Positions 1 to 64,000 of a stretch of 64,000 nt of DNA are shown in pieces. Numbering within the stretch: position 1 is the first letter of the stretch; every line of letters starts with the position of its first letter. The notes beneath the pieces are model-generated. The model was given only the letters and a program-made list of their open reading frames with translations. It searched no databases and had not been told where the DNA came from. The position numbers were made by a program, and so were the translations under genes. This DNA is from a bacterium OL-1 (GTDB lineage Bacteria; Actinomycetota; Coriobacteriia; Coriobacteriales; Atopobiaceae), in assembly GCA_000752675.2 (NCBI GenBank), contig LM994626.1, positions 137,004 to 201,003 of the forward strand. The letters are read 5' to 3'.

Positions 1-315
1 CGGGTCGCCAGCATGTTTGGCCATCTCGGCGTCTGCCGCCGAAATCGCAAAGGGTGCACCCGTCGCCGAGACAAGCGCCGCCACGCCACCCACGTGGTCA
101 CCGTGGCCGTGGGTCGCCGCCACGCACACGACCTTCTCGCCGGCAAGCGCCGTTGCTATGCGCGCACCGACGGCTCCAGGGTCCACGACCAGTGCCTCGC
201 CGGCAGAGACGTAAGCGTAGCAGTTGGTCTGGATGGGCCCCACGACAAAGACGTGCACCACGTCGCCGCCGTCTGACGCCGCAAACGACCCCGCATCGCG
301 GAAGTAGTTCTTCAT
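1..315 (-). CDS. Metallo-beta-lactamase-fold hydrolase, 3' part missing
   Basis: The first 105 codons are present; the C-terminus lies beyond the window edge. The ATG at 315 lies 2 bp past the rel stop, so it is probably co-transcribed with rel. The translation shows the beta-lactamase-fold metal-binding signature HGHGDH followed by VGG, in a short GloB/YcbL-like context (early PIQTNCYAY segment, then VVDPG). This fits a glyoxalase-II-type zinc hydrolase. The substrate cannot be told from the fragment. In Coriobacteriia an MBL-fold gene next to rel is a plausible neighbour, but that is inference. Confidence 0.85.
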   Translation of the reverse strand, partial: MKNYFRDAGSFAASDGGDVVHVFVVGPIQTNCYAYVSAGEALVVDPGAVGARIATALAGEKVVCVAATHGHGDHVGGVAALVSATGAPFAISAADAEMAKHAGDP

Positions 316-317
316 GG

Positions 318-2759
318 CTACACCCGCTGCTTCATCTGGTTGGCGCCCTCGCCTGGCATGATGCGGCGCGCGTCGTAGACCGAAGGCACGCGGGATACGC
401 TGGCGAGAAGCGCGTCAAGCAGGCTCGCGTCCGAGATTGCCACAATAAAGCGCAGACGCGCGATGCCCTGCTTGCCCGTCTGCGTGGCCGCGGAGAGGAT
501 GTTGCCGCCCGCGTCGCCAATGGCGATGGTGATGTCCTTGAGAAGCCCCATCCGATCCGTAGCCTCGACCACAATCTCGACCCTGAACTCCGTGGCGCCG
601 GAGGTATCCCACTCCACGGAGATCATGCGCTCGGGGTGGTTCATGAGGTCGCGCACGTTGGGGCAGTTGGCGCGGTGCACAGATACGCCGCGCCCGCGCG
701 TCACAAAGCCCACGATGTCGTCGCCGGCAACGGGGTTGCAGCAGTGCGCAAGATGGACGAGAAGGTCAGCGTCGCCCTTCACGACCACGCCGCAGTTGCT
801 GCGACGCCTGGCGCCCTTTGCAGTCTGCGTAATGGCGTAGGACTGCATGAGGGGCTTGTTCTCCTTGATGGCCTCCTCGCGCTTGGCCTGGCGCTCAGCC
901 TCCTTGCGCGCGGCCTCGAGCTGCTCTGGCGAACCCTCCTCGAGGATCTCCTCGATGCGGTTGGCCACCTGCTTGGCCGAGACCTTGCCCGTGCCAATGC
1001 CGGCAAAGAGGTCGTCGGGCGTGCGGTAGTCGAACTGAGGGTACACGCGCTCGATGGCCTTGACGGTGCGCTGCGTAGAGATGCCGTAGCCGCGGCGCCG
1101 CAGCTCGTGGGCAAGCTCGCTTCTGCCCTGCTCGGCGTCGTCCGCGCGCGTCTCCACCGAGAAGTACTTGCGAATCTTGGCGCGCGCCGAGGGCGTGACC
1201 ACGATGTTCATCCAGTCGCGACTGGGCTTGGCATTCTTGTTGGTGAGGACCTCAACGCGGTCACCCATGTTGAGCTTGTAGGTGAGCGGCACAACCGACC
1301 CGTTGACCTTTGCTCCCACGCAGTGGTTGCCCACCTCGGTGTGGACGGCGTAGGCAAAGTCGAGCGGCGTCGAGTCGCGACGCAGGCTCATGACCTCACC
1401 CTTTGGCGTGAAGACAAAGATCTCGTGCTCAAAGAGATCTACTCGCAGGCTGTTCAGGAACTCGTGCGGGTCGTCGATGTCGTCCTCGACGGCCCAGTCG
1501 AGGCTCTTGCGGATCCAGTTGATGGTCGAGTCGATCGAGCGATCCTCGGCCGACATCTTGCCCTGGGAGTTGCCAGCCTTCTTGTAGAGCCAGTGGGCAG
1601 CGACGCCGTACTCGGAGGCCTCGTGCATCTCGACCGTGCGAATCTGGATCTCGATGGGCTTGCCGTCTGGGCCCACCACCGTGGTGTGGAGCGACTGGTA
1701 GAGGTTGGCCTTGGGCGTGGCGATGTAGTCCTTGAAGCGGCCGGGCATGGGGTGCCACAGCGTGTGGACGGCACCAAGCGCCGAATAGCAGTCCCCCACC
1801 GTCTGCGTGATGATGCGCAGGGCGATAAGGTCGTAGATGTCCGAGAAGTCCCGGCCCTTGCGGGTCATCTTCTGGTAGATGGACCAGAGGTGCTTGGGGC
1901 GGCCGGTAATCTGGTAGTTCTTGAGACCCACGCGCTTGAGCTCGTCGTCCAGGGTCTTGATGGCCGCCTCGGTGTCGTCCTCGCGCTGGGCGCGCGAGTC
2001 CTGCACCATGCGCGCCACGCGCTGGTACTCCTCGGGCTCAAGCCAGAAGAACGCAAGGTCCTCAAGCTCCCACTTGATGGACGAGATGCCCAGACGGTCG
2101 GCAAGAGGTGCGTAGACATCCATGGTCTCGCGCGCCTTGAAGAGGCGGCGGTCGGGCGGCAGCGCCGCCAGGGTGCGCATGTTGTGCAGGCGGTCCGCAA
2201 GCTTGATGATGACCACGCGGATGTCCTTGGACATGGCGAGGAACATCTTGCGCAGATTGAGGGCCTGCTTCTCGTCCATCGAGGTCACCTTGATGGACGT
2301 GAGCTTGGTGACGCCGTCCACCAGCTCGGCCACGGTCTCGCCAAAGAGGTCCGAGATCTGCGTGAGCGTTGCCGGGGTGTCCTCCACCGTGTCATGCAGG
2401 AGCGCGGCGCAGATGGTGTCCTCGTCCATGTGGAGGTCCTTGCAGAGGATGAGGGCCACCTCGACGGGGTGGTTGATATAGGGCTCGCCAGAGCGGCGGC
2501 GCTGGTCGCGGTGGTAGTCGGCCGCAAAGTGATAGGCGCGGTCAATCTTTGCCCACTCATCATCGTCGAGGTAGGCACGCGCGGCCTCCTCAAGCACGCG
2601 GAAGTTGGCAGCGTCGGGAACCGCGGACTTCTTTGCAGGCGCAGGCGCCGAAGCCGCGGGGGTCATGGCCGCGGGAACAGTGGGAGCCTTGGCTCCTTCC
2701 GCAGGCGTCGCAGCCAGTGCGTCCTGGGCCTTCTCGGCCATCATGCCGTCGTCGCCCAT
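318..2759 (-). CDS. relA: Bifunctional (p)ppGpp synthetase/hydrolase (Rel)
   Basis: An 813-residue long RelA/SpoT homologue that makes and degrades the alarmone (p)ppGpp in the stringent response. An Ala/Pro-rich N-terminal tail of about 50 residues precedes the HD hydrolase domain, whose intact LLHDTVEDT motif (H122-D123) indicates active hydrolase. The synthetase domain follows, with the segments RFKDYI and YQSLHT near residues 335-350. Then come TGS (VFTPKGEV, near residue 450), a helical/zinc-finger region with HCCNPV, and a C-terminal ACT domain. Both catalytic halves look intact, so this is a Rel-type enzyme rather than a synthetase-only RelA. It lies 12 bp from the upstream recJ stop and is probably in the same transcript. 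Confidence 0.96.
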   Translation of the reverse strand: MGDDGMMAEKAQDALAATPAEGAKAPTVPAAMTPAASAPAPAKKSAVPDAANFRVLEEAARAYLDDDEWAKIDRAYHFAADYHRDQRRRSGEPYINHPVEVALILCKDLHMDEDTICAALLHDTVEDTPATLTQISDLFGETVAELVDGVTKLTSIKVTSMDEKQALNLRKMFLAMSKDIRVVIIKLADRLHNMRTLAALPPDRRLFKARETMDVYAPLADRLGISSIKWELEDLAFFWLEPEEYQRVARMVQDSRAQREDDTEAAIKTLDDELKRVGLKNYQITGRPKHLWSIYQKMTRKGRDFSDIYDLIALRIITQTVGDCYSALGAVHTLWHPMPGRFKDYIATPKANLYQSLHTTVVGPDGKPIEIQIRTVEMHEASEYGVAAHWLYKKAGNSQGKMSAEDRSIDSTINWIRKSLDWAVEDDIDDPHEFLNSLRVDLFEHEIFVFTPKGEVMSLRRDSTPLDFAYAVHTEVGNHCVGAKVNGSVVPLTYKLNMGDRVEVLTNKNAKPSRDWMNIVVTPSARAKIRKYFSVETRADDAEQGRSELAHELRRRGYGISTQRTVKAIERVYPQFDYRTPDDLFAGIGTGKVSAKQVANRIEEILEEGSPEQLEAARKEAERQAKREEAIKENKPLMQSYAITQTAKGARRRSNCGVVVKGDADLLVHLAHCCNPVAGDDIVGFVTRGRGVSVHRANCPNVRDLMNHPERMISVEWDTSGATEFRVEIVVEATDRMGLLKDITIAIGDAGGNILSAATQTGKQGIARLRFIVAISDASLLDALLASVSRVPSVYDARRIMPGEGANQMKQRV

Positions 2760-2771
2760 GGTTCCCTCCTC

Positions 2772-5700
2772 CTATTCACCCACGCGCACGCCAAAGTCGG
2801 GCGCGATGGGCCTGTTTATCGCAGAGAGCAATTCTTCCTCAGTACATGAGAGTACCCATTCACCAAACTCGCCGCACGCCTCGCGCTCGCGAATACCCTC
2901 GAGATAGCGGGCAGAACCCTCAAGGTCCACATGACCTGGGTTTGTCGCCATGGTAATAAGCCGCGCGTCGCCAAAGCCCGCAAGCGAGAGCAGACCCAGC
3001 TCCGAGAAGACCTGGATGCCGCAGGAGACAGCGCCCTCGGTGAGCGGACGGCCCTTCACCGTTGCCATGGTCGCAAGCTGGGAGTCGTGTACCGAGAAGG
3101 ACGTCTGCCCCACGCTTGCGGCACCCTTTGAGATGCCGCGCAGCGCCCGGTAGAGCGCGACGAGCTCGTCTCGCGTGGGCGCCACCTGGTCGAGGATGCG
3201 CTGCGAAGAGACAAGGTCGCGCTGGCCAAAGAGCAGGTGCACGCAGGCGCTATTCCCGTCTCGACCGGCACGCCCGCTCATCTGGTTGAACTCAACGCGC
3301 CCCAGCGGCATGTCGTAGAGCACCACGTTGCGCACGTTGGGGATGTTCACGCCCTCGCCAAAGGCGCTGGTCGAGACGATGCAGGAGAGCTCGCCCGTGC
3401 GGAAGGCGCGCTCGACGCGGGTACGGTCCGCGCGCGGAAGGCCGGCGTTGTAGAAGGCGACCTTAGGGGCAAGCTCCGGTACCTGATGGCGCAGCAGCCT
3501 GGCCAGCGTCACCGAGCGCGCGCGAGAGTTGACGTAGGCGATGCACTTCTCGCCCTGGGCCACAATCGAGACGAGCGCCGCGTCGCGGTCACGCAACCCG
3601 CGGCAGTCATCCAGGCGGAGGTTGTCTCGCACGGAGAGGTCCACGATTACGTCCTGGGTGTCAATGCCGCAGAGGTCGCAGACGTCGTGGGCGACCTCTG
3701 GCGAGGCCGTGGCCGTGACGGCGAGGACGGTAGGCTCGCCCAGCACTGCACGAACGCGGGGCAGGTCGCGATAGGCGTCGCGCGACCCCGAGCCGGCTGG
3801 AGAGCTGTGGTGCGCCTCGTCCACCACAAGGAAGCCCACGCGCCCGGAGCGTGCGAAGTCGTCCACGTGGATGGCAAGATACTCGGGCGTGGTGAGGACA
3901 ATGTCCGCCTGACCGGATGCAAGGGCTTCGTAGACGCGGGCACGCTCGTTTTCGGGTGTCTCGCCCGTGAGAACCGCCACGCCCACGCCAAGGGGCGCAA
4001 GCTCGTCGGCGAGGTGGTGCGCCTGATCTGCCACAAGCGCGCGCAGCGGGTACACAAAAACGCTGGCACGGTGCCGTGCGAGTGCCGTGCGCGCTGCGTG
4101 GACATGGAAGACGAGCGACTTTCCGCGCCCTGTGGCCATCACGCAGAGGGCGGAGCGGCCGACCTCAAGGCGTGAGAGGGCCTCCCGCTGCGCGGGAAGG
4201 AGCGGGTTCTCGCCGATGAGGGCGTGCACCAGGCTCGCCGTGAGGGGCTCGTAGCTTTGGGGCAAGGCAGCGGGCGCGGACGCCGTATGCCCTTCGGAAG
4301 CGCATGCCGCCGCGGAGCAGGCGGCAGCGGCCCCGCCCTCAGCGCCCTCCTCACGTGCAAAGAGCTCGTCCACAAAGCTGGGACCAGAGGGCTTCTCGTC
4401 TCCACCGTCGCGGTAAAGGATGTCCTTGACCATGAGCTTGGGCTTTGTGCGTCCCTGCCAGGTCTCATCGACGGCCTCGAAGACAAGATCAACCACGCTG
4501 TCCGTGGCGCAGGCGCGCGGGCAGTCTGGCACGCGGAACATGATGGCGGGGACGCAAGAGACGCCATCCGTGGCAAGGAAGCGCAGGTGGGCGCCGTCGG
4601 CCCCAACGCGCGAGCGGTTCTTCATGGTGACGCCGCGCACGGCGAAGAGTGGCTTCTTGTTCCCCTGGCCAAAGGGCTGCAGCGCCTCGAGCGAGGCAAT
4701 CGAGGAGACCGTGAGCTCGGAGAGGCGCACGACCGCCGTGACCTCCCCGCGCGACTCGAACTCCTCGGCAGGCAAGGCGTCGAGCACGGACTCCAGACGA
4801 TCGCGGAATTCGTCGAGCCGCGACGCTTCGCAGGTCACGCCCACGGCACCGGCGTGGCCGCCAAAGCGCACGAGCAGGTCAGAGCACTGCTCGACGGCAC
4901 GGAACAGGTCAACCGAGCCAACGGAGCGGCCGGACCCGCGCGCGATGCCGTCCTGGATGGTGAAGAGGATCGTGGGCACGTGGTAACGATTCACGATGCG
5001 GCTTGCCACGATGCCTTTGACGCCCTCGTGCCAGCCCTCGCCGCCAACGACAATGACGCGGCCACCGTGCCAGGTGGCGGCAACCTTCGCGAGCGCCTCC
5101 TCGGTGAGGGCAGACTCTATCTCGCGTCGCTGGCGGTTGATGTCCTCAAGCTGTCCAGCTAGAACCGGCGCCTGGGCGGGATCGCTCGTCATGAGCAGGT
5201 CGATGGCCACGTCGGTGGTACCCATACGACCTGCCGCGTTGAGGCGCGGGATAATCGAGAAGGGCAGCGAGTCCGCCGTGACCTCGGAGATGTCTTGGCC
5301 AGCGCAGGCAGCAAGTGCCACCAGGCCGGGACGCGAGGTCCTTCTCAGCCGCTCGATGCCATCGGCCACCAGGGCGCGGTTCTCGGGCGAAAGCTGCATC
5401 ATGTCCGAGAGGGTGCCTAGGGCAGCGACGTCGGTGTAGGAGCGCCAGATGTCCGGGTTGCCCAGGCGCTTCCCCAGCGCAGCCAAGAGCTTGAGCGCCA
5501 CGCCCGCACCCGCAAGGTCGCGAGAGGGACCATCTGCCGCAAGTTTGGGGTCCGTCACGGGAACCCCCTGGGGAACGAGATCCGCGGGCTCATGGTGGTC
5601 GGTCACAACCACGTCGATGCCCCGCTCGCGGAGCCAGTCAACCTCGTGCTCGGCGGCGATGCCGTTGTCGACGGTCACAATGAGATCGGGCTTGCCATCT

Positions 5701-6113
5701 TCCAGCACGCGGTCAAGTGCGGCCTTAGTGAGGCCGTAGCCCTCGCCAAAGCGGTGCGGAATGTAGGCACGTGCGCGCCCGCCCAGCTCGCGCAAGCCCA
5801 GCGCGAGAATGCAAGTGGAGCTCATGCCATCAACGTCAAAGTCACCAAAGACGGCGATGTCCTCCCCCGCCCTCACAGCGCGCTCGACGCGGTCTACCGC
5901 CTCGGCCATGCCGGGAATGACTAGAGGGTCTGCCCAGTCGCGCTCGAGCGAGGGGGTGAGGAACGCGCGGGCATCCTCGACGCTGGTGAAGCCACGGGCA
6001 ACAAGGACCCGCGCCACCAGCGGCGGCACGTCCAGGGCACGAGCAAGGGACGCCTCGGCGCGCGAATCCGCGTCGAGGACGTCCCAACGTCGACTGTCAA
6101 GCAGGCCGGGCAC
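2772..6113 (-). CDS. recJ: RecJ single-strand exonuclease fused to a RecQ-like/DEAD-box helicase
   Basis: 1113 residues from a GTG at 6113, one base beyond the secF stop; the open frame continues upstream inside secF, but that part is a shadow. Residues 1-570 are RecJ: the DHH-family motifs DFDVDG (91-96), TVDNG, TDHHEP (171-176) and the DHHA1 segment FGGHAGAVG (418-426) are all present. After an Ala-rich linker (590-620) comes a superfamily-2 helicase: Walker A ATGRGKS (660-666), DEAH (765-768) and motif VI SGRAGRDG (946-953). Stand-alone RecJ is usually 550-750 residues. The fusion suggests unwinding coupled to 5'-3' ssDNA degradation in recombination and repair, which is an inference from RecQ-RecJ cooperation elsewhere. 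Confidence 0.93.
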   Translation of the reverse strand: MPGLLDSRRWDVLDADSRAEASLARALDVPPLVARVLVARGFTSVEDARAFLTPSLERDWADPLVIPGMAEAVDRVERAVRAGEDIAVFGDFDVDGMSSTCILALGLRELGGRARAYIPHRFGEGYGLTKAALDRVLEDGKPDLIVTVDNGIAAEHEVDWLRERGIDVVVTDHHEPADLVPQGVPVTDPKLAADGPSRDLAGAGVALKLLAALGKRLGNPDIWRSYTDVAALGTLSDMMQLSPENRALVADGIERLRRTSRPGLVALAACAGQDISEVTADSLPFSIIPRLNAAGRMGTTDVAIDLLMTSDPAQAPVLAGQLEDINRQRREIESALTEEALAKVAATWHGGRVIVVGGEGWHEGVKGIVASRIVNRYHVPTILFTIQDGIARGSGRSVGSVDLFRAVEQCSDLLVRFGGHAGAVGVTCEASRLDEFRDRLESVLDALPAEEFESRGEVTAVVRLSELTVSSIASLEALQPFGQGNKKPLFAVRGVTMKNRSRVGADGAHLRFLATDGVSCVPAIMFRVPDCPRACATDSVVDLVFEAVDETWQGRTKPKLMVKDILYRDGGDEKPSGPSFVDELFAREEGAEGGAAAACSAAACASEGHTASAPAALPQSYEPLTASLVHALIGENPLLPAQREALSRLEVGRSALCVMATGRGKSLVFHVHAARTALARHRASVFVYPLRALVADQAHHLADELAPLGVGVAVLTGETPENERARVYEALASGQADIVLTTPEYLAIHVDDFARSGRVGFLVVDEAHHSSPAGSGSRDAYRDLPRVRAVLGEPTVLAVTATASPEVAHDVCDLCGIDTQDVIVDLSVRDNLRLDDCRGLRDRDAALVSIVAQGEKCIAYVNSRARSVTLARLLRHQVPELAPKVAFYNAGLPRADRTRVERAFRTGELSCIVSTSAFGEGVNIPNVRNVVLYDMPLGRVEFNQMSGRAGRDGNSACVHLLFGQRDLVSSQRILDQVAPTRDELVALYRALRGISKGAASVGQTSFSVHDSQLATMATVKGRPLTEGAVSCGIQVFSELGLLSLAGFGDARLITMATNPGHVDLEGSARYLEGIREREACGEFGEWVLSCTEEELLSAINRPIAPDFGVRVGE

Positions 6114-6114
6114 G

Positions 6115-7107
6115 CTAGCCTTCCTTGGGCTCGTTTTTCTCGGCGCCGGCAGCGGGGGCTGCCACAGCCTTGGCGGCACTGCCGTACTTTGCCTCGAGCT
6201 TAGCCCACTTGGGCTCGCGCGTCTTCCAGATGGCCAGAAGCGGGGACGCCACGGCGAAGCTAGAGTAGGTACCCAGAATCTCGCCGACCAGGATGGCGAA
6301 GGCGAAGTCCTTGAGCGTGGCACCGCCAATGGCCAGCATGCAGATGACCGGCACGAGCGTCACGATCGTGGTGTTGATGGTACGGACGATGACCTCGTTG
6401 ATCGAGAAGTTGCAGATCTCGAAGTACGTGTGGTGCACACCGTCGCGAAGCTGCTTGGCGTTCTCGTTCATGCGGTTGAACTCGACCACGGTGTCGTAAA
6501 GCGAGTAGCCCATGATGGTGAGTAGTGCGGCAATGACATTGGGCGAGATGTCAATCTGGAACCAGGCGTAGACGCCCAGCGTAATCACGAGGTCGTGGAT
6601 GAGCGCGACCACGGCCGTGATGGACATCTTGAACTCGTAGCGGAACGAGACGTAGGCAATGATGAGGAGAATAGCCACGCCAAACGCCATGAGCGAGGAG
6701 CGCGTGGTGTCGGCGCCCCAGTCGGGACCGATGGTCGTGACAGTGTAGTTGTCACTCGTGAGGTCAAGGGATTCGGCGGCAGCCTGAGCGTGGGCGTTGG
6801 CGGTGGTGGGGTCGGTGGTGTCAGAGCGAACGAGGAAGCCCGCCTCGCCCTGCGTGGTGGTGGTCTGGACGGTGGCCGTGCCCTCATCCGTTGCCGCAAG
6901 GGCGTCGCGCATCTGCTCGATGGTGATGTCGCCCGTCTGGTAGAAGTCTATCTCGGTGCCGCCCGTGAACTCGATGCCAAAGACCAGGCCGCGCACGGCG
7001 AGGCCCACGATGGAGAGAATCACGAGGATGCACGAGAGCGTGAGGAACTGCTTGCGGTGGCCGATGAACGAGATCTCGTGGGAGAAGTGGCTACGCACGA
7101 GCCTCAC
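6115..7107 (-). CDS. secF: Protein translocase subunit SecF
   Basis: A 330-residue inner-membrane subunit of the SecDF complex, which uses proton motive force to help complete protein export. One N-terminal membrane helix (ILVILSIVGLAV) leads into the GTE(I)DF-type periplasmic entry. The conserved RND-type helices follow, including ILLIIAYVSFRYEF, the GYSLYDTVVEFNRM signature and a final pair of helices. The C-terminus is Ala/Glu/Lys-rich. The GTG start at 7107 overlaps the end of secD by 17 nt; a second GTG nine bases later is an alternative. secD-secF overlap implies translational coupling. Confidence 0.95.
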   Translation of the reverse strand: MRLVRSHFSHEISFIGHRKQFLTLSCILVILSIVGLAVRGLVFGIEFTGGTEIDFYQTGDITIEQMRDALAATDEGTATVQTTTTQGEAGFLVRSDTTDPTTANAHAQAAAESLDLTSDNYTVTTIGPDWGADTTRSSLMAFGVAILLIIAYVSFRYEFKMSITAVVALIHDLVITLGVYAWFQIDISPNVIAALLTIMGYSLYDTVVEFNRMNENAKQLRDGVHHTYFEICNFSINEVIVRTINTTIVTLVPVICMLAIGGATLKDFAFAILVGEILGTYSSFAVASPLLAIWKTREPKWAKLEAKYGSAAKAVAAPAAGAEKNEPKEG

Positions 7108-8626
7108 CCCCCTTCGCGGACGAGGCGGGCGTCTTGGCGCCCCTCGCCTTCTGAACCTCCTGGGACCTGCGCTCTGCCTCGGCTATGTCCTGGTCAACGC
7201 CCCAGAAGCCAGGGTGCGACGGAATGACGTGGGCAGCGAGGAGCCTGAGCGCGGGTGCCTTGAAGCCGAACATGGTCACGATGTCGCAGGCAACGCCGAG
7301 CGCCAGGGTGAGGCCAAAGCCCTTCACGGTGCCCGTGCCCACGAAGAAGAGCGCAAGCGCGGTGACGAGAGTCACGATGTCGGCGTCAAGCGAGGTCATG
7401 ATGCCGTGGCGCGCGCCCGAGACGGAGGCGTTCTTGACGGTACGGCCCATGCGGATCTCCTCGCGGAAGCGCTCGAGCACCAGGATCGAGGAGTCAGCCG
7501 CGGAGCCCGTGGTGAGGACCATGCCTGCGAGTCCCGGCAACGACAGCGAGAACATTCCGTAGTGCGAGAGGATGGCAAGAAGTCCCAGGTAGAGGATAGC
7601 GAAGACCACAAGCGAGCCAAGCGTGAGGAGTCCTAGGCCGCGGTAGAAGAAGAACAGGTAGACGATCACGATTGCCACGCCAATGACAAGGGCGAGGATG
7701 CCCTGGTTGAGCGAGTCCTGGCCGAGCGTGGGGCCAACCACGCGGCTCTCGGAATAGTTGAGGCTAACTGGCAGCGAACCGGAGTCGAGCACGGTCTTGA
7801 GCTCCTGGGCCTGCGCGCTCGTGAAGTTGCCGGTGATGGAGACCTTGCCGCCAGAAATCTCTTCCTGCACGGCAGGCGCGGACTGCACCACGCCGTCAAG
7901 CACGATGCAAATCTGGCCGTTGGTGGGAGCAAGCTCCTTGGTCACCTGGTCAAAGATGTCCGCGCCATCGGAGTTGAAGGTGATGTTCACCGCATAGGTG
8001 CCCACCGAGGTCGAGGACTGGGCGACTGAGGTCGACTCGATGTAGGACCCGTCAAGGAAGGCGGTGTAAGTGCCCTGCTCAAGCGTCACGTTGGAGGCAC
8101 CGGCCTCGATCTTTGCAAGGGCATCCGCGTCACCGATGTCGTCAAGACGAACAAACTCGAGGTGGCCGGTCTGACCGATGGTCTGGACTGCGGCGTCTGC
8201 ATCCGTGGCACCAGGAATCTGAACCAGGATCGAGTTGGTGCCCTGAATCTGCACAGTGGCCTCGGAGGCACCCAGCGTGTTGACGCGCTTCTCGACGATG
8301 GTCTTGGCGGTGTTCATCTCGTCTGCGGAGGGCGCAGAGCCATCCTGCTTGGAGGCGGTAAGGATCACCGAGACGCCGCCCTGGATATCAAGGCCGGTGG
8401 TGATGCGCTCGCCAAGTGGCGTGAAGCAGAACGCGCACGCCACGCAGAGAATAGCCGTCACCACGATCGTGGAGACATAGCGACGCACGGTTGGGTTCAT
8501 GCGGCGGCGCTTGGAGCGGCCGGGGCGAGCGGAGCGCCCGCCCTTCGAGCTACGCGATTTCGACTCGGTAGCGTTCCACCGGTCGAGGCCCGTCTTGGGG
8601 GCCTCGCGGTCTTGCTTGTGGGCCAT
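7091..8626 (-). CDS. secD: Protein translocase subunit SecD
   Basis: 511 residues from the ATG at 8626, chosen over an upstream TTG (8650) because GGAAGG lies 7 bases ahead of it. After a basic, Arg-rich N-terminus comes one membrane helix, then the periplasmic P1 region with GLDIQGGVSV. The RND-type helical bundle follows, with the family motif LPGLAGMVLTTGSAADSSIL and nearby conserved Glu/Arg residues. The partner secF overlaps the 3' end. In many bacteria yajC lies between tgt and secD; here that slot (8627-9100) has no recognisable yajC. Confidence 0.95.
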   Translation of the reverse strand: MAHKQDREAPKTGLDRWNATESKSRSSKGGRSARPGRSKRRRMNPTVRRYVSTIVVTAILCVACAFCFTPLGERITTGLDIQGGVSVILTASKQDGSAPSADEMNTAKTIVEKRVNTLGASEATVQIQGTNSILVQIPGATDADAAVQTIGQTGHLEFVRLDDIGDADALAKIEAGASNVTLEQGTYTAFLDGSYIESTSVAQSSTSVGTYAVNITFNSDGADIFDQVTKELAPTNGQICIVLDGVVQSAPAVQEEISGGKVSITGNFTSAQAQELKTVLDSGSLPVSLNYSESRVVGPTLGQDSLNQGILALVIGVAIVIVYLFFFYRGLGLLTLGSLVVFAILYLGLLAILSHYGMFSLSLPGLAGMVLTTGSAADSSILVLERFREEIRMGRTVKNASVSGARHGIMTSLDADIVTLVTALALFFVGTGTVKGFGLTLALGVACDIVTMFGFKAPALRLLAAHVIPSHPGFWGVDQDIAEAERRSQEVQKARGAKTPASSAKGGEARA

Positions 8627-8768
8627 GTGCAAACCTTCCGTTTTTGGCAAACATGCCGACCGAGCGTTAGAGACGCACGGCTCCGGTTTTTTCCGAAGCC
8701 ATTATAGGGTTTGCTCCGCAACGTCGCTGAGTGGGCCTTTGTCCCGCACCCTGCGCGCCCGCCCGTTG

Positions 8769-8835
8769 TTACCGGCCCGTCTTGGCACCAAATCATTTCC
8801 GCAGGTAAGGATTGACGGAAGCCACGGACCGGTAA
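8769..8835. repeat. 67-nt hairpin element, copy 1
   Basis: The 5' arm TTACCGGCCCGT (8769-8780) pairs with the 3' arm ACGGACCGGTAA (8824-8835) through TTACCGG/CCGGTAA plus CCGT/ACGG, enclosing about 43 nt. A second copy starts 93 nt further on. Both lie upstream of secD on the minus strand. Confidence 0.6.
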
Positions 8836-8861
8836 TACCGCGCGCTTCGCTGTCGCCGCTG

Positions 8862-8929
8862 TTACCGGCCCGTTGGGAGGTCGCCGCTGCTACCTGGGAG
8901 AATGCTCGGGGATCACGACGGCTCGGTAA
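8862..8929. repeat. 68-nt hairpin element, copy 2
   Basis: The same 5' arm TTACCGGCCCGT (8862-8873) is followed by the 3' arm ACGGCTCGGTAA (8918-8929), pairing as TTACCG/CGGTAA plus CCGT/ACGG with a 2-nt internal mismatch. The interior differs from copy 1 while the arms are kept, which suggests a conserved structure rather than a plain duplication. Confidence 0.6.
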
Positions 8930-9100
8930 TAAGGCCCGATTGCCCGGAATCGACATGCAGCACTCCCTCCTCGAACCCGCCGCCCTACGGGAGCGGGTGC
9001 GTTGCGGAGTCGCGACAGAATTTAGCTGCGCTTCTGCGCGAGCTTGGGGGCAATGTTCTCAATATCCGCTAAAGAACGAAATTGGCGTGGAGCAAGGAGG

Positions 9101-10240
9101 CTACCAGTCCTTCGCGGCGGGCGAGTCCATCCACCGCGAGACAAACTCCCCGTACGTACCTGCGATGATCGACTCGCGCGCGCGGCGCATGAGGTCGAGA
9201 AGGAAGTACAGGTTGTGCATCGACAGCAGGATGGAGCCGGCCATCTCTTTCTGGCGCACCAGGTGGTGAAGGTAGGCACGCGTGTATCCGCCCTGGCAAA
9301 CGGGGCAGGTGCACGCGGGGTCGAGCGGTCCGGCGTCGTGCGCGAAGCGCGCGTGGCGCAGGTTGAGCTTGCCCTCGCTCGAGAAGGCCGTGCCCATGCG
9401 AGCCGTGCGCGTGGGAAGCACGCAGTCGAACATATCGATGCCGTACGACACGCCGCGCACGAGCGTGGTGGGGTTGCCCACACCCATGAGGTAGCGGGGC
9501 TTCTCGCGCGGCATGCACTGCGAAGCCAATGGCGCCAGGCTCTCGAACATGGTCTCGTGGTCCTCGCCAACCGAGTACCCGCCAATGCCAAAGCCCGGGA
9601 AGTCGCCCACGTCGAGAAGGTGCTGCAGCGAGCGCCTGCGCAGCGTGAGGTCCATCCCGCCTTGAACGATGCCAAAGAGCGCCTGGTCGGTACGGGTATG
9701 CGCCTTCCAGCAGCGCTCCGCCCACATGGCGGAGAGGTCAACTGCGCGCTCGACCTTCGAACGCGGGGCCGGGTAGCCCACGCACTGGTCGAGCTGCATC
9801 ACGATGTCGGCGCCCAGCTTCTGGGCAATGTCCATGTTCTCCTCGGGCGTCCAGGTGAACCAGCGGCCGTCGTAGTCGACCGCGCGAAAGCGCACGCCGT
9901 CGGCGGAGAGCTTGCAGAATTCCTCGTGGCTAAAGACCTGGAAGCCACCGGAGTCTGTGAGGATGGGGCCGTCCCAGCGGGTGAAGCCATGCAGGCCACC
10001 CATCTCGGCAACAAGGTCTGCGCCGGGACGCATGGCCAGGTGGTAGGTGTTGGCAAGGACGATCTTGGCGCCAAGCTCCTTGAGCTGCGGCACCAGGACC
10101 CCCTTCACCGTGCCCTTGGTACCCACGGGCATAAAGATGGGCGTGGGCACGTCGCCGTGCGGGGTGTGCAGGACACCCGCCCTCGCGTGCGTGGCAGGAT
10201 CCTCGGCGACAATGTCGTATGTGAACCACTCAGGCTCCAT
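9101..10240 (-). CDS. tgt: Queuine tRNA-ribosyltransferase
   Basis: 379 residues. Tgt exchanges guanine 34 of GUN-anticodon tRNAs for the queuosine precursor preQ1. Visible signatures are the nucleophile-loop region ILTDSGGFQVFS, the substrate loop GIVQGG, the second catalytic Asp region GIDMFDCVLPTR and the zinc site CTCPVC with downstream His (MHNLYF). The ATG at 10240 follows AGAGGAG by 6 bases. An upstream ATG (10261) overlaps the ptsH terminator and is rejected. queA and queH lie within 4 kb on the same strand, so three queuosine-pathway genes are close together. Confidence 0.96.
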   Translation of the reverse strand: MEPEWFTYDIVAEDPATHARAGVLHTPHGDVPTPIFMPVGTKGTVKGVLVPQLKELGAKIVLANTYHLAMRPGADLVAEMGGLHGFTRWDGPILTDSGGFQVFSHEEFCKLSADGVRFRAVDYDGRWFTWTPEENMDIAQKLGADIVMQLDQCVGYPAPRSKVERAVDLSAMWAERCWKAHTRTDQALFGIVQGGMDLTLRRRSLQHLLDVGDFPGFGIGGYSVGEDHETMFESLAPLASQCMPREKPRYLMGVGNPTTLVRGVSYGIDMFDCVLPTRTARMGTAFSSEGKLNLRHARFAHDAGPLDPACTCPVCQGGYTRAYLHHLVRQKEMAGSILLSMHNLYFLLDLMRRARESIIAGTYGEFVSRWMDSPAAKDW

Positions 10241-10262
10241 CACGTGCTCCTCTTGCGTCATG

Positions 10263-10288
10263 AAAACGGCCCGGGAGACCCGGGCCGT
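10263..10288 (-). terminator. Rho-independent terminator of ptsH
   Basis: A perfect 10-bp stem ACGGCCCGGG/CCCGGGCCGT (10266-10275 with 10279-10288) with a 3-nt loop is followed on the minus strand by TTTT. It sits between ptsH and tgt, so tgt needs its own promoter or read-through. Confidence 0.85.
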
Positions 10289-10313
10289 CAGCTTGCACAT
10301 GTACTTGCGCAGC

Positions 10314-10586
10314 CTACTCGCCGAAGCCGGAGTCGACGAGGGCGACGAGGGCGTCGAGAGCCTCCTGCTCGTCGGGACCATCGCACGCGATCTCGATCTT
10401 GGTGCCGGTGCCAAGGCCAGCCGCCAGGATCATCATGATGGACTTGGCGTTGACGGGCGCGGTGTCCTTGTCGACGTTCTTGATGGTGACGTTGGACTGG
10501 TACTTCTTGGCCTCGGTCACGAAGACGGACGCGGGACGGGCATGAAGGCCGGTGGCGTTGATGATCGTAGTCTGCTTGGAAACCAT
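10314..10586 (-). CDS. ptsH: Phosphocarrier protein HPr
   Basis: 90 residues, typical HPr length. It carries phosphate from PTS enzyme I to the sugar-specific EII components. The active-site stretch TGLHARPAS places the phospho-accepting histidine at H15. The regulatory serine segment NAKSIMM (S49) matches the site used by HPr kinase in Gram-positive bacteria. A strong terminator follows, and ptsI is not adjacent, so HPr is expressed separately from enzyme I. It could serve the Ula-type PTS at 20.5-22.6 kb and the EIIA at 56.4 kb. Confidence 0.97.
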   Translation of the reverse strand: MVSKQTTIINATGLHARPASVFVTEAKKYQSNVTIKNVDKDTAPVNAKSIMMILAAGLGTGTKIEIACDGPDEQEALDALVALVDSGFGE

Positions 10587-10846
10587 GATAGAACTCCCCT
10601 TCTAGACTCCCTGACTAGGCTCGGGGAGCAATTCCCCGAATCGCTTATATCGTACCAAACGCTCGTATAGTTTACACACATCATGGACAGCTGACGGACA
10701 AACTCTTCTCAAGCAACTCGATTAGCACCATATACGGACGCTTGCGGCAAAATGGAAGGGTGCGCGCGGATGCAAAAGCCGCTGCGTCGTTGCAACTACA
10801 ACATTTAGCTTCGCGCCCACGTGGCGCGCTTTCGAGAGGAGCCTCC

Positions 10847-12262
10847 ATGGCTTGGGGCAAGGGCAATAAGGGCGAGAAGGGCGCTTCCGAGAAGGGCGCC
10901 ACGAACGCACAGGGTAAGGCCGCGGGGGCCAGGGGCAACGCCGCCACTCCCAAGGACGACGGCAAAGGCGCGAAGGACGGTGCCGCCCAGGTCGCGTCCA
11001 AAGCCGCGGGCGCAGCCGCAGGAGCCGCCAGCGCGGCCGCAGGTGCAGCAGCAGGGGCCGCCCGTGGGGCAGGCAAGGGCATAGCAGCCGGCTTCACCGC
11101 CCTGCGCGACGTGCGTGACGCGTCGCGCCAGTACTCCTCCGCAAAGTCGCAGATGGAGTCCACCGAGAAGGCACTTGCCGCACAGCGCTCGGCGCTCGAG
11201 CACCGCGAGAGCATCGAGGGCGGCTACGACGACATCATGACGGCGCAAAGCGCGGCACTCGCTGACGCCCAGAAGCGCGCGGCCGACGCCGTGCAGTACG
11301 CCGCGCGCCTCACCCACGAGCTCCAGGACCTCGAGGCCCGTCTCACCAAGATGCGCTCCGATGACGAGCAGGCACTGCGTCCCTACAAGCAGCTTGCCGA
11401 GTCCTCCAAGGGCCGCGCGGACGACGCAACGCGCACCGTCGCCGAGGCCAAGCGCGCCGTGCGCACGGCAGAGGGCCAGGTAAAGGATGCCACGGACCGC
11501 CGCGAACAGGCGATTTCCTCAGCAAACCGTGCGCTCGACAACTCAAAGGCGCGCCAGCGCAAGGTCCAAGGCGAACTTGACAAGCTGCTCGCCGACCCTT
11601 CTGCCAAGCGAGACGCAATCGCACAGGTTCGCCAGGAGCTCGCTGCCGAGACCGCGCACGTGAGCGCGGCCGAGACGGCCGTGACCAGGGCCACTGCAGA
11701 CGCGCAATCCTCCGTCGACAACGCCCAGACGCACCTCTGGACCCAGAAGCAGTCGCTCGAGACCGCCCAGCGCGAGTCAGACGCGATGCAGGCCGAGGCC
11801 AAGGAGCGTCGCGGCGAGTACGACCGCCTCCGCTCAGAAGCAGAGGCGCGCCAGAAGAAGCTCTCGGACAAGATCGACCGCCACAAGGCAGAGATCGAGC
11901 GCTCAAACCGCCTGCGCGACAACGCCAGGACGGACGCAAGCAAGGCGAACGACCTTCTCAGCGAGGCGAAGAGCATCCACGACACGCCGCAGGCAACGGA
12001 GCAGCTGCGCCGTTCGATTGCCGAGCGCGAGCAGACGCTCGAGTCACAGCGCGCACAGGTGGAGGAGCTGGGACGCGCGGAGAAGGAGCTGCGTCGGCGC
12101 ACGCGTGCCACGCGCATCGCCGTGCTGGTGATTCTCGTTGTCTTGGTGGCAGTGGTGGTGGTTCTCGTCGGCTCTATGCTACTTGGACAGGGCGGCGACG
12201 CCGCAGGCACGGCCGCCTCGACAAGCGTGACCACTACGGGCACGGTATCTGCAGGCGCGTAG
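10847..12262 (+). CDS. Coiled-coil protein with one C-terminal membrane helix, unknown function
   Basis: 471 residues from the ATG at 10847, which has GAGAGGAG just ahead; the upstream extension of the frame is not credible. Residues 1-75 are Gly/Lys/Ala-rich low complexity with an AAGAAAGAASAA-like run. Residues about 95-410 are a long Ala/Glu/Gln/Arg-rich coiled coil. About 20 hydrophobic residues follow (IAVLVILVVLVAVVVVLVGS), then a short Thr/Ser/Gly-rich tail. There are few signals beyond structure and no enzyme motif. The layout resembles a tail-anchored cytoplasmic coiled coil or an envelope scaffold. It is monocistronic and divergent from ptsH. Confidence 0.8.
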   Translation: MAWGKGNKGEKGASEKGATNAQGKAAGARGNAATPKDDGKGAKDGAAQVASKAAGAAAGAASAAAGAAAGAARGAGKGIAAGFTALRDVRDASRQYSSAKSQMESTEKALAAQRSALEHRESIEGGYDDIMTAQSAALADAQKRAADAVQYAARLTHELQDLEARLTKMRSDDEQALRPYKQLAESSKGRADDATRTVAEAKRAVRTAEGQVKDATDRREQAISSANRALDNSKARQRKVQGELDKLLADPSAKRDAIAQVRQELAAETAHVSAAETAVTRATADAQSSVDNAQTHLWTQKQSLETAQRESDAMQAEAKERRGEYDRLRSEAEARQKKLSDKIDRHKAEIERSNRLRDNARTDASKANDLLSEAKSIHDTPQATEQLRRSIAEREQTLESQRAQVEELGRAEKELRRRTRATRIAVLVILVVLVAVVVVLVGSMLLGQGGDAAGTAASTSVTTTGTVSAGA

Positions 12263-12267
12263 CCGCT

Positions 12268-12294
12268 GTGGCGGCCCCGTCATGGGGTCGCCAC
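12268..12294. terminator. Hairpin between convergent genes
   Basis: GTGGCG-GCCCC pairs with GGGGT-CGCCAC around a 5-nt loop. It lies 6 bp after the coiled-coil gene stop and 17 bp before the queA stop. The T-tract is poor on either side (GTTTGTT on plus), so it is a likely but weak bidirectional terminator. Confidence 0.55.
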
Positions 12295-12310
12295 CGGGCG
12301 TTTGTTAGCG

Positions 12311-13477
12311 CTACCTGATGAGCATAGCGTCGCCAAACGAGAGGAAACGGTACCTCTCGTCAATGGCTGCCTGGTAGGCGGCCATGATCTGCTCGCGCGT
12401 GGCAAGCGCCGAGACAAGCATCATGAGCGTCGAGCGGGGCACGTGGAAGTTGGTGATGAGTGCGTCCACCACGTGGTAGGTGGAACCCGGCATGAGGTAG
12501 AGGTTGGTGGTGGCGTCGCGGCGCTCGACGATGTCGCCACGACCCGTAACTGCCGCGGAATCAGGCGCGCCCTCGAAGCGACGGGCAGTGACTGCCGGCG
12601 TGGACGCAGGCGCCTCCGGGTCCCAGGCGCTCTCGAGTGAGCGAACCGCGGTGGTGCCTACGGCGACCACGCGATGCCCCGCCGCCTTGGTGGCATGCAC
12701 GGCGTCGACCACGTCCTGGGGCACGTGGTAGCGCTCCGTGTGCATCACGTGCTTGGTGGGGTCGTCCTCGGTGACCAGGCGGAAAGTGTCGATGCCCACC
12801 TCGAGCTCGACCGTTTTCCAGCCAACGCCCTTGTCCTCGATCCGCTTGATGAGCTCCGGCGTGAAGTGCAGCCCCGCCGTGGGTGCCGCCGCAGAGTGCT
12901 CCTCGTGCATGGCGTAGACCGTCTGGTACTTCTCGGGGTCGCCCTCGTACTTGGTGATGTAGGGCGGAAGCGGCACATGCCCTGCCTCGTGGATGGCGGC
13001 ATCGAGCGTGCGGCCACCCTGCGGCTCGAAGCGCACCAACCGGCCGCCGCGGTTGTCCTCGAGAAAGTCAACTATCTCGCCTGTGAGCACGACCTCGGCA
13101 GAGAGGGGCGCGTGCAGGCCGCCCGCGCGGTACTCGATGACGGTGCCAGGCTGGCGGAGGCGCTTCCCGGGGTTCACGAGGCACTCCCACACATGGCCCA
13201 GGGGGTCGAGATCCTCTCGGCGCTTGAGCAGGAGCGTCTCGGCCACGCCGCCGGTTCCACGCTTGTGGCCCACGAGGCGCGCCGGCATGACGCGCGTCTT
13301 GTTGGCAACGAGAAGGTCGCCGGGGTCGAGGTAGTCAATCACGTCGGTGAAGTGGCGGTGCTCGAGCGAGCCGTCCTCACGGTTGAGCACGAGAAGGCGG
13401 CAGGAGTCGCGCGGCTCCGCGGGTGCCTGTGCGATGAGCTCGTCTGGGAGCGGGTAGTCAAAGTCGTCGGTGCGCAT
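12311..13477 (-). CDS. queA: S-adenosylmethionine:tRNA ribosyltransferase-isomerase
   Basis: 388 residues, slightly longer than the usual 340-360. QueA transfers and isomerises the ribosyl part of SAM onto preQ1-tRNA to give epoxyqueuosine. The family N-terminus DFDYPLPDELIAQ is followed by the strand carrying RDSCRLLVL. Conserved blocks TAGLHFTPEL, VGTTAVRSLES and NFHVPRSTLMML are present. An Ala/Pro-rich insert (residues about 285-310) accounts for the extra length. The product is the substrate of the neighbouring queH. Confidence 0.96.
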   Translation of the reverse strand: MRTDDFDYPLPDELIAQAPAEPRDSCRLLVLNREDGSLEHRHFTDVIDYLDPGDLLVANKTRVMPARLVGHKRGTGGVAETLLLKRREDLDPLGHVWECLVNPGKRLRQPGTVIEYRAGGLHAPLSAEVVLTGEIVDFLEDNRGGRLVRFEPQGGRTLDAAIHEAGHVPLPPYITKYEGDPEKYQTVYAMHEEHSAAAPTAGLHFTPELIKRIEDKGVGWKTVELEVGIDTFRLVTEDDPTKHVMHTERYHVPQDVVDAVHATKAAGHRVVAVGTTAVRSLESAWDPEAPASTPAVTARRFEGAPDSAAVTGRGDIVERRDATTNLYLMPGSTYHVVDALITNFHVPRSTLMMLVSALATREQIMAAYQAAIDERYRFLSFGDAMLIR

Positions 13478-13584
13478 ATGTGTGGTTCTCCTCGTGCCCT
13501 AGGGCTGATGTGGTGAGGTGAGGTGCGGCGCGTTGTGCGCCGGCCGCCCATTCTAGCGCGTGGCGGCAAGAAGCGACGGCGAGG

Positions 13585-14250
13585 CTAGCGCGCAACGGCA
13601 GCGCTAGCCGCAGCGTGTGCGGCCTCGCGCTCGGCCTTGCGACGGTCGCGGGCCTCGTGACGCTCTACGGCGGCCTCGGCGGCCGAGAAGCGGCAGCCGC
13701 AGTAGTTCTGCCGATACATGCCCAGGTCACGTGAGGTGCGGGTGGCCTCGGGGTAGTAGGGGCGAAAGTCGCGCCACACCGGCGTGAGGCCATAGGCGGC
13801 AGCGGTCTTGGCCAGCACGTCGCCGCAGGTTTCGAAGAGCTGGTACGGCGAGACCGCAAGCGTGGTGGAGATGTAAGTAAAGCCCAGTTCGCGGGCCGCG
13901 CGACACGCCTCTGCCAGGCGCAGGGCGTAGCAGGCGCAGCAGCGGGCTGCGCGGTCGAAGCCGTGCGGGGCAACGCCCGCCTCCCATGCAGCGCGGTTGT
14001 CTCCGGCAACAATCACGTTGACGTGCGCGACGTCCGCCGCCCACGCGCGCAGCGTGGCAAGGCGACGGTCGTGCTCCTCCTTGGGCTGGATGTTTGGGTT
14101 GGTCCAGCAGATGGTTGGCTCAAAGCCCTCGCGGCGCAGGAGCTCTACGGGCTCTATCGAGCAGGGGCCGCAGCAGGCGTGCAGCAAGAGCGGCGTACGG
14201 ACGCTCGAGCCCAACCCGCTGCCGTTCTTGTCATCCCCATGAAATTGCAT
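13585..14250 (-). CDS. queH: Epoxyqueuosine reductase QueH (DUF208)
   Basis: 221 residues from the ATG at 14250, preceded by GGGGAG; a TTG at 14268 is an alternative. QueH reduces epoxyqueuosine in tRNA to queuosine and replaces the unrelated cobalamin-dependent QueG. The iron-sulfur/metal motifs are clear: LLLHACCGPC (C26, C27, C30), RCCACYALRL, and NYCGC near the C-terminus. The tail is Ala/Arg/Glu-rich. The start overlaps the stop of the upstream kinase gene by 20 nt. With tgt and queA this gives the last three steps of the pathway; preQ1 synthesis genes are not in the window. Confidence 0.94.
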   Translation of the reverse strand: MQFHGDDKNGSGLGSSVRTPLLLHACCGPCSIEPVELLRREGFEPTICWTNPNIQPKEEHDRRLATLRAWAADVAHVNVIVAGDNRAAWEAGVAPHGFDRAARCCACYALRLAEACRAARELGFTYISTTLAVSPYQLFETCGDVLAKTAAAYGLTPVWRDFRPYYPEATRTSRDLGMYRQNYCGCRFSAAEAAVERHEARDRRKAEREAAHAAASAAVAR

Positions 14251-15031
14251 CGGCACCGCTCCCCACAATCTTTCCCCCAGAAGGCCATATGCTGCCCTTC
14301 TCGTCCTCTACCAGCATATTGTCTGCCGAGGAATGAGCAAGGACGCGACGCACGTTCATTCCGTCACATTTCCTGTACCACTCCTCTGCCGCCTCGGGCG
14401 AAAGCCCACCGCGGGACTTTCGCGCGACCAGCCGACGATGAAGGAGGTCAGGGTCGGCAACCAGGAGATACGACAGGTCTGCCAGGCTGCGCGTCTCGTC
14501 CCACGGAGTCTCGTTCGAGAGGAGCCAGTTCCCCTCAACGAGGACCAGGCGCGCGGTGGCCGGAACCGCGATCGCATCGTCGACGACGTCGTGGATGTTG
14601 CGGTCATAGCGCGGCCACAAAACGGCCGTGCCCGAGCAGAGCTCTCTGCACTTCTCGGCAAAGAGGGCGTGGTCGAAGGTCTCCAGCGTACCCTTGACCT
14701 CGCGCATGGGCACCTGTCGCCCCTCTACGCAAACGATGCCCTTTGCAATCACATCGGCGTGGTAGTGAAAGCCGTCGAGCGGCAGCGCCACCAGCGGTTC
14801 GCATGATTCGTCCTCGCAAGAGAGCTTCGCGAGAAGGCTCGCAAGGGTAGACTTTCCGGCACCCGGAGGGGCGGCAAGAAAGATGACCATGCGGCGGCCA
14901 AGCTCACGCTGGCGCGAAGTCCATTTGGCAAGAAGGTCGTGGCAGAGGCGAATGGTCTGCTCCGAGAAGGGGACCCGGCAGGGCACCCCGTCGACGACAA
15001 GGTCGACCACGTTTCTCTGGGGTTCTCCCAT
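14231..15031 (-). CDS. P-loop nucleoside/sugar kinase family protein (YggC/FrcK-like)
   Basis: 266 residues. The Walker A motif APPGAGKST lies near residues 53-61. The following LPLDGFHYHAD stretch resembles the uridine-kinase/pantothenate-kinase fold group, and VLVEGNWLL is the Walker B region. LHRRLVARKSRGG supplies an Arg-rich lid. This combination is found in the YggC/FrcK-type kinase family, whose characterised members act on sugars or nucleosides; the substrate here is not known. The start overlaps the stop of the PHP gene in a TGATG arrangement, so the two are translationally coupled. Confidence 0.8.
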   Translation of the reverse strand: MGEPQRNVVDLVVDGVPCRVPFSEQTIRLCHDLLAKWTSRQRELGRRMVIFLAAPPGAGKSTLASLLAKLSCEDESCEPLVALPLDGFHYHADVIAKGIVCVEGRQVPMREVKGTLETFDHALFAEKCRELCSGTAVLWPRYDRNIHDVVDDAIAVPATARLVLVEGNWLLSNETPWDETRSLADLSYLLVADPDLLHRRLVARKSRGGLSPEAAEEWYRKCDGMNVRRVLAHSSADNMLVEDEKGSIWPSGGKIVGSGADAISWG

Positions 15032-15858
15032 CACTGAGCGCCCTCCCCCAGCGGCACCTCGCGCATCACGACCTCGCCGCGCGCGTCATGCCCGAGGACG
15101 AACGCGCTCGTGAATCCGCATGACGCTGCAAAGCGCGCGCCATCGTCCAGCCCGCCGCAGAGCGCATCCGAGCTGTGGGCGTCGGAGTTCACAAGGATTT
15201 GACCGCCCATCTCGTGCAGTGCGCTGAGGAGCTCGCGACGCGGATAGGGCTGGCTGCGAATGCCGCGCGCGAAGGCACCGCAGTTGACCTCGAAGGGCAC
15301 GCCCTCCCCCACCAGGTACTCCATGGCCTCGAGCGCCGGGTCAAGATATTCCTTGGACGTCTCGTCGAAGAACCGCCCGCCCTCGTTGAACTTGCTCACT
15401 AGATCGAAGTGGCCAACGAAGGTGCATTCCGTACGGTCGTGCGTCGTGGCCTCCAGCTCGTAGTAGGCACGGACAAGCGCCATCCAGTTGCCACCAAACG
15501 CCTCGAGGCACAGGGTCTCGAGCTTCTCGACAGACCAGTCCACCGACGTTTCACACGGCACGTCGACATCAAGAAAGTGCGTCGAGCCAATCCGGTACTC
15601 CGCGCCGGGGCAGCACGCGGGATCGTAGAGCGTGTCCAACTCCACGCCCATGAGGATGTCCATGCGTCCGCGGTACTCGTCCTTGAGCTGGCGTATTGCT
15701 GTCGCATAAGCGTCCCAGTCCATATGGACGTCCTGATCCATGTGACCCGAGAAGCCAAGGGCGAGAAGCCCCTTGTCAAAGCCCGCCTTGGCCATCTCCT
15801 GCGGCGTGTTCTTGCCGTCGCAGAGCGTCGTGTGCGTGTGGAAGTTTGCTCGTATCAT
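15031..15858 (-). CDS. PHP-domain phosphatase, histidinol-phosphatase (HisJ)-like
   Basis: 275 residues from the ATG at 15858; longer frames upstream are not coding-like. The N-terminal FHTHTTLCDG is the first metal motif of the polymerase-and-histidinol-phosphatase (PHP) family. FSGHMDQD, GVELDTLY, VGHFDLV and NSDAHSS supply the further His/Asp/Glu ligands of the trinuclear site. Histidinol-phosphatase is the usual label, but no his genes are nearby. Coupling to a sugar/nucleoside-type kinase suggests another phosphomonoester. Two tandem palindromic repeats lie upstream (16014-16111). Confidence 0.85.
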   Translation of the reverse strand: MIRANFHTHTTLCDGKNTPQEMAKAGFDKGLLALGFSGHMDQDVHMDWDAYATAIRQLKDEYRGRMDILMGVELDTLYDPACCPGAEYRIGSTHFLDVDVPCETSVDWSVEKLETLCLEAFGGNWMALVRAYYELEATTHDRTECTFVGHFDLVSKFNEGGRFFDETSKEYLDPALEAMEYLVGEGVPFEVNCGAFARGIRSQPYPRRELLSALHEMGGQILVNSDAHSSDALCGGLDDGARFAASCGFTSAFVLGHDARGEVVMREVPLGEGAQ

Positions 15859-16013
15859 CCCGGTCCCAGCGTTCCGCCAAAAAGTTTGCCCCGCATACGA
15901 TAGTGCAGCCAGGGCAAGCTTGAGGCGAGAAGCACGCAAAGAGAACGTAAGGTGATGGCGCCACGATCCTCCGCAGCGCTGGCCACGACCTTCTTCTCGT
16001 CCAAGCATTTTTC

Positions 16014-16050
16014 GATTGGTTAGAGGGGGCTAAACAATCGAAATTTGCAA
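16014..16050. repeat. 37-bp palindromic repeat, copy 1
   Basis: The element opens with GATTGGTTAGAG and closes with CAATCGAAATTTGCA. It is internally palindromic (GATTG-N-TTAG against CTAA-N-CAATC). It lies 156 bp upstream of the PHP-gene start and is repeated 61 bp further on. Confidence 0.65.
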
Positions 16051-16074
16051 GATGCCAAGGTACCTGCATTATTA

Positions 16075-16111
16075 GATTGGTTAGAGCACCCCAACCGATC
16101 GGAATTTGCAG
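16075..16111. repeat. 37-bp palindromic repeat, copy 2
   Basis: The same opening GATTGGTTAGAG is followed by CGATCGGAATTTGCA. The internal palindrome is GATTGGTT against AACCGATC. The copy ends exactly at the DUF3267 gene stop codon, so it is between that gene and the PHP-kinase-queH operon. Confidence 0.65.
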
Positions 16112-16663
16112 CTATGCGCCGTCACCATCACCGTCATTGGCGAGAAGCTCCACGCCCGTATCCGTATCGCGCACGTGCGTGCATCCCGGCGTGCGAGCAA
16201 TGCGCACAACCATGGCCAGGTCTCCGGCACACCCCGAGAGGTGCGTCCACGCAAGCGCCCAGGCAAGCGCCGGCCCGGCGACCAACACGCCTACCAGGAC
16301 CAACGCCCCCGTGACAAGCACCGACGGCGCCAGCAGCACCGCCACAAAGCGACCGCGCGTGAGCGGATTGCCCTCGGCGCGGGTGTAGAGCATCCCCGTC
16401 TCGTAGCCAAAGCGAATGCACACGCGGCCGCGTCCCAGCAGCAGAAACGCTGCCGCGTGGACAAGCTCGTGCACGGGCAGCGCTGCAACCGTCGCCGCCA
16501 CATAGACGGCCATCCACGCGCCAACGCCCATGCCCCACCCGTGCGTCACCACAAGATAGATTTCGCCCAGAAGGCCCACGACGAGAATTGCTGCCGAGAG
16601 GGTCACCACATGGCGGGTAAGCGGCGTGTCGCCCAGGATGTCGAGATGCGCAACGCTCCTCAC
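16112..16663 (-). CDS. DUF3267-type membrane metalloprotease-like protein
   Basis: 183 residues from a GTG at 16663 that overlaps the upstream stop as GTGA, with GGAG ahead. Several membrane helices are visible (near residues 18-38, 48-64, 110-135 and 135-155). The second ends in HELVH (65-69), an HExxH zinc-protease motif, followed by AAFLLLGRGRV. This arrangement fits the DUF3267 family of small integral-membrane metalloprotease relatives. No substrate is known. It is coupled to the TIGR02206 membrane protein. Confidence 0.8.
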   Translation of the reverse strand: MRSVAHLDILGDTPLTRHVVTLSAAILVVGLLGEIYLVVTHGWGMGVGAWMAVYVAATVAALPVHELVHAAAFLLLGRGRVCIRFGYETGMLYTRAEGNPLTRGRFVAVLLAPSVLVTGALVLVGVLVAGPALAWALAWTHLSGCAGDLAMVVRIARTPGCTHVRDTDTGVELLANDGDGDGA

Positions 16664-17424
16664 GACGCGTCTCCTTCTACGCTGCGCCGCCGCGAGGCTT
16701 GCCATGCGTGCAGCAGCACCACCGCCACGGCGAACGACGCCATGTACGGTACGAGGTAGCCGGGGTTGCCAAAGGCGCGCTCCCACCACTCGAGCGGTGA
16801 ACCCACGGCGGGGCTTGTCACAAAACCAAAGTTGGTACCAAACACTCCGTTGAACCACCTAAAGAATACCAGGTAGAGCACGGAGCCCGTCAGCGAAATC
16901 CACGCGTCGCGCCATCTTGGGGCCATATGCGGGTCGTCGAGCGCCATGAGCGAGACCGAGAAGATGAAGGCATGCTCCATGAAGCCGCTGATGCATGGTA
17001 GCGTGTATGGCGGGCAGTACGTCCAGCCAGGGAAGAGCATGGCGCAGAGACCACCGGTGAGGCCAAAGCAGAGCAGAAGCTCGCGAGTCACGCGTGACGG
17101 GGCGAGCGCATGCCACAGGCAGATGTACTCGGCAATGTTGCACAGGTGGAGCGGCCACCAGTTGGGCGAGAAGGTCCCCGTCTGCACCTTGAGCACGTCT
17201 CCCCACAGCAGAAGCGCGTTGGGGACGATGGCGGCAGCGAGGACAAGCCAGCGCCTGCCGCCGTGCCAGGAGTTGTCTGCGGGAAGGCTCCGATAGCCAT
17301 GGACGAGAAGCGCGATGACCGCCGCGCAGATAGCAAGCCAGAGCAGGTGCCAGGGTCCAAACATGGCAAAGCCCTGACCGCCCCACAGCAGCGGCTCCGC
17401 GACTATGACTTTCTCGATGCTCAT
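16660..17424 (-). CDS. TIGR02206 family integral membrane protein (YwaF-like)
   Basis: 254 residues with about seven hydrophobic segments. Family-type features are FGPWHLLWL near the start, NWWPLHLCNIAEY and the mid-protein stretch GLCAMLFPGW with FMEHAFIFS. These conserved Trp, His and Cys residues in membrane segments are typical of the YwaF/TIGR02206 family, whose function is unknown. The start ATG at 17424 is divergent from the metG-like gene. It forms a two-gene unit with the DUF3267 gene. Confidence 0.82.
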   Translation of the reverse strand: MSIEKVIVAEPLLWGGQGFAMFGPWHLLWLAICAAVIALLVHGYRSLPADNSWHGGRRWLVLAAAIVPNALLLWGDVLKVQTGTFSPNWWPLHLCNIAEYICLWHALAPSRVTRELLLCFGLTGGLCAMLFPGWTYCPPYTLPCISGFMEHAFIFSVSLMALDDPHMAPRWRDAWISLTGSVLYLVFFRWFNGVFGTNFGFVTSPAVGSPLEWWERAFGNPGYLVPYMASFAVAVVLLHAWQASRRRSVEGDAS

Positions 17425-17604
17425 ATCCCCTCCTCTGCTCTCTCGACCCTGGTCCCTCTCGCCGCACTCGGTCGCACTCTTTAACGTACCCGCCAGACCA
17501 CCCGCGCGTACGCGCGTTGTGGGATAATCACGTGGCCCATGGCGTGCGCGCCACGTCAGCGGGCGTCACCTGCACCACCACGACCAAGAGGGAGCACGTC
17601 CCAC

Positions 17605-19650
17605 ATGGCAGACAATTCCCAGAACGCCCCGGAGCAAGACCGTCCGAGCTTCCCCGCCCGCGCAGTCATCACCGGGGGCATGCCGTACGGCAACAAGAAC
17701 CTGCACTTTGGCCACATCGGCGGCGTCTTTGTGCCCGCGGACTTCTTCGCGCGCTTCCTGCGCGACCGCATTGGCAGCAAGAACGTGATCTTTGTCTCGG
17801 GCACGGACTGCTACGGCTCGCCCATCATGGAGGGCTACCGCAAGAAGGTGGAGCAGGAGGGCTACCAGGGCACCATCACCGACTACGTCCAGGCCAACCA
17901 TGACGCCCAGAAGGCGGCGCTTGACGCCTATGGCATCTCGCTCGACCTCTTCGCGGGCTCCGGCCTCGAGCCGGCGCGCGACTTCCACGCCCGTCTCACC
18001 GCCGAGGTCCTGCGCCGCCTCCACGAGCGTGGGTACCTGCACAAGATGAGCACCCGCCAGTTCTACGACGTCGAGGCCGGCCAGTTCCTGAACGGGCGCC
18101 AGGTCATTGGTCGCTGCCCCGTGCGCGGCTGCAAGTCCGAGAAGGCCTACGCCGACGAGTGCGACCTGGGCCACCAGTTTGACCCCGAGGAGCTCATCAA
18201 TCCCGTCTCGGCGCTCACCGGCACCACGCCCGAGCTGCGCCCCGTTGACAACTGGTACTTCGACCTGCCCGCCTTTGAGTCGCAGCTCAAGCAGCTCATG
18301 GACGAGTGGGACGTTGACCCGCAGGTGAGGCCCATCGTTACCAAGACGGTGCGCGAGTCTCTCGTGCCGCCCGTGGTCTACATCCAGGACAAGTTCCGCG
18401 AGAGCTTCAATGCGGTTGAGGACAAGCTCCCCGCCCACCAGCTCCACGAGGCCGAGAAGGGCCAGCAGTCCTTCTCGGTTGAGTTTGCTAACTGGCGCGA
18501 CCGTGACGACGCTCGCGCCATTCTGGAGGCGGCAGGCGTGCGCTTCCGCACGGGCAAGACGCTTCTGCCCTTCCGCATCACCGGCAACATCGAGTGGGGC
18601 GTGCCCGCACCGGAGCTCGAGGATACGAGCGGCCTCACCGTGTGGTGCTGGCCCGAGAGCCTCTGGGCGCCCATCAGCTTCACGCAGACCGCCCTTGCGC
18701 TCGACGAGAAGGCCGGCGGCACGCGCTTCTCGTCCGACGACTGGCGCGACTGGTGGTGCGCGGACGACGCCAAGGTCTACCAGTTCATTGGCCAGGACAA
18801 CATCTACTTCTACTGCGTGGCACAGCCCGCGCTGTGGGACGCACTCGACTGGGGCCTCTTCCAGGACACGCCCGTGGCCAACTACCACATCCTGTTCATG
18901 AACAAGAAGGCCTCCAGCTCGGGCAAGATACGCCCGCCCATGGCAGCCGAGCTTCTCGACCACTACACTGCCGAGCAGCTGCGTTGCCACTGGCTGAGCC
19001 TGGGCCTGGACCAGAAGGCGGTGAGCTTCTCGCCCAAGCCCTACGACACCTCCGTGAGCCACAAGGATAAGGCCACCGGCGAGGACGTCCTGGTGAAGGA
19101 CGATCCGCGCGTGGTTGACCCAGCACTCAAGGAGAGCGCCTTCCTCACCAACATCTTCAACCGCCTAGCCAGGAGCTGCATCTACGGCGCGCAGAACGTC
19201 TGCGCGGGGCACCTGCCTGCGGTTGAGGCGGATCCCGACGTACTGGACGCCTGCCGAGAGGCGACGCTTGCCTACGAGCGCTGCGCCCACGCCTTCGACG
19301 CCCACGGTGCGCTTGCCGTGGCCGAGGACTTCTGCCGCAACGCCAACCGCCGCTGGGGCGACGAGTCCAAGGCCGCCAAGGGCGACGACGCGGCCTACGA
19401 GCACGCGCTGGCAAATGCCTTTGCCGCGCTGCGCACGGTGACGCTGCTCATGCACCCCGCGGTGCCGGCCGGATGCGAGAAGATCTGCGAGCACCTGGGC
19501 TTTGCGGCCGAGGACTTCTTCTCCTGGGAGCATGCGTTCGAGACCCCCGGCGAGCTGGCGCAGGCGCTTGGCGAGAACCCCGCCGAGCACGCGCTGCCCG
19601 AGCTGCCGCCGCGCTTCGACTTCTTCGAGAAGCACCCGAGCCAGAAATAG
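17605..19650 (+). CDS. metG: Methionyl-tRNA synthetase-like class I tRNA ligase with degenerate KMSKS loop
   Basis: 681 residues from the ATG at 17605 (GAGGGAG ahead). It has the MetRS fold: MPYGNKNLHFGH with the HIGH-type motif at 34-37, the zinc-knuckle region C171-C176...C186 followed by H190, then INPVSALTG and NWYFDLPAF. QFIGQDNIYFYCV corresponds to the catalytic core and an anticodon-binding helical domain follows. The KMSKS loop reads KASSS (435-439), lacking the usual second lysine, and the last zinc ligand appears to be His. It may be a divergent functional MetRS or a paralogue with another role. The stop codon and terminator lie in a 52-bp sequence repeated at 24969. Confidence 0.8.
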   Translation: MADNSQNAPEQDRPSFPARAVITGGMPYGNKNLHFGHIGGVFVPADFFARFLRDRIGSKNVIFVSGTDCYGSPIMEGYRKKVEQEGYQGTITDYVQANHDAQKAALDAYGISLDLFAGSGLEPARDFHARLTAEVLRRLHERGYLHKMSTRQFYDVEAGQFLNGRQVIGRCPVRGCKSEKAYADECDLGHQFDPEELINPVSALTGTTPELRPVDNWYFDLPAFESQLKQLMDEWDVDPQVRPIVTKTVRESLVPPVVYIQDKFRESFNAVEDKLPAHQLHEAEKGQQSFSVEFANWRDRDDARAILEAAGVRFRTGKTLLPFRITGNIEWGVPAPELEDTSGLTVWCWPESLWAPISFTQTALALDEKAGGTRFSSDDWRDWWCADDAKVYQFIGQDNIYFYCVAQPALWDALDWGLFQDTPVANYHILFMNKKASSSGKIRPPMAAELLDHYTAEQLRCHWLSLGLDQKAVSFSPKPYDTSVSHKDKATGEDVLVKDDPRVVDPALKESAFLTNIFNRLARSCIYGAQNVCAGHLPAVEADPDVLDACREATLAYERCAHAFDAHGALAVAEDFCRNANRRWGDESKAAKGDDAAYEHALANAFAALRTVTLLMHPAVPAGCEKICEHLGFAAEDFFSWEHAFETPGELAQALGENPAEHALPELPPRFDFFEKHPSQK

Positions 19651-19689
19651 GACGAAAAAAGAGGGGCGCCGCCGGGGCGCCCCTCTTCT
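19638..19689 (+). repeat. 52-bp direct repeat, copy 1 (attL-like): 3' end of metG-like gene plus terminator
   Basis: It covers the last codons (Ser-Gln-Lys-stop) of the metG-like gene and its terminator hairpin. Copy 2 at 24969-25020 matches at 48 of 52 positions. The copies bound an AT-richer segment holding the PTS cluster. Confidence 0.75.
19659..19687. terminator. Bidirectional terminator after metG-like gene
   Basis: The perfect 10-bp stem GAGGGGCGCC/GGCGCCCCTC (19661-19670 with 19676-19685) has a 5-nt loop, A6 on its left and TTCT on its right, so it can stop both metG and the convergent PTS operon. Confidence 0.8.
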
Positions 19690-19776
19690 ACGCAATTATC
19701 CGGAGCAATGCTTGCATCGACTTCTATACCGCCACTCGATTAAAACAACAGAATTGAAGAATAACTACGAGACACC

Positions 19777-20520
19777 TTAGAATGCGTACTTGATGTTATT
19801 CCGATACTTCTCGTAGAGCGTACGATTGAGCTCATCGCCGCCATCGATATTCGCGCTACAGAAGACTGGTGGCGTCTTCACCCCCCCGTCGACAAGGCGC
19901 TGAACGAGTTCGGCAATCATTGCATTCAAAATCGCGGCGCCCACAACGGTCGATGTCGGACCAACTTTTTGTTGCAGCCCATTAATTGGAACTGCCGCGT
20001 CTCCGATATCGCCGTGGTTATCAACCACAACGTCAGCAAGCTCAAAGAGTCGTTTGCCAGAGGGGTGACGCGAAGAGACCGTCTTGGAGTAGGAAAGGTT
20101 GGTCAAGGCGATGACACTTGCCCCTGCATCTTTTGCAGCCTGGGCAACCTCGATAGTGACGGGATTACGCCCTGATACCGAATGCGCGATAAGCACATCA
20201 CCAATCTGAAAGTCTGCACGGTGCTTGGCTAGTGCGGTTCCATACCCAACAAGACGCTCCATATCACTAGTTAGGGTAATCGGACTTGCTTCGACCGATA
20301 CCTCCTTGCCGAAGATGGGATTTATCAGCATCAAGCCGCCGGCACGGTAAAACATCTCTTGGCTAAGGATTCCCGCATGGGATGCGCCGAAGATGTATAT
20401 CGAGCCATGGTCCATCACACATTTCTCTAACAGGTCAACTCCGGCACACATGTTTGCTGCCTCGCTAAATCTGACCTTTTGTAGAATTGCTTCGACGCAA
20501 TCGAAGTACTCAAACTCCAT
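19777..20520 (-). CDS. SIS-domain sugar isomerase-like protein (UPF0309-type)
   Basis: 247 residues from the ATG at 20520, preceded by GGGAGAG; an ATG at 20535 is an alternative. The sugar-isomerase (SIS) phosphosugar-binding fold is indicated by IYIFGASHAG near the N-terminus, the Ser-rich HSVSGRNPVTIEVA and the later ALTNLSYS. It resembles the UPF0309/GmhA-like group. As the last gene of a PTS operon it probably handles the phosphorylated sugar that the transporter delivers, but the reaction is unknown. It is AT-richer than the chromosome around it. Confidence 0.82.
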   Translation of the reverse strand: MEFEYFDCVEAILQKVRFSEAANMCAGVDLLEKCVMDHGSIYIFGASHAGILSQEMFYRAGGLMLINPIFGKEVSVEASPITLTSDMERLVGYGTALAKHRADFQIGDVLIAHSVSGRNPVTIEVAQAAKDAGASVIALTNLSYSKTVSSRHPSGKRLFELADVVVDNHGDIGDAAVPINGLQQKVGPTSTVVGAAILNAMIAELVQRLVDGGVKTPPVFCSANIDGGDELNRTLYEKYRNNIKYAF

Positions 20521-20547
20521 CGTTGTCTCTCCCATGAGAATTCATCT

Positions 20548-21822
20548 CTAAGCAATGAGTCGAGCAATGGAGCCGCAAACAATACCCCAGAGGTCAAAGT
20601 CCTGGCCACCATAAACCAGCATCCATTGCTGAATCGTGTTGTTGAAGAAGTAGGCTCCAAAACCAACCAGGAAGACGGCAAGGACCCCCGCAACGGCAGA
20701 CCCGATGACTGCACCACGAACACCGCCAGTGCTGTTTCCAATGATTGCGGCAGTACCAATTTCAAAGAAGCACGTAGAAATGAGCGGGATGACCACTGTG
20801 GGGAACATTCCATTCGTAAGAAGAATGGTAATTACACTCGTCACCATTGCAACAAGGAAGCCAATGGTCAGCGCATTGGGTGCATATGGGAAAACGACAG
20901 GACAATCGAGAGCTGGAATAGCGTCGGGGACGACCTTGTCGGCAATTCCCTTGAATGCAGGAACAATTTCCGCAATGAGCATGCGCACGCCCTGGAGCAT
21001 GACGGTGATGCCCACACCAAACATAATCGAATGCTGGAATATATACACAAAAGCATCAGTGGTCGTGCCGGCATATCCCCAGACAGTTGCGGGGTCCATT
21101 CCGTTAGACAGAAGCAGGAAATACATGATGAGGTAGGTGACGGCAATTGCAATGGAGCCAGTGATTGAAATCTCACGCAGGAAGCTCAACGACTTGGGAA
21201 CGTTAAGGTCCTCAGTCGAGTGAGATTTATCTCCAAACGCTTTTCCGAGGAGCCCCGAAATCACCGAAAGGCATGTCGTAGGGTGGCCAATCGTGAAGTC
21301 ATCGCTTCCAGTTACACCCTTCACAAATGGACGCATAAGATTTGGCGAGACAACCATATACAGAGCAGTAAAAACAGTCGCAAGCACAATGAGCTTCACA
21401 CCGGAAAGGCCCGCATCAACACCGGCAGCTATGAAGACGAAGGGGAACCAATACAGCATGTGACCAGTGAGGAACACGCTCTTCCACTTTGTGAAACGCG
21501 CAACAAGCAGGTTAATCGCAAAGGCAAGTATCATGACGATACCGATTTGCGTGCCATATTCAGCGCTGATATCCACCGTTGTCGAAGGAACAGCCTGAGG
21601 CATAATCGCATTGAATGCAGCAGAAATGCCATCGATTGACTTTCCGGTGATGATCCCCGTTCCTGTTGTCAGAATGAAAAAACCAATAGCGGTCATCGCC
21701 GTCCCGCGAACAATCTCGCCAAAAGGCTTTTTCTGCAAAATCAAGCCAATCATTGCAATGAGAGCAATGAAGATTGCACCCTGTCCAAAGATGTCGTTAA
21801 CGATGAAACTGAGTACAGCCAT
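20548..21822 (-). CDS. ulaA: PTS EIIC, ascorbate (UlaA/SgaT) family permease
   Basis: 424 residues with about eleven hydrophobic segments. The sequence starts with a NDIFGQGAIFIALIAMIGLI helix and continues with LQKKPFGEIVRGT, GHMLYWFPFVFIAAGVDAGL and TIGHPTTCLSV, which fit the SgaT/UlaA family of PTS permeases. These transport and phosphorylate L-ascorbate or related carboxylated or keto sugars together with IIA and IIB. Separate IIB and IIA genes lie immediately upstream in the operon (2 bp and 350 bp). The substrate is not determinable from sequence; no ascorbate-degradation genes are in the island. Confidence 0.88.
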   Translation of the reverse strand: MAVLSFIVNDIFGQGAIFIALIAMIGLILQKKPFGEIVRGTAMTAIGFFILTTGTGIITGKSIDGISAAFNAIMPQAVPSTTVDISAEYGTQIGIVMILAFAINLLVARFTKWKSVFLTGHMLYWFPFVFIAAGVDAGLSGVKLIVLATVFTALYMVVSPNLMRPFVKGVTGSDDFTIGHPTTCLSVISGLLGKAFGDKSHSTEDLNVPKSLSFLREISITGSIAIAVTYLIMYFLLLSNGMDPATVWGYAGTTTDAFVYIFQHSIMFGVGITVMLQGVRMLIAEIVPAFKGIADKVVPDAIPALDCPVVFPYAPNALTIGFLVAMVTSVITILLTNGMFPTVVIPLISTCFFEIGTAAIIGNSTGGVRGAVIGSAVAGVLAVFLVGFGAYFFNNTIQQWMLVYGGQDFDLWGIVCGSIARLIA

Positions 21823-21824
21823 TA

Positions 21825-22127
21825 CTACTCACCTTTCCTCTCAAAACCATCAATAAACTTCAGAAACTTCTCTTCAACCTCCTGCTTATCCATCAGGCGA
21901 TTGATGGCAACAACAGGCACTTTCGCGTGCTGCCGGACTCGATCGGAAAGGTCAACTGAGCAGAAAATGACATCGCACGTATTTGCAGAGCACGTGGAAA
22001 CGTCGCCGCAAAACGATTCAATCTCAACCCCGTGTTTTTTTGCAATTTCCTCTATGCTCATCCGCAGCATGAGAGAAGAGCCACACCCAAAACCACACAC
22101 TGTTTGAATCTTAGGAACACGTTTCAC
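21825..22127 (-). CDS. PTS EIIB, ascorbate/lactose-type
   Basis: 100 residues. The phosphoryl-accepting cysteine loop near the N-terminus reads VCGFGCGSS, placing the active residue at C11, as in UlaB/SgaB-type IIB domains. It accepts phosphate from the IIA protein and passes it to the sugar bound to the IIC permease. It is 2 bp upstream of the IIC gene. Unusually Cys-rich for its size (also CGDVSTCSANTC), with no known consequence. Confidence 0.88.
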   Translation of the reverse strand: MKRVPKIQTVCGFGCGSSLMLRMSIEEIAKKHGVEIESFCGDVSTCSANTCDVIFCSVDLSDRVRQHAKVPVVAINRLMDKQEVEEKFLKFIDGFERKGE

Positions 22128-22174
22128 GTTCTGCCTCCTTCCGGGGCAATGGCCCCTAGATGTATTCCAACTCC

Positions 22175-22627
22175 CTACTCATTGAGCAGGGCAGAGAGTT
22201 CATCACGGGTCTTGCACTCTCGAATGCGCCTCACAAGATGGGCGTCGTCGAGAAACTTGTATGCGATGTGCTGCAGCCTCTCGAGATGAGATGCTTTGTC
22301 CTTGCATGCAAGGCACATCACCACGTACACCGGGTCATTATCGGAATTGAAGAAAATGGGAGAATCAAAGACAGCGACTGAGATATCTGTGCGCAATACC
22401 TCAGGAGATGGGGCAGCGTGAGCAAGCGCAAATCCTGGCATTAATACAATATAGGGACCGAGTTCTTTGACGCTATTGATCATGGAATCAATGTATCCGC
22501 CAAGAATCGCCCCCGACCCAACGAGAGGCTCCGACGCTTGCCTAATAGCGTCTTCCCAAGTGTTCGCTTTGAGGCCAATCCGAATATTGTCAATTCCGAT
22601 ACTCACGGGAGATTGCGATTGCATCAA
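22175..22627 (-). CDS. PTS EIIA type-2 (UlaC/mannitol-fructose fold)
   Basis: 150 residues. The phosphorylation site stretch MPGFALAHAAP gives the active histidine H70. The later FDSPIFFNSDNDPVYVV strand is typical of the fructose/mannitol-type IIA fold used by Ula systems. It relays phosphate from HPr to the IIB protein. It is intact and closely related to the damaged IIA domain at the end of the upstream regulator, which makes the operon hold one working and one truncated IIA. Confidence 0.88.
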   Translation of the reverse strand: MMQSQSPVSIGIDNIRIGLKANTWEDAIRQASEPLVGSGAILGGYIDSMINSVKELGPYIVLMPGFALAHAAPSPEVLRTDISVAVFDSPIFFNSDNDPVYVVMCLACKDKASHLERLQHIAYKFLDDAHLVRRIRECKTRDELSALLNE

Positions 22628-22658
22628 TAGCTCCTCTTATTCAGTCTCTTCATTGCTA

Positions 22659-22829
22659 TTAGTCATGCATTAGCGCAATGGTCTTGGTGCTGATATCTGA
22701 CCTCGCGAGACTCTCCAGATTTCTCGAGGCCCCAAATATCGAGGCAAGGGCCAGCAAATCGCTCTTGTCTTGGTGCTTTATTCCAAGAACAACAATCACG
22801 CGGACATTTTTTGCGTTCTCGCTCCCGAA
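22659..22829 (-). pseudogene. Severed C-terminal part of the regulator's IIA domain
   Basis: 56 codons in the same frame as the regulator directly follow its TAA (22830-22832) and run to a second stop at 22659. They read FGSENAK, then VRVIVVLGIKHQDKSDLLALA, which matches the end of a IIA domain (compare FFNSDNDPVYVV...ACKDKASHLE in the intact IIA gene). So the stop is a nonsense mutation or a read-through codon, not the natural end. Confidence 0.75.
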
Positions 22830-24608
22830 TTATATTGGCGAGCGGGATACAAGAATTGCCGCGCAGTCATCTGAGATGCCGTCATTAACACCGGCATGTA
22901 CATATGCGGTACCGGGGGTAAGCACCATATATGTGCCGAGTTCGCATACAGCGTGAATCATTGTTTCGACATAGCGAGACTCCATTAGTCCACGCTGGAC
23001 TAATGGCATAGCTGCCAACCGAATTGCACTCTGCCAAGATTCACATGCGTCTATTACTTGAATATCATCATCGAAGACGTAGTCCGTCACACGATGAAAC
23101 GTTTTCTCATGTTTCTGCTCAGCGTAGTGTTTGACAAACTGAGAACTCATTTTGGTGTAGGGAAGTTGGTTAACGTACCCCTTCACTCTATCGATATCGA
23201 CTTGCGTAAGCATTGGATTTACGCGTAATACCGGCGCCACCGACGTCGAGAACTCGCAGGTGGCAATTATCAAATCGACATCATTTCGCCTCAGGTATTC
23301 TTCTGCCTCTCTAAGAGATTTTGGGCCAACAAGCCGGCATCCGAATAGCAGTCTTTCCAAACGTGACTTCAGCAACACGCTAGTTGCAAGGCCGAAAGAG
23401 CAGACAAAGAGGATGGTTGGGATAAGATCCTCTCCTCCGCTTGCCTCAAAAATGGACGTAAGATACATCGCTATGTATGCTATTTCGCTTGGAGGAAAGT
23501 CAACGCCACATTCTTCAAGAGTGCTTGATGTGAACTCAAGAATGAGTGGAGAGGTGAGGCGAAGATAGGACTCCATATTCTCATCATGCAACTGAATATT
23601 GTTATGCTTTCGATAGAGCGCCGCTCGAATATGTTCCGTAAGCATCGAGATGACATCTTTGACTGCGACGCCATCAATTTGCTGATACTTACCGAGCGCG
23701 TCAACCAGTTGTCTCGAGAGCTTCTCCGCCTCTCCGTTCATGGCGTCAGCCTCTGTGCGTTCTCTTTGGGATGGAAACGGACCTATTCTCTGCGAGAGAA
23801 TTAAGGTTGCCAGATAGGTTCTCTCGTCCCGCTGGGAAACGTACTGCTCGAGCATAATACGGAGCGAATCTAGCGTCTCTGCGTTTGACGATAGTTCAAA
23901 TTCGTAGCTTGCCGACTGAATGGTGTGCCGGCGCTGGATGCGGCACAAAATATAGCAAACAAGAGTTTCGATATAGTCCTCATTGAGAAACCCCATGCCT
24001 AAGATGGCTTTCGCATGCTGGACAATTTCCTTTGCGAAGGGCATGCACAAACACATATCCTCATCGTGAGCGACCAAATCACTAATGCAGTCCGGACACG
24101 GGTTATCAGCGAGAAGCTGAACAAATGCATGGCGAATGTTTAATTCGTCTGCTTCTAAAGCCAGGCCTTTTCCTTGGCAGCGAACTACCGAAATGCACTC
24201 ATTCTTGAGCACCGCTTCCACTTCGGAGAAATCACGGATTGCAGTTTGCCTACTCACTCCACAATCATTTGCAAGAAGCTGAAACGTCGCTGAATCACGA
24301 AGCAGAAGAGATGCAGTCATTACTGACAGTCTCTCTTCAGGATCAAGGATTCGTCGGCCATACGTTTCAAGCGTCCGGAGAAGCGACTGCATGCTGCTTG
24401 GAGTGCCAACCAGTACGATTCCCTTACCGCGCTTACGCTCGAGGGTCACGTTATGAATATGAGCGAACTGCTCAAGCTGAGACAAGTCATTTCTCACTGA
24501 ACGGACACTCACATGGAAGCGGTATGCAACGTCACCAATGAGCACCGGTTCATCTTGCCGACAAAGCCATTTGAGTTCGCTAACCTGTCGATTCGTCAAG
24601 TCGAACAA
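22830..24608 (-). CDS. PRD-domain PTS-regulated transcriptional regulator (BglG/ManR type), truncated in its IIA domain
   Basis: 592 residues from a TTG at 24608 (GGGGTGA upstream). Domain order: N-terminal HTH (residues about 5-60, FHVSVRSVRNDLSQLE), a second HTH-like segment (CGVSRQTAIRDF), two PRD regions (about 170-390), a IIB-like domain with FVCSFGLATS (C403) and a IIA domain with active-site H571. Such regulators sense sugar flux by PTS phosphorylation and activate the adjacent operon. An in-frame TAA at codon 593 removes the last 56 codons of the IIA domain. The gene leads the PTS operon on the same strand. Confidence 0.85.
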   Translation of the reverse strand: MFDLTNRQVSELKWLCRQDEPVLIGDVAYRFHVSVRSVRNDLSQLEQFAHIHNVTLERKRGKGIVLVGTPSSMQSLLRTLETYGRRILDPEERLSVMTASLLLRDSATFQLLANDCGVSRQTAIRDFSEVEAVLKNECISVVRCQGKGLALEADELNIRHAFVQLLADNPCPDCISDLVAHDEDMCLCMPFAKEIVQHAKAILGMGFLNEDYIETLVCYILCRIQRRHTIQSASYEFELSSNAETLDSLRIMLEQYVSQRDERTYLATLILSQRIGPFPSQRERTEADAMNGEAEKLSRQLVDALGKYQQIDGVAVKDVISMLTEHIRAALYRKHNNIQLHDENMESYLRLTSPLILEFTSSTLEECGVDFPPSEIAYIAMYLTSIFEASGGEDLIPTILFVCSFGLATSVLLKSRLERLLFGCRLVGPKSLREAEEYLRRNDVDLIIATCEFSTSVAPVLRVNPMLTQVDIDRVKGYVNQLPYTKMSSQFVKHYAEQKHEKTFHRVTDYVFDDDIQVIDACESWQSAIRLAAMPLVQRGLMESRYVETMIHAVCELGTYMVLTPGTAYVHAGVNDGISDDCAAILVSRSPI

Positions 24609-24968
24609 AATTCATCACCCCGCTTCCTGATTAGAATGTACGTGCCATTCAATATGGCAACAATGACCAATCGGAGCAGAGGAAATGGCAAAGATGAGCT
24701 TTATAGATGATATTTAGGGTCTAACCTGCATAAAGACCAAGTTTTCCGTTCATTCAAATGATCTCTTGGTTAGACAATTAAACTAAGCGGCAATCCAAAG
24801 GAAATAATGTTGCATCCGTCGAGAACACGTGGGAATAAGACTTCGTCTTTTTTCGAGTGGTGCCAACAAGTGCAGAAGAGAGGGATTTTGACAACATTGT
24901 TGTCAAAATATGGCTCACCCGAGACAGGAACTCTTGAACAAGATCAGAACTGTCACCAAAGGTACTGT
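24609..24968. other. AT-rich leader region of the PTS operon
   Basis: About 360 bp with no credible gene on either strand. It should hold the promoter of the regulator-PTS operon. The one clear element is the perfect palindrome at 24885-24909. Confidence 0.6.
24885..24909. promoter_or_regulatory. Perfect 25-bp palindrome, candidate operator
   Basis: Arms ATTTTGACAACA and its exact complement flank one central base. Each arm holds a TTGACA hexamer, so the site could overlap a promoter -35 box on either strand. It is about 280 bp upstream of the regulator start. Confidence 0.6.
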
Positions 24969-25020
24969 GAGCCAGAAGTAAGACGAGAAAAGAGGGGCGC
25001 CGCCGAGGCGCCCCTCTTCT
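24969..25020 (+). repeat. 52-bp direct repeat, copy 2 (attR-like)
   Basis: 48/52 identical to 19638-19689. It still reads Ser-Gln-Lys-stop but with AAG-TAA in place of AAA-TAG, so it looks like the 3' end of another metG allele. It includes a second copy of the terminator hairpin. Confidence 0.75.
24987..25020. terminator. Bidirectional terminator hairpin (copy of 19659-19687)
   Basis: Stem GAGGGGCGCC/GGCGCCCCTC with loop GCCGA, A4 to the left and TTCTT to the right. It lies downstream of asrC on the minus strand. Confidence 0.7.
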
Positions 25021-25023
25021 TGA

Positions 25024-25054
25024 ATGAGACAAAGGGACTGTCCCTTTGTCTCAT
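25024..25054. repeat. GAGACAAGGG-family palindrome
   Basis: Perfect 14-bp arms ATGAGACAAAGGGA and complement around CTG, 8 bp past the asrC stop. Related palindromes occur at 33370-33400 and 53388-53418. Confidence 0.75.
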
Positions 25055-25061
25055 CTTTGTC

Positions 25062-26051
25062 TCATCGCAGGTTGTTGTCGCGGTCGTAGCGCTTGGTGTC
25101 CCAGTACACACGCGTGGCGCGCTGGCACTTCTCGGGAAGCTCGACGTCCTTGAGCGCCCACTCGCAGAACTCGTCGAAACCAACACGGTCGACGATGTAG
25201 CCAATATGCTCCTTGCCCTCGGGCGCGTTGGGGTCGATGTACTCCTCGATGAAGGCATAGGTGTTCTTTACGATCTTCACGATGGAGTCCTCGTCCACCC
25301 AGCGCAGCCAGTCCTGCGCCAGTCGCGGGTTCTGCTTGCCCGTTCGGCCCGTGATCTTGACGCGGAAGTAGTGCTCGGGGCTGCGCGTCCAGGCACGCGT
25401 GGGGCAGTAGACCACGCACACGCCACAGCCAATGCAACGGTCCTCGTCGCGCACGACCTTGCCCTTCTCCAGCCTGAGCGCGCTCACCGAGCGGCGCTGA
25501 CACCAGTCCACGCACTGGCCGCAGCCAATGCAGCGGTTGGGGTCGTACTGGGGCTCGGTCATGCCAATGATGCCAAAGTCGTTCAAGGCCACGTGCGCGC
25601 AGTCGTTTGAGCAGCCGGTGAAGGCCACCTTCACGTGGCGGTTGTTGGGGAAGATCTCGTGATCCATGCGCTGCGCGAAGGCCGTGGTGTCATAGCAGCC
25701 AAACGGGCACAGGCGCTTGCCCGGGCAGGCCACCACGTTGCGCGTGCCGCTTGCCAGGTAGCCCTGGGAGGTGTCCTCCTGGTTGATTTTGGTGTCCTCG
25801 ATGATGGCCTGGAGCTTCTCGTTGACCTTGGGCATGTCCTCCATGTGGATGCCCGGGATCTCCACTCCCTGTCGGTTGGTGAGGAAGATCTCTCCCCTGC
25901 CGTACTCCTCGGCAATCTCAACAATGCGCGCCATGCTCTTGGCGCTCACCAGGCCGCCGGGAACGCGCACGCGGCTGGCGGTCATCCCGCGCTCCTTGCT
26001 CACGCGGAACGCGTTCTTCTTCATGGCCTTGACGTCGATGTCCTGAATCAT
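25062..26051 (-). CDS. asrC: Anaerobic sulfite reductase subunit C (siroheme/Fe-S catalytic subunit)
   Basis: 329 residues. AsrC carries the siroheme where sulfite is reduced to sulfide. The nitrite/sulfite-reductase motifs are ACPGKRLCPFGC and AFTGCSNDCAH, the cysteines coupling a 4Fe-4S cluster to siroheme. Two ferredoxin-type clusters follow (CIGCGQCVDWC and CIGCGVCVVYCP). Length and order match the asr-type enzyme. It is the last gene of asrABC, 9 bp after asrB, and ends at a repeated palindrome. Confidence 0.94.
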   Translation of the reverse strand: MIQDIDVKAMKKNAFRVSKERGMTASRVRVPGGLVSAKSMARIVEIAEEYGRGEIFLTNRQGVEIPGIHMEDMPKVNEKLQAIIEDTKINQEDTSQGYLASGTRNVVACPGKRLCPFGCYDTTAFAQRMDHEIFPNNRHVKVAFTGCSNDCAHVALNDFGIIGMTEPQYDPNRCIGCGQCVDWCQRRSVSALRLEKGKVVRDEDRCIGCGVCVVYCPTRAWTRSPEHYFRVKITGRTGKQNPRLAQDWLRWVDEDSIVKIVKNTYAFIEEYIDPNAPEGKEHIGYIVDRVGFDEFCEWALKDVELPEKCQRATRVYWDTKRYDRDNNLR

Positions 26052-26060
26052 GGCGGCCTC

Positions 26061-26858
26061 CTAGTCCAGCAACTGCTTGCTCTGGGTGTAGTTGAAGACG
26101 GGCCCATCCAGGCAAACGTACTTCTCGCCTATGCGGCAGTGACCGCACTTGCCCAAGCCACAGCACATCTTTCGCTCCTGGCTCACCCAGATGTTCTCCT
26201 CGGCAAGACCAAGCTCGAGAAGGCCCTTCACGGAGAAGCGCATCATGGGCGGCGGTCCCACCACAATGGCCTGCGCCGTGGAAGGATCGCGCAGCGGCAA
26301 GTCCGGAATGAACTTGGTCACCAGGCCAACGTTGCCCTGATATCCCTCGGGCGCGCCGTCCACGGTAAGGATGAGGTCGACGAGGTTTTCCCAGCGCGCA
26401 AGGTCGTCGCGGAAGAGCAGGTCGTTTGGGCTGCGGAAGCCCACGATCACGTGCTTGTCCTGCGGCGTGGAGCTTGCGGCCAGCGCCTCTACCACGCCTC
26501 GCACCGGGCTCACGCCCGTGCCGCCGGCCACCACGACGCACTCGCCGTCCACGTAGCGCTCCACCTCGAAGCCGTTGCCGTAGGGGCCGCGCAGGAGAAG
26601 CGACTGGCCCTCGTAGGCCTCGAACACCTCGTTGGTCACCACGCCCACGCGGCGGATGGTAAGGTCGACCGACTCGCCAGGCACGATGCCGCTTACGCTG
26701 ATGGGGGCCTCGCCGTATTTGGGGACGGAGACCTCGAAGAACTGGCCGGGGCGAACCTCTCCGCCAAAGGCCATGCGGAAGGTGTACTCCTTCTTGGTGT
26801 GCTTGATGACCTTGAGCACCTTGGAGGAGAAGGGAATGTACGGGTTGTTACTAGGCAT
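26061..26858 (-). CDS. asrB: Anaerobic sulfite reductase subunit B (FAD/NAD-binding)
   Basis: 265 residues from the ATG at 26858, overlapping the asrA stop by 8 nt. A ferredoxin-reductase-like fold: FAD-binding barrel with the flavin segment near LLRGPYGNGF, the NAD(P)-binding stretch VVVAGGTGVSPVRG, and a C-terminal iron-sulfur motif CCGLGKCGHC with a further Cys (YVCLDGP) as in dihydroorotate-dehydrogenase electron-transfer subunits. It passes electrons from NADH through AsrA to AsrC. Confidence 0.94.
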   Translation of the reverse strand: MPSNNPYIPFSSKVLKVIKHTKKEYTFRMAFGGEVRPGQFFEVSVPKYGEAPISVSGIVPGESVDLTIRRVGVVTNEVFEAYEGQSLLLRGPYGNGFEVERYVDGECVVVAGGTGVSPVRGVVEALAASSTPQDKHVIVGFRSPNDLLFRDDLARWENLVDLILTVDGAPEGYQGNVGLVTKFIPDLPLRDPSTAQAIVVGPPPMMRFSVKGLLELGLAEENIWVSQERKMCCGLGKCGHCRIGEKYVCLDGPVFNYTQSKQLLD

Positions 26859-27927
26859 CACGGGCCACGCTCCCCTCATGCTGGGCGTCCCACTCGTCGA
26901 CTGCATCAGAGAGCTTGTTGACACACGCGGCGAAGCTGATGTACTCGGGACAGACGTCGTCGCAACGGCCGCATCCCACGCACATGTCGTAGCCAAAGCG
27001 CTGGCGGAAGTCATACACCTTGTGAAGCACCTTGAAGCGCATGCGCTCGCCGCGCTGCTTGCGGTAGCTCGCGCCGCCGGCCACCGTGGAGTAGCCGTCG
27101 ATCATGCAGCTGGCCTGCACGCGGCGCCTCTCGCCCACCCGGCCGTTCTCGGTGTAGGCAACGTCCTGCATGGTGAAGCAGGTGCAGGTGGGGCACACAA
27201 GCGTGCAGCGGCCACAGCCAATGCAGCGGTGGTTGTACTCGTCCCACACGGGGCTGGTGCGAAGCTCGAGCGGAACCGTCTTGGGGACGCACACGTGTAC
27301 TTCGTTCTGGGTGACGAGCGCGGGCACCACGTCGCGGCTGGCCGTAGCGTAGCGCTCGAAGAGCGGAAGGAGGGACTCGTTAGCAACGGCGCACGCATAG
27401 CCCTCGCCCGAGCGCTCGAGCGAGAACTCCCAGTTGTCCGGTGCAACGTTTGACCCCATGTCCACGCAGAAGCAGTGCTCGAAGGTCTGGGGGCAGCCGA
27501 GAAGCACAAAGTGCACGCGGTCGCGGATGCGCTTATAGAAGCTGTCCTCGGGGCCGTTGTGCAGGTACATGGCGTCGAGGCGCTTGACGCCATGCAGGTC
27601 GCAGGCACGCATGAGCACAAGGACGTCGCGCGCGTCCCCCTCGCGGGCGGGGTCGCCGGCAGCGCCGATGCCCCCTGCCTCGCACACCTGGTCCTCGGTG
27701 TAGTAGAAGAGCGTCTGCGAGAGCGGCGTGAGCAGCTCCTTGAAGGAGTAGTCGCTCTTGGCGTCAAGCTCGATCTGCGACGCGTTGTCCACAAAGTCGT
27801 AGATCACCTGGTCCACGTCGGTGAAGCGGCCAGCGCCCACCTTGCGGACCGGCGCAAAGACGAGGTAGTCGCGGGCAAGCTCGCGAACCAGCCCGTCAAG
27901 CCCCTCCCCGTCAAGCACGTATCCCAT
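26851..27927 (-). CDS. asrA: Anaerobic sulfite reductase subunit A (4Fe-4S electron carrier)
   Basis: 358 residues from the ATG at 27927, with GGGGAGA ahead. Two 4Fe-4S motifs occur in the C-terminal half (CIGCGRCTLVCPTC and CVGCGRCDDVCP), separated by about 75 residues, as in AsrA. Earlier cysteines (RACDLHG, LLGCP, HCFCVDMG) belong to the family N-terminal domain. First gene of asrABC; it begins 59 bp downstream of the ABC ATPase gene on the same strand, so read-through from that operon is possible. Confidence 0.93.
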   Translation of the reverse strand: MGYVLDGEGLDGLVRELARDYLVFAPVRKVGAGRFTDVDQVIYDFVDNASQIELDAKSDYSFKELLTPLSQTLFYYTEDQVCEAGGIGAAGDPAREGDARDVLVLMRACDLHGVKRLDAMYLHNGPEDSFYKRIRDRVHFVLLGCPQTFEHCFCVDMGSNVAPDNWEFSLERSGEGYACAVANESLLPLFERYATASRDVVPALVTQNEVHVCVPKTVPLELRTSPVWDEYNHRCIGCGRCTLVCPTCTCFTMQDVAYTENGRVGERRRVQASCMIDGYSTVAGGASYRKQRGERMRFKVLHKVYDFRQRFGYDMCVGCGRCDDVCPEYISFAACVNKLSDAVDEWDAQHEGSVARDA

Positions 27928-27985
27928 GGTCTCCCCTCTCTTCCGCGCCCGAGGGCGCATATCCTTTCTTGTCTCGCGCGCAGGT

Positions 27986-28747
27986 TCACGCGCGTGTGAG
28001 CGCATATCGCCACAGGAGTTTGGGGTCGTCCTGCTCGGCCACGCCAACCCCAAGCGCCGGGGCCACCGCCCCGCTTGCCGCCACGACGTCTGGCGGGCCC
28101 TGGGCAGCCACCCGGCCGTCCGCCATGAGGCAGACATTGTCGGCAGACGAGAAGGCCGACTCCACGTCATGCGTAGCAACAACCACCGCAAGTCCCTCTC
28201 CCGCAAGTCCGCGCAGCAGGCCTGCGAGCTCCCAGCGCCTGTGGGCGTCCAGGTGCGCCGACGGCTCGTCGAGAAGGAGCGTGCCCGCATCTTGGGCAAC
28301 AACCATGGCCAGGTAGGCGCGCTGAAGCTCACCGCCAGAGATGTCTGCGAGGCGTCGGTCGCGAAGACCCCACACGCCCGTGAGCTCCATGGCCTGGCGC
28401 ACCAGGCGGCGATCCCTCTCGCCTAAGGTCCTCACGACGCCAAGCGTGGCAAAGCGCCCGTGGCAGGCAAGGGTGTAGACGTCCATCTGCGGGCACCCCA
28501 GCTCCTGCGGCAGGTAGGCCAGGTGCCGGGCGCGCTCCCTGTGGCCAAGGCTTCCGAGCTCCGCACCGTCCAGAAGGATGCCCCCGCCATGCGGGAGCAC
28601 GCCCGCAAGGCAGCGAAGGAGCGTGGACTTGCCGCAGCCATTCTTTCCCACCAGGGCGCTCACCTGGCCGTCATTGAGCTCGAGCGAGTCCACGGCCAGA
28701 GAAAAGCCGCCGTCGCGCACAAACGATAGCCCCTTCACACCAATCAC
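27986..28747 (-). CDS. ABC transporter ATP-binding protein, iron-siderophore/heme/cobalamin (FecE) type
   Basis: 253 residues from a GTG at 28747 that overlaps the permease stop as GTGA. Walker A VGKNGCGKST (residues about 33-42), Q-loop YLPQEL, signature ISGGELQRAY, Walker B LLLDEPSAHLD and switch H in ATHD are all intact. It is the ATPase of a FecCD-type metal-chelate importer. The ATPase is complete, but its permease is split by an insertion sequence and its binding protein carries an amber codon, so it is probably without function here. Confidence 0.9.
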   Translation of the reverse strand: MIGVKGLSFVRDGGFSLAVDSLELNDGQVSALVGKNGCGKSTLLRCLAGVLPHGGGILLDGAELGSLGHRERARHLAYLPQELGCPQMDVYTLACHGRFATLGVVRTLGERDRRLVRQAMELTGVWGLRDRRLADISGGELQRAYLAMVVAQDAGTLLLDEPSAHLDAHRRWELAGLLRGLAGEGLAVVVATHDVESAFSSADNVCLMADGRVAAQGPPDVVAASGAVAPALGVGVAEQDDPKLLWRYALTRA

Positions 28748-29439
28748 GCGGCCTCACCCCCACGGCCCGCCGCCACGGAGTGCGAGCCGTGCTTGCGCCC
28801 GCGCCGTGCCAGGAGCGCCATGAAGAACGGCGCGCCGAGAAGCGCAAGAACCAGGCCAACCGGCAGCTCGTAGGGAAACGCAATGGTCCGCGCCACGAGG
28901 TCGCACGCAACCAAGAGCGCAGCTCCCCACAGGGCGCAGAGAGCGAGCCCCTGACGAGTTGTGGGGCGCGCCCACATGCGCACCAGGTTGGGGACGATGA
29001 GGCCCACAAAGCTGAGAAGGCCGCAGATCGAGACGGCCGAGGCGGCCAGAAGCGCCGCGCAAGCGATGGTGCCAAGTCTGCAGGCGCGTACGTCGAGGCC
29101 AAGGCCGTGCGCGGCCTCGTCCCCCAGCGCCAGGAGGTCTATGCCGCGACCGAGGTAGGCCCCCGCAACAAGCGCCACCAAGAGGGCGGGCACGCAGAGC
29201 GCCAGGCTCTGGTAGGTAACGCCCGAGAGGCCGCCCAGCGTAAAGGACACGCGGTCCGTAACCGACTCGGGCCACACGACCACAATGGCGTCGATGGCAG
29301 CGCTCATGAGGCTCGAGACAGCGACGCCCGCAAGGACCACGGTCCCGCGACTGGTACCAGCACGGCGCGATACCAGGTAGACCAAAAGCGTGGCGAGAAG
29401 CGCGCCGACAAAGGCCATGGCTTGCCGGAGCACCGGATG
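28744..29439 (-). pseudogene. FecCD-family permease, C-terminal part cut by IS21 element
   Basis: 231 codons survive from His (29439) onward. The FecCD family segments are clear: LVSRRAGTSRGTVVLAGVA, ALGDEAAHGLGLDV, LSFVGLIVPNLVRM and the final ELPVGLVLALLGAPFF. Removing the IS and one target copy (GATGT) joins it in frame to the N-terminal part at 31956-32324, reading ...LWMPG|HPVLRQ..., a protein of about 353 residues, the normal length for the family. Confidence 0.92.
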
Positions 29440-29604
29440 TTGTGTTTGATAGCCTCCTAATTGCACAAAAGAGCAGAGCGGCTTTTCACTCGTGAGCATG
29501 AAATAGTTTCACAGATAAGCAAGAGGGACACGTCCTGGCACCGCAAACATTGCCATGCTCGATTCGCAGGGCCCAACCCACGGATCGAGAGGCAGGAAAG
29601 GAAG

Positions 29605-31104
29605 ATGCTGGACATGTCCCAGATAGAGAGGATACGCGACATGCTCGCGGATGGCTATACGCCGACGGAGGTGAAGGAGACCCTCGGCGTGTCGTACCCA
29701 ACGATCAGGAAGTATGCTCAGGAAGACGACTTCTCGCCCCAAAGGCCCAAGGCCTCGGAGCGCCCGAGCAAGCTCGATCCCTACAAGGCCCTCATCGGCG
29801 AGATGCTCGAGGAGGACCGCCACTGCTACCACAAGCAGCGCCACACGGCCAAGCGCGTCTTCGAGAGGCTGCGCGCAGAGCATGGCTTTAGCGGCAGCTA
29901 CTCCACGGTGCAGCGCTACATGAAGGAGATTCGCTCTAAGGGGCCGAGGGACGAGTCGGTGAGGCTCGGATGGGACCCGGGCACCATGCAGGTCGACTTC
30001 GGGCAGGCCGACTTCGATTATGCCTTCGGCGGCGGCAGGGCAAGGATGCACTACCTGCCGATGTCCTTCCCGTACTCCAACCACGAGGTGTGCGAGGTCT
30101 TCGCGGACGAGAAGGACGTCTGCGTCTGCCAGGGGCTCAAGGACTGCTTCGAGCACATCGGGGGCGTTCCCCCCGTCATCGTGCTCGACAACGCCACCGA
30201 GGCCGGGAGGAGGTGGCGCGACGTGATCGTGGAGTCCGACCTCTTCCGCCGGCTCAGGCTGCACTACGGCTTCACGGCACGCTTCTGCAACCCGAACGCC
30301 GGCAAGGAGAAGGGAAACGTCGAGGGCAAGGTCGGCTACACCAGGAGGAACTTCTTCGTGCCCGTGCCCGAGGTGGACGACCTTCAGGACTACAACCGAG
30401 GGCTTGCCGAGACGCTTGATGCCCACTCCGAAAAGCGGCTCCACTACGAGAAGGGACTCAGCTGGGCCGACCTCTTCCAGGCTGACAAGGCGCATCTTCT
30501 GCCTCTTCCAAAAAAGCCCTTCGACGTCGTCAAGTGGGCGTCGTGCACGACCGACGGCTACGGAAGGATCACCTTGGACGGCTGCCATCGCTACCTGGCG
30601 TCACCCTCACTCGCATGTGTTTCGCTCACGGTGGGCGTGCGCGCCTTCACGGTGGAGATAGACGCCCCTGACGGGACGCCGCTAAGGACCTACCGCAGGC
30701 GCTCCGGCAAGCTCTTCACCTCCGACGAGGACCCGCTGGCACTGCTCGAACCGCTTTCGATGAAGACACGCGCCTTCACGCAGTCCAGCGTGTGCGCGCT
30801 GTTCGACGAGGATGTGAGGGACGCCTTCGGCTCCATGGCGACCGACGAGCTGAAAGGCCAGGTCAAGGTGATCTCGAGGCTCGCACAAGCCTATGGCATG
30901 GGGATCACCGCCCAGGCGTTCTCCGAGGCGCTGCGGGCCACCCGCAAGATGCGCCCCGCTGATGTCGAGATGTGCTGCGCCAGGATCCGCGCGCAAGGCA
31001 CCGGAACCAAGGCAGCGCGTGAGCTGGGCACCAGGCTCGCCGACTACGACGTCTTCATGCTCAGGGGAGGCGATCGGGATGGCCAGGCTGCCGCAGAAGG
31101 TTGA
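29605..31104 (+). CDS. istA: IS21-family transposase IstA
   Basis: 499 residues from the ATG at 29605 (AGGAAAGGAAG ahead). An N-terminal HTH (MLADGYTPTEVKETLGVS, then PTIRKYA) is followed by the DDE integrase core: first Asp in MQVDFGQADF, second in VIVLDNATEAG, and the Glu in GKEKGNVEGKVGYTRRNF. The C-terminal part contains the RLAQAYG and QGTGTKAARE segments. Together with IstB it catalyses cut-and-paste or replicative transposition of the element. Confidence 0.93.
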   Translation: MLDMSQIERIRDMLADGYTPTEVKETLGVSYPTIRKYAQEDDFSPQRPKASERPSKLDPYKALIGEMLEEDRHCYHKQRHTAKRVFERLRAEHGFSGSYSTVQRYMKEIRSKGPRDESVRLGWDPGTMQVDFGQADFDYAFGGGRARMHYLPMSFPYSNHEVCEVFADEKDVCVCQGLKDCFEHIGGVPPVIVLDNATEAGRRWRDVIVESDLFRRLRLHYGFTARFCNPNAGKEKGNVEGKVGYTRRNFFVPVPEVDDLQDYNRGLAETLDAHSEKRLHYEKGLSWADLFQADKAHLLPLPKKPFDVVKWASCTTDGYGRITLDGCHRYLASPSLACVSLTVGVRAFTVEIDAPDGTPLRTYRRRSGKLFTSDEDPLALLEPLSMKTRAFTQSSVCALFDEDVRDAFGSMATDELKGQVKVISRLAQAYGMGITAQAFSEALRATRKMRPADVEMCCARIRAQGTGTKAARELGTRLADYDVFMLRGGDRDGQAAAEG

Positions 31105-31846
31105 TGCTCGCTACGAGAGGCTGAAGCGCGCCGAGCGCGAGGGTGGCTCCATCCTGCTGTCGAAGGCGACGATGCGCCACGTGGCCGAGACGGCCACCGA
31201 TGGGCAGTTCGCGTTCTTCGAGGATGCGCTCGCAAGGGAGTACGCGCTCAGGCACCAAAGCCGGATAGCGCGCCTCAAGCGGCAGGCGAACTTTCCCTCG
31301 CAGAAGGGCTTCGATGGCTTCGAATGGTCGGGAATCGTGTTTCCCCGCGGCTTCACGAGGGACGACATGCTCTCGCTTGCCTTCATCGACGCCCACGAGG
31401 ACCTGGTGCTCTTCGGAGGATCAGGCAATGGAAAGACCCATACCGCGATAGCGTTGGGGCTGCTCGCCTGCGGTGAGGGCAGAAAAGTCGCGTTCTGGTC
31501 GACGGCGGAGCTGGTAAGCGAGCTGAGGCGTGCGAATAAGGAGGGGACGACACAGGACGCGCTCAGGAGGCTCGACAGGTGCGACCTCATCATCCTGGAC
31601 GAGTGGGGGTACCTTCCCACCGATCCCGACGGGGCAAGGCTCCTGTTCCGGGTGGTGTCGATGTGCTACGAGCGGATCGCGCTCATTCTCACCACCAACA
31701 TCGAATTCTCCAGATGGGGTGAGATCTTTGCCGACGACGACATGGCCAAGGCGATGATGGACCGCATCGTCCACCACGGCAGGCTCATCACCTACGACAG
31801 GGAGTCGTACAGGGTCAAACACGCGCTCATGCGCGGGGAGTTGTAG
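31079..31846 (+). CDS. istB: IS21-family helper ATPase IstB
   Basis: 255 residues from the ATG at 31079, overlapping istA by 26 nt, with AGGGGAGG ahead. AAA+ type ATPase of the IstB/DnaC family: Walker A FGGSGNGKTH, Walker B LIILDEWGYLP, and sensor region ALILTTNIEFSRW. It acts in target selection and transposition together with IstA. Confidence 0.93.
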   Translation: MARLPQKVDARYERLKRAEREGGSILLSKATMRHVAETATDGQFAFFEDALAREYALRHQSRIARLKRQANFPSQKGFDGFEWSGIVFPRGFTRDDMLSLAFIDAHEDLVLFGGSGNGKTHTAIALGLLACGEGRKVAFWSTAELVSELRRANKEGTTQDALRRLDRCDLIILDEWGYLPTDPDGARLLFRVVSMCYERIALILTTNIEFSRWGEIFADDDMAKAMMDRIVHHGRLITYDRESYRVKHALMRGEL

Positions 31847-31955
31847 GAGAAGAAAGGATTGGTGCCAGGGCGACGCTCGTGCGTGAAGAATCTTCACGCT
31901 GACGTGTGAAACGAACGGATGCTGTTTTGTGAAACGAGAGGTTGACGAAACACAG

Positions 31956-32324
31956 ATGTCCTGGCATCCAGAGTGCCACCACGAGCCAGAGCAGGCCCGC
32001 CCCGGAGTTGACGCCCATCACGCCCGGCGACGCAAGGTCGTTGTCGAGCGAGGCCTGCAGGAGCAGACCGGAGCAGGCAAGCGCTGCACCGCAGCACACG
32101 CCCGCTAACACACGGGGAAGGCGCACGCTCAGGAGGACGAGTGTGGCAGTGGCGTCCGCGGTGCCGCCGGAGGCAAGGGTCGCGAGCGCCTGGAGCGCCT
32201 CGCGCGTGCCCAAGGCTGCGGTGCCGGCGAGAAGCGAGGCCAACGCGACCAGTACGAGCGCAACGGCGCCCAGAACGCACACCCAGCGGCTCCTCTCGCT
32301 TGTCCCCTCTCGCCCATGGGCCAT
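31956..32324 (-). pseudogene. FecCD-family permease, N-terminal part cut by IS21 element
   Basis: The first 123 codons are present from the ATG at 32324. The first membrane helix (VCVLGAVALVLVALASLLAG) and the family motif VRLPRVLAGVCCGAALACSGLLLQ are visible, followed by ASPGVMGVNSGAGL. The IS target sequence interrupts after LWMPGH. It is 4 bp downstream of the binding-protein gene. See 28744-29439 for the other half. Confidence 0.92.
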
Positions 32325-32328
32325 GTGG

Positions 32329-33252
32329 CTACCCCTCTTGCTCTCGGAGGTTGAGGATGTAGGAGTACGCCTCTGCCCAGCGCTCGTTGGGCTTGTACTC
32401 AAAGAGGTCCTTGGGCAGGACATTGATCCTGCCGGCCTGCACCGCCGAGAGCGACGCCCACGCAGGCTGCGCCTGGAAGTCCTGCTCGAAGACCTCCTTG
32501 GCCTTGTCCTCGTCGCCACGGGGGATGACAAAGACATAGGTGGGATCAGCGGCCACAATGGCCTCGACCGAGAGGTCGTCAAGCGAACTGTCGTCTTCGG
32601 CAACGTTTGCCATCTGCAGGTTGTCGAAGATCTCACAGGCAAAGTAGTCGCTCTTCGCGACCTTCGCCTTGGTGGACGAGACGAGAAGTGCCAGGTAGCT
32701 TACCTGCGGAAGGTCGGCGGCGCTCTCCTCGACTTTTGCTATAGCGTCAGAGACGTCTGTGACGTTTGCCTGGTAGAGGTCGTCTCGGCCGCTCATCTCG
32801 GTGAGTGCGGCCATGTGGGTTGCGTAGTCGTCGAAGTTGTTCACGTCAACGTCGCGCCACGCGATGCCGGCGCTGTCCAGGCTGGACTCAAGCTCCTTCT
32901 GCGTGGGGACCTCGGCGGTGATAAGCACCAGCGTGGGCTCAAGCGCGACGATCTTCTCCAGGCTGGGCTTGGCGGGGGTGCCCACGGTCTCCACGTCTGC
33001 AGGCAGGCCGTCGAGGTCTGTGGCGTCCTCGGTCACACCCACGGGCGGCATGCCAGCAAGAATTGCCATCTGAGCAAGCGAGCGGGACGCAGCGACAACG
33101 CGGGCGCTTGTGGCATCGTTCGAGGTGGATGCGTCCGACGCGCCTTCCGACTGCGTCGAGGAGGCACTCGCATCTGGCTGCGCAGCGCACCCGGCAAGGA
33201 TGCCAGCACCAAGGAGCACCGAGAGGCGCAGGAATTCTCTTCTCTAGAGCAT
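32329..33252 (-). pseudogene. Iron/heme ABC transporter substrate-binding lipoprotein with amber at codon 3
   Basis: GGAGGG precedes ATG-CTC-TAG; the frame then continues RREFLRLSVLLGAGILAGC, so ATG at 33252 and TAG at 33246-33244 lie in the same frame. Restoring the stop to Ser (TCG, one base) would give SRREFL, a twin-arginine export motif, then a lipobox LAGC. The mature part (about 290 residues) shows the FecB/BtuF features: AGMPPVGVTEDATD, VGTPAKPSLEKIVALEPTLVL. Start from an internal GTG at 33219 would lose the charged signal-peptide region, so the gene is probably dead unless the amber is read. Confidence 0.8.
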
Positions 33253-33369
33253 GGTCCCTCCCGCACAGACTGGTGGCGCTGGAATCTTCTCGTCCATCAT
33301 ATCCCTAGCTCCATAATGGCAGAACGATATCAAGACCTGCATCGCTATTCTGTTGGCTTCACAACAGAA

Positions 33370-33400
33370 ATGAGACAAGGGGACAGTCCCTTCGTCTCAT
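33370..33400. repeat. GAGACAAGGG-family palindrome
   Basis: Arms ATGAGACAAGGGGAC and GTCCCTTCGTCTCAT around one A; 13 of 15 positions pair. A decayed relative follows at 33442-33466 (GAGACAGAGGG-AAA-CCCTTGTC). It is in the 236-bp gap between the divergent binding-protein and aldo/keto reductase genes. Confidence 0.7.
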
Positions 33401-33488
33401 CGCGACGGCGGCTTGGCTTGCGTCATACTGAATGACAGCAACATGAGACAGAGGGAAACCCTTGTCTTCCGCGGGGAGAGGAGCGGCC

Positions 33489-34613
33489 GTGAACGAGTTC
33501 TTTGGAACCACCATGCCTAAACTGGGGTTTGGCCTCATGCGTCTGCCGCGCCTGGCAGATGGCAAGACCATCGACATCGAGCAGTGCGAGGCCATGACCG
33601 ATGCCTTTCTCAACGCGGGCATGCGCTACTTTGACACCGCCTACGTCTACGAGGGAAGCGAGGAGGCAACGCGACGCTTTCTTGTTGGGCGACACCCTCG
33701 CGAGAGCTTCTACCTAGCCGACAAGGTCAACGCCAGCCCGTGGGCGGCAAAGTCCGCCGACGAGGCGAAGCGCGAGCTTGCGGTGTCGCTCGAGCGCACC
33801 GGCGCCGGCTATTTTGACTTCTACCTGCTGCATGCTCTGGGATCGAGAAACATTGGCTACTATGAGGACTACGGCATCTGGGAGCTTGCGGCTAAGGCCA
33901 AGGAGCAGGGGCTTGTGCGGCACGTGGGTTTCTCGTTCCACGACCGTCCGGATGTCCTTGATCAGATCCTGACGCGCCACCCCGAGGCTGAGTTCGTGCA
34001 GCTGCAGCTCAACTATGGCGACTGGGAGAGCCCTAGCGTCTGCTCGCGCGAGAACTACGAGGTAGCTTGCGCCCACGGCAAGCCCGTTGTGGTGATGGAG
34101 CCCGTCAAGGGCGGGCTTCTCGCCAACCCACCGCAGCAGGTGCAGGACATCCTGCGCGCGGCCAACCCGAACGCTTCGATTGCAAGCTGGGCGGTACGCT
34201 TTGTGGCAAGCCTGGAGAACGTGATGGTTGTACTCTCGGGGATGTCGAACGTGGCACAGATGGCGGACAACCTCTCCTACATGCGCGAGTTCAAGCCACT
34301 GGGCGTCGCCGAGCAGGACGCGGTAAAGCGCGCGAGCAAGGTACTTTCCGCCATCGACCAGATTCCCTGCACCGGGTGCCACTACTGCACCGGCGGGTGC
34401 CCCCAGGAGATTGACATCCCCTCGGTCTTCTCGGCGTACAACCGCTACCTTGTGTATGGCGATCTTGCCGGCGCCAAACGCAACTATGAGTCAGCTGTGG
34501 ACAAGCGTGGCAAGGCCAGCGACTGCGTGCGGTGTCTCCAGTGCGAGGGCGCCTGCCCGCAGGGAATCCCAATCACCTCGTGGCTAGAAAAGGCTGCGGC
34601 GGTGCTGGAGTAG
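33489..34613 (+). CDS. Aldo/keto reductase with C-terminal ferredoxin domain
   Basis: 374 residues from a GTG at 33489 (GGGGAGAGGAG ahead; an upstream TTG frame extension is rejected). TIM-barrel aldo/keto reductase residues: Asp and Tyr in RYFDTAYVYEGSE, Lys in LADKVN, His in YLLHALG. The C-terminal 70 residues carry two 4Fe-4S-type clusters (CTGCHYCTGGCP and CVRCLQCEGACPQ). This oxidoreductase architecture is common in anaerobes. The substrate is unknown. Confidence 0.9.
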   Translation: MNEFFGTTMPKLGFGLMRLPRLADGKTIDIEQCEAMTDAFLNAGMRYFDTAYVYEGSEEATRRFLVGRHPRESFYLADKVNASPWAAKSADEAKRELAVSLERTGAGYFDFYLLHALGSRNIGYYEDYGIWELAAKAKEQGLVRHVGFSFHDRPDVLDQILTRHPEAEFVQLQLNYGDWESPSVCSRENYEVACAHGKPVVVMEPVKGGLLANPPQQVQDILRAANPNASIASWAVRFVASLENVMVVLSGMSNVAQMADNLSYMREFKPLGVAEQDAVKRASKVLSAIDQIPCTGCHYCTGGCPQEIDIPSVFSAYNRYLVYGDLAGAKRNYESAVDKRGKASDCVRCLQCEGACPQGIPITSWLEKAAAVLE

Positions 34614-34659
34614 CCCACAACTGAGTTGCATCTCAGTCACTGGAGGGGACTGATGGAGC

Positions 34660-36381
34660 TTGTCGAAAAACATTGAGCTCAAAAGGCACGGATTCACCGA
34701 CCAGGCAACGGACAATGACTCGCTGAATGCAAGCAGCTTCTGCTCAGGCATCGCAACCTTCATCGAGACGTGCGATACCCCCATGACGATAGCCATTCAG
34801 GGCGGCTGGGGCTCCGGAAAGTCGACCGCACTGCAGCTCATCCAGAAAGAGCTTCGCAACTACAACATCAGCAACCCTGACAATCAGATAGCCTATTCGA
34901 CCTTTAACACTTGGCAATATTCCACGCTCAAGGCAGATGATTCGTTACCCGTATACCTGCTGGCAAATATGCTTCATTGCATTAGCGAGGCAGTAGGAGA
35001 CGAAGGGTCCGAGCGGGCACGGCATGCAATAGACTCGCTCCGTACCGCGCTGAGCAGAGCGGCAGGCATTACCGCCGAGGTAACTCTTGGTTCAGATACT
35101 CTAGCCGAATTCCTCACCAAACTCCTTGCACCTCCCACCGGAGACGGCTCTGAAACGCTGCCTGCTGAAACGTTGAAGAACAACATCTCTGAACTCATTG
35201 ATGACTGCGTGAACCCCACCGACAAGAAGGGAAAGCCCAACAAGCGACACATTAGCCGAGTGATTCTCTTCATCGACGACCTTGACCGCCTGCGACCAGA
35301 AACTGCATTCGAACTTCTTGAGGCAATGAAGAACTTCCTGGACTGCAAGCACTGCGTCTTTGTCCTAGCCGTCGACCGCGATGTGGTCTACCAGGGTATC
35401 GAGAGCAAGTACGGCAACAGCATCACGCCGTTCAAGAAGCGCCAGTTCTTCGACAAAATCATCCAGCTGCCGTTCAACCTCCCTACGGAGCAGTACAACG
35501 TGCCCCATTACGTCGAGACACTTCTCAGCCAGAAGCTCCCGAAGTCCGAGTCCGACCGCTATTCGGAGCGCTATGCAAATCTGTTTGCCACGATCCTTGG
35601 ATCCAACAACCCCCGCACCATCAAGCGAGTCCTGAATGTTTGGGACCTCTACCAGCTCATCTATCCACAGTATGTTTTGGATGAAGATGACAGGCTGTTC
35701 CTATTTGCCACACTTCTCCTCAAGTACCGCGACGAGGCCAAAGAGCCGGATGAAAAAGACCGGAACACGTACAACGACCTAAGTGCGCATGCTCGAGAAG
35801 GAACCGATCCGTTAAAGGACTATCTCAATGAGGAGCTCGATAAGAAAGACTGCGTCATAGATACCTTGATTAACGCGTTTGGCATGCGTGCTGCAGATGG
35901 TACCTACAACGAGGAACTTCTTGATAAGTTCACTGATTTTCTCAGTAGCATCTCTGCAATCTTCTCGCCAGAAGTTACTCCCTTTTCAAACCAGGAGCCA
36001 GAGTCAGGCAGCGTTCTCAACAAGCTCAGAGAACATCTGAAGAGGGAGGGCCTCGTCGAAGTGCACACGTCCTCAAAGGAGCGTTATGACTTCAAACGCC
36101 CCGGGTCATCGCTCGTGCCCTGCTCCCTTCGTGACAAGAGTAGCGGAGTTTACGTTGTTTTCAAGTTTGATGTAAATCGAGCAACATCCAGCGTGCTTGA
36201 TGACTTTAGGGAACAATCCAAGAAGATTGCACAAGGATGCTATCTCCACTGCAGAGAGGGACAAGGCTGGGCAACGCTCATCGGAATCACCAGAGACTTT
36301 AACGACGATTCCGTAATAGCGGCAGAACGGTATATCGACAAGTTTGTCAGCTGGGCGGAGAGCGATAACCCCAGCTTCTAG
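34660..36381 (+). CDS. KAP-family P-loop NTPase
   Basis: 573 residues from a TTG at 34660 with GGAG close ahead. The Walker A motif GGWGSGKST (48-56) and Walker B ILFIDDLDRLRP (202-213), followed by FVLAVDRDVVYQGIE, define the KAP NTPase family (Kidins220/ARMS and PifA relatives). Unlike many KAP proteins no pair of membrane helices is evident in the insert. The C-terminal 150 residues have no recognised domain. GC is below its neighbours and no partner gene is adjacent. PifA-type KAP proteins limit phage growth, so a defence role is possible but unproven. Confidence 0.85.
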   Translation: MSKNIELKRHGFTDQATDNDSLNASSFCSGIATFIETCDTPMTIAIQGGWGSGKSTALQLIQKELRNYNISNPDNQIAYSTFNTWQYSTLKADDSLPVYLLANMLHCISEAVGDEGSERARHAIDSLRTALSRAAGITAEVTLGSDTLAEFLTKLLAPPTGDGSETLPAETLKNNISELIDDCVNPTDKKGKPNKRHISRVILFIDDLDRLRPETAFELLEAMKNFLDCKHCVFVLAVDRDVVYQGIESKYGNSITPFKKRQFFDKIIQLPFNLPTEQYNVPHYVETLLSQKLPKSESDRYSERYANLFATILGSNNPRTIKRVLNVWDLYQLIYPQYVLDEDDRLFLFATLLLKYRDEAKEPDEKDRNTYNDLSAHAREGTDPLKDYLNEELDKKDCVIDTLINAFGMRAADGTYNEELLDKFTDFLSSISAIFSPEVTPFSNQEPESGSVLNKLREHLKREGLVEVHTSSKERYDFKRPGSSLVPCSLRDKSSGVYVVFKFDVNRATSSVLDDFREQSKKIAQGCYLHCREGQGWATLIGITRDFNDDSVIAAERYIDKFVSWAESDNPSF

Positions 36382-36466
36382 CCCACCGAAGTACTCAGGA
36401 CACAAGCCCGACCCGTTGGTACGTGTACCCTGAGGAATTACCAGCCCAACCGTCGAGAGGAACCCC

Positions 36467-37342
36467 ATGCCGCGCGTCACTGCCCCCGTACCGCCGCAGC
36501 CGCATTTTCCCAGCTACTACCTGCGCCCCACCGTCGCGCCGAGCGTTGCGCGCAGGGTGCGGACTGCCGATGGCGCACGGATTGCGACGTTTGTGTACGG
36601 AGCAGATGGGGCTCGGCAGAAGAGCACGTATCCCGTGCTGTTCCTGCACGGCAACGGCGAGGAGCACGGGATCTTTGGGGTGCAGATCAACGGCCTTGTG
36701 GGCGATGGCCGTTGCGCGATAGGCGTTGACTCCCGAGCCCAAGGCGCTTCCACGCGTGGGCGCGCCCCGCTCACCTACGAACTCATGGCTGCAGACGCGC
36801 TTGACGTGCTCGACGCGCTTGACGTGCAGCGCGCCCACGTTGTGGGCTTCTCGGACGGGGCAATAGAAGCGCTGCTCCTTGCCCGCGACCACCCCGAGCG
36901 CGTGGCCTCGGTTCTCTCGATGGGGGCAAACCTCACACCCGAGGGTATCCTCGCAGAGGACGATTGGGACATGGAGGGCACGGCCGAGCAGTGCGAGGCA
37001 TGGGCCGCATGGCTTGAGGGCAAGCCCGAGGGCGTGGATCCCTCGATTGTGATGCCCAGCGCCAGCGAGGCCCGAGCAACGGCCGAGCTCATGCGCCTCA
37101 TGCTGGACGAACCGCACATCCCCGCCGAGTCGCTGGGCGCGATACGCTGCCCCGTAACCGTGATGACCGGCGAGCTCGACTGCATCGCCCCCGCCGAGAC
37201 GCAACGGATTGTCGACGCAATACCCGGCGCGCGCAAGGTGGTGGTCCCCGGCGCCGACCACGTGCTGCCCAAGTGCGCTCCCGACGACGTGAACCGCGAG
37301 CTCTTCTTGCTTCTCCGCCTGGTGGAGTCGAGGCACTGCTAG
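36467..37342 (+). CDS. Alpha/beta hydrolase
   Basis: 291 residues. The catalytic nucleophile elbow GFSDGA (Ser near residue 123), oxyanion-hole region LFLHGNGEEHG, acid in GELDCIAP and histidine in GADHVLP form the alpha/beta-hydrolase triad. A cap region with Glu/Asp/Trp-rich sequence (residues 160-215) covers the site. The substrate is not predictable. It lies between the KAP gene and the convergent metK. Confidence 0.88.
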   Translation: MPRVTAPVPPQPHFPSYYLRPTVAPSVARRVRTADGARIATFVYGADGARQKSTYPVLFLHGNGEEHGIFGVQINGLVGDGRCAIGVDSRAQGASTRGRAPLTYELMAADALDVLDALDVQRAHVVGFSDGAIEALLLARDHPERVASVLSMGANLTPEGILAEDDWDMEGTAEQCEAWAAWLEGKPEGVDPSIVMPSASEARATAELMRLMLDEPHIPAESLGAIRCPVTVMTGELDCIAPAETQRIVDAIPGARKVVVPGADHVLPKCAPDDVNRELFLLLRLVESRHC

Positions 37343-37390
37343 GCCATCGGCTCCCCCAGGGGCGACGGGCGGGAGGGGTTACGACAAGAG

Positions 37391-37418
37391 AAACCCCTCC
37401 GGCTCGGGGCCGAAGGGG
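37391..37418 (-). terminator. metK terminator
   Basis: On the minus strand CCCCTTCGGC pairs with GCCGGAGGGG around CCCGA, followed by TTTCTCTTG. A second, overlapping GGAGGGGTT/AACCCCTCC pairing (37370-37400) could act for the plus-strand hydrolase gene. Confidence 0.7.
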
Positions 37419-37449
37419 CTGGTAGAGCGAAAAGAAGCGGCGAGAAGAA

Positions 37450-38703
37450 CTACTCGGCGACCTCTGCGATGGCGGCCTTGAGCTCGTCGACGCGGTTCGT
37501 TGCCTCCCAGGTGAAGTCGGGGTCCTTGCGGCCAAAGTGACCGTAGGCAGCAGTCTTCTGGAAGATCGGGCGACGAAGGTCGAGGTCGCGGATGATGGCG
37601 CCAGGACGCAGGTCAAAGACCTTCTCGACGGCCTTCTCGATGAGCTCGTCGTCATACGCGCCGGTACCAAAGGTGTCGACCATGATGGACAGCGGGTGGG
37701 AGACGCCGATGGCGTAGGCCAGCTCGACCTCGCACTTGTGGGCAAGCCCTGCGGCAACCACGTTCTTGGCAACCCAGCGAGCGGCGTAGGCGGCCGAACG
37801 GTCGACCTTGGTGCAGTCCTTGCCGGAGAAGCAGCCGCCGCCATGACGGCCCATGCCACCGTAGGTGTCGACGATAATCTTGCGACCGGTGAGGCCGGTG
37901 TCGCCCATGGGGCCGCCCACCACAAAGCGGCCGGTGGGGTTCACGTAGATGTCGGCATCGCGCCACTTGATGCCAACCTCGTCAAGGACGGGGGCAATCA
38001 CGTGCTCGACCATGTCGTGCTCGATCTGATCGTGCTCGACCTTGGCGTCGTGCTGCGTGGAGACCACGATGGCCGTAACCTCAACAGGCTTGTCGTCCTC
38101 GTAGCGCACGGTGACCTGGGTCTTGCCATCGGGACGCAGATAGTCGACCTCGCCGGACTTGCGGACGGCAGCCAGGCGCTCGGCCATGCGCTGCGCGAGG
38201 CAGATGGGCATGGGCATGAGCACGTCGGTCTCGTCGGAGGCGTAACCGAACATCATGCCCTGGTCGCCGGCGCCGATCTTGTCCAGCGGGTCGGTGTCGT
38301 CGGCGCGAGCGTAGGTGCCGTCTACGCCCTGTGCGATGTCGGGGCTCTGCTCGTGGATCATGTTGATGACGCCGCAGGTATCGCAGTCAAAGCCATACTT
38401 GGCGCGGTCGTAGCCAATGCCGCGCACGGTCTCGCGCACGATCTTCTGCACGTCGACGTAGGCCTCCGTGCGGACCTCTCCCATAACCACAACGGTGCCG
38501 GTGGTGGTAAAGGTCTCGACGGCGCAGCGCACGTTGTCGACGTTGGCGGGGTTGCCGTCGGCGTCCACATAGCCCGCAGCCTGGAGCTTAGCCTCCTTGC
38601 TGAGAATAGCGTCGACAATGGCGTCGGAGATCTGGTCGCACATCTTGTCGGGGTGGCCCTCGGTGACGCTCTCCGAGGTGAAGTAATAGTTCTTGTGGGC
38701 CAT
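37450..38703 (-). CDS. metK: S-adenosylmethionine synthetase
   Basis: 417 residues from the ATG at 38703, preceded by AAGGAAAC. MetK makes SAM from methionine and ATP. Signatures are [20 protein letters not shown] near the start, [12 protein letters not shown], the phosphate loop [13 protein letters not shown]-type (here [21 protein letters not shown]) and the C-terminal GHFGR. Supplies the SAM used by queA and by the radical-SAM protein at 58.9 kb. A stable hairpin just ahead of its ribosome-binding site may influence translation. Confidence 0.97.
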
Positions 38704-38718
38704 TCCAGTTTCCTTTCC

Positions 38719-38736
38719 GCACGGGCGGGCCCGTGC
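38719..38736 (-). promoter_or_regulatory. Leader hairpin directly upstream of the metK ribosome-binding site
   Basis: A 7-bp perfect stem GCACGGG/CCCGTGC with a 4-nt loop ends 6 nt before the metK Shine-Dalgarno sequence. It could gate translation, but the rest of the leader does not match a SAM riboswitch that I can recognise. Confidence 0.45.
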
Positions 38737-38843
38737 CAACAGCGATCGCCGCGTCGGCGCTCGACTATGACTGAGAGGTGCAACGGCTCATCGCCTGGGC
38801 GAGAAGTTCGCCTGCACAAGGGTAGCGCGCTGGCTACGTCTCG

Positions 38844-39653
38844 TCACCCCTGTTCGGACACCTGGGGTGAGGACTTCTCGGGCTCTGCGTCAGACGAGGA
38901 TGACGCGTGTCCGACGGCAGCGAGGGTCGTGTGGGCGGCCTCGGTGCCCATGCCGTTGAGCGCGATGTCGATGAGGGAACGGGCGAGCTTGTCGCCCGTG
39001 GGCGCGTCCTCGCCAAGGCTTGCCACCTCGAGGGCGGCAAAGATGAACGCGCCAGAGATGGTAACGGCACCAAGGCGGCTGTTCACGCCCTCGCGCACCA
39101 TGCCCTCGCCCTTGGCGCGGTCAAGCTGCGCACTGATGATAGAGATGATGCGCGCGAAGTGCGTTTCCATGGAGGGAAGCACGTTGTTGTTGGCGTCGAT
39201 GACCTCGCGGGTCATGGCCAGCGCAAGCGGGCTTCCCACGCTCATGCGGCACGTGAGCTCGCGCGTGAGACTCACGAGCGCCTCGAGCGCAGAGGAGGCG
39301 CCGGCAACGGCACCCTCGACAGAGTCGACAAGCTCATCGATGGAGCGGTCGAAGATGGCCTCGACCAGGGCGTCCTTGTCCGCGAAGTAGTAATAGAGGG
39401 CGCCCTTGGACATCTTGCAGCGAGAGGAGACCTCGCTCATCTGGAAGTCCGTGTTGCCGCGCTCGACCATGAGCGACGTTGCAGCCGCCATGATTCGCTC
39501 GCGCGTCGCGGCGCTCTTGCGCGTCTTAGTGCTGCTGCGAAGCCTTGTGGTCTGACGGGTAACCGTCTCCTCGAGCGACGTGCGTGCCGCGCCACTCGCT
39601 TTCTTCAGGCTATTGGCCAGCTCGGACGTCATCTTCTCGTCAAGCAGACTCAT
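38844..39653 (-). CDS. TetR/AcrR family transcriptional regulator
   Basis: 269 residues. The DNA-binding domain is offset by about 50 residues: RERIMAAATSLMVERG, then MSEVSSRCKMSKGALYYYFADKDALVEAIF (given here in two parts; helix-turn-helix near residues 72-92). The C-terminal ligand-binding region is helical, followed by a Ser/Ala-rich tail. It is divergent from two YhgE/Pip membrane genes, which it probably controls; a palindrome lies between them at 39730-39749. Confidence 0.9.
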   Translation of the reverse strand: MSLLDEKMTSELANSLKKASGAARTSLEETVTRQTTRLRSSTKTRKSAATRERIMAAATSLMVERGNTDFQMSEVSSRCKMSKGALYYYFADKDALVEAIFDRSIDELVDSVEGAVAGASSALEALVSLTRELTCRMSVGSPLALAMTREVIDANNNVLPSMETHFARIISIISAQLDRAKGEGMVREGVNSRLGAVTISGAFIFAALEVASLGEDAPTGDKLARSLIDIALNGMGTEAAHTTLAAVGHASSSSDAEPEKSSPQVSEQG

Positions 39654-39729
39654 GCAGTTTGCGCCCCACTTCGCGCCTCTGGACTCATGTATGACGACGA
39701 GATTCTACCATCTGGGCTTGGATTTTTGA

Positions 39730-39749
39730 GCAGTTTTCAAAAAAACTGC
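39730..39749. promoter_or_regulatory. Palindrome in the tetR-yhgE divergent promoter region
   Basis: GCAGTTTT-N4-AAAACTGC, perfect 8-bp arms, 77 bp from the tetR start and 135 bp from the first yhgE-like start. It is the best operator candidate for the TetR protein. Confidence 0.55.
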
Positions 39750-39883
39750 CTGCGACGTCTAAAAACCAGGTCTTTGGGATACCAACAGGTGTAGAAATAT
39801 ATGATTGAAGATCAACGCATTCTTTATAGTAAGTGGGGTAGCAAACCCCGCCACCGAGAAGCTACGACCCACGACGGAGGAGC

Positions 39884-42850
39884 ATGGGCAAGGTATTTCA
39901 AATCTTCTGGCGTGACCTCAAGAGGATACTGCGCAACCCCGTGGCGGTTATTGTCACGCTGGGCGTCTGCGTTATCCCGTCTCTCTACGCCTGGTTCAAC
40001 ATCATGGCCAACTGGGACCCCTACGAGAACACCCAAGACGTTCGCGTTGCCGTGGTGAACCTCGACGAGGGGGCCGATGCCGGCGGGGACTTGGGCTTCA
40101 TCAACGCTGGCGACATGGTTGTTGAGGAACTGGGCAAGAACACCCAGCTCAAGTGGGTTTTTCTCGACGAGGACACCGCACTCGAGGAAGTTCGCTCGGG
40201 CCGCTCGTACGCCGCCATCGTGATTCCCGCTGACTTCACGCGCGACCTCACCTCAGTCCTCACCGGAAACCTGGTCTCCCCCGACCTCACCTACTACGTA
40301 AACGAGAAGGTCAACCCCATCGCGCCCAAGGTCACAGACACTGGTGCCTCCACCGTCGAGACGCAGATCAACGAGACGTTTGTCTCGACCGTCTCGAACG
40401 TGGTGGTAGGTAAGCTCCAGGACCTCATCGTCTCCGCGAAGGGCGATGCCGACAACGCCACCACGAGCATCGTGGGCCGCGTGCGGGGCGTGAAGGGAAC
40501 GGTGGACGACCTCTCCACGAGCATGTCGGGCGCTCAGGACACCGTAGCTGCCGCGCGCCAGACCATCGAGGACGCCGAGTCGACCCTCGACGAGCTTGAC
40601 CGCATCTCGACCAATGCGAGCGGGAGCCTCGCGGACGCAACGGGTGTCCTCTTCACCTCGCGCGACGACGCAACGTCGCTGGCAACCTCGGTTGCCGGCG
40701 CGGTGACCGATGGCTCCACGCGTCTCTCGTCCATCTCGGGTACCACCAACCAGGCCATAGGACGCATCTCTGGCAAGATTGGCCAGGCACAAGGCACGGC
40801 CGAGGGCGCGCTTGCAACCGCCCAGTCGCTCGTGAACCAGAACCGCCAGCTGGTGCAGGACCTCCAGAGCCTGTCCGCATCCCTTCCCGATGGCGTGCGC
40901 CCCGCCTTTGACGCATCCGTAGCTAGGATCAGCGCACAAGTGGACAAGGAGCAGGCGACGGTAGACGACCTCTCGCGAGCGACGAGCGACATTGGGGCCA
41001 CCAACGACGCCGTCGCGGGGCTCTCCTCGTCCGTGAACGACGCCATCCAGACCGGCACCACGTCGCTCTCGGGCGTGAACTCCTCGTTCAACCAGGACAC
41101 GCTGCCCGAGCTCTATGGCGCACTCGACAACTTCTCGGGCGCCGCGCAGAGCCTCTCGGGGTCCCTCGGCGGGCTCTCCCCCACCATCGCTCAGACAAAG
41201 GCCGTACTCGAGCAGCTCGACGACACGCTTGAGCAGACTTCGACCGCCCTTTCGGTCACCGCGGACTCGCTGAACGAGATGTCCTCCACCCTCGACAACG
41301 TTGCCACGGACCTCTCGGCCATCCAGAGCTCGGAGGCCATGAACCGCGTGAACGAGCTTCTCGGCCTTGACGCAAACGGCATCGCGTCGTTCATGTCCTC
41401 CCCCGTCGAGCTTGATGAGGAGGCCGTATTCCCGGTAGCTAACTACGGCTCGGGCGTGGCGCCCTTCTACACCAACCTCGCCCTGTGGGTGGGCGGCTTT
41501 GTCCTCATCGCCATCTACAAGGCCGAGGTGGACGACGAGGGGATTGAGGGCGGCTTTGCTCCCTGGCAGGGCTACTTTGGACGCCTGCTGCTCTTCCTGC
41601 TGCTCGGCGTTCTCCAGGGCGTCATCTGCACGGTGGGCGACCTCGTGATTGGCATCCAGTGCCTCGACCCCAAGGCGTTCGTCCTCGCGGGTGTGGTCGA
41701 GTCCTTCGTCTACGTGAACATAATCTTTGCCTTTGCCGTGGCGTTCAAGCACATTGGCAAGGCACTCTGCGTCCTTCTCGTGATCCTGCAGATCCCAGGC
41801 TCCTCGGGTACCTATCCCATCGAGATGATGCCGGGCTTCTTCCGCGCCCTCAACCCGTGGCTGCCATTCACCTACGGCATCCGCGCCATGCGAGAGACCA
41901 TCGCCGGCTACTACGGCAACTACTTTGGCCAGAACGTCTTCATGCTCCTGCTCTTTGTGATTCCGGCCCTGCTCATTGGCGTGGGCTGGCGTCGCCACCT
42001 CCTGAACATCAACTCGCTCTTCGACAAGAAGCTCGCCGAGACGGACCTCATGATCTGCGAGCGCGACGGCATCGAGGTCGAGCACTACCGGCTCTCCTCG
42101 CTCATCAAGGCGCTCATGCACAACGACGAGTACCGCGCGCAGATCGTGCAGCGCGCTGCACGGTTCAACGCGGCTTACCCGCGCCTCATCCGCGTGGGCT
42201 TTGTACTGCTGCTGGCCCTGCCCCTGGCACTCTCGGTGGTCATGTTCTCCGTGAGCAACAAGCTGCCGTGGTTCATTGTGTGGATCGTCTGCCTGGTGCT
42301 TCTGTGCACGGCGCTCATCATCATCGAGTACTTCCACGAGTCGCTCAACCGCAAGAGCGCCATGGTTGACCTCTCCAAGGACGAGATGTACCAGCTCCTG
42401 GGCGACCAGCTCGACCGTGAGTACTTCTCCTCGCCCATCGAGCGGCTGCGCCAGCGCATGAGCAACGTGGTCGCAGGGGCACAGGCGAAGATTGCGCCGG
42501 ACGCCAAGCCTGGCACAGGCGCCAACGGGGCCAGCAGCGCAACGGGCTCCCAGACAACGCTTGTGCTGAGGCGCCTCGTCAACGAGCATGCCCCCGAACC
42601 TGGGGTCGAGGTGCCCACGATCACGCGCGGCGGCATCGTGACAGTGCCTGCCGCAGCCGAGGAGGCGGAGCCCGCCTCGGCTGACGACGCCCCCACAAGC
42701 GACACCACGTCAGAAGAGCCCCAGGTCGAAAAGGACCACCACGGCCACAAGAAGCACGACAAGCACAAGGCCGACAAGGACAAGAAGCACAAGAAAGACA
42801 AGAAGAAGGACCGCAAGCACAAGCACGGCAAGAAGGGAGACCGCGCATGA
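39884..42850 (+). CDS. YhgE/Pip-family membrane protein (large paralogue)
   Basis: 988 residues. The N-terminus carries one membrane helix (NPVAVIVTLGVCVIPSLYAW, then FNIMANWDPYENT), the family hallmark. A long coiled, Asp/Ser/Thr-rich extracellular region follows (about 190-510), then six C-terminal membrane segments (about 535-770). The tail is unusual: Ala/Pro/Glu-rich, then about 40 residues of Lys/His/Asp repeats. Pip-type proteins are phage-infection or export-related ABC-2-like membrane proteins; the role here is unknown. It is coupled to the second paralogue by an ATGA overlap. Confidence 0.88.
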   Translation: MGKVFQIFWRDLKRILRNPVAVIVTLGVCVIPSLYAWFNIMANWDPYENTQDVRVAVVNLDEGADAGGDLGFINAGDMVVEELGKNTQLKWVFLDEDTALEEVRSGRSYAAIVIPADFTRDLTSVLTGNLVSPDLTYYVNEKVNPIAPKVTDTGASTVETQINETFVSTVSNVVVGKLQDLIVSAKGDADNATTSIVGRVRGVKGTVDDLSTSMSGAQDTVAAARQTIEDAESTLDELDRISTNASGSLADATGVLFTSRDDATSLATSVAGAVTDGSTRLSSISGTTNQAIGRISGKIGQAQGTAEGALATAQSLVNQNRQLVQDLQSLSASLPDGVRPAFDASVARISAQVDKEQATVDDLSRATSDIGATNDAVAGLSSSVNDAIQTGTTSLSGVNSSFNQDTLPELYGALDNFSGAAQSLSGSLGGLSPTIAQTKAVLEQLDDTLEQTSTALSVTADSLNEMSSTLDNVATDLSAIQSSEAMNRVNELLGLDANGIASFMSSPVELDEEAVFPVANYGSGVAPFYTNLALWVGGFVLIAIYKAEVDDEGIEGGFAPWQGYFGRLLLFLLLGVLQGVICTVGDLVIGIQCLDPKAFVLAGVVESFVYVNIIFAFAVAFKHIGKALCVLLVILQIPGSSGTYPIEMMPGFFRALNPWLPFTYGIRAMRETIAGYYGNYFGQNVFMLLLFVIPALLIGVGWRRHLLNINSLFDKKLAETDLMICERDGIEVEHYRLSSLIKALMHNDEYRAQIVQRAARFNAAYPRLIRVGFVLLLALPLALSVVMFSVSNKLPWFIVWIVCLVLLCTALIIIEYFHESLNRKSAMVDLSKDEMYQLLGDQLDREYFSSPIERLRQRMSNVVAGAQAKIAPDAKPGTGANGASSATGSQTTLVLRRLVNEHAPEPGVEVPTITRGGIVTVPAAAEEAEPASADDAPTSDTTSEEPQVEKDHHGHKKHDKHKADKDKKHKKDKKKDRKHKHGKKGDRA

Positions 42851-45027
42851 GAAAGATTTGGCGCATCTTCTGCCTTGACGTGAAGCACGCAACCAAGAAC
42901 ATCATCTCGCTCATCGTGTGCGTGGGCCTCGTGGTCATTCCGTCGCTCTACGCATGGTTCAACATTGCGGGAAGCTGGGACCCCTACGGCAACACCGGCA
43001 ACCTCAAGGTGGCCGTTGCCAACAGCGACGAGGGCTACCAAAGCGACACCATCCCCGTAAAGATCAACCTTGGCGAACGCGTGGCCTCGAATCTCTCGCA
43101 GAAGAAAACCATCGGCTACGTGGTCACAACCGAGGACGATGCCGTCGAGGGCGTGCGTAGCGGCAAGTACTACGCGGCCATCGTGATTCCCGAGGACTTC
43201 ACCAAAGATATGCTCACGGTCTTCTCGGATGACATCCAGCAGGCGGCCATCGTCTACTACAGCAACCAGAAGGAGAACGCCATCGCGCCCATCGTGACCG
43301 ACAAGGCCGCGACCTCTGTGAAGAACAGCATCCAGACCGACTTTGCGCAGAGCCTGGGCGAGATGGGCGCAGGCGCCCTCTCTGAGATCTCCGGCTACGT
43401 GAGCGACGATCAGCTCATGGAAATCAGCCAGAACCTGGACAACGCCATCTCGCAGGCATCGACCGACCTGCGCACCGTCTCGTCGCACATGGGCGTCTAC
43501 TCGAGTCTGCTCTCATCGGCGGGCTCCATCATAGACTCCTCCTCAACCCTGCTCTCGGGGACCGACTCCTCGACCCAGGACGTGCGCAACGCGCTGGCGG
43601 AATCTGCCCAGGGCGTGCGCAAGGTGGGCGACTCCGTGGACACGGCGTCTGCCGCCATAGACGAGGCGCTCTCCACCAGCAAGGAGAGCTTTGACTCGGT
43701 CTCTGACGCGGTGGACACCGCCTTCGACACCGCGCAGACCGACGCCTCAGACGGCGCGGCAAAGCTCCGCGACATCGCGACGCGCATCGATGCGCACGCC
43801 GATGCCTACCAGGAGCTCGACAACAGCCTCAAGTCGCTCCAGGAGCTACTCCCCGAGGACATGAAATCGCTCCTCGACCCCACGATCTCGCGCGTGGAGG
43901 GCGTCATCTCCACGCAGCGCGCGATGGCCGAGCGCCTGCGCACCTCGGCGACAAACCTCGAGAACGGCGTTGCCGACGCCAAGCAGGACCACGAGGACGT
44001 GGAGGCACTCATCGAGCAGGACGCGCAGCAGATCGAGGACGCGCGTGGCAGCTTTGACTCCGACCTGCGAACGCAGCTCTCGGACCTTGCCAGCTCCATC
44101 GACTCCGCCTCCACGGCGGCGAACACCGTCTCGATCAAGCTCGAGGGTACCGTGAGCGATGTGAGCGAGGCGGCCTCTCTCACCTCCGGCAATCTCGCGG
44201 ACATGAAGAGCCTGCTCGACTCTTCCGCCGAGCAGGTCAACGGCATGGCCGATGACCTCGACGACCTCTCCGCGCGCCTCACCGCGGCGCTCGAGTCCGG
44301 CGACGCCCAGCAGGTGCGCCAGATCCTCTCGGCAAACCCCACCGACCTTGCAACGTTCCTCTCGCAGCCCGTGGGCCTCGACCGCGTTGCCGTCTACCCC
44401 ATTGCCAACACCGGCTCGGCCATGGCGGGCTTCTACACCACGCTTGCGCTTTGGGTGGGCGCCGTCGTCCTTGTCGCCATGTGCAAGGCGCAGGTCTCGG
44501 ACGCCGAACTTGCCGAGGCAAACGCCCGCCCGCGCCACGGCTACCTGGGGAGGCTTCTCCTCTTTGACCTGCTGGGCATTCTCCAGGCTCTGCTTGTCTC
44601 GTTTGGAGACCTCTTCTACCTGGGCGTGCAGTGCGCTGACATGGTGGTGTTTGTGCTCACGTGCTGCCTCATGTCGGTGGTCTTCGTGAACATCATGTAC
44701 GCGTTCACGGTATCGTTTGGCGACGTGGGCAAGGCCATCTGCGTGTTCCTGCTGGTGATCCAGGTTGCGGGCTCCGGCGGCACCTTCCCGGTGGAGATGC
44801 TGCCCAAGGCATTCCAGACCTTCTACCCCACGCTCCCCTTTGTGCACGGGATTGCCGCCCTGCACGAGTGCATCGGTGGGTTCTATGGCTTCACCTGGGC
44901 AATCGAGATGTCGATCCTGGGCATCTACGTGGTGCTCTCTCTTATCCTGGGACTGCTGCTGCGCAAGCCGGTCGTGCGTCTCAACAACTGGATCAACGAG
45001 AAGCTCGAGTCCACAAAGATCATGTAG
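42847..45027 (+). CDS. YhgE/Pip-family membrane protein (second paralogue)
   Basis: 726 residues. The same layout: N-terminal helix with VVIPSLYAWFNIAGSWDPYG, a Ser/Asp/Ala-rich coiled extracellular region (about 190-500), then six hydrophobic segments including AVVLVAMCKAQV, a FYLGVQCADMVV segment and PVEMLPKAFQTFYP. It lacks the charged tail of the first paralogue. The pair is co-transcribed, divergent from a TetR regulator, so they may work as a heteromeric complex (inference). Confidence 0.88.
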   Translation: MRKIWRIFCLDVKHATKNIISLIVCVGLVVIPSLYAWFNIAGSWDPYGNTGNLKVAVANSDEGYQSDTIPVKINLGERVASNLSQKKTIGYVVTTEDDAVEGVRSGKYYAAIVIPEDFTKDMLTVFSDDIQQAAIVYYSNQKENAIAPIVTDKAATSVKNSIQTDFAQSLGEMGAGALSEISGYVSDDQLMEISQNLDNAISQASTDLRTVSSHMGVYSSLLSSAGSIIDSSSTLLSGTDSSTQDVRNALAESAQGVRKVGDSVDTASAAIDEALSTSKESFDSVSDAVDTAFDTAQTDASDGAAKLRDIATRIDAHADAYQELDNSLKSLQELLPEDMKSLLDPTISRVEGVISTQRAMAERLRTSATNLENGVADAKQDHEDVEALIEQDAQQIEDARGSFDSDLRTQLSDLASSIDSASTAANTVSIKLEGTVSDVSEAASLTSGNLADMKSLLDSSAEQVNGMADDLDDLSARLTAALESGDAQQVRQILSANPTDLATFLSQPVGLDRVAVYPIANTGSAMAGFYTTLALWVGAVVLVAMCKAQVSDAELAEANARPRHGYLGRLLLFDLLGILQALLVSFGDLFYLGVQCADMVVFVLTCCLMSVVFVNIMYAFTVSFGDVGKAICVFLLVIQVAGSGGTFPVEMLPKAFQTFYPTLPFVHGIAALHECIGGFYGFTWAIEMSILGIYVVLSLILGLLLRKPVVRLNNWINEKLESTKIM

Positions 45028-45068
45028 GCAACGGCCGCGGCCGCGTGGCACGCGACGGACGGCTGCGT

Positions 45069-45074
45069 CTATAC
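45069..45074 (+). promoter_or_regulatory. Probable -10 box of gltX
   Basis: TATACT about 10 bp before the likely transcript start and 48 bp before the TTG start codon. No good -35 was seen at the normal spacing. Confidence 0.4.
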
Positions 45075-45121
45075 TGGGACGCTGAATGCACGGCAGCAAG
45101 AGACTAACGAGAGGCACCACC

Positions 45122-46615
45122 TTGGCAGAAGACAGACACGTGCGCGTGCGCTTTGCGCCCTCCCCCACCGGCAAGCTCCACGTGGGCGGCGCTCGCACCG
45201 CAATCTACAACTGGGCATTTGCCCGCGCGAACCACGGCACCTTCATCCTGCGCATCGATGACACTGACCCAACCCGCTCGACCGAGGAGAACACTCAGAT
45301 CATCCTGCGCGCCATGCGCTGGCTGGGACTCGACTGGGACGAGGGCCCCGAGGTGGGCGGCGACTACGGCCCCTACCGCCAGACCGACCGCATGCAGCTC
45401 TACCGCGACGCCGCACAGCGCCTGTGGGACGAGGGCAAGGCGTATCCGTGCTTCTGCACGCCCGAGAAGCTCGCGGCCGACAAGGCCGCCGCAGAGGCGC
45501 GCCACGACCCCTTCCAGGGCTACCAGCGCACCTGCCGCGACCTTGACCCCGCCGAGGCCAAGCGCCGCATCGACGCGGGCGAGCCCTACACCCTGCGCAT
45601 CAAGGTCCCTCTCGACCGCGGCGACGTGGTAGTGCACGACGCGGTCCACGGTGACGTGACCTTCAACGCCCGCGAGCTGGACGACTTCATCATCTTCCGC
45701 TCCGATGGCACCCCCACCTACAACTTTGCCACCGTGGTGGACGACGCCATGATGGGCATCACGCACGTCATCCGTGGCGACGACCACCTCTCCAACACGC
45801 CGCGCCAGATCATGGTCTACGAGGCCCTGGGTGCACCCGTGCCCACCTTCGCGCACATCTCGATGATTCTGGGGCCAGACGGCAAGAAGCTCTCCAAGCG
45901 CCACGGCGCGACCTCGGTCGAGGAGTACCGCGACGCCGGCTACCTCTCCGACGCTTTCGTGAACTACCTGGCGCTTCTCGGCTGGTCGCTCGACGGCGAG
46001 ACCACCATCGTGCCGCGCGACGTGCTGGCACGCGAGTTCTCGCTCGACCACGTCTCGAAGAACCCCTCGACGTTTGACCCCAAGAAGCTCGATGCCATCA
46101 ACCAGGCCTACTACCTGGCCATGAGCGACCACGAGTTCTCCGAGCGCGTGCTTGTGCCGGAGCTTCGCGCCGCGGGTCTCGAGGCTGCCGAGGGCGACCT
46201 GGCGCACGATGACGCCTGGTACGACCTGCTCTCCTCCATCTTGAAGCCCCGCACCGTGGTGGCGCCAGACGTGGTAGAGAAGGCTCGCTTCCTCTACCAG
46301 GGCAACGAGGTCGAGCTGGACGAGAAGTCCGTCGAGAAGAACCTGGCCAAGGCCGGCGCTCGCGGCTTTGTGACCGCTGCGACCGAGGCGCTCGAGGCGC
46401 TTGACAGTGCCGCGTGGCACGCCGACGCCATCAACGCCGCGCTCGAGGCACTGCCGGAGAAGCTTGGTGCCTCCAAGCGCAAGTTCTTTGGGGCCGTACG
46501 CGTAGCCGCCTGTGGCAACCAGGTCTCGCCTCCGCTAGGCGAGTCGCTCGAGCTTCTCGGGCGTGACTGCACGCTCGCGCGACTCAGGCGCGCGGAGGGT
46601 ATCGCAGCAGAGTAG
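45122..46615 (+). CDS. gltX: Glutamyl-tRNA synthetase
   Basis: 497 residues from a TTG at 45122, with GAGAGG ahead; an in-frame ATG at 45086 lies too close to the -10 box and has a poor ribosome-binding site. HIGH-type motif PSPTGKLHVGGARTA, the DTDPTRSTEEN segment, and the KMSKS-type loop KKLSKRHGA are intact. Charges tRNA-Glu (a CUC-anticodon copy is at 48605). No GlnRS gene is seen here, so mischarging plus GatCAB for tRNA-Gln is possible. Confidence 0.96.
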   Translation: MAEDRHVRVRFAPSPTGKLHVGGARTAIYNWAFARANHGTFILRIDDTDPTRSTEENTQIILRAMRWLGLDWDEGPEVGGDYGPYRQTDRMQLYRDAAQRLWDEGKAYPCFCTPEKLAADKAAAEARHDPFQGYQRTCRDLDPAEAKRRIDAGEPYTLRIKVPLDRGDVVVHDAVHGDVTFNARELDDFIIFRSDGTPTYNFATVVDDAMMGITHVIRGDDHLSNTPRQIMVYEALGAPVPTFAHISMILGPDGKKLSKRHGATSVEEYRDAGYLSDAFVNYLALLGWSLDGETTIVPRDVLAREFSLDHVSKNPSTFDPKKLDAINQAYYLAMSDHEFSERVLVPELRAAGLEAAEGDLAHDDAWYDLLSSILKPRTVVAPDVVEKARFLYQGNEVELDEKSVEKNLAKAGARGFVTAATEALEALDSAAWHADAINAALEALPEKLGASKRKFFGAVRVAACGNQVSPPLGESLELLGRDCTLARLRRAEGIAAE

Positions 46616-46622
46616 GACCGGT

Positions 46623-46660
46623 GCGCCCGGAGCGGTCACTCGCCCCGGGCGCGCTCTTAT
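46623..46660 (+). terminator. gltX terminator
   Basis: GCGCCCGG/CCGGGCGC (46623-46630 with 46645-46652) with a 14-nt loop, followed by GCTCTTAT. Moderate T content. Confidence 0.55.
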
Positions 46661-46720
46661 CGGCGCCGCTGCCGGCGGCAATGCGTGGACAAGAATGGGT
46701 TCGAGGCGAGAGGAGCGACG

Positions 46721-48313
46721 ATGGTCACGATGTCAGCGTTCGAGGTGCTTGGCCCCATCATGGTGGGTCCGTCCTCCTCACACACCGCAGGCGCGCTGAG
46801 AATTGCACTGGTAGCGCGCTCGCTTGCGCCCGCACCCATCTGCCACGTGGACTTTGTCCTGTACAACTCGTTCTCGCGCACGCACCTGGGCCACGGGACA
46901 GACCGCGCGCTTGTCGCTGGCATTCTGGGGCTTGGACCGGCAGACATCCGCGTGAGGCGCTCCTTCGAGCTGGCTCGGGAGGCCGGCCTCGGCTTTACCA
47001 TCACCGAAGGGGGCCGTGACGAGGGGCTTCACCCCAACACTGTCGAGATTCGCATGGAGTGCGAGGGCGGGTCTTCCATCTCGGTCACCGGCGAGTCGCT
47101 TGGCGGCGGGCGCGTACGCGTAAGCAGCATCGATGGCGTTCGCGTGAGCATCGCCGGCGACATGCCCACCATCTTCGTTGAGCACCGCGACCTGCCCGGC
47201 GTGCTTGCGGCGCTCACGCGGACGCTCTCGACGGCCAACGTGAACATAGCCACCATGAGCACCTTCCGGGAGGAGCGCGGCGGCAAGGCGTACACGGTCT
47301 TCGAGGTAGATGAGCCCGTGGGGGCACGCCTCCTCGAGCTTCTCGGCGCAACCGACCATGTTGAGTTTGCTACGCAGGTAAACGTTCCCGGCGCGGCCGG
47401 CGCAAGCGCACCCGTGGAGTCAGGTCTTTCGTTTGCAAGCGGGTCGCAGCTGCTTGCCGCCTGCGGCGCACGACAGCTCTCGATTGGCGAGCTCATGCGT
47501 GCGCGCGAGGTGGAGCTGGCTGGCGATGCGGCCGACCTCTCCCCCGACGCCGCAATGGCCCGCGTGCTTGAGGTCATGCGCAGTGAGACGACCGAGGCCA
47601 TCACGCGACCCAAGGTCTCGCTGGGAGGGCTTCTCGGCAGGCAGGCAGCAGACGTTGCGTCATGCGGCGAGGGCGGCCTTGCGGGTGCGCTTCTGGGAAC
47701 CACGCTCACGCGGGCGACGGCATTCGCCATGGCAACGCTTGAGCGCTCTGCCACGATGGGCGTCATCGTGGCCGCCCCCACGGCAGGGAGCGCCGGCGTG
47801 GTGCCCGGAGCGCTTCTCGCCTGCGCGGAGTCCACGGGCGCAGAGGATGCCGCCATCAGGCGCGCGCTGTGGAACGCGGCAGCCGTGGGGGCGCTTGTCT
47901 CCACCAACGCAACGGTCGCGGGCGCCGAGGGCGGCTGTCAGGCCGAGGTTGGCACGGCTTCCGCCATGGCTGCGAGCGCCCTGGTGGAGCTTCTCGGCGG
48001 CACGCCCGCGCAGTGCCTGGATGCGGCCTCGCTCGCGATTGCGAACACGCTCGGGCTGGTCTGCGACCCTGTGGGCGGCATGGTGGAGTTCCCCTGCCAG
48101 GCGAGAAACGCTATGGGCGTGGCGTGCGCGATGAGCTCGGCGCAGCTGGCGCTCTCTGGCGTGGGCTGCCCCATTCCCTTTGACGAGGTCGTGGACGCGA
48201 TGGCAGCCGTTGGGGCGGCGCTTCCGGCGACGCTGCGCGAGACAGCAGAGGGTGGGCTTGCTGCCACTCCCACAGCGCGTGGAGGATGCGCAAGCTGCGG
48301 CGCGTGCGCGTAG
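46721..48313 (+). CDS. sdaA: L-serine ammonia-lyase, fused beta-alpha, iron-sulfur dependent
   Basis: 530 residues from the ATG at 46721 (GAGAGGAG ahead). The beta part (about 1-225) begins VLGPIMVGPSSSHTAG and contains an ACT domain (DLPGVLAALTRTLSTANVNIA). The alpha part has the 4Fe-4S cysteines: AGAEGGCQAEVGTASAM, CDPVGGMVEFPC and the tail GCASCGAC. It deaminates L-serine to pyruvate and ammonia. Separate alpha and beta subunits are common in Firmicutes; the fused form is the usual single-chain type. Confidence 0.94.
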   Translation: MVTMSAFEVLGPIMVGPSSSHTAGALRIALVARSLAPAPICHVDFVLYNSFSRTHLGHGTDRALVAGILGLGPADIRVRRSFELAREAGLGFTITEGGRDEGLHPNTVEIRMECEGGSSISVTGESLGGGRVRVSSIDGVRVSIAGDMPTIFVEHRDLPGVLAALTRTLSTANVNIATMSTFREERGGKAYTVFEVDEPVGARLLELLGATDHVEFATQVNVPGAAGASAPVESGLSFASGSQLLAACGARQLSIGELMRAREVELAGDAADLSPDAAMARVLEVMRSETTEAITRPKVSLGGLLGRQAADVASCGEGGLAGALLGTTLTRATAFAMATLERSATMGVIVAAPTAGSAGVVPGALLACAESTGAEDAAIRRALWNAAAVGALVSTNATVAGAEGGCQAEVGTASAMAASALVELLGGTPAQCLDAASLAIANTLGLVCDPVGGMVEFPCQARNAMGVACAMSSAQLALSGVGCPIPFDEVVDAMAAVGAALPATLRETAEGGLAATPTARGGCASCGACA

Positions 48314-48373
48314 AGGTTGCGGCGGCGCCGGCCGCTGTAGCGGTGCCGGAAGCCCGTGGTGCTCGGAGGAAAA

Positions 48374-48495
48374 TTTGCGCAGCAATCCCGTACGAAACCG
48401 GTGGTTCGGCGTCATTTTGACGCCAAGAGGCACGTTTTGGCAGCAATTGCGTACAAAGTCGCTGCTCGGGCGCCATTTTCTCGCCCAAGCGCGCA
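48374..48495. repeat. Two tandem 61-nt hairpin-bearing repeats
   Basis: Unit A (48374-48434) and unit B (48435-48495) share GCAGCAAT, CGTAC and a hairpin around CATTTT: GGCGTCA-TTT-TGACGCC in A, GGGCG...CGCCC in B. A third, broken start (TTTTTGCAG) follows. Unexplained intergenic repeat between sdaA and the tRNA genes (the rest of 48314-48604 holds nothing recognisable). Confidence 0.6.
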
Positions 48496-48604
48496 TTTTT
48501 GCAGGAAGCGTCTCCAGGGCTGCGCCTCAGGCGCCAGCGACGACCCCCCCGAGCCTCTACACACGAAAACAGGCCACCGGCATAGCCGATGACCTGTGAC
48601 CTTT

Positions 48605-48681
48605 TGGTAGCCCGTAGCAGATTCGAACTGCTGATCTCCGCCTTGAGAGGGCGGCGTCCTAGGCCGCTAGACGAACGGGCC
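48605..48681 (-). tRNA. tRNA-Glu (CUC anticodon)
   Basis: 77 nt including the encoded 3' CCA. Acceptor GGCCCGT pairs with ACGGGCT, the anticodon loop is CTCTCAA in the stem CCGCC/GGCGG, and the T-loop has TTCGAAT. It lies 21 bp downstream of tRNA-Gln on the same strand. Confidence 0.95.
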
Positions 48682-48702
48682 ATATTCGGTTGTCGGGGAC
48701 AG

Positions 48703-48776
48703 TGGCTGGGATGGAGAGAATCGAACTCCCGTTGACGGAACCAGAATCCGCTGTCCTACCGCTAGACGACATCCCA
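48703..48776 (-). tRNA. tRNA-Gln (CUG anticodon)
   Basis: 74 nt with encoded CCA. Acceptor TGGGATG/CATCCCA, anticodon stem GCGGA/TCCGT around TTCTGGT (anticodon CUG), T-loop TTCGAAT. Co-transcribed with tRNA-Glu. Confidence 0.94.
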
Positions 48777-48809
48777 ATTAATGTCTGTCCTGTCTCAACG
48801 CGAGAAGAT

Positions 48810-48838
48810 ACTTTACGGCATACCCAACGGCTTTGCAA
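48810..48838 (-). promoter_or_regulatory. Promoter of the tRNA-Gln/tRNA-Glu unit
   Basis: On the minus strand TTGCAA, a 17-bp spacer and TAAAGT end 33 bp before tRNA-Gln. Spacing and position fit a sigma-70-type promoter. Confidence 0.55.
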
Positions 48839-48913
48839 GCCTCAATTTGATCTTTTTTCGCGACTCGCAAGATTAATGCGCACCCCAAGCACTTACCTGC
48901 AGAAATGACTGCG

Positions 48914-50311
48914 CTAGCGCTGCTCGCACAGCCAGGCGAGAAGGGCATCTCGGCTGTTCTCGACACGTCCGTAGATCACATCGTCAAGAAGCGCCGAGAG
49001 GGTCTTGCCCACCTCGGGCCCTGGGGCAACGCCCAGCGCGTGCATCACGTCTCCCCCGCCAACCGCCAGGTCGCGCACACGAAACGCCGCCCCGCGCGAA
49101 AGCTCCGCAGAGAGAACCCGCTCGAACGCATCAAGCTCCACCGCGTGCTGCGCGTAGGGCCGAGCCTTTGCGATGGCATCGGCCCGCTGGAGGTCGAGTA
49201 GTTGGTACGCAAGAGTGGGGGCCTCACCGGGCCGCGCCTGGTCAAGCCGCCGCAGGAGCCTCCGCACGCCCGCGGGAGAGGCCGAGAGGTGCCGGTCGTG
49301 ATACCTAACGAGAGCTGCCGCTCGGTCAGCAACCTCGTGCGGCAGAGCCAGCCCGAGGAGCGCATCCTTGCAGAGGATTGCGCCCGCGCGCTGGTGATCG
49401 CGAAAGTGCCCGTGGCCATTCTCATCGACGGATGCGCACATGGGCTTGCCCGCGTCGTGGAGAAGCGCCGCCCATCTGAGCGCCTGCGTGGGGACGCCGC
49501 CGGAAAACGCCTCGACGCCGGCGCACACGCGAGCTGTGTGCTCCAGAAGGTTATAGGCATGGTAGGGGCTTCGCTGGTCAAGGCCCCGCATGGGAATAAG
49601 CGCAGGCACGGCACGGGCGAGCACGTCGAACTCATTATTCAGTGCCCACGAGACGCGTCCGGAGGCAACGATGCCGTCCATCTCCTGGCCCACGCGCTCG
49701 CGCGCAATGCCGTCGAGCTCCGGGGCACATGCTGCGAGCGCCACCTGCGTGCGCGGCTCGACCTCAAATCCCAGCCTGCAAGCAAACCGAACGGCGCGAA
49801 GCACCCGCAGTGCGTCCTCCTCGAAGCGCCGATACGGATCTCCCACCGCGCGCACCACCCCGCGCGCAAGGTCTTCTCGTCCGCCAAAGAGGTCGAGAAG
49901 CCCGCGATCCGGGTGGTAGGCCATGGCATTCACCGTGAAGTCGCGACGGGCCAAGTCTTCTCGCACGTCGCGAACAAAGCGCACTTCGTCTGGGTGGCGA
50001 CGGTCTGAGTAGGTGCCTTCAACCCGATAAGTGGTCACCTCAACAGGCTGCCCATCAATAACGGCAGTCACGGTGCCGTGGGCCGTGCCCGTCTCGTGTA
50101 CTTCTATGCCGGCGGTGCGAAGCACGCGCTCCGTCTCCTGCCAGGGCGCGGAGGTCGTCACATCTACGTCATGCATTGGCGCGCCGAGAAGCGCGTCGCG
50201 CACCCAGCCGCCCACGACCCACGCCTCGAAGCCAGCGTCCTCGAGTGCGTGCAGGACACGCAGGCCATAGTCCGGCACGGGATATGCGGGCGCGTCTCGC
50301 ACGGTCTGCAT
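48914..50311 (-). CDS. cca: CCA tRNA nucleotidyltransferase (class II, HD domain)
   Basis: 465 residues from the ATG at 50311, which GGGAGG precedes by 6 bases; an earlier ATG abuts the ribosome-binding site. The nucleotidyltransferase motif VVGGWVRDALLG and the Asp pair in HDVDVTT, then RRDFTVNAMAY and the neck segment EEDALRVLRAVRFACRL are conserved. A C-terminal HD domain (ALLHDAGKP) follows. The enzyme repairs and adds CCA ends; the two tRNAs next door already encode CCA, so it serves mainly repair for them. Confidence 0.94.
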   Translation of the reverse strand: MQTVRDAPAYPVPDYGLRVLHALEDAGFEAWVVGGWVRDALLGAPMHDVDVTTSAPWQETERVLRTAGIEVHETGTAHGTVTAVIDGQPVEVTTYRVEGTYSDRRHPDEVRFVRDVREDLARRDFTVNAMAYHPDRGLLDLFGGREDLARGVVRAVGDPYRRFEEDALRVLRAVRFACRLGFEVEPRTQVALAACAPELDGIARERVGQEMDGIVASGRVSWALNNEFDVLARAVPALIPMRGLDQRSPYHAYNLLEHTARVCAGVEAFSGGVPTQALRWAALLHDAGKPMCASVDENGHGHFRDHQRAGAILCKDALLGLALPHEVADRAAALVRYHDRHLSASPAGVRRLLRRLDQARPGEAPTLAYQLLDLQRADAIAKARPYAQHAVELDAFERVLSAELSRGAAFRVRDLAVGGGDVMHALGVAPGPEVGKTLSALLDDVIYGRVENSRDALLAWLCEQR

Positions 50312-50399
50312 GCGCATCCTCCCTGCTCTGGGCGTTGGGTTTCTTTTTCACCGAGTATAGCGCGCGTCGGCGAAATGGCCGTTTGCCGTTTGGCCAAGG

Positions 50400-50492
50400 A
50401 ACCTCGCACGTGTTGTTTCTTTTTTATCAATGGCAAGAAAATCCCAGTTGTGCACCAGAGATAATAAAATAAGAAACAACACGTGTGAGGTT
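50400..50492. repeat. 22-bp inverted repeat with 49-nt interior
   Basis: Left arm 50400-50421 (AACCTCGCACGTGTTG...) and right arm 50471-50492 pair at 21 of 22 positions. The interior is AT-rich without an ORF. It lies between the marR stop and the cca start, with no obvious target duplication. Confidence 0.65.
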
Positions 50493-50524
50493 ATGGAGCA
50501 GAGCGACGCACGCACGCCCACCCT

Positions 50525-50983
50525 CTATGCCTTCTCGAGCAGCCGCGCGACCGTGAGCATTGCCTGGTCGAGCTCCCTACGTTCCGTATCGCTTAGGTGC
50601 GAATACAACTCGCGCGCCCGCTTGGAGCCTTCTGCGATGTGCCGATCAACGTACGCGCGACCAGCATCGCTCAACACAACAACGTGGCCTCGCGCATCAG
50701 CGTTGTCCGCCCTCTTCGCGACGTAGCCCATCTGCTCCAGCCGAGAAGTCATTTTCGACACGTGCTGCTTCGAGGTGCGCAGCTCGTTTACCAGCTCATA
50801 CTGGTGCATAGTGCCGCGCATGTACAGCAGTTCCAGCAGCTCCACCTGCGCCTGACCGAGCTCCCCGCGATACGTATCTCGGTACGGCGCCACAATCTTA
50901 CCCTCGAAGGCAACGCGCATGCGGTACGCAGGCGAGAGGCCGGCGTTCGCCACGCCGGCCTCACCAGGTTCACTCTTAGGCAT
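50525..50983 (-). CDS. MarR-family transcriptional regulator
   Basis: 152 residues. Winged-helix DNA-binding domain: ELGQAQVELLELLYMRG, recognition helix in LRTSKQHVSKMTSRLEQMG, and wing with DARGHVVVLSDAG. The start directly abuts the SDR gene stop (TAG-ATG), so both are one operon. A palindrome upstream of the SDR gene (51876-51893) is the likely autoregulatory operator. Confidence 0.9.
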   Translation of the reverse strand: MPKSEPGEAGVANAGLSPAYRMRVAFEGKIVAPYRDTYRGELGQAQVELLELLYMRGTMHQYELVNELRTSKQHVSKMTSRLEQMGYVAKRADNADARGHVVVLSDAGRAYVDRHIAEGSKRARELYSHLSDTERRELDQAMLTVARLLEKA

Positions 50984-51784
50984 CTACCAGGTCCTCGATC
51001 CGGCAGAGCGGAACTGAGCCACAGTGGGGGCGTGCGAGTTCAAGCCACCATCCACGTTGATAACCTGTCCGGTAACGTAGGCGCTCTCGTCAGAGGCAAA
51101 ATACGTGCACGCATGTGCGATGTCCGCGGGGCTTCCGTAGCGATTGACCTCGATGTTGCTCAGGAAGACGTCCTTGAGCTGCTGCGGAACGTGCGCCTCG
51201 TTCTGCGGGGTCACGATAAGCCCCGGTCGCACGCAGTTGCAGCGAATGTTCTCCTTGCCATACTGCAGGGCCACGGAGGAGGTGAGCATGTCCACGCCCG
51301 CCTTGCTGCAGGCGTAGGCAGTAGATCCCAGATCACCCGAGATGGACGCCATGGACCCAATGTTCACAATCGAGCCGCCGCCCGCGGCGCGCATGTATGG
51401 CAGGACCGCCTTGATCGCGTAGAACGGGCCGCGCACGCCAGAGGCGAACATCGCATCCCAGTCCTCGAGCGAGATCTCATCCACGCGGCCGTCCTTGAGC
51501 CCCACGCCCGCGGCGTTGTTCACCAAGACGTCGATGCTGCCATAGTCGCGCGCCGTGTCTGCCATAAGCGCATCCACGGTGGAGAGATCTGTGAGATCCA
51601 TCCTGTGGAAGCTCGCGCTGCCGCCGTCGGCCCCAATCTGGTCCACGACCTCCTGGCCGCGAGCCTCTCGCCTGCCGCACACCACAACGTGCGCGCCCTC
51701 GGCGGCAAACTCACGCGCAATCCCAATGCCAATACCGCTGGTAGAACCCGTGACCACCGCCACCTTGCCCTTAAGCCTGTCCAT
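50984..51784 (-). CDS. Short-chain dehydrogenase/reductase (FabG-like)
   Basis: 266 residues from the ATG at 51784 (GAGGAGGC ahead). Rossmann motif VVTGSTSGIGIGIA, NNAAG, catalytic Ser in NIGSMAS, and YACSK for the Tyr-Lys pair. A C-terminal YVTGQVINVDGG matches classical SDR enzymes. Substrate unknown; a linked MarR regulator suggests response to an aromatic or acyl compound. Confidence 0.9.
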   Translation of the reverse strand: MDRLKGKVAVVTGSTSGIGIGIAREFAAEGAHVVVCGRREARGQEVVDQIGADGGSASFHRMDLTDLSTVDALMADTARDYGSIDVLVNNAAGVGLKDGRVDEISLEDWDAMFASGVRGPFYAIKAVLPYMRAAGGGSIVNIGSMASISGDLGSTAYACSKAGVDMLTSSVALQYGKENIRCNCVRPGLIVTPQNEAHVPQQLKDVFLSNIEVNRYGSPADIAHACTYFASDESAYVTGQVINVDGGLNSHAPTVAQFRSAGSRTW

Positions 51785-51875
51785 GTTGCTGCCTCCTCGT
51801 TGCTGGTCTCTCGACTTTGGCGCCGACGCGCGGTCAACGCCGTCCTTCGTTGGTGCAAGGATACCCACGCAAAAA

Positions 51876-51893
51876 AGTCATATACATATGACT
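51876..51893. promoter_or_regulatory. Candidate MarR operator
   Basis: Perfect palindrome AGTCATAT-AC-ATATGACT, 92 bp upstream of the SDR-marR operon start and also upstream of the divergent pepC gene. Confidence 0.6.
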
Positions 51894-52004
51894 AATAGCT
51901 GTCGAGAATGGCTCCACACGGGGTACCAATTTCAAGTACGCACACGCGCGTGATATGCTTCGATGCGGATTACGTCGCGCAAACACAAGTCACTAGGAGG
52001 AACA

Positions 52005-53354
52005 ATGGATGACCTGACCAGCATCACCGCTGACGACCTCGCCGCCTCGCACGAGAACTTCTCGGCGGAGCGCGTAAACATCGTCGCGAAGAACGCCGTC
52101 ACCGCGAACGGCATCCGCGCCGCCGCGCGCCGCCCCGAGGGCGTCGCCGCCAACGCGCTGGGCTTCGACATCGAGGTCACGCAAGGTGAAAGGTGCAACC
52201 AGGAGCGCTCCGGCCGCTGCTGGATGTTCGCAAGCCTCAACACCATGCGCTACCGCGTCATCAAGAAGTACAACCTCAAGACCTTCGAGCTCTCGCAGGC
52301 CTATCCCCTCTTCTGGGACAAGCTCGAGAAGAGCAACTGGTTCCTCGAGAACATCCTCGACACCCTTGACGAGCCGCTCAACGGTCGCCTGGTGTCGTTC
52401 CTGCTCACCGACCCCATCGGCGACGGCGGGCAGTGGGACATGTTCCGCAGCCTGGTGAAGAAGTACGGCGTGGTGCCCAAGGAGGCCATGCCCGAGACCG
52501 CCTGCTCGAGAAACACTGGCGACATGGACCGCTACCTCACGCGCTACCTGCGCGGGGGCGCGAAGCGCCTACGCCAGAGCCACGAGGCCGGCGTCGAGAT
52601 GGACGATCTACGCTCCATGAAGAAGGAAATGATGGACGAGGTCTACCATCTTCTGGCAACCTGCCTGGGAGAGCCGCCCGCAAGCTTCCCCGTGCGCCTG
52701 CGCGACAAGGACGATAAGCTCGTGCTTGCCGGCACGTTCACGCCCAAGGAGTTCTTCTCGACCGCAGTCGACATGGACGTGGACTCCTACGTCTCGCTCA
52801 TCAGCGCACCCACGGCCGACAAGCCCTTTGGCCACACCTACACCGTGAGCAGGCTGGGCAACGTGTGGGAGGACCACGGCGTTCGCTACCTCAACCTCCC
52901 GCCCGCGGAGCTCAAGCGCGTTGCCATCGCCCAGCTGCGTGACAACCTGCCCGTGTGGTTTGGGTGCGACGTTATCCAGAGCTACCTGCGTGACGAGGGC
53001 ATGATGGATACCACCGCGCTCGACGTGGACGCGCTCTTTGGCTTCCCCGTCGAGGGCAACATGGACAAGGCCGAGCGCCTTGACTACGGCGAGAGCCTCA
53101 TGACCCACGCCATGGTGCTCGAGGGCGTGCGTCTGGATGCCGATGGCAACCCCGAGCTCTGGAAGGTCGAGAACTCCTGGGGCAAGGACCACGGCCGCGA
53201 CGGATTTGACACGCTCTCCGACGCTTGGTTTGACGAGTACGTTTACCAGGTCGTCGTTGACAAGAAGTACCTCACCGAGGAGGAGCGCCACACCTACGAG
53301 ACCGAGGAGCCCACGGTCCTCGCGCCATGGGACCCCATGGGCTCGCTGGCGTAG
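52005..53354 (+). CDS. pepC: Aminopeptidase C / bleomycin hydrolase family peptidase, paralogue 1
   Basis: 449 residues from the ATG at 52005 (AGGAGGAACA ahead). C1-family papain-like catalytic triad: QERSGRCWMFA (C72), MTHAMVL (His) and VENSWG (Asn). Cytoplasmic bleomycin-hydrolase/PepC enzymes are hexameric aminopeptidases. A second paralogue follows 151 bp downstream. Confidence 0.93.
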   Translation: MDDLTSITADDLAASHENFSAERVNIVAKNAVTANGIRAAARRPEGVAANALGFDIEVTQGERCNQERSGRCWMFASLNTMRYRVIKKYNLKTFELSQAYPLFWDKLEKSNWFLENILDTLDEPLNGRLVSFLLTDPIGDGGQWDMFRSLVKKYGVVPKEAMPETACSRNTGDMDRYLTRYLRGGAKRLRQSHEAGVEMDDLRSMKKEMMDEVYHLLATCLGEPPASFPVRLRDKDDKLVLAGTFTPKEFFSTAVDMDVDSYVSLISAPTADKPFGHTYTVSRLGNVWEDHGVRYLNLPPAELKRVAIAQLRDNLPVWFGCDVIQSYLRDEGMMDTTALDVDALFGFPVEGNMDKAERLDYGESLMTHAMVLEGVRLDADGNPELWKVENSWGKDHGRDGFDTLSDAWFDEYVYQVVVDKKYLTEEERHTYETEEPTVLAPWDPMGSLA

Positions 53355-53387
53355 GGTACATCCCGCCCGTCCGCCTTTGGGCCGTTC

Positions 53388-53418
53388 GTGAGACAAGGGG
53401 AGTTTCCCTTTGCCTCAT
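53388..53418. repeat. GAGACAAGGG-family palindrome
   Basis: GTGAGACAAGGGGA-GTT-TCCCTTTGCCTCAT, two mismatched or wobble positions. A related perfect hairpin GAGGCAAG-N6-CTTGCCTC follows at 53468-53489, before the second pepC. Confidence 0.65.
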
Positions 53419-53505
53419 TGCGAGCAATCGATATACAAGAGCACCATCTCACTAGCAACTGAAGAACGAGGCAAGGATCCTCTTGCCTCACCGGGAAGGA
53501 ACAAT

Positions 53506-54966
53506 ATGGGAAGCATTGATACCGGCTGGGCGCGCGAGCAGGGGGCGGCCTTTGGGGCCGAGCGCGCCAACCGCGTTGCAAGGAACGCTGTGACCTCCAT
53601 GAACGTGATGGCCGCCGCACGCGACTACACGCGCATGCGCACCTACCACGACACCTACGGCGTCTCCATCAAGCGCACCGGCGAGGTCACCAACCAGCGC
53701 CAGAGCGGCCGCTGCTGGATGTTCTCGGCCTTCAACGTGGCTCGCGCTGCCACGATGAACCTGCTCGACGTGGACTCATTTGAGTTCTCGCAGGCATTTG
53801 GCATGTTCTACGACAAGCTCGAGAAGGCCAACGCCATGCTCGACCACGTGATTGCGCTGGTCGACCGCCCTGACAACGACCGAGAGCTTGACCACGTGCT
53901 CGAGTGGGGCATGAGCGACGGCGGCTACTACTTCGAGGCCATGGACCTCATTGCCAAGTGGGGCCTTGTCCCCAAGGACGTGATGCCCGAGACGGCCTGC
54001 ACCAAGAGCTCCGCCGAGATGGACGCCCAGCTCGACCGACTGCTGCGCCGCGCCGCCGCGGACATTCGCCGTGCTCATCGCGCGGGCGCCAGCGCCGACG
54101 AGCTTGCTGCCAAGAAGGACGCCTACATGGCCGACGTCTACCGCATGCTCTCCGTGTGCCTGGGCGAGCCGCCCGCGACCTTTGACCTTGAGGTCAAGGT
54201 TGGCAAGAAGGCCAAGGTCGACGCCGCAAAGCTCACGCCGATCCTCCCCGAGGACGCTCCCGAGAAGGCAGATGACGCAGACGCCAAGGAGGCCGAGAAG
54301 GACACCCGCATGCTGCTCCGCGACCTTGGCATCACCCCGCGCGAGTTCGCCGAGCGCTATGTTCCCTTCGACCCCAATGACTATGTGCAGCTGGTCTGCA
54401 TGCCGGGTGCCTCTCGCCCCTGGAAGACGGCGTGGCACGTTTTGCTCGAGGAGCCCATGGTTGGCGGCACCCCCAACCGCTTCCTCAACATGTCGCAGGA
54501 GGTGCTGGAGCAGGCCGCCATCGCCAGCCTCAAGGCGGGCGTGCCCGTGGGCATGGACGCCGACGTCATGCAGGAGTTCCCGCGCCACATCGAGGACTTC
54601 CCCGGCGTTCTGGCAACCGACGGCCTCGACCTCGAGGGCCTCTTTGGCATTGGTCTCAAGATGAGCCGCGAGGACATGCTCGACGTGCGCGAGACCTCCC
54701 TCACCCACGCCATGACCTTCCAGGGCGTGGAGCTGGACGACGCGGGCAAGCCCGTTGCCTGGCGCGTCGAGAACAGCTGGGGCAAGGACTCCTGCAAGGA
54801 CGGCTACCTCTACATGAGCGCCGACTGGTTCCGCACCTATGGCGGCGCCGTGACGGTCATGCGCAAGTTCGTCCCCGCAGACGTCCTCGAGCTGTGGGAC
54901 AAGGCGGAGGCAGTCGACGTCGAGCCGTGGGACGGCGTTGCGGCCGGTCTCGGCGTGAGGTCGTAG
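53506..54966 (+). CDS. pepC: Aminopeptidase C / bleomycin hydrolase family peptidase, paralogue 2
   Basis: 486 residues from the ATG at 53506 (GGAAGGAAC ahead). Catalytic segments NQRQSGRCWMF (C70), LTHAMTF and VENSWG are intact. It carries an acidic/Lys-Ala insert of about 35 residues near position 250 (PEKADDADAKEAEK) that paralogue 1 lacks. Divergence from paralogue 1 is substantial, so the duplication is old and the specificities may differ. Confidence 0.92.
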   Translation: MGSIDTGWAREQGAAFGAERANRVARNAVTSMNVMAAARDYTRMRTYHDTYGVSIKRTGEVTNQRQSGRCWMFSAFNVARAATMNLLDVDSFEFSQAFGMFYDKLEKANAMLDHVIALVDRPDNDRELDHVLEWGMSDGGYYFEAMDLIAKWGLVPKDVMPETACTKSSAEMDAQLDRLLRRAAADIRRAHRAGASADELAAKKDAYMADVYRMLSVCLGEPPATFDLEVKVGKKAKVDAAKLTPILPEDAPEKADDADAKEAEKDTRMLLRDLGITPREFAERYVPFDPNDYVQLVCMPGASRPWKTAWHVLLEEPMVGGTPNRFLNMSQEVLEQAAIASLKAGVPVGMDADVMQEFPRHIEDFPGVLATDGLDLEGLFGIGLKMSREDMLDVRETSLTHAMTFQGVELDDAGKPVAWRVENSWGKDSCKDGYLYMSADWFRTYGGAVTVMRKFVPADVLELWDKAEAVDVEPWDGVAAGLGVRS

Positions 54967-55019
54967 GGCTGCGAGGTTTCTCGCACGCAATGCGAACAGT
55001 GCGGACCACTGGAGGAGAT

Positions 55020-55646
55020 ATGGCTACATCACAGGACACCCCCGTTCGAAACATCGTCTTTGACATGGGCGGCGTGCTTCTCGACTTCAATGGTCCGCTG
55101 TTCTCGCACGTCTTCACTGCCAACGAGGAGGACGCCGCGGCACTCAACGCGGCGCTCTTCGCGAGCCCCGCGTGGCCGCTGCTCGACGCAGGTGCCATAA
55201 GCGAGGACACCATCGAGCGCATGGCCCAGGCACGGCTTCCCCAGCGGCTCTGGCCCAACCTGCACGAGTGCATGGTGCACTGGCACGAGCACCAGCCCGT
55301 CTTCATGGAGACAAACGCCGTTGTCGAGCGGCTGCACGCCGCGGGGTATGGCTGCTACGTGCTCTCCAACGCGGGTACGCGCTTTTGGAGACAGAAGGAC
55401 CGCATTCCCTCCTTCCCTCTTATGGACGGCTGGGTGGTCTCGGCGTTCGAGCGCATCATGAAACCAGATCCAGCAATCTACCTGGTGCTCTGCGAGCGCT
55501 ATGGCCTTAATCCAGCAAGTTGCCTCTTTGTGGACGACAACGCGGACAACGTGGCGGGTGCCAGGGTCGCCGGCATGCAGGCGCACCAGTTCACGAGCGC
55601 CCAGGAGCTGGAGGGCTATCTCAGGGAGCTTGGCCTTAGATTTTGA
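55020..55646 (+). CDS. HAD-family hydrolase (subfamily IA, YihX-like)
   Basis: 208 residues from the ATG at 55020, GGAGGAG ahead. Motif I FDMGGVLLDF (D with Gly two positions later, as in YihX-type sugar phosphatases), motif II CYVLSNAG, Lys in ERIMKPDP and motif IV CLFVDDNADN. Probably a phosphosugar phosphatase; substrate unknown. Ends before a bidirectional terminator. Confidence 0.88.
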   Translation: MATSQDTPVRNIVFDMGGVLLDFNGPLFSHVFTANEEDAAALNAALFASPAWPLLDAGAISEDTIERMAQARLPQRLWPNLHECMVHWHEHQPVFMETNAVVERLHAAGYGCYVLSNAGTRFWRQKDRIPSFPLMDGWVVSAFERIMKPDPAIYLVLCERYGLNPASCLFVDDNADNVAGARVAGMQAHQFTSAQELEGYLRELGLRF

Positions 55647-55684
55647 GCTAGTCTCACAGCGCTCTGCACCCGATTGATTTCAAC

Positions 55685-55716
55685 AGCGCCCCTCGGCCGT
55701 ATGGCCTGGGGGCGCT
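55685..55716. terminator. Bidirectional terminator between HAD gene and yigZ
   Basis: Stem AGCGCCCC/GGGGCGCT with an inner GGCC/GGCC pairing, TTCTGT on the plus side; it separates convergent genes. Confidence 0.7.
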
Positions 55717-55726
55717 TCTGTGCATA

Positions 55727-56383
55727 CTAGAACTCAGCGAAGCCTGGCTCTCCCACGTGGCAGATGTCATCGCCGTTGGCAAAGTCGGTCACCGCGGTGA
55801 CAAAGGCCTCCTCGTCCCCCGTGTGGAAAGCGCAGGTAAGCTGCACGTCCTCGGCAAATACGGAGTCTCGCACGCGTCCGCCGGCATCTGCCACCATGCG
55901 CGTGAGGCGATCGTAGGCTGAGTATGGAATCTGCACCACTACGCGCGTCACCAGTGTCATCTCGACAACGCTGTCCGAAGCATGGGCAGCTTCGACAGCT
56001 GCCTGCGTGGCCGCCGTATAGGCACGGACAAGGCCACCAGGTCCGAGGAGCGTCCCGCCAAAGTAGCGGGTCACCACGCAGCACACGTCCTTGAGGCCGG
56101 CACCGTGCAGCACCTCGAGCGTAGGCATGCCGGCCGTGCGGCTTGGCTCACCATCGTCCGAACAGCGCTCCCGACCGTCCGCAAGAACCCAAGCCGGCAC
56201 ATTGTGTCGGGCGTCATGATGGCGCGAGCGCACCTTCTCGATGAAGGCGTTTGCCTCGGCCTCGCTTGACACATGCACAAGCTGCGCGATAAAGCGGCTG
56301 CGACGGTCCTCGAACTCGCCCATGACCTCGGCGCCATTCGCAAGAGTGAGATAGCTGGGCCGTAACGTCTCCCCCACCGTCAT
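55727..56383 (-). CDS. yigZ: YigZ/IMPACT-family protein
   Basis: 218 residues. UPF0029 N-terminal motif EDRRSRFIAQLVHV, then HNVPAWVLADGRERCSDDGEPSRTAG region and the GPGGLVRAYTAATQ stretch, followed by the C-terminal domain. Members are linked to translation control; function is not settled. The start overlaps the stop of the EIIA gene as ATGA. Confidence 0.9.
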   Translation of the reverse strand: MTVGETLRPSYLTLANGAEVMGEFEDRRSRFIAQLVHVSSEAEANAFIEKVRSRHHDARHNVPAWVLADGRERCSDDGEPSRTAGMPTLEVLHGAGLKDVCCVVTRYFGGTLLGPGGLVRAYTAATQAAVEAAHASDSVVEMTLVTRVVVQIPYSAYDRLTRMVADAGGRVRDSVFAEDVQLTCAFHTGDEEAFVTAVTDFANGDDICHVGEPGFAEF

Positions 56384-56916
56384 GCCCTGCCTTCCAGGCT
56401 AAAGAGGGGCTCCCCTGCGCGGACCCGCACGCCCGCGGCCACGGCAGGCATAGCCTTGCCAGATGCGTTCATCACGGAGACCATCACCATATCATCATAC
56501 CCGGCAGCACGAATCTTCTCGACGTCAAACGTGATGAGTGGCGCACCAGCCTCAACGTGGTCGCCCTTCTCGACCAGCACGTTAAAGCCATCACCGCGCA
56601 TCTCGACGGTGTCGACACCAATGTGGATGAGCACCTCCATGCCGTCGTCAGAGGTGAGCCCCAGGGCGTGCCCGGTATCCACGGCAGACGTGACTGTGCC
56701 CGCGACCGGCGCATATACGACGTTTCCGGAGGGCTTGACGGCCATACCCGGACCCAGCATCCCCTGTGCGAAGACTGGATCAGACACTTGGGAGAGCGGC
56801 GTTGCAACGCCATCAACCGGAGCGAGAACACCGCCAGGCTCCGCAGAGGCGGAAATGGCACGGGGTACCTCCGTCGCCGTGCGCCTCCCGCGCGGGAGCC
56901 TGTCAAAGATCCCCAT
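56380..56916 (-). CDS. crr: PTS glucose-type EIIA (Crr-like), standalone
   Basis: 178 residues from the ATG at 56916 (GGGAGGT ahead). The family stretch GHALGLTSDDGMEVLIHIGVDT gives the conserved histidines H83 and phospho-acceptor H98. The N-terminus MGIFDRLPRG is amphipathic, then a Ser/Ala linker. Independent of any EIIBC here, it may serve several PTS permeases and signalling. Accepts phosphate from HPr (10314-10586). Confidence 0.93.
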   Translation of the reverse strand: MGIFDRLPRGRRTATEVPRAISASAEPGGVLAPVDGVATPLSQVSDPVFAQGMLGPGMAVKPSGNVVYAPVAGTVTSAVDTGHALGLTSDDGMEVLIHIGVDTVEMRGDGFNVLVEKGDHVEAGAPLITFDVEKIRAAGYDDMVMVSVMNASGKAMPAVAAGVRVRAGEPLFSLEGRA

Positions 56917-57030
56917 GTAAACGACCTCCCCCGGGCGCTGCGCCCCTCGTGCATACATACCTTGTGCAGGATACCCCGTCATTGTAATTGCGCTGCACGA
57001 CGACTGGCGCCATCGTGCTAGAATCTCTCC

Positions 57031-57393
57031 TGCGAAGTGGGCCAGACGATCGCGGGGCCGGCGGCTTGCCGCAGGCCATGAGGAAAGTCCGGGCTCCATA
57101 GGGCAGGAAGCTGGCTAACGGCCAGGCGGGGTGACCCGACGGAAAGCGCCGCAGAAAAGAAGACTCCCGCTGCCCGCCTCGGCGGGTGAGAGAAAAGCTG
57201 AAACGGTGGTGTAAGAGACCACCAGCGTCGTGGCAACACGACGGCTTGGCAAGCCCCTTCCGGAGCAAACGCAAATAGGAGCGCCATGGTGTGGCCCGCA
57301 CCGCGCTCGGGTTGCGCGCTAGAGGGCGCCGGTAACGGCGTTCGTAGATAAATGATCGTCCACGACAGAACCCGGCTCATAGGCCCACTTCGC
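57031..57393 (+). ncRNA. rnpB: RNase P RNA (class A)
   Basis: The termini pair as P1: GCGAAGTGGGCC at 57031 with GGCCCACTTCGC ending 57393. Conserved core GAGGAAAGTCCGGGC (P4 5' side), GGGCAGGAAGCTGGCTAACG-like segment and ACAGAACCCGGCT near the 3' end (P4 3' side) are present. A TAGAAT -10 lies at 57018-57023 and CTTTTTGG follows the end. It is divergent from the crr-yigZ operon. Confidence 0.95.
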
Positions 57394-57467
57394 ACCTTTT
57401 TGGATAATTTGGCGCTCTATTGTGATCTGGGTCCACCATCTCGCAAAGCCCCCTGCGCCAAATTCGC

Positions 57468-57591
57468 GACTATTCAGTACTTTTTCCTGGCATCGCATGT
57501 ATGCAGGCTCCACCATCAGACGGAACTGCAGCTATGTGAATGGCACAGAAACGGGCTTTCTCGCGATGGCTTCAAAAAGTACTGAATAGTC
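57468..57591. repeat. 18-bp inverted repeat with 88-nt interior
   Basis: Left arm GACTATTCAGTACTTTTT (57468-57485), right arm its exact complement (57574-57591), between rnpB and the DUF559-like gene (57394-57633). The interior has no ORF of note. Confidence 0.65.
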
Positions 57592-57633
57592 TAGATATTG
57601 GTGCACTTCCCTCTTCCAAGGATGATTGGCAGG

Positions 57634-58602
57634 CTAGAAAAGACGTCTGGTTCTGTCCATTAGCCATGCATAAAGATTCTCTTGAGCTCTCTGCTGGGCC
57701 CAGCTATAGCTCTTGTGACGAATTCCATATCTGCGCTCGGCCATCCACCAAAAATCGAGGAACCTTTGATAGCTGCTGATTTGCCCATACGTAGCAGACA
57801 CAACCTTGATACCGGCGGTCTCGAGGATGTTGCGCCGCTGCATGGTATGGTCAAGTCTGTATTTGCCCGTGTGGTACTCTTCGCTGTCATACTCCATATC
57901 ACCTCGCACGCTTCGGAAAAACAGGTCACCAAAGAAGTGAGTCGCCCCGGTGTGGTCTCGCAAGGACTTCGGGATATCGATCCGCTGGTTTGCAACAACT
58001 TTGGGCATTGATCTGCCACCCAATGACGGTGGAAGGGAACACGTCAACGCAAGGAGAACCTCTTCTGGAGAAGCCGTATGAGGAACAACGTATCTCAACG
58101 CTCTGCTTGCAGTTGACACCCCTCTCGTATGGGGAGCCAAGCGGCTAATAAAGGCTCTGATGTCTTCTGGCGTTGTTAACGGAGATCGTTGGCACACATA
58201 ACCACACCCCTCGTCGCCAATAGCAAAACCACCACAGAGATAGCATCCAATCTCGGCGAGCTCTTGAACAGTCTTGTCCCGAGCCATGAGTACAAACGTG
58301 AGCTCGGGTGACGCAACGTGTGTCGTGCCCACAAGGTCGCAAAACGAGCCAGGCGGTAACGGCGAAGTCAGTAGATGAACGTTGGCGGCGGCTAGTTTAT
58401 GACTCTGGCGAGAGTCAGATACCAGCAGCTGAAGCGGTCGCCTCGAGGAAAAGTCAAAGGGCAGCGCAGCCATCTTTATCTCTGATGCAGTAGCAGAAGA
58501 ATCTGCAAGGGAAGCCTGCCCGCTTGGATCAGGGATGGCCTCATCTCCCCGTTTCGTGAGCCAATAACGCAACGCAGATTCATGTCCCAAATATAAGCTC
58601 AT
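57634..58602 (-). CDS. AbiEi/DUF559-like protein, possible PD-(D/E)xK nuclease fold
   Basis: 322 residues from the ATG at 58602 (GGAGGG 7 bp ahead). Residues 55-105 resemble the AbiEi-type region found in actinobacterial DUF559 proteins (RPLQLLVSDSRQSHKLA, then LPPGSFC, ASPELTFVLMA). The C-terminal domain has GDMEYDSEEYH (234-244) and D251, with ILETAGIKVV, which fits a Vsr/DUF559 nuclease core. AT-richer than its neighbours. It is monocistronic with no partner. Relatives occur in type IV TA or abortive-infection contexts; the function here is unproven. Confidence 0.6.
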   Translation of the reverse strand: MSLYLGHESALRYWLTKRGDEAIPDPSGQASLADSSATASEIKMAALPFDFSSRRPLQLLVSDSRQSHKLAAANVHLLTSPLPPGSFCDLVGTTHVASPELTFVLMARDKTVQELAEIGCYLCGGFAIGDEGCGYVCQRSPLTTPEDIRAFISRLAPHTRGVSTASRALRYVVPHTASPEEVLLALTCSLPPSLGGRSMPKVVANQRIDIPKSLRDHTGATHFFGDLFFRSVRGDMEYDSEEYHTGKYRLDHTMQRRNILETAGIKVVSATYGQISSYQRFLDFWWMAERRYGIRHKSYSWAQQRAQENLYAWLMDRTRRLF

Positions 58603-58851
58603 TGCCGCCCCCTCCTCCTTGTGGGGAAGGGTACCAAAGACCGCTTGCACGATTTCTTTCCCTGCGCTGGCAGCAGACTGACCAGAAGCTGCTCGTGAAC
58701 AAGAAGCGGCGAATAAATCAGAGAATCTATGCTACCAGCACCCATCTGTACTGGAATGGTTTGACGTTTTGTCCAGGTGGAGTTGGCACATACGTCTCCA
58801 ATGAGAATCGTACCGTTCGAGCTATGCCGTTAGCGGTCTAGAACAATTATC

Positions 58852-58865
58852 AGAACATTTGTACT
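58852..58865. promoter_or_regulatory. Imperfect upstream LexA-like half-site pair
   Basis: AGAACATTTGTACT differs from the AGAAC-N4-GTTCT palindrome by one base; it lies 42 bp upstream of the better site. May be coincidental. Confidence 0.35.
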
Positions 58866-58886
58866 AGTTACTTGTCGAGCGTAGGG

Positions 58887-58907
58887 TATACTTAGAACGC
58901 TCGTTCT
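58887..58907 (+). promoter_or_regulatory. -10 box overlapping a LexA (SOS) box
   Basis: TATACT (58887-58892) is followed at 58894-58907 by AGAAC-GCTC-GTTCT, a perfect palindrome of the Gram-positive SOS-box type (GAAC-N4-GTTC). The site ends 27 bp before the radical-SAM gene start, suited to LexA repression. The rest of 58603-58880 holds nothing recognisable. Confidence 0.7.
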
Positions 58908-58934
58908 GATATTGGACAGCACTAGGGAGGTGCC

Positions 58935-60320
58935 ATGGACAAGCTCACCAAGCTGGGGATTCTCGCCGAGGCGGCGCGCTTTGACGCGGCCTGCACCTCG
59001 TCCGGCGTCACGCGCGGGCCGCGCGAGGGCATGGTGGGTGATGCCTGCGCAAGCGGGCTCTGTCATTCCTTCTCGGCAGACGGGCGCTGCATCACGCTGC
59101 TCAAGGTGCTCATGTCAAACGCCTGCAGCTATGACTGCGCGTATTGCGTCAACCGTCGCGGAGCCAGCTGTCCTAGGGCAACGTTCGAGCCGCGGGAACT
59201 GGCAGAGCTCACGGTGGACTTCTACAAGCGCAACTACATCGAGGGCTTGTTCCTCTCGTCAGCCGTCTTGGGAAATCCGGACAACACCACGGAGCGCATG
59301 ATTGCCTGCCTGGAGGCGCTGCGCGGAGAGTTTCGCTTTAACGGCTATGTACACGCAAAGGTAATCCCTGGCTCCTCTCCAGAGCTTGTGGACCGTCTGG
59401 GACGCCTTGCAGACAGGCTCTCCGTGAACCTAGAGCTTCCCAGCAGGGCGTCTCTCGCCTCGCTCTGCCCGGACAAGGACGCTCGTTCCGTCATGGATCC
59501 CATGGCCCAGATAGCCACCACGCGCCACGCGGAGGAGCAGGCGCTGCTCGACTCCCCCGCCGGCAAGAAGGCACTGGCGAGAAGGCGCAGGGAAAAGGGC
59601 AGCCATGTTTCCGAGGGAATGCAAGTCACCTCAGTTGGGGCGCGCTATACGCTTGGACGGCCCACGAGCGCCGTTCCCAACGCGCTACGCAAGTTTGTGC
59701 CTGCAGGTCAGTCCACGCAGATCATCGTAGGCGCCACCCCCGAGGACGACAATCACATCCTGCAGCTCTCGAAGTCGCTGTACGACCACTACGGGCTCAA
59801 GCGCATCTTCTTCTCGGCATACATGCCAATGGTCGAGGACAGTCGCCTGCCAGACCGCGAGACGCCCGTGCCCTTGCGCCGCGAGCACCGCCTCTACCAG
59901 GCAGACTGGCTCATGCGCTACTACGCCTTCACGCCAGACGAGCTGGCAACGCCCAGCCGTCCCTGGCTCGACCTCGACGTGGACCCAAAGCTTGCCTGGG
60001 CGCTCGCGCACATGGACGCATTCCCCGTCGAGGTCATGGATGCCTCGCTCGAGACGCTGCTTCGCGTTCCTGGCATCGGTCCGATTGGGGCAAGGCGCAT
60101 CCTCGCAGCCAGGCGGACCAGGCGCCTCCGTGTGGATGACCTGCAGGGGCTTGGCGTTGCGTTCAAGCGGGCGCGCTACTTTGTGACATGCGGCGGCAAG
60201 CGAGACCTTGCTGCGCCGCTCAATCCGGAACTCATTAGGCAGAAGGTGGTGAGTGATGCCACAGGGAGCAAGTACAACGCAACCAGACGCCAGGCGGAGG
60301 GGCAACTTAGCCTGTTCTAG
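58935..60320 (+). CDS. Putative DNA modification/repair radical SAM protein (TIGR03916)
   Basis: 461 residues from the ATG at 58935 (GGGAGGT ahead). Radical-SAM cluster motif CSYDCAYC, preceded by ASGLCHSF; C-terminal helix-hairpin-helix LLRVPGIGPIGARRI, then DLQGLGVAFKRARYF, suits nucleic-acid binding. TIGR03916 proteins occur beside TIGR03915 and sometimes uracil-DNA glycosylase genes; the reaction is unknown. A LexA box upstream supports a DNA-damage role. The neighbour overlaps its 3' end. Confidence 0.85.
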   Translation: MDKLTKLGILAEAARFDAACTSSGVTRGPREGMVGDACASGLCHSFSADGRCITLLKVLMSNACSYDCAYCVNRRGASCPRATFEPRELAELTVDFYKRNYIEGLFLSSAVLGNPDNTTERMIACLEALRGEFRFNGYVHAKVIPGSSPELVDRLGRLADRLSVNLELPSRASLASLCPDKDARSVMDPMAQIATTRHAEEQALLDSPAGKKALARRRREKGSHVSEGMQVTSVGARYTLGRPTSAVPNALRKFVPAGQSTQIIVGATPEDDNHILQLSKSLYDHYGLKRIFFSAYMPMVEDSRLPDRETPVPLRREHRLYQADWLMRYYAFTPDELATPSRPWLDLDVDPKLAWALAHMDAFPVEVMDASLETLLRVPGIGPIGARRILAARRTRRLRVDDLQGLGVAFKRARYFVTCGGKRDLAAPLNPELIRQKVVSDATGSKYNATRRQAEGQLSLF

Positions 60321-61200
60321 CACGCGCGAGGCCGCTGCGACAGGCAGCGCTGTCGAGAGCGCGACGGCAGAGGTGTTCGCTGCGCTCGCAGGCGGCGCGA
60401 CCGTTGCCGTATGCTGTGAGCGCACCACGGAATCCGTGCTTGCGGCCGTAGGCGTGACGTATCTCGCACACGCCGAGCCACATCGCGTGCGGCTGGTTGC
60501 CACAGACGAGGCTCAGGTACGCATAGGCGAGAAAATCGTGACTTTTGAAGACGGGGATGACGACTCTGTTGTGGCGTTAGCCAAACGGGTGTTTGCGGGC
60601 TTCGAGAAACGCTGCGGTACCATCTGCGCACGGCGCGTTGTTCTCGCCTGTGCGTCTGACGAGAGTGGCATGCCCGAGATAGTCCATCGCTACCTGCGTT
60701 TGGGCTTCTCGGAGGGAAAGCGTCTCTATGAGGACGTTGCGGCACCAGAAGCGCTAGCGTTTGCCAAGCTGGCACAGCGCGTCTCCTCGGAGTGCGAGCA
60801 CACGCGCCAGTTTGTGCGCTTTGCTCGCCTCCCCGATGGGACCTTTGTCTCGGTCTTCGAGCCCAACGAGAACACGCTGCCACTGGTTGGCATGCACTTT
60901 GCGCGTCGGATGCGGGAGGACCGCTTTGTGGTGGTTGACCCTGGGCACCTTGTTGCCATCTTCCACGAGCCAAGTGATGCCACCTGCGCCGTCGTGGGCC
61001 TCGATGAGGACACCGCCGCCACGCTTGCCGCACGCGTGGACGAGACGGACGAGAGAGAACGGCTGGTCCAGGCGCTGTGGCAGCGATTCTATCGCGCTAT
61101 GGAGCTACCGGGGAGAGGAGCCGCCGGCCGTGGGTATGACCTGCGCGCCTCTTGGATGCCCAAGCGATTCTGGCACGGACTGCCAGAGCTAGGTGGTTGA
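60256..61200 (+). CDS. TIGR03915-family putative DNA repair protein
   Basis: 314 residues from the ATG at 60256 (AAGGTGG ahead), overlapping the radical-SAM gene by 65 nt. The N-terminal Ser/Ala/Thr-rich 40 residues are weak; the rest matches the family pattern: EPHRVRLVATDEAQV, the segment RYLRLGFSEG, EHTRQFVRFARL, GMHFARRM. It lacks an attached uracil-DNA glycosylase domain. Start is uncertain because of the overlap. The pair is probably SOS-controlled. Confidence 0.8.
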   Translation: MPQGASTTQPDARRRGNLACSSTREAAATGSAVESATAEVFAALAGGATVAVCCERTTESVLAAVGVTYLAHAEPHRVRLVATDEAQVRIGEKIVTFEDGDDDSVVALAKRVFAGFEKRCGTICARRVVLACASDESGMPEIVHRYLRLGFSEGKRLYEDVAAPEALAFAKLAQRVSSECEHTRQFVRFARLPDGTFVSVFEPNENTLPLVGMHFARRMREDRFVVVDPGHLVAIFHEPSDATCAVVGLDEDTAATLAARVDETDERERLVQALWQRFYRAMELPGRGAAGRGYDLRASWMPKRFWHGLPELGG

Positions 61201-61479
61201 TAGTGAGATCAATGCTGTCAGAGCATGGTCACGGTTGCACAGACCAATTTCGCTCTCACTGCTTGTAAAGAAAACGGATATCGAAGTCTTTCTCATGCCA
61301 CCTACAGATCGAACGTCAAGAGGGGACTACTTGCGACCTTGTAGGTCGTGTGGCTGTAATCAGCAGCCAGGGCACCTGCCTAGTCTTAGCATCGGGCAAC
61401 TCAATGGCGAGCGCTGCTGCCACAGCAGGTCTCCATTGACGCTAATTGCGAAGTTTCCCTGATGGCCCATTCTTAGATT
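61201..61479. other. 279-bp region with no gene
   Basis: Between the TIGR03915 gene and the antitoxin; AT-richer. No toxin ORF follows the antitoxin on the minus strand; only a 36-codon frame of no family was seen. Confidence 0.5.
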
Positions 61480-61713
61480 CTAGGCATCTAGCTTTAGCAT
61501 TTCTCTCACCTCGTCGAGACTGTAGGTCTCAAGCCTCCCGGCACGGAAGTCCTCTACCTGCTTGAGAATCCCATACTCGTACTCAAACTGGTCTATAGAG
61601 TCCGCCAGGGCAGCAGTCATGTAGTAAGACGTGGTTCTTCCCGTCTTCTTCGCTAGGCGGTCATACCTCTTCGCAAGGTCATCTGGAAGCCTTATCGTGA
61701 TTGCTATTGTCAT
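61480..61713 (-). CDS. RHH-type antitoxin (CopG/RelB-like), no toxin partner
   Basis: 77 residues from the ATG at 61713 (AGGTGAGAC ahead). N-terminal ribbon-helix-helix: ITIRLPDDLAKRYDRLAKKTGRTTSYYMTAAL, given here as the strand ITIRLPDD and helices to residue 40. The C-terminus (EDFRAGRLETYSLDEV) resembles RelB-type antitoxins that bind a RelE toxin. No toxin gene follows. An IS5-family element is inserted 13 bp upstream of the start, between the ribosome-binding site and the old promoter. Confidence 0.8.
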   Translation of the reverse strand: MTIAITIRLPDDLAKRYDRLAKKTGRTTSYYMTAALADSIDQFEYEYGILKQVEDFRAGRLETYSLDEVREMLKLDA

Positions 61714-61726
61714 GTCTCACCTCTAG

Positions 61727-63031
61727 GGAAACGATGATTAATGCGGTCAGGCGGAGCCGCATCATCCGGACCGCCGGTGCTCGGCAGATGCTGCCAGAGC
61801 CTGCATATAATGCCATCTACCTGCGGTTATACTATAATCTGACTATGCATCGCGCAGCACGACCGGGAGGCAGGCATGGGCAGCCAGATGAGCTTCGGGG
61901 ACCTGGAGTCGCAGGGACAGAGGCGAAAGACCAGGCGGGAGGAGGTCCTCGAGCGGATGGACGCGATCGTGCCCTGGGACAGGTGGTGCGCCCTGGTGGG
62001 GCCCAGCTACCATTCCCAGGCGCGCGGCAGGCATGTGCGCGGCGCGGAGACGATGCTCAGGATGTACCTGCTCCAGGTGATGTTCGGCCTTTCCGACGAG
62101 GGCACCGAGGATGCCGTCCTGGACTCGCGGGCGATGCAGCGCTTCATGCACCTCGACCTCATGCAGGAACAGGTGCCGGACGCGACGACCCTCGCGAAGT
62201 TCCGCCATGTCCTCGAGAGGGAGGGACTCGGCAGGGCCATACTCCGCGATCTCGATGCCCAGCTCGAGGAGGCGGGGATCATGATGCGGGGCGGCTCCAT
62301 CGTGGATGCCACCTTCATCGAGGCGCCGAGCTCCACGAAGAACAGGGGCCACGCACGCGATCCCGAGGCGCACCAGTCCAAGAAGGGCAAGAACTGGCAT
62401 TTCGGATACAAGGCGCATATCGGCGTCGATGCCGGCAGCGGCCTCGTGCATACCGTGGAGACGACCGCCGCAAACGTGTCCGACGTGTCCATGGCGCATG
62501 CCCTCGTGAGGGAGGACGACGCGTTCTGCTATGCGGACTCCGGCTACACGGGCGTGGCGAAGCGCCCCGAAGTCGCCTCCGATCCCCACCTCTCCTCGAT
62601 GCGCTGGACCGTCGCCAGGAAGCCCTCCACCATAAAGGGCCTGGACTGCACGCTTTCGGCAGAGAAGGGCATCGAATCCAGGAAGGCATCCGTCCGCTCC
62701 AAGGTGGAGCATCCCTTCCTCATCGTGAAGCGCCGGTTCGGGCATCTGAGGACGCGCTACAGGGGGACCGGGAAGAATTCCTGCATGCTCTGCGTATCCT
62801 TCGCCCTCGCGAACCTGGCCATGTGCATCTCCGCAGGCAGGTCCCTCGCCTCCCGGCCCGAAGCTGCCTGAGAGGCTCCGCTCCGCCTGGCTGCATGCAC
62901 GGCGCCGGCAGGGCGGCCGGGGAAAGGCGGCCTCTGCCCGGGCCGGACGGGGGCCCTGCCCCCATGCCCGGCAGCGTCAGCGTTGGCAGCCGGGCTGCCG
63001 CGGTGCTGGAAGGGCATTAATCATCGTTTCC
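61727..63031 (+). mobile_element. IS5-family insertion sequence, complete
   Basis: 1305 bp. Perfect 18-bp terminal inverted repeats, GGAAACGATGATTAATGC at the left end. A 4-bp target duplication CTAG (61723-61726 and 63032-63035) matches the YTAR target preference of the IS5 subgroup. One transposase gene; about 160 bp follow its stop. Confidence 0.93.
61876..62871 (+). CDS. IS5-family transposase
   Basis: 331 residues from the ATG at 61876 (GGGAGGC ahead). DDE motif Asp in GSIVDATFIEAP, Asp in YADSGYTG and Glu in RSKVEHPFLIVKRRFG, followed by R-Y of the Y-(2)-R-(3)-E signature region. N-terminal MGSQMSFGDLE and the LRMYLLQVMFGLSDEG stretch are typical of the IS5 group. Open and complete. 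Confidence 0.93.
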   Translation: MGSQMSFGDLESQGQRRKTRREEVLERMDAIVPWDRWCALVGPSYHSQARGRHVRGAETMLRMYLLQVMFGLSDEGTEDAVLDSRAMQRFMHLDLMQEQVPDATTLAKFRHVLEREGLGRAILRDLDAQLEEAGIMMRGGSIVDATFIEAPSSTKNRGHARDPEAHQSKKGKNWHFGYKAHIGVDAGSGLVHTVETTAANVSDVSMAHALVREDDAFCYADSGYTGVAKRPEVASDPHLSSMRWTVARKPSTIKGLDCTLSAEKGIESRKASVRSKVEHPFLIVKRRFGHLRTRYRGTGKNSCMLCVSFALANLAMCISAGRSLASRPEAA

Positions 63032-63175
63032 CTAGGGAAGAAGTTGCATCTAAGCCATACTGGCGCATTGTATAGAACCAAGGCTGCCGCAGTCATGCTC
63101 CTGTTCTGATTACCAGTCTGATTGGCACTGCTCCAAAACTAACGTTACTGGAGTAGAATCCCGTGCGTCGTCACC

Positions 63176-64000
63176 CTACTTCGTCGCGCCGCAGCCGGCG
63201 CAGCGGTAGCCCGTCACCTGCTGCTCGTAGTGGCCGGTTGCGTCGTGGTGCTTGGTGCCCGTCTGGACCTTGACCTTCGTGGTGCTGTATGAGCTTTCGT
63301 AGTCGTGCTCCGAAGCATCATGATTCATGTACTCGTCAAGCGAGTCGAAGAGCTTGCCGCAGTCGACGTGGGGCTTCACGACATTGCCATGCTCGTCTTT
63401 AACACCCGCCGCCCCATTGCATCTGTACTTGACCACGGTCGAGTACACGGGCTCGTCCCATGCCGCCGAGTCCTGGACCCACACGCTCTGGTAGACGGGC
63501 TGCCAGTCGTGGGCGTGGGCGGCGCGGAACGCGACGCCCTCCTGCACCCAGCCGGCCCCCGCAAGCGACTCGTACTCCGACGCCGACGTGGTCAGCAGGT
63601 GGGTCCCCACCTGCTCGTAGGGGTTGAAGAGCCTGTAGACGGGGTCGCCGCCCGACGCCTCCGACCTGAAGGCCACCCCCTCCTGCCTCCAGCCGATGGC
63701 CGCGAGGGAGGCGTACTCCCCGGCGTCGCCCGTGTAGAGGTGCTCGCCGTTGTAGGGGTTGTAGAGCCGGTAGACCGGGTCGCCCGCGCCGGGCGACTCC
63801 CAGGCCTCGCCCTCGCCCCTCCACCCGAGCGGCTGGAGGGAGTCGTACTCGCCCCCGTCCGTCGTGAGGAGGTGCTGGCCGTCGTAGGGGTTGTAGAGCC
63901 GCCAGAGCGTCGCCCCCTCAGCGAGCGCCGCCGCCGGGGCCGCGAGCGTCGCCGCTATGGCCGCGGCCGCGGCGATGGCGGCGGCCCTGCCCCCCACCCG
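63176..64000 (-). CDS. Secreted DUF5648-type repeat protein, 5' end possibly cut
   Basis: At least 274 residues. An Ala-rich signal peptide ending AAPAAALAEG is followed by three repeats of about 40 residues with the core RLYNPYxGxHLLTxxxxEYxSLxxxGWxxEGxAF (residues about 32-70, 73-111, 117-157), the DUF5648 pattern. The C-terminal 110 residues have spaced Cys (YRCN, VDCG, YRCAGCG). The frame is open to the window edge; a GTG at 63997 could be the start, so the 5' end may be incomplete. Probably a cell-surface or extracellular adhesion module. Confidence 0.75.
   Translation of the reverse strand, partial: RVGGRAAAIAAAAAIAATLAAPAAALAEGATLWRLYNPYDGQHLLTTDGGEYDSLQPLGWRGEGEAWESPGAGDPVYRLYNPYNGEHLYTGDAGEYASLAAIGWRQEGVAFRSEASGGDPVYRLFNPYEQVGTHLLTTSASEYESLAGAGWVQEGVAFRAAHAHDWQPVYQSVWVQDSAAWDEPVYSTVVKYRCNGAAGVKDEHGNVVKPHVDCGKLFDSLDEYMNHDASEHDYESSYSTTKVKVQTGTKHHDATGHYEQQVTGYRCAGCGATK

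Follow-up and report, generated by a model that had tools for sequence, protein, structure and literature searches.

An interrupted importer at the head of a sulfite reductase operon

The window, that is, the whole stretch of 64,000 nucleotides that was analysed, contains an operon in the order binding protein, permease, ATPase, asrA, asrB, and asrC, with the importer genes at its head. The features of the locus are as follows:

33348..33369, no strand: perfect inverted repeat TTCTGTTG-N6-CAACAGAA, a possible operator (from the sequence and its conserved position)
33256..33262, minus strand: ribosome-binding site GGGAGGG of the interrupted gene (read from the sequence)
32329..33252, minus strand: interrupted gene of a Peripla_BP_2 substrate-binding lipoprotein, with a twin-arginine signal and an LAGC lipobox (translation, Pfam)
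33244..33246, minus strand: TAG, codon 3 of the binding-protein gene (a Gln or Glu sense codon in the seven closest orthologs)
31955..32324, minus strand: 5' part of the FecCD permease gene, cut by the insertion sequence (PF01032)
31955..31959, no strand: right copy of the target-site duplication GATGT (sequence)
29441..31954, plus strand: IS21-family element with TGT...ACA ends, on the opposite strand to the operon (istA and istB models)
29436..29440, no strand: left copy of the target-site duplication GATGT (sequence)
28744..29440, minus strand: 3' part of the FecCD permease gene (PF01032)
27986..28747, minus strand: importer ABC ATPase, intact open frame (PF00005)
26851..27927, minus strand: asrA, anaerobic sulfite reductase subunit A, intact open frame (TIGR02910/TIGR02911 scan)
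26061..26858, minus strand: asrB, intact open frame (TIGR02910/TIGR02911 scan)
25062..26051, minus strand: asrC, siroheme/4Fe-4S-type sulfite reductase subunit, intact open frame (NIR_SIR)

We denote the window's genome G000 (10 contigs, 99.3% completeness), its congeners G001-G006, and a genome of a sister genus G027. The importer falls in the type II ABC class (Fe-siderophore/heme/B12), with PF01497 in the binding protein (87.5 bits against a cut-off of 27.5), PF01032 in both permease parts, and PF00005 in the ATPase. It shares the three-component make-up (Peripla_BP_2, FecCD, and ABC ATPase) and the binding-protein fold with IsdE/HmuT/BtuF-type importers but scores below the IsdE and BtuF cut-offs and is set in an asrABC operon. 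The downstream genes match the AsrABC anaerobic sulfite reductase: asrA and asrB pass the equivalog cut-offs of TIGR02910 and TIGR02911, and AsrC was identified by its NIR_SIR domains rather than by an AsrC-specific model. The difference from AsrABC systems is that here an ABC importer precedes the asr genes in one operon, in a family without hemB and hemC (37 genomes).

The inverted repeat lies 96 bp upstream of the start and is found in the same place in G001-G006 with at most two mismatches, making it a possible operator of the importer-asr operon. A genome-wide regulon of this palindrome was discarded as a candidate, the pattern counts being about equal to those of a reversed control pattern.

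The amber codon and its counterparts in relatives

The binding-protein gene opens with the codons ATG CTC TAG at 33252-33244, its ATG 3 nt from the GGGAGGG at 33262-33256. The interval 32329-33252 translates as ML*RREFLRLSVLLGAGILAGC..., and the next in-frame stop is the TAG at 32331-32329. The part 3' of the amber codon comprises 296 residues and matches Peripla_BP_2 (PF01497, E 1.2e-24), bearing out the preliminary description of an amber codon placed after a good ribosome-binding site in a binding-protein frame that continues beyond it. It is the only Peripla_BP_2 gene found in G000.

A search for the binding protein over 60 genomes gave a match in 20, with close orthologs (72-98% identity) in G001-G006 and G027. 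All seven have the same start site and RR motif as G000 and a sense codon at the amber position, so the frame is not a chance open frame. The preliminary description had derived the TAG from a serine codon (TCG) and pointed to other strains for comparison. The closest orthologs, from related species, do carry a sense codon in seven of seven cases, but they do not support an ancestral Ser: the codon encodes Gln in G001, G002, G003, G005, and G006 and Glu in G004 and G027, and Ser precedes the RR pair only in the distant G012. Another distant relative, G013, has Asp at this position, and the binding protein of G015 lacks the RR pair altogether. A programmed amber conserved across species was ruled out by the sense codon in the closest orthologs.

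Five of the seven orthologs start with ATG, G005 with CTG, and G027 with GTG. Two in-frame ATGs further upstream, at 33300 and 33297, run into the same TAG; they are unlikely as the true start, the upstream frame being shifted in G005 and G006. The features of a Tat lipoprotein (twin arginine, hydrophobic stretch, and lipobox) were recognised by eye in all seven orthologs as RREFLRL...LAGC or equivalents and, because TatC is present in 8/8 genomes of the genus, the RR motif is credible as a Tat signal.

Ribosomes starting at 33252 would halt after two residues. With a two-residue product no Tat or lipoprotein signal would be made, and the binding protein would therefore not be delivered to the membrane. 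The gene is thus predicted to be an ordinary nonsense pseudogene of recent origin. Like other host-associated nonsense pseudogenes, it has a single in-frame stop in an otherwise open gene, and its partner is also broken; it differs from them in that the stop lies after the start codon but ahead of the RR pair in the export signal and in that two congeners carry separate lesions in the same operon.

An IS21-family element splits the permease gene

The insertion in the permease gene noticed in the preliminary description proved to be an IS21 element, splitting the FecCD gene and flanked by the 5-bp GATGT duplication. Its genes istA (from about 29461) and istB (to 31846) score above the NCBIfam cut-offs, and its ends carry the terminal TG/CA. 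With istA, istB, TGT...ACA ends, and a 5-bp duplication all shared, we found no notable difference from known IS21-family elements. The element is absent from the permease site in all eight relatives compared. Full-length copies of about 100% identity number four in G000, and none was found in G001.

The IS21 copy would break the permease independently of the amber codon, and the importer should therefore be dead even with some read-through. Of the stepwise importer loss proposed in the preliminary description, the premature stop and the IS21 insertion support a probable loss: the G000 strain probably has no functional importer.

Age of the lesions and damage in the congeners

After codon 3, the binding-protein genes of G000 and G001 differ by 11 synonymous and 7 nonsynonymous changes, giving a Ka/Ks of 0.20. 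Comparisons of G000 with the other five congeners gave 0.12-0.20, and four pairs of relatives gave 0.15-0.17. Codon changes private to the G000 gene amount to two nonsynonymous and one synonymous. Over the four importer segments, private changes (nonsynonymous/synonymous) total 9/11 in G000, 3/19 in G001, and 3/15 in G003, with the largest share of the G000 changes in the ATPase (5 nonsynonymous, 7 synonymous). The nonsynonymous excess of G000 has a Fisher P value of 0.04, or 0.02 against G001 and G003 pooled; both values are uncorrected and come from a recombining operon. In asrA-C the corresponding counts are about 9.5 and 45.5 in G000 vs. 3 and 32 in G001 (P = 0.24), and asrC has a Ka/Ks of 0.01 between the two genomes.

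From the substitution counts together with the near-identical IS copies, both lesions, amber and IS21, appear recent, and there is a hint that selection on the importer genes taken together may already be relaxed in G000. Signs of recombination are seen in the operon, as G002 and G003 are nearly identical in the ATPase and asrA but less so in the binding protein. Ordering the two lesions in time by substitution counts was rejected on account of too few changes and the recombination within the operon.

The importer frames are unbroken in four of the seven genomes G000-G006, namely G001, G002, G004, and G006, and the permease is without stops in these four and in G027. Two of the six congeners with a close ortholog, G003 and G005, have lesions of their own in the operon. 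The permease of G003, a metagenome-assembled genome, lacks 22 codons in frame and runs into the ATPase as one 576-codon reading (L071 1617-3347); in G005 (L073 5769-9509), the permease contains a stop, asrA is frameshifted, and the usual start of asrB is not an ATG. The eighth genome of the genus, G007, has an asrC of 98% identity, and a close ortholog of the binding protein is absent.

As a control for operon damage, we used 26 flanking frames that are open in G000. In the fetched regions of G005, 24 were found, and beyond the initial tenth of their length none was interrupted; one has a stop within that initial tenth, and one is cut by the edge of the fetched piece. Thirteen were found in G003, of which one is cut near a contig end, one has its N-terminus in two pieces, and one has a stop at residue 3. 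Three of the less conserved frames, 15031-16008, 16112-16858, and 55029-55586, have stops past the first tenth in at least one of G001, G002, and G006, perhaps reflecting true starts that lie downstream. Damage thus appears to be repeated in the importer-asr operon across the genus, the lesions of G003 and G005 being known from assemblies alone.

Sequencing error, read-through, and restart

A sequencing or assembly error would leave the binding protein intact and the IS insertion alone as real. The amber codon is known from one assembly of one strain, and the remainder of the frame is open with an ordinary Ka/Ks. The quality of that assembly, in contiguity and completeness, speaks against an error; moreover, a single-substitution stop is expected from neutral decay in an operon that already carries an IS, and operon lesions recur among the congeners. 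We thus regard an error as improbable.

Still less probable is a bypass of the stop, by amber read-through or by restart at CTG 33231 or GTG 33219, yielding a Sec-type lipoprotein: the ordinary Ka/Ks of the gene would agree with it, and the product from CTG 33231, beginning MRLSVLLGAGILAGC, has a short signal yet also a lipobox, but no CUA anticodon is found among the tRNA genes, most of the inspected genes end in TAG, each of the seven closest orthologs has the RR motif as well as a Shine-Dalgarno sequence ahead of the upstream start, and the permease is disrupted regardless. The two restarts would place 14 or 10 residues, respectively, ahead of the lipobox Cys, and such a short signal could allow some export.

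The counts behind these statements are as follows. An RF00005 search of G000 found 46 tRNA genes, of which ARAGORN named all anticodons (30 and 14 elsewhere in the genome and 2 in the window), and none of these RF00005-found genes has the anticodon CUA. Amber suppression, raised in the preliminary description, thus gained no support from this computational check, and a suppressor tRNA is ruled out among the 46 found. The stops of 31 hand-picked window genes are TAG in 23 and TGA in 8, and the terminal stop of the interrupted gene is also TAG. A low-scoring extra tRNA-Gln(CUG) lies at G000:C2:202823-202896, 1.8 kb outside the window; similar DNA is present in G001 and G003 and is split in G002, and the site is perhaps an attachment site of a mobile element. 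As a near-cognate reader of the amber codon this tRNA was rejected, since DNA shared in this way cannot explain a change private to G000.

Siroheme synthesis and the distribution of the importer

AsrC is a siroheme-type enzyme, and we searched for the genes of tetrapyrrole synthesis in the family. Neither hemB nor hemC was found in any of the 37 family genomes, some of which are incomplete; each was found in 9 of 23 order-level relatives and in 11 of 14 control genomes. Because both genes are missing from all 37, siroheme synthesis is not expected in the family, which nevertheless keeps a siroheme-type AsrC.

All 10 family genomes that have both a close ortholog of the binding protein and a full-length asrC (G000-G006, G012, G013, and G027) carry the importer and asrABC as one cluster. 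Across the 37 family genomes, importer and NIR_SIR proteins occur together in 13, the importer alone in 1, NIR_SIR alone in 1, and neither in 22 (Fisher P value 5e-8 by genome and 8e-5 by genus, with kinship ignored). The singletons are G015, which has the binding protein without asr and with no permease found at the locus, and G010, which has NIR_SIR only. Among the 23 order-level relatives (E up to 1e-30), none has both, three have the importer alone (G038, G043, and G053), and six have NIR_SIR alone; the idea that importer and NIR_SIR generally go together outside the family was thus discarded. Taken over all 60 genomes, the counts are 13 with both, 4 and 7 with importer or NIR_SIR alone, and 36 with neither (P = 2e-5), an association carried by the family.

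The neighbourhoods of diverged importers were also examined. In G007 and G022, importers of about 35% identity lie about 3-3.5 kb from a NIR_SIR protein other than AsrC, and their loci also contain a Cys/Met PLP enzyme, ThiF, and a CbiK-type chelatase. CbiK stands beside the binding protein in G007, G022, G036, G012, and L084, in the last two directly before the binding protein of an asr-type cluster; in G036 no NIR_SIR gene is nearby, and importer and asrC are about 380 kb apart. Of the 14 family genomes with the importer, 10 (among them G000) lack CbiK and would therefore need uptake of metallated siroheme or another chelatase. According to tblastn, the importer directly adjoins a NIR_SIR-like gene in L086 (binned Lachnospiraceae) and L088 (binned Clostridia); a further contig, L087, is too short to show importer neighbours.

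Of the order-level relatives, G053, which has hemB and hemC, carries its importer at a distance of about 2 kb from a SirC-like gene; next comes a cluster containing hemC, cobA/hemD, and hemB, in which a hemA was recognised by reading the sequence. G038 has none of hemB, hemC, and NIR_SIR. There the gene that immediately precedes the binding protein scores 533 with the NirJ2 model against a cut-off of 500; this NirJ2-type radical SAM gene lies directly 5' of the diverged binding protein (L144 8173-10250). NirJ2 is a radical SAM protein assigned to siroheme-derived tetrapyrrole pathways. Around the G043 importer, only a MerR-type regulator and no tetrapyrrole gene was recognised. A weaker relative of the binding protein in G040 adjoins a cobU-like gene (94 vs. 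a cut-off of 161), which suggests B12.

A probable tetrapyrrole ligand

Models of known ligand classes scored far below their NCBIfam cut-offs: 87.4 vs. 298.65 bits for IsdE (TIGR03659), 37.8 vs. 234 for BtuF (NF002894), 38 vs. 320 for Fe-dicitrate, and 33 vs. 252 for FhuD. The iron or iron-chelate ligand assumed in the preliminary description is thus not shown by these matches. The AlphaFold model of the mature binding protein has a mean pLDDT of 85.7, and its fold matches are headed by Lmo2184 and heme-bound IsdE, followed by siderophore proteins (HtsA, FecB, and YfiY), BtuF, and heme proteins. Lmo2184 binds hemin. Neither solved-structure nor fold searches singled out one ligand.

The neighbours and the co-occurrence make it probable that this is a tetrapyrrole (siroheme-type) importer, inactivated in the G000 lineage. 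Since none of the 37 family genomes yielded hemB or hemC, the importer would have provided the siroheme enzyme AsrC with a tetrapyrrole, the likeliest being siroheme or its precursor sirohydrochlorin, and the G000 strain would now hold AsrABC without its cofactor route. The absence of broken frames in the asrABC of G000 fits a recent loss and would also fit an AsrABC that is independent of the importer. We consider the whole reading, a recent nonsense pseudogene next to an IS-broken permease and the loss of a tetrapyrrole route to AsrC, somewhat better than an even prospect.

Two other ligands were weighed. The ligand could be heme or a corrinoid, remodelled or used in proteins other than AsrC, and the nearest NCBIfam model is indeed that of the heme-binding IsdE, though at 87 vs. 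299 bits, with IsdE and BtuF among the best fold matches and the weaker G040 relative beside its cobU-like gene; against this, most of the loci read have the importer in a cluster with AsrC or another NIR_SIR protein, and we find a heme or corrinoid ligand rather unlikely. A ferric siderophore or other iron chelate, with the adjacency to asrABC reflecting a shared iron-rich anaerobic metabolism, would explain the family-level matches to iron and siderophore binding proteins and the importers without NIR_SIR outside the family. However, presence within the family tracks the siroheme enzymes, with one exception in each direction, and the recurrent neighbours are CbiK, a siroheme-synthesis cluster, NirJ2, and other sulfite reductases, leaving a siderophore an unlikely ligand.

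The amber codon alone is ordinary, and the larger interest lies in the union of importer and asrABC in one operon in a family that has neither hemB nor hemC, as this raises the question of how siroheme is supplied to a sulfite reductase in bacteria without tetrapyrrole synthesis. We tentatively propose, as a possibility still short of an even chance, that the operon encodes an importer of siroheme or its metal-free precursor, letting bacteria that do not make tetrapyrroles run a siroheme sulfite reductase on cofactor from the gut community, and that G000 is a natural importer knock-out whose AsrABC is not yet decaying. If true, siroheme would be a common resource of the gut community, and these bacteria would need donors to produce sulfide. 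In the open-access literature, outside which fall most subscription journals and all preprints, we found no paper on uptake, transport, or import of siroheme or sirohydrochlorin; the nearest match of the open-access phrase search on siroheme import was an Aspergillus paper with the phrase "siroheme auxotroph".

Other features of the window

Near the operon, a 573-codon frame at 34660-36381, between an aldo/keto reductase and a hydrolase, has the look of a KAP-type P-loop NTPase when its sequence is read, and the alignments of G002, G004, and G006 skip it. A PTS EIIC-GAT permease within 20548-24608 was not found in the fetched regions of G001-G006, and the PRD regulator beside it was found only in the G004 region among these, in two pieces. 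Near-identical hairpins of the GATGAGACAAAGGGAC type lie at 33370-33400, just upstream of the operon, and at 25023-25055, just downstream of asrC. The hairpin pattern has four matches in the window against 0.22 expected, and none of 100 shuffles contained four.
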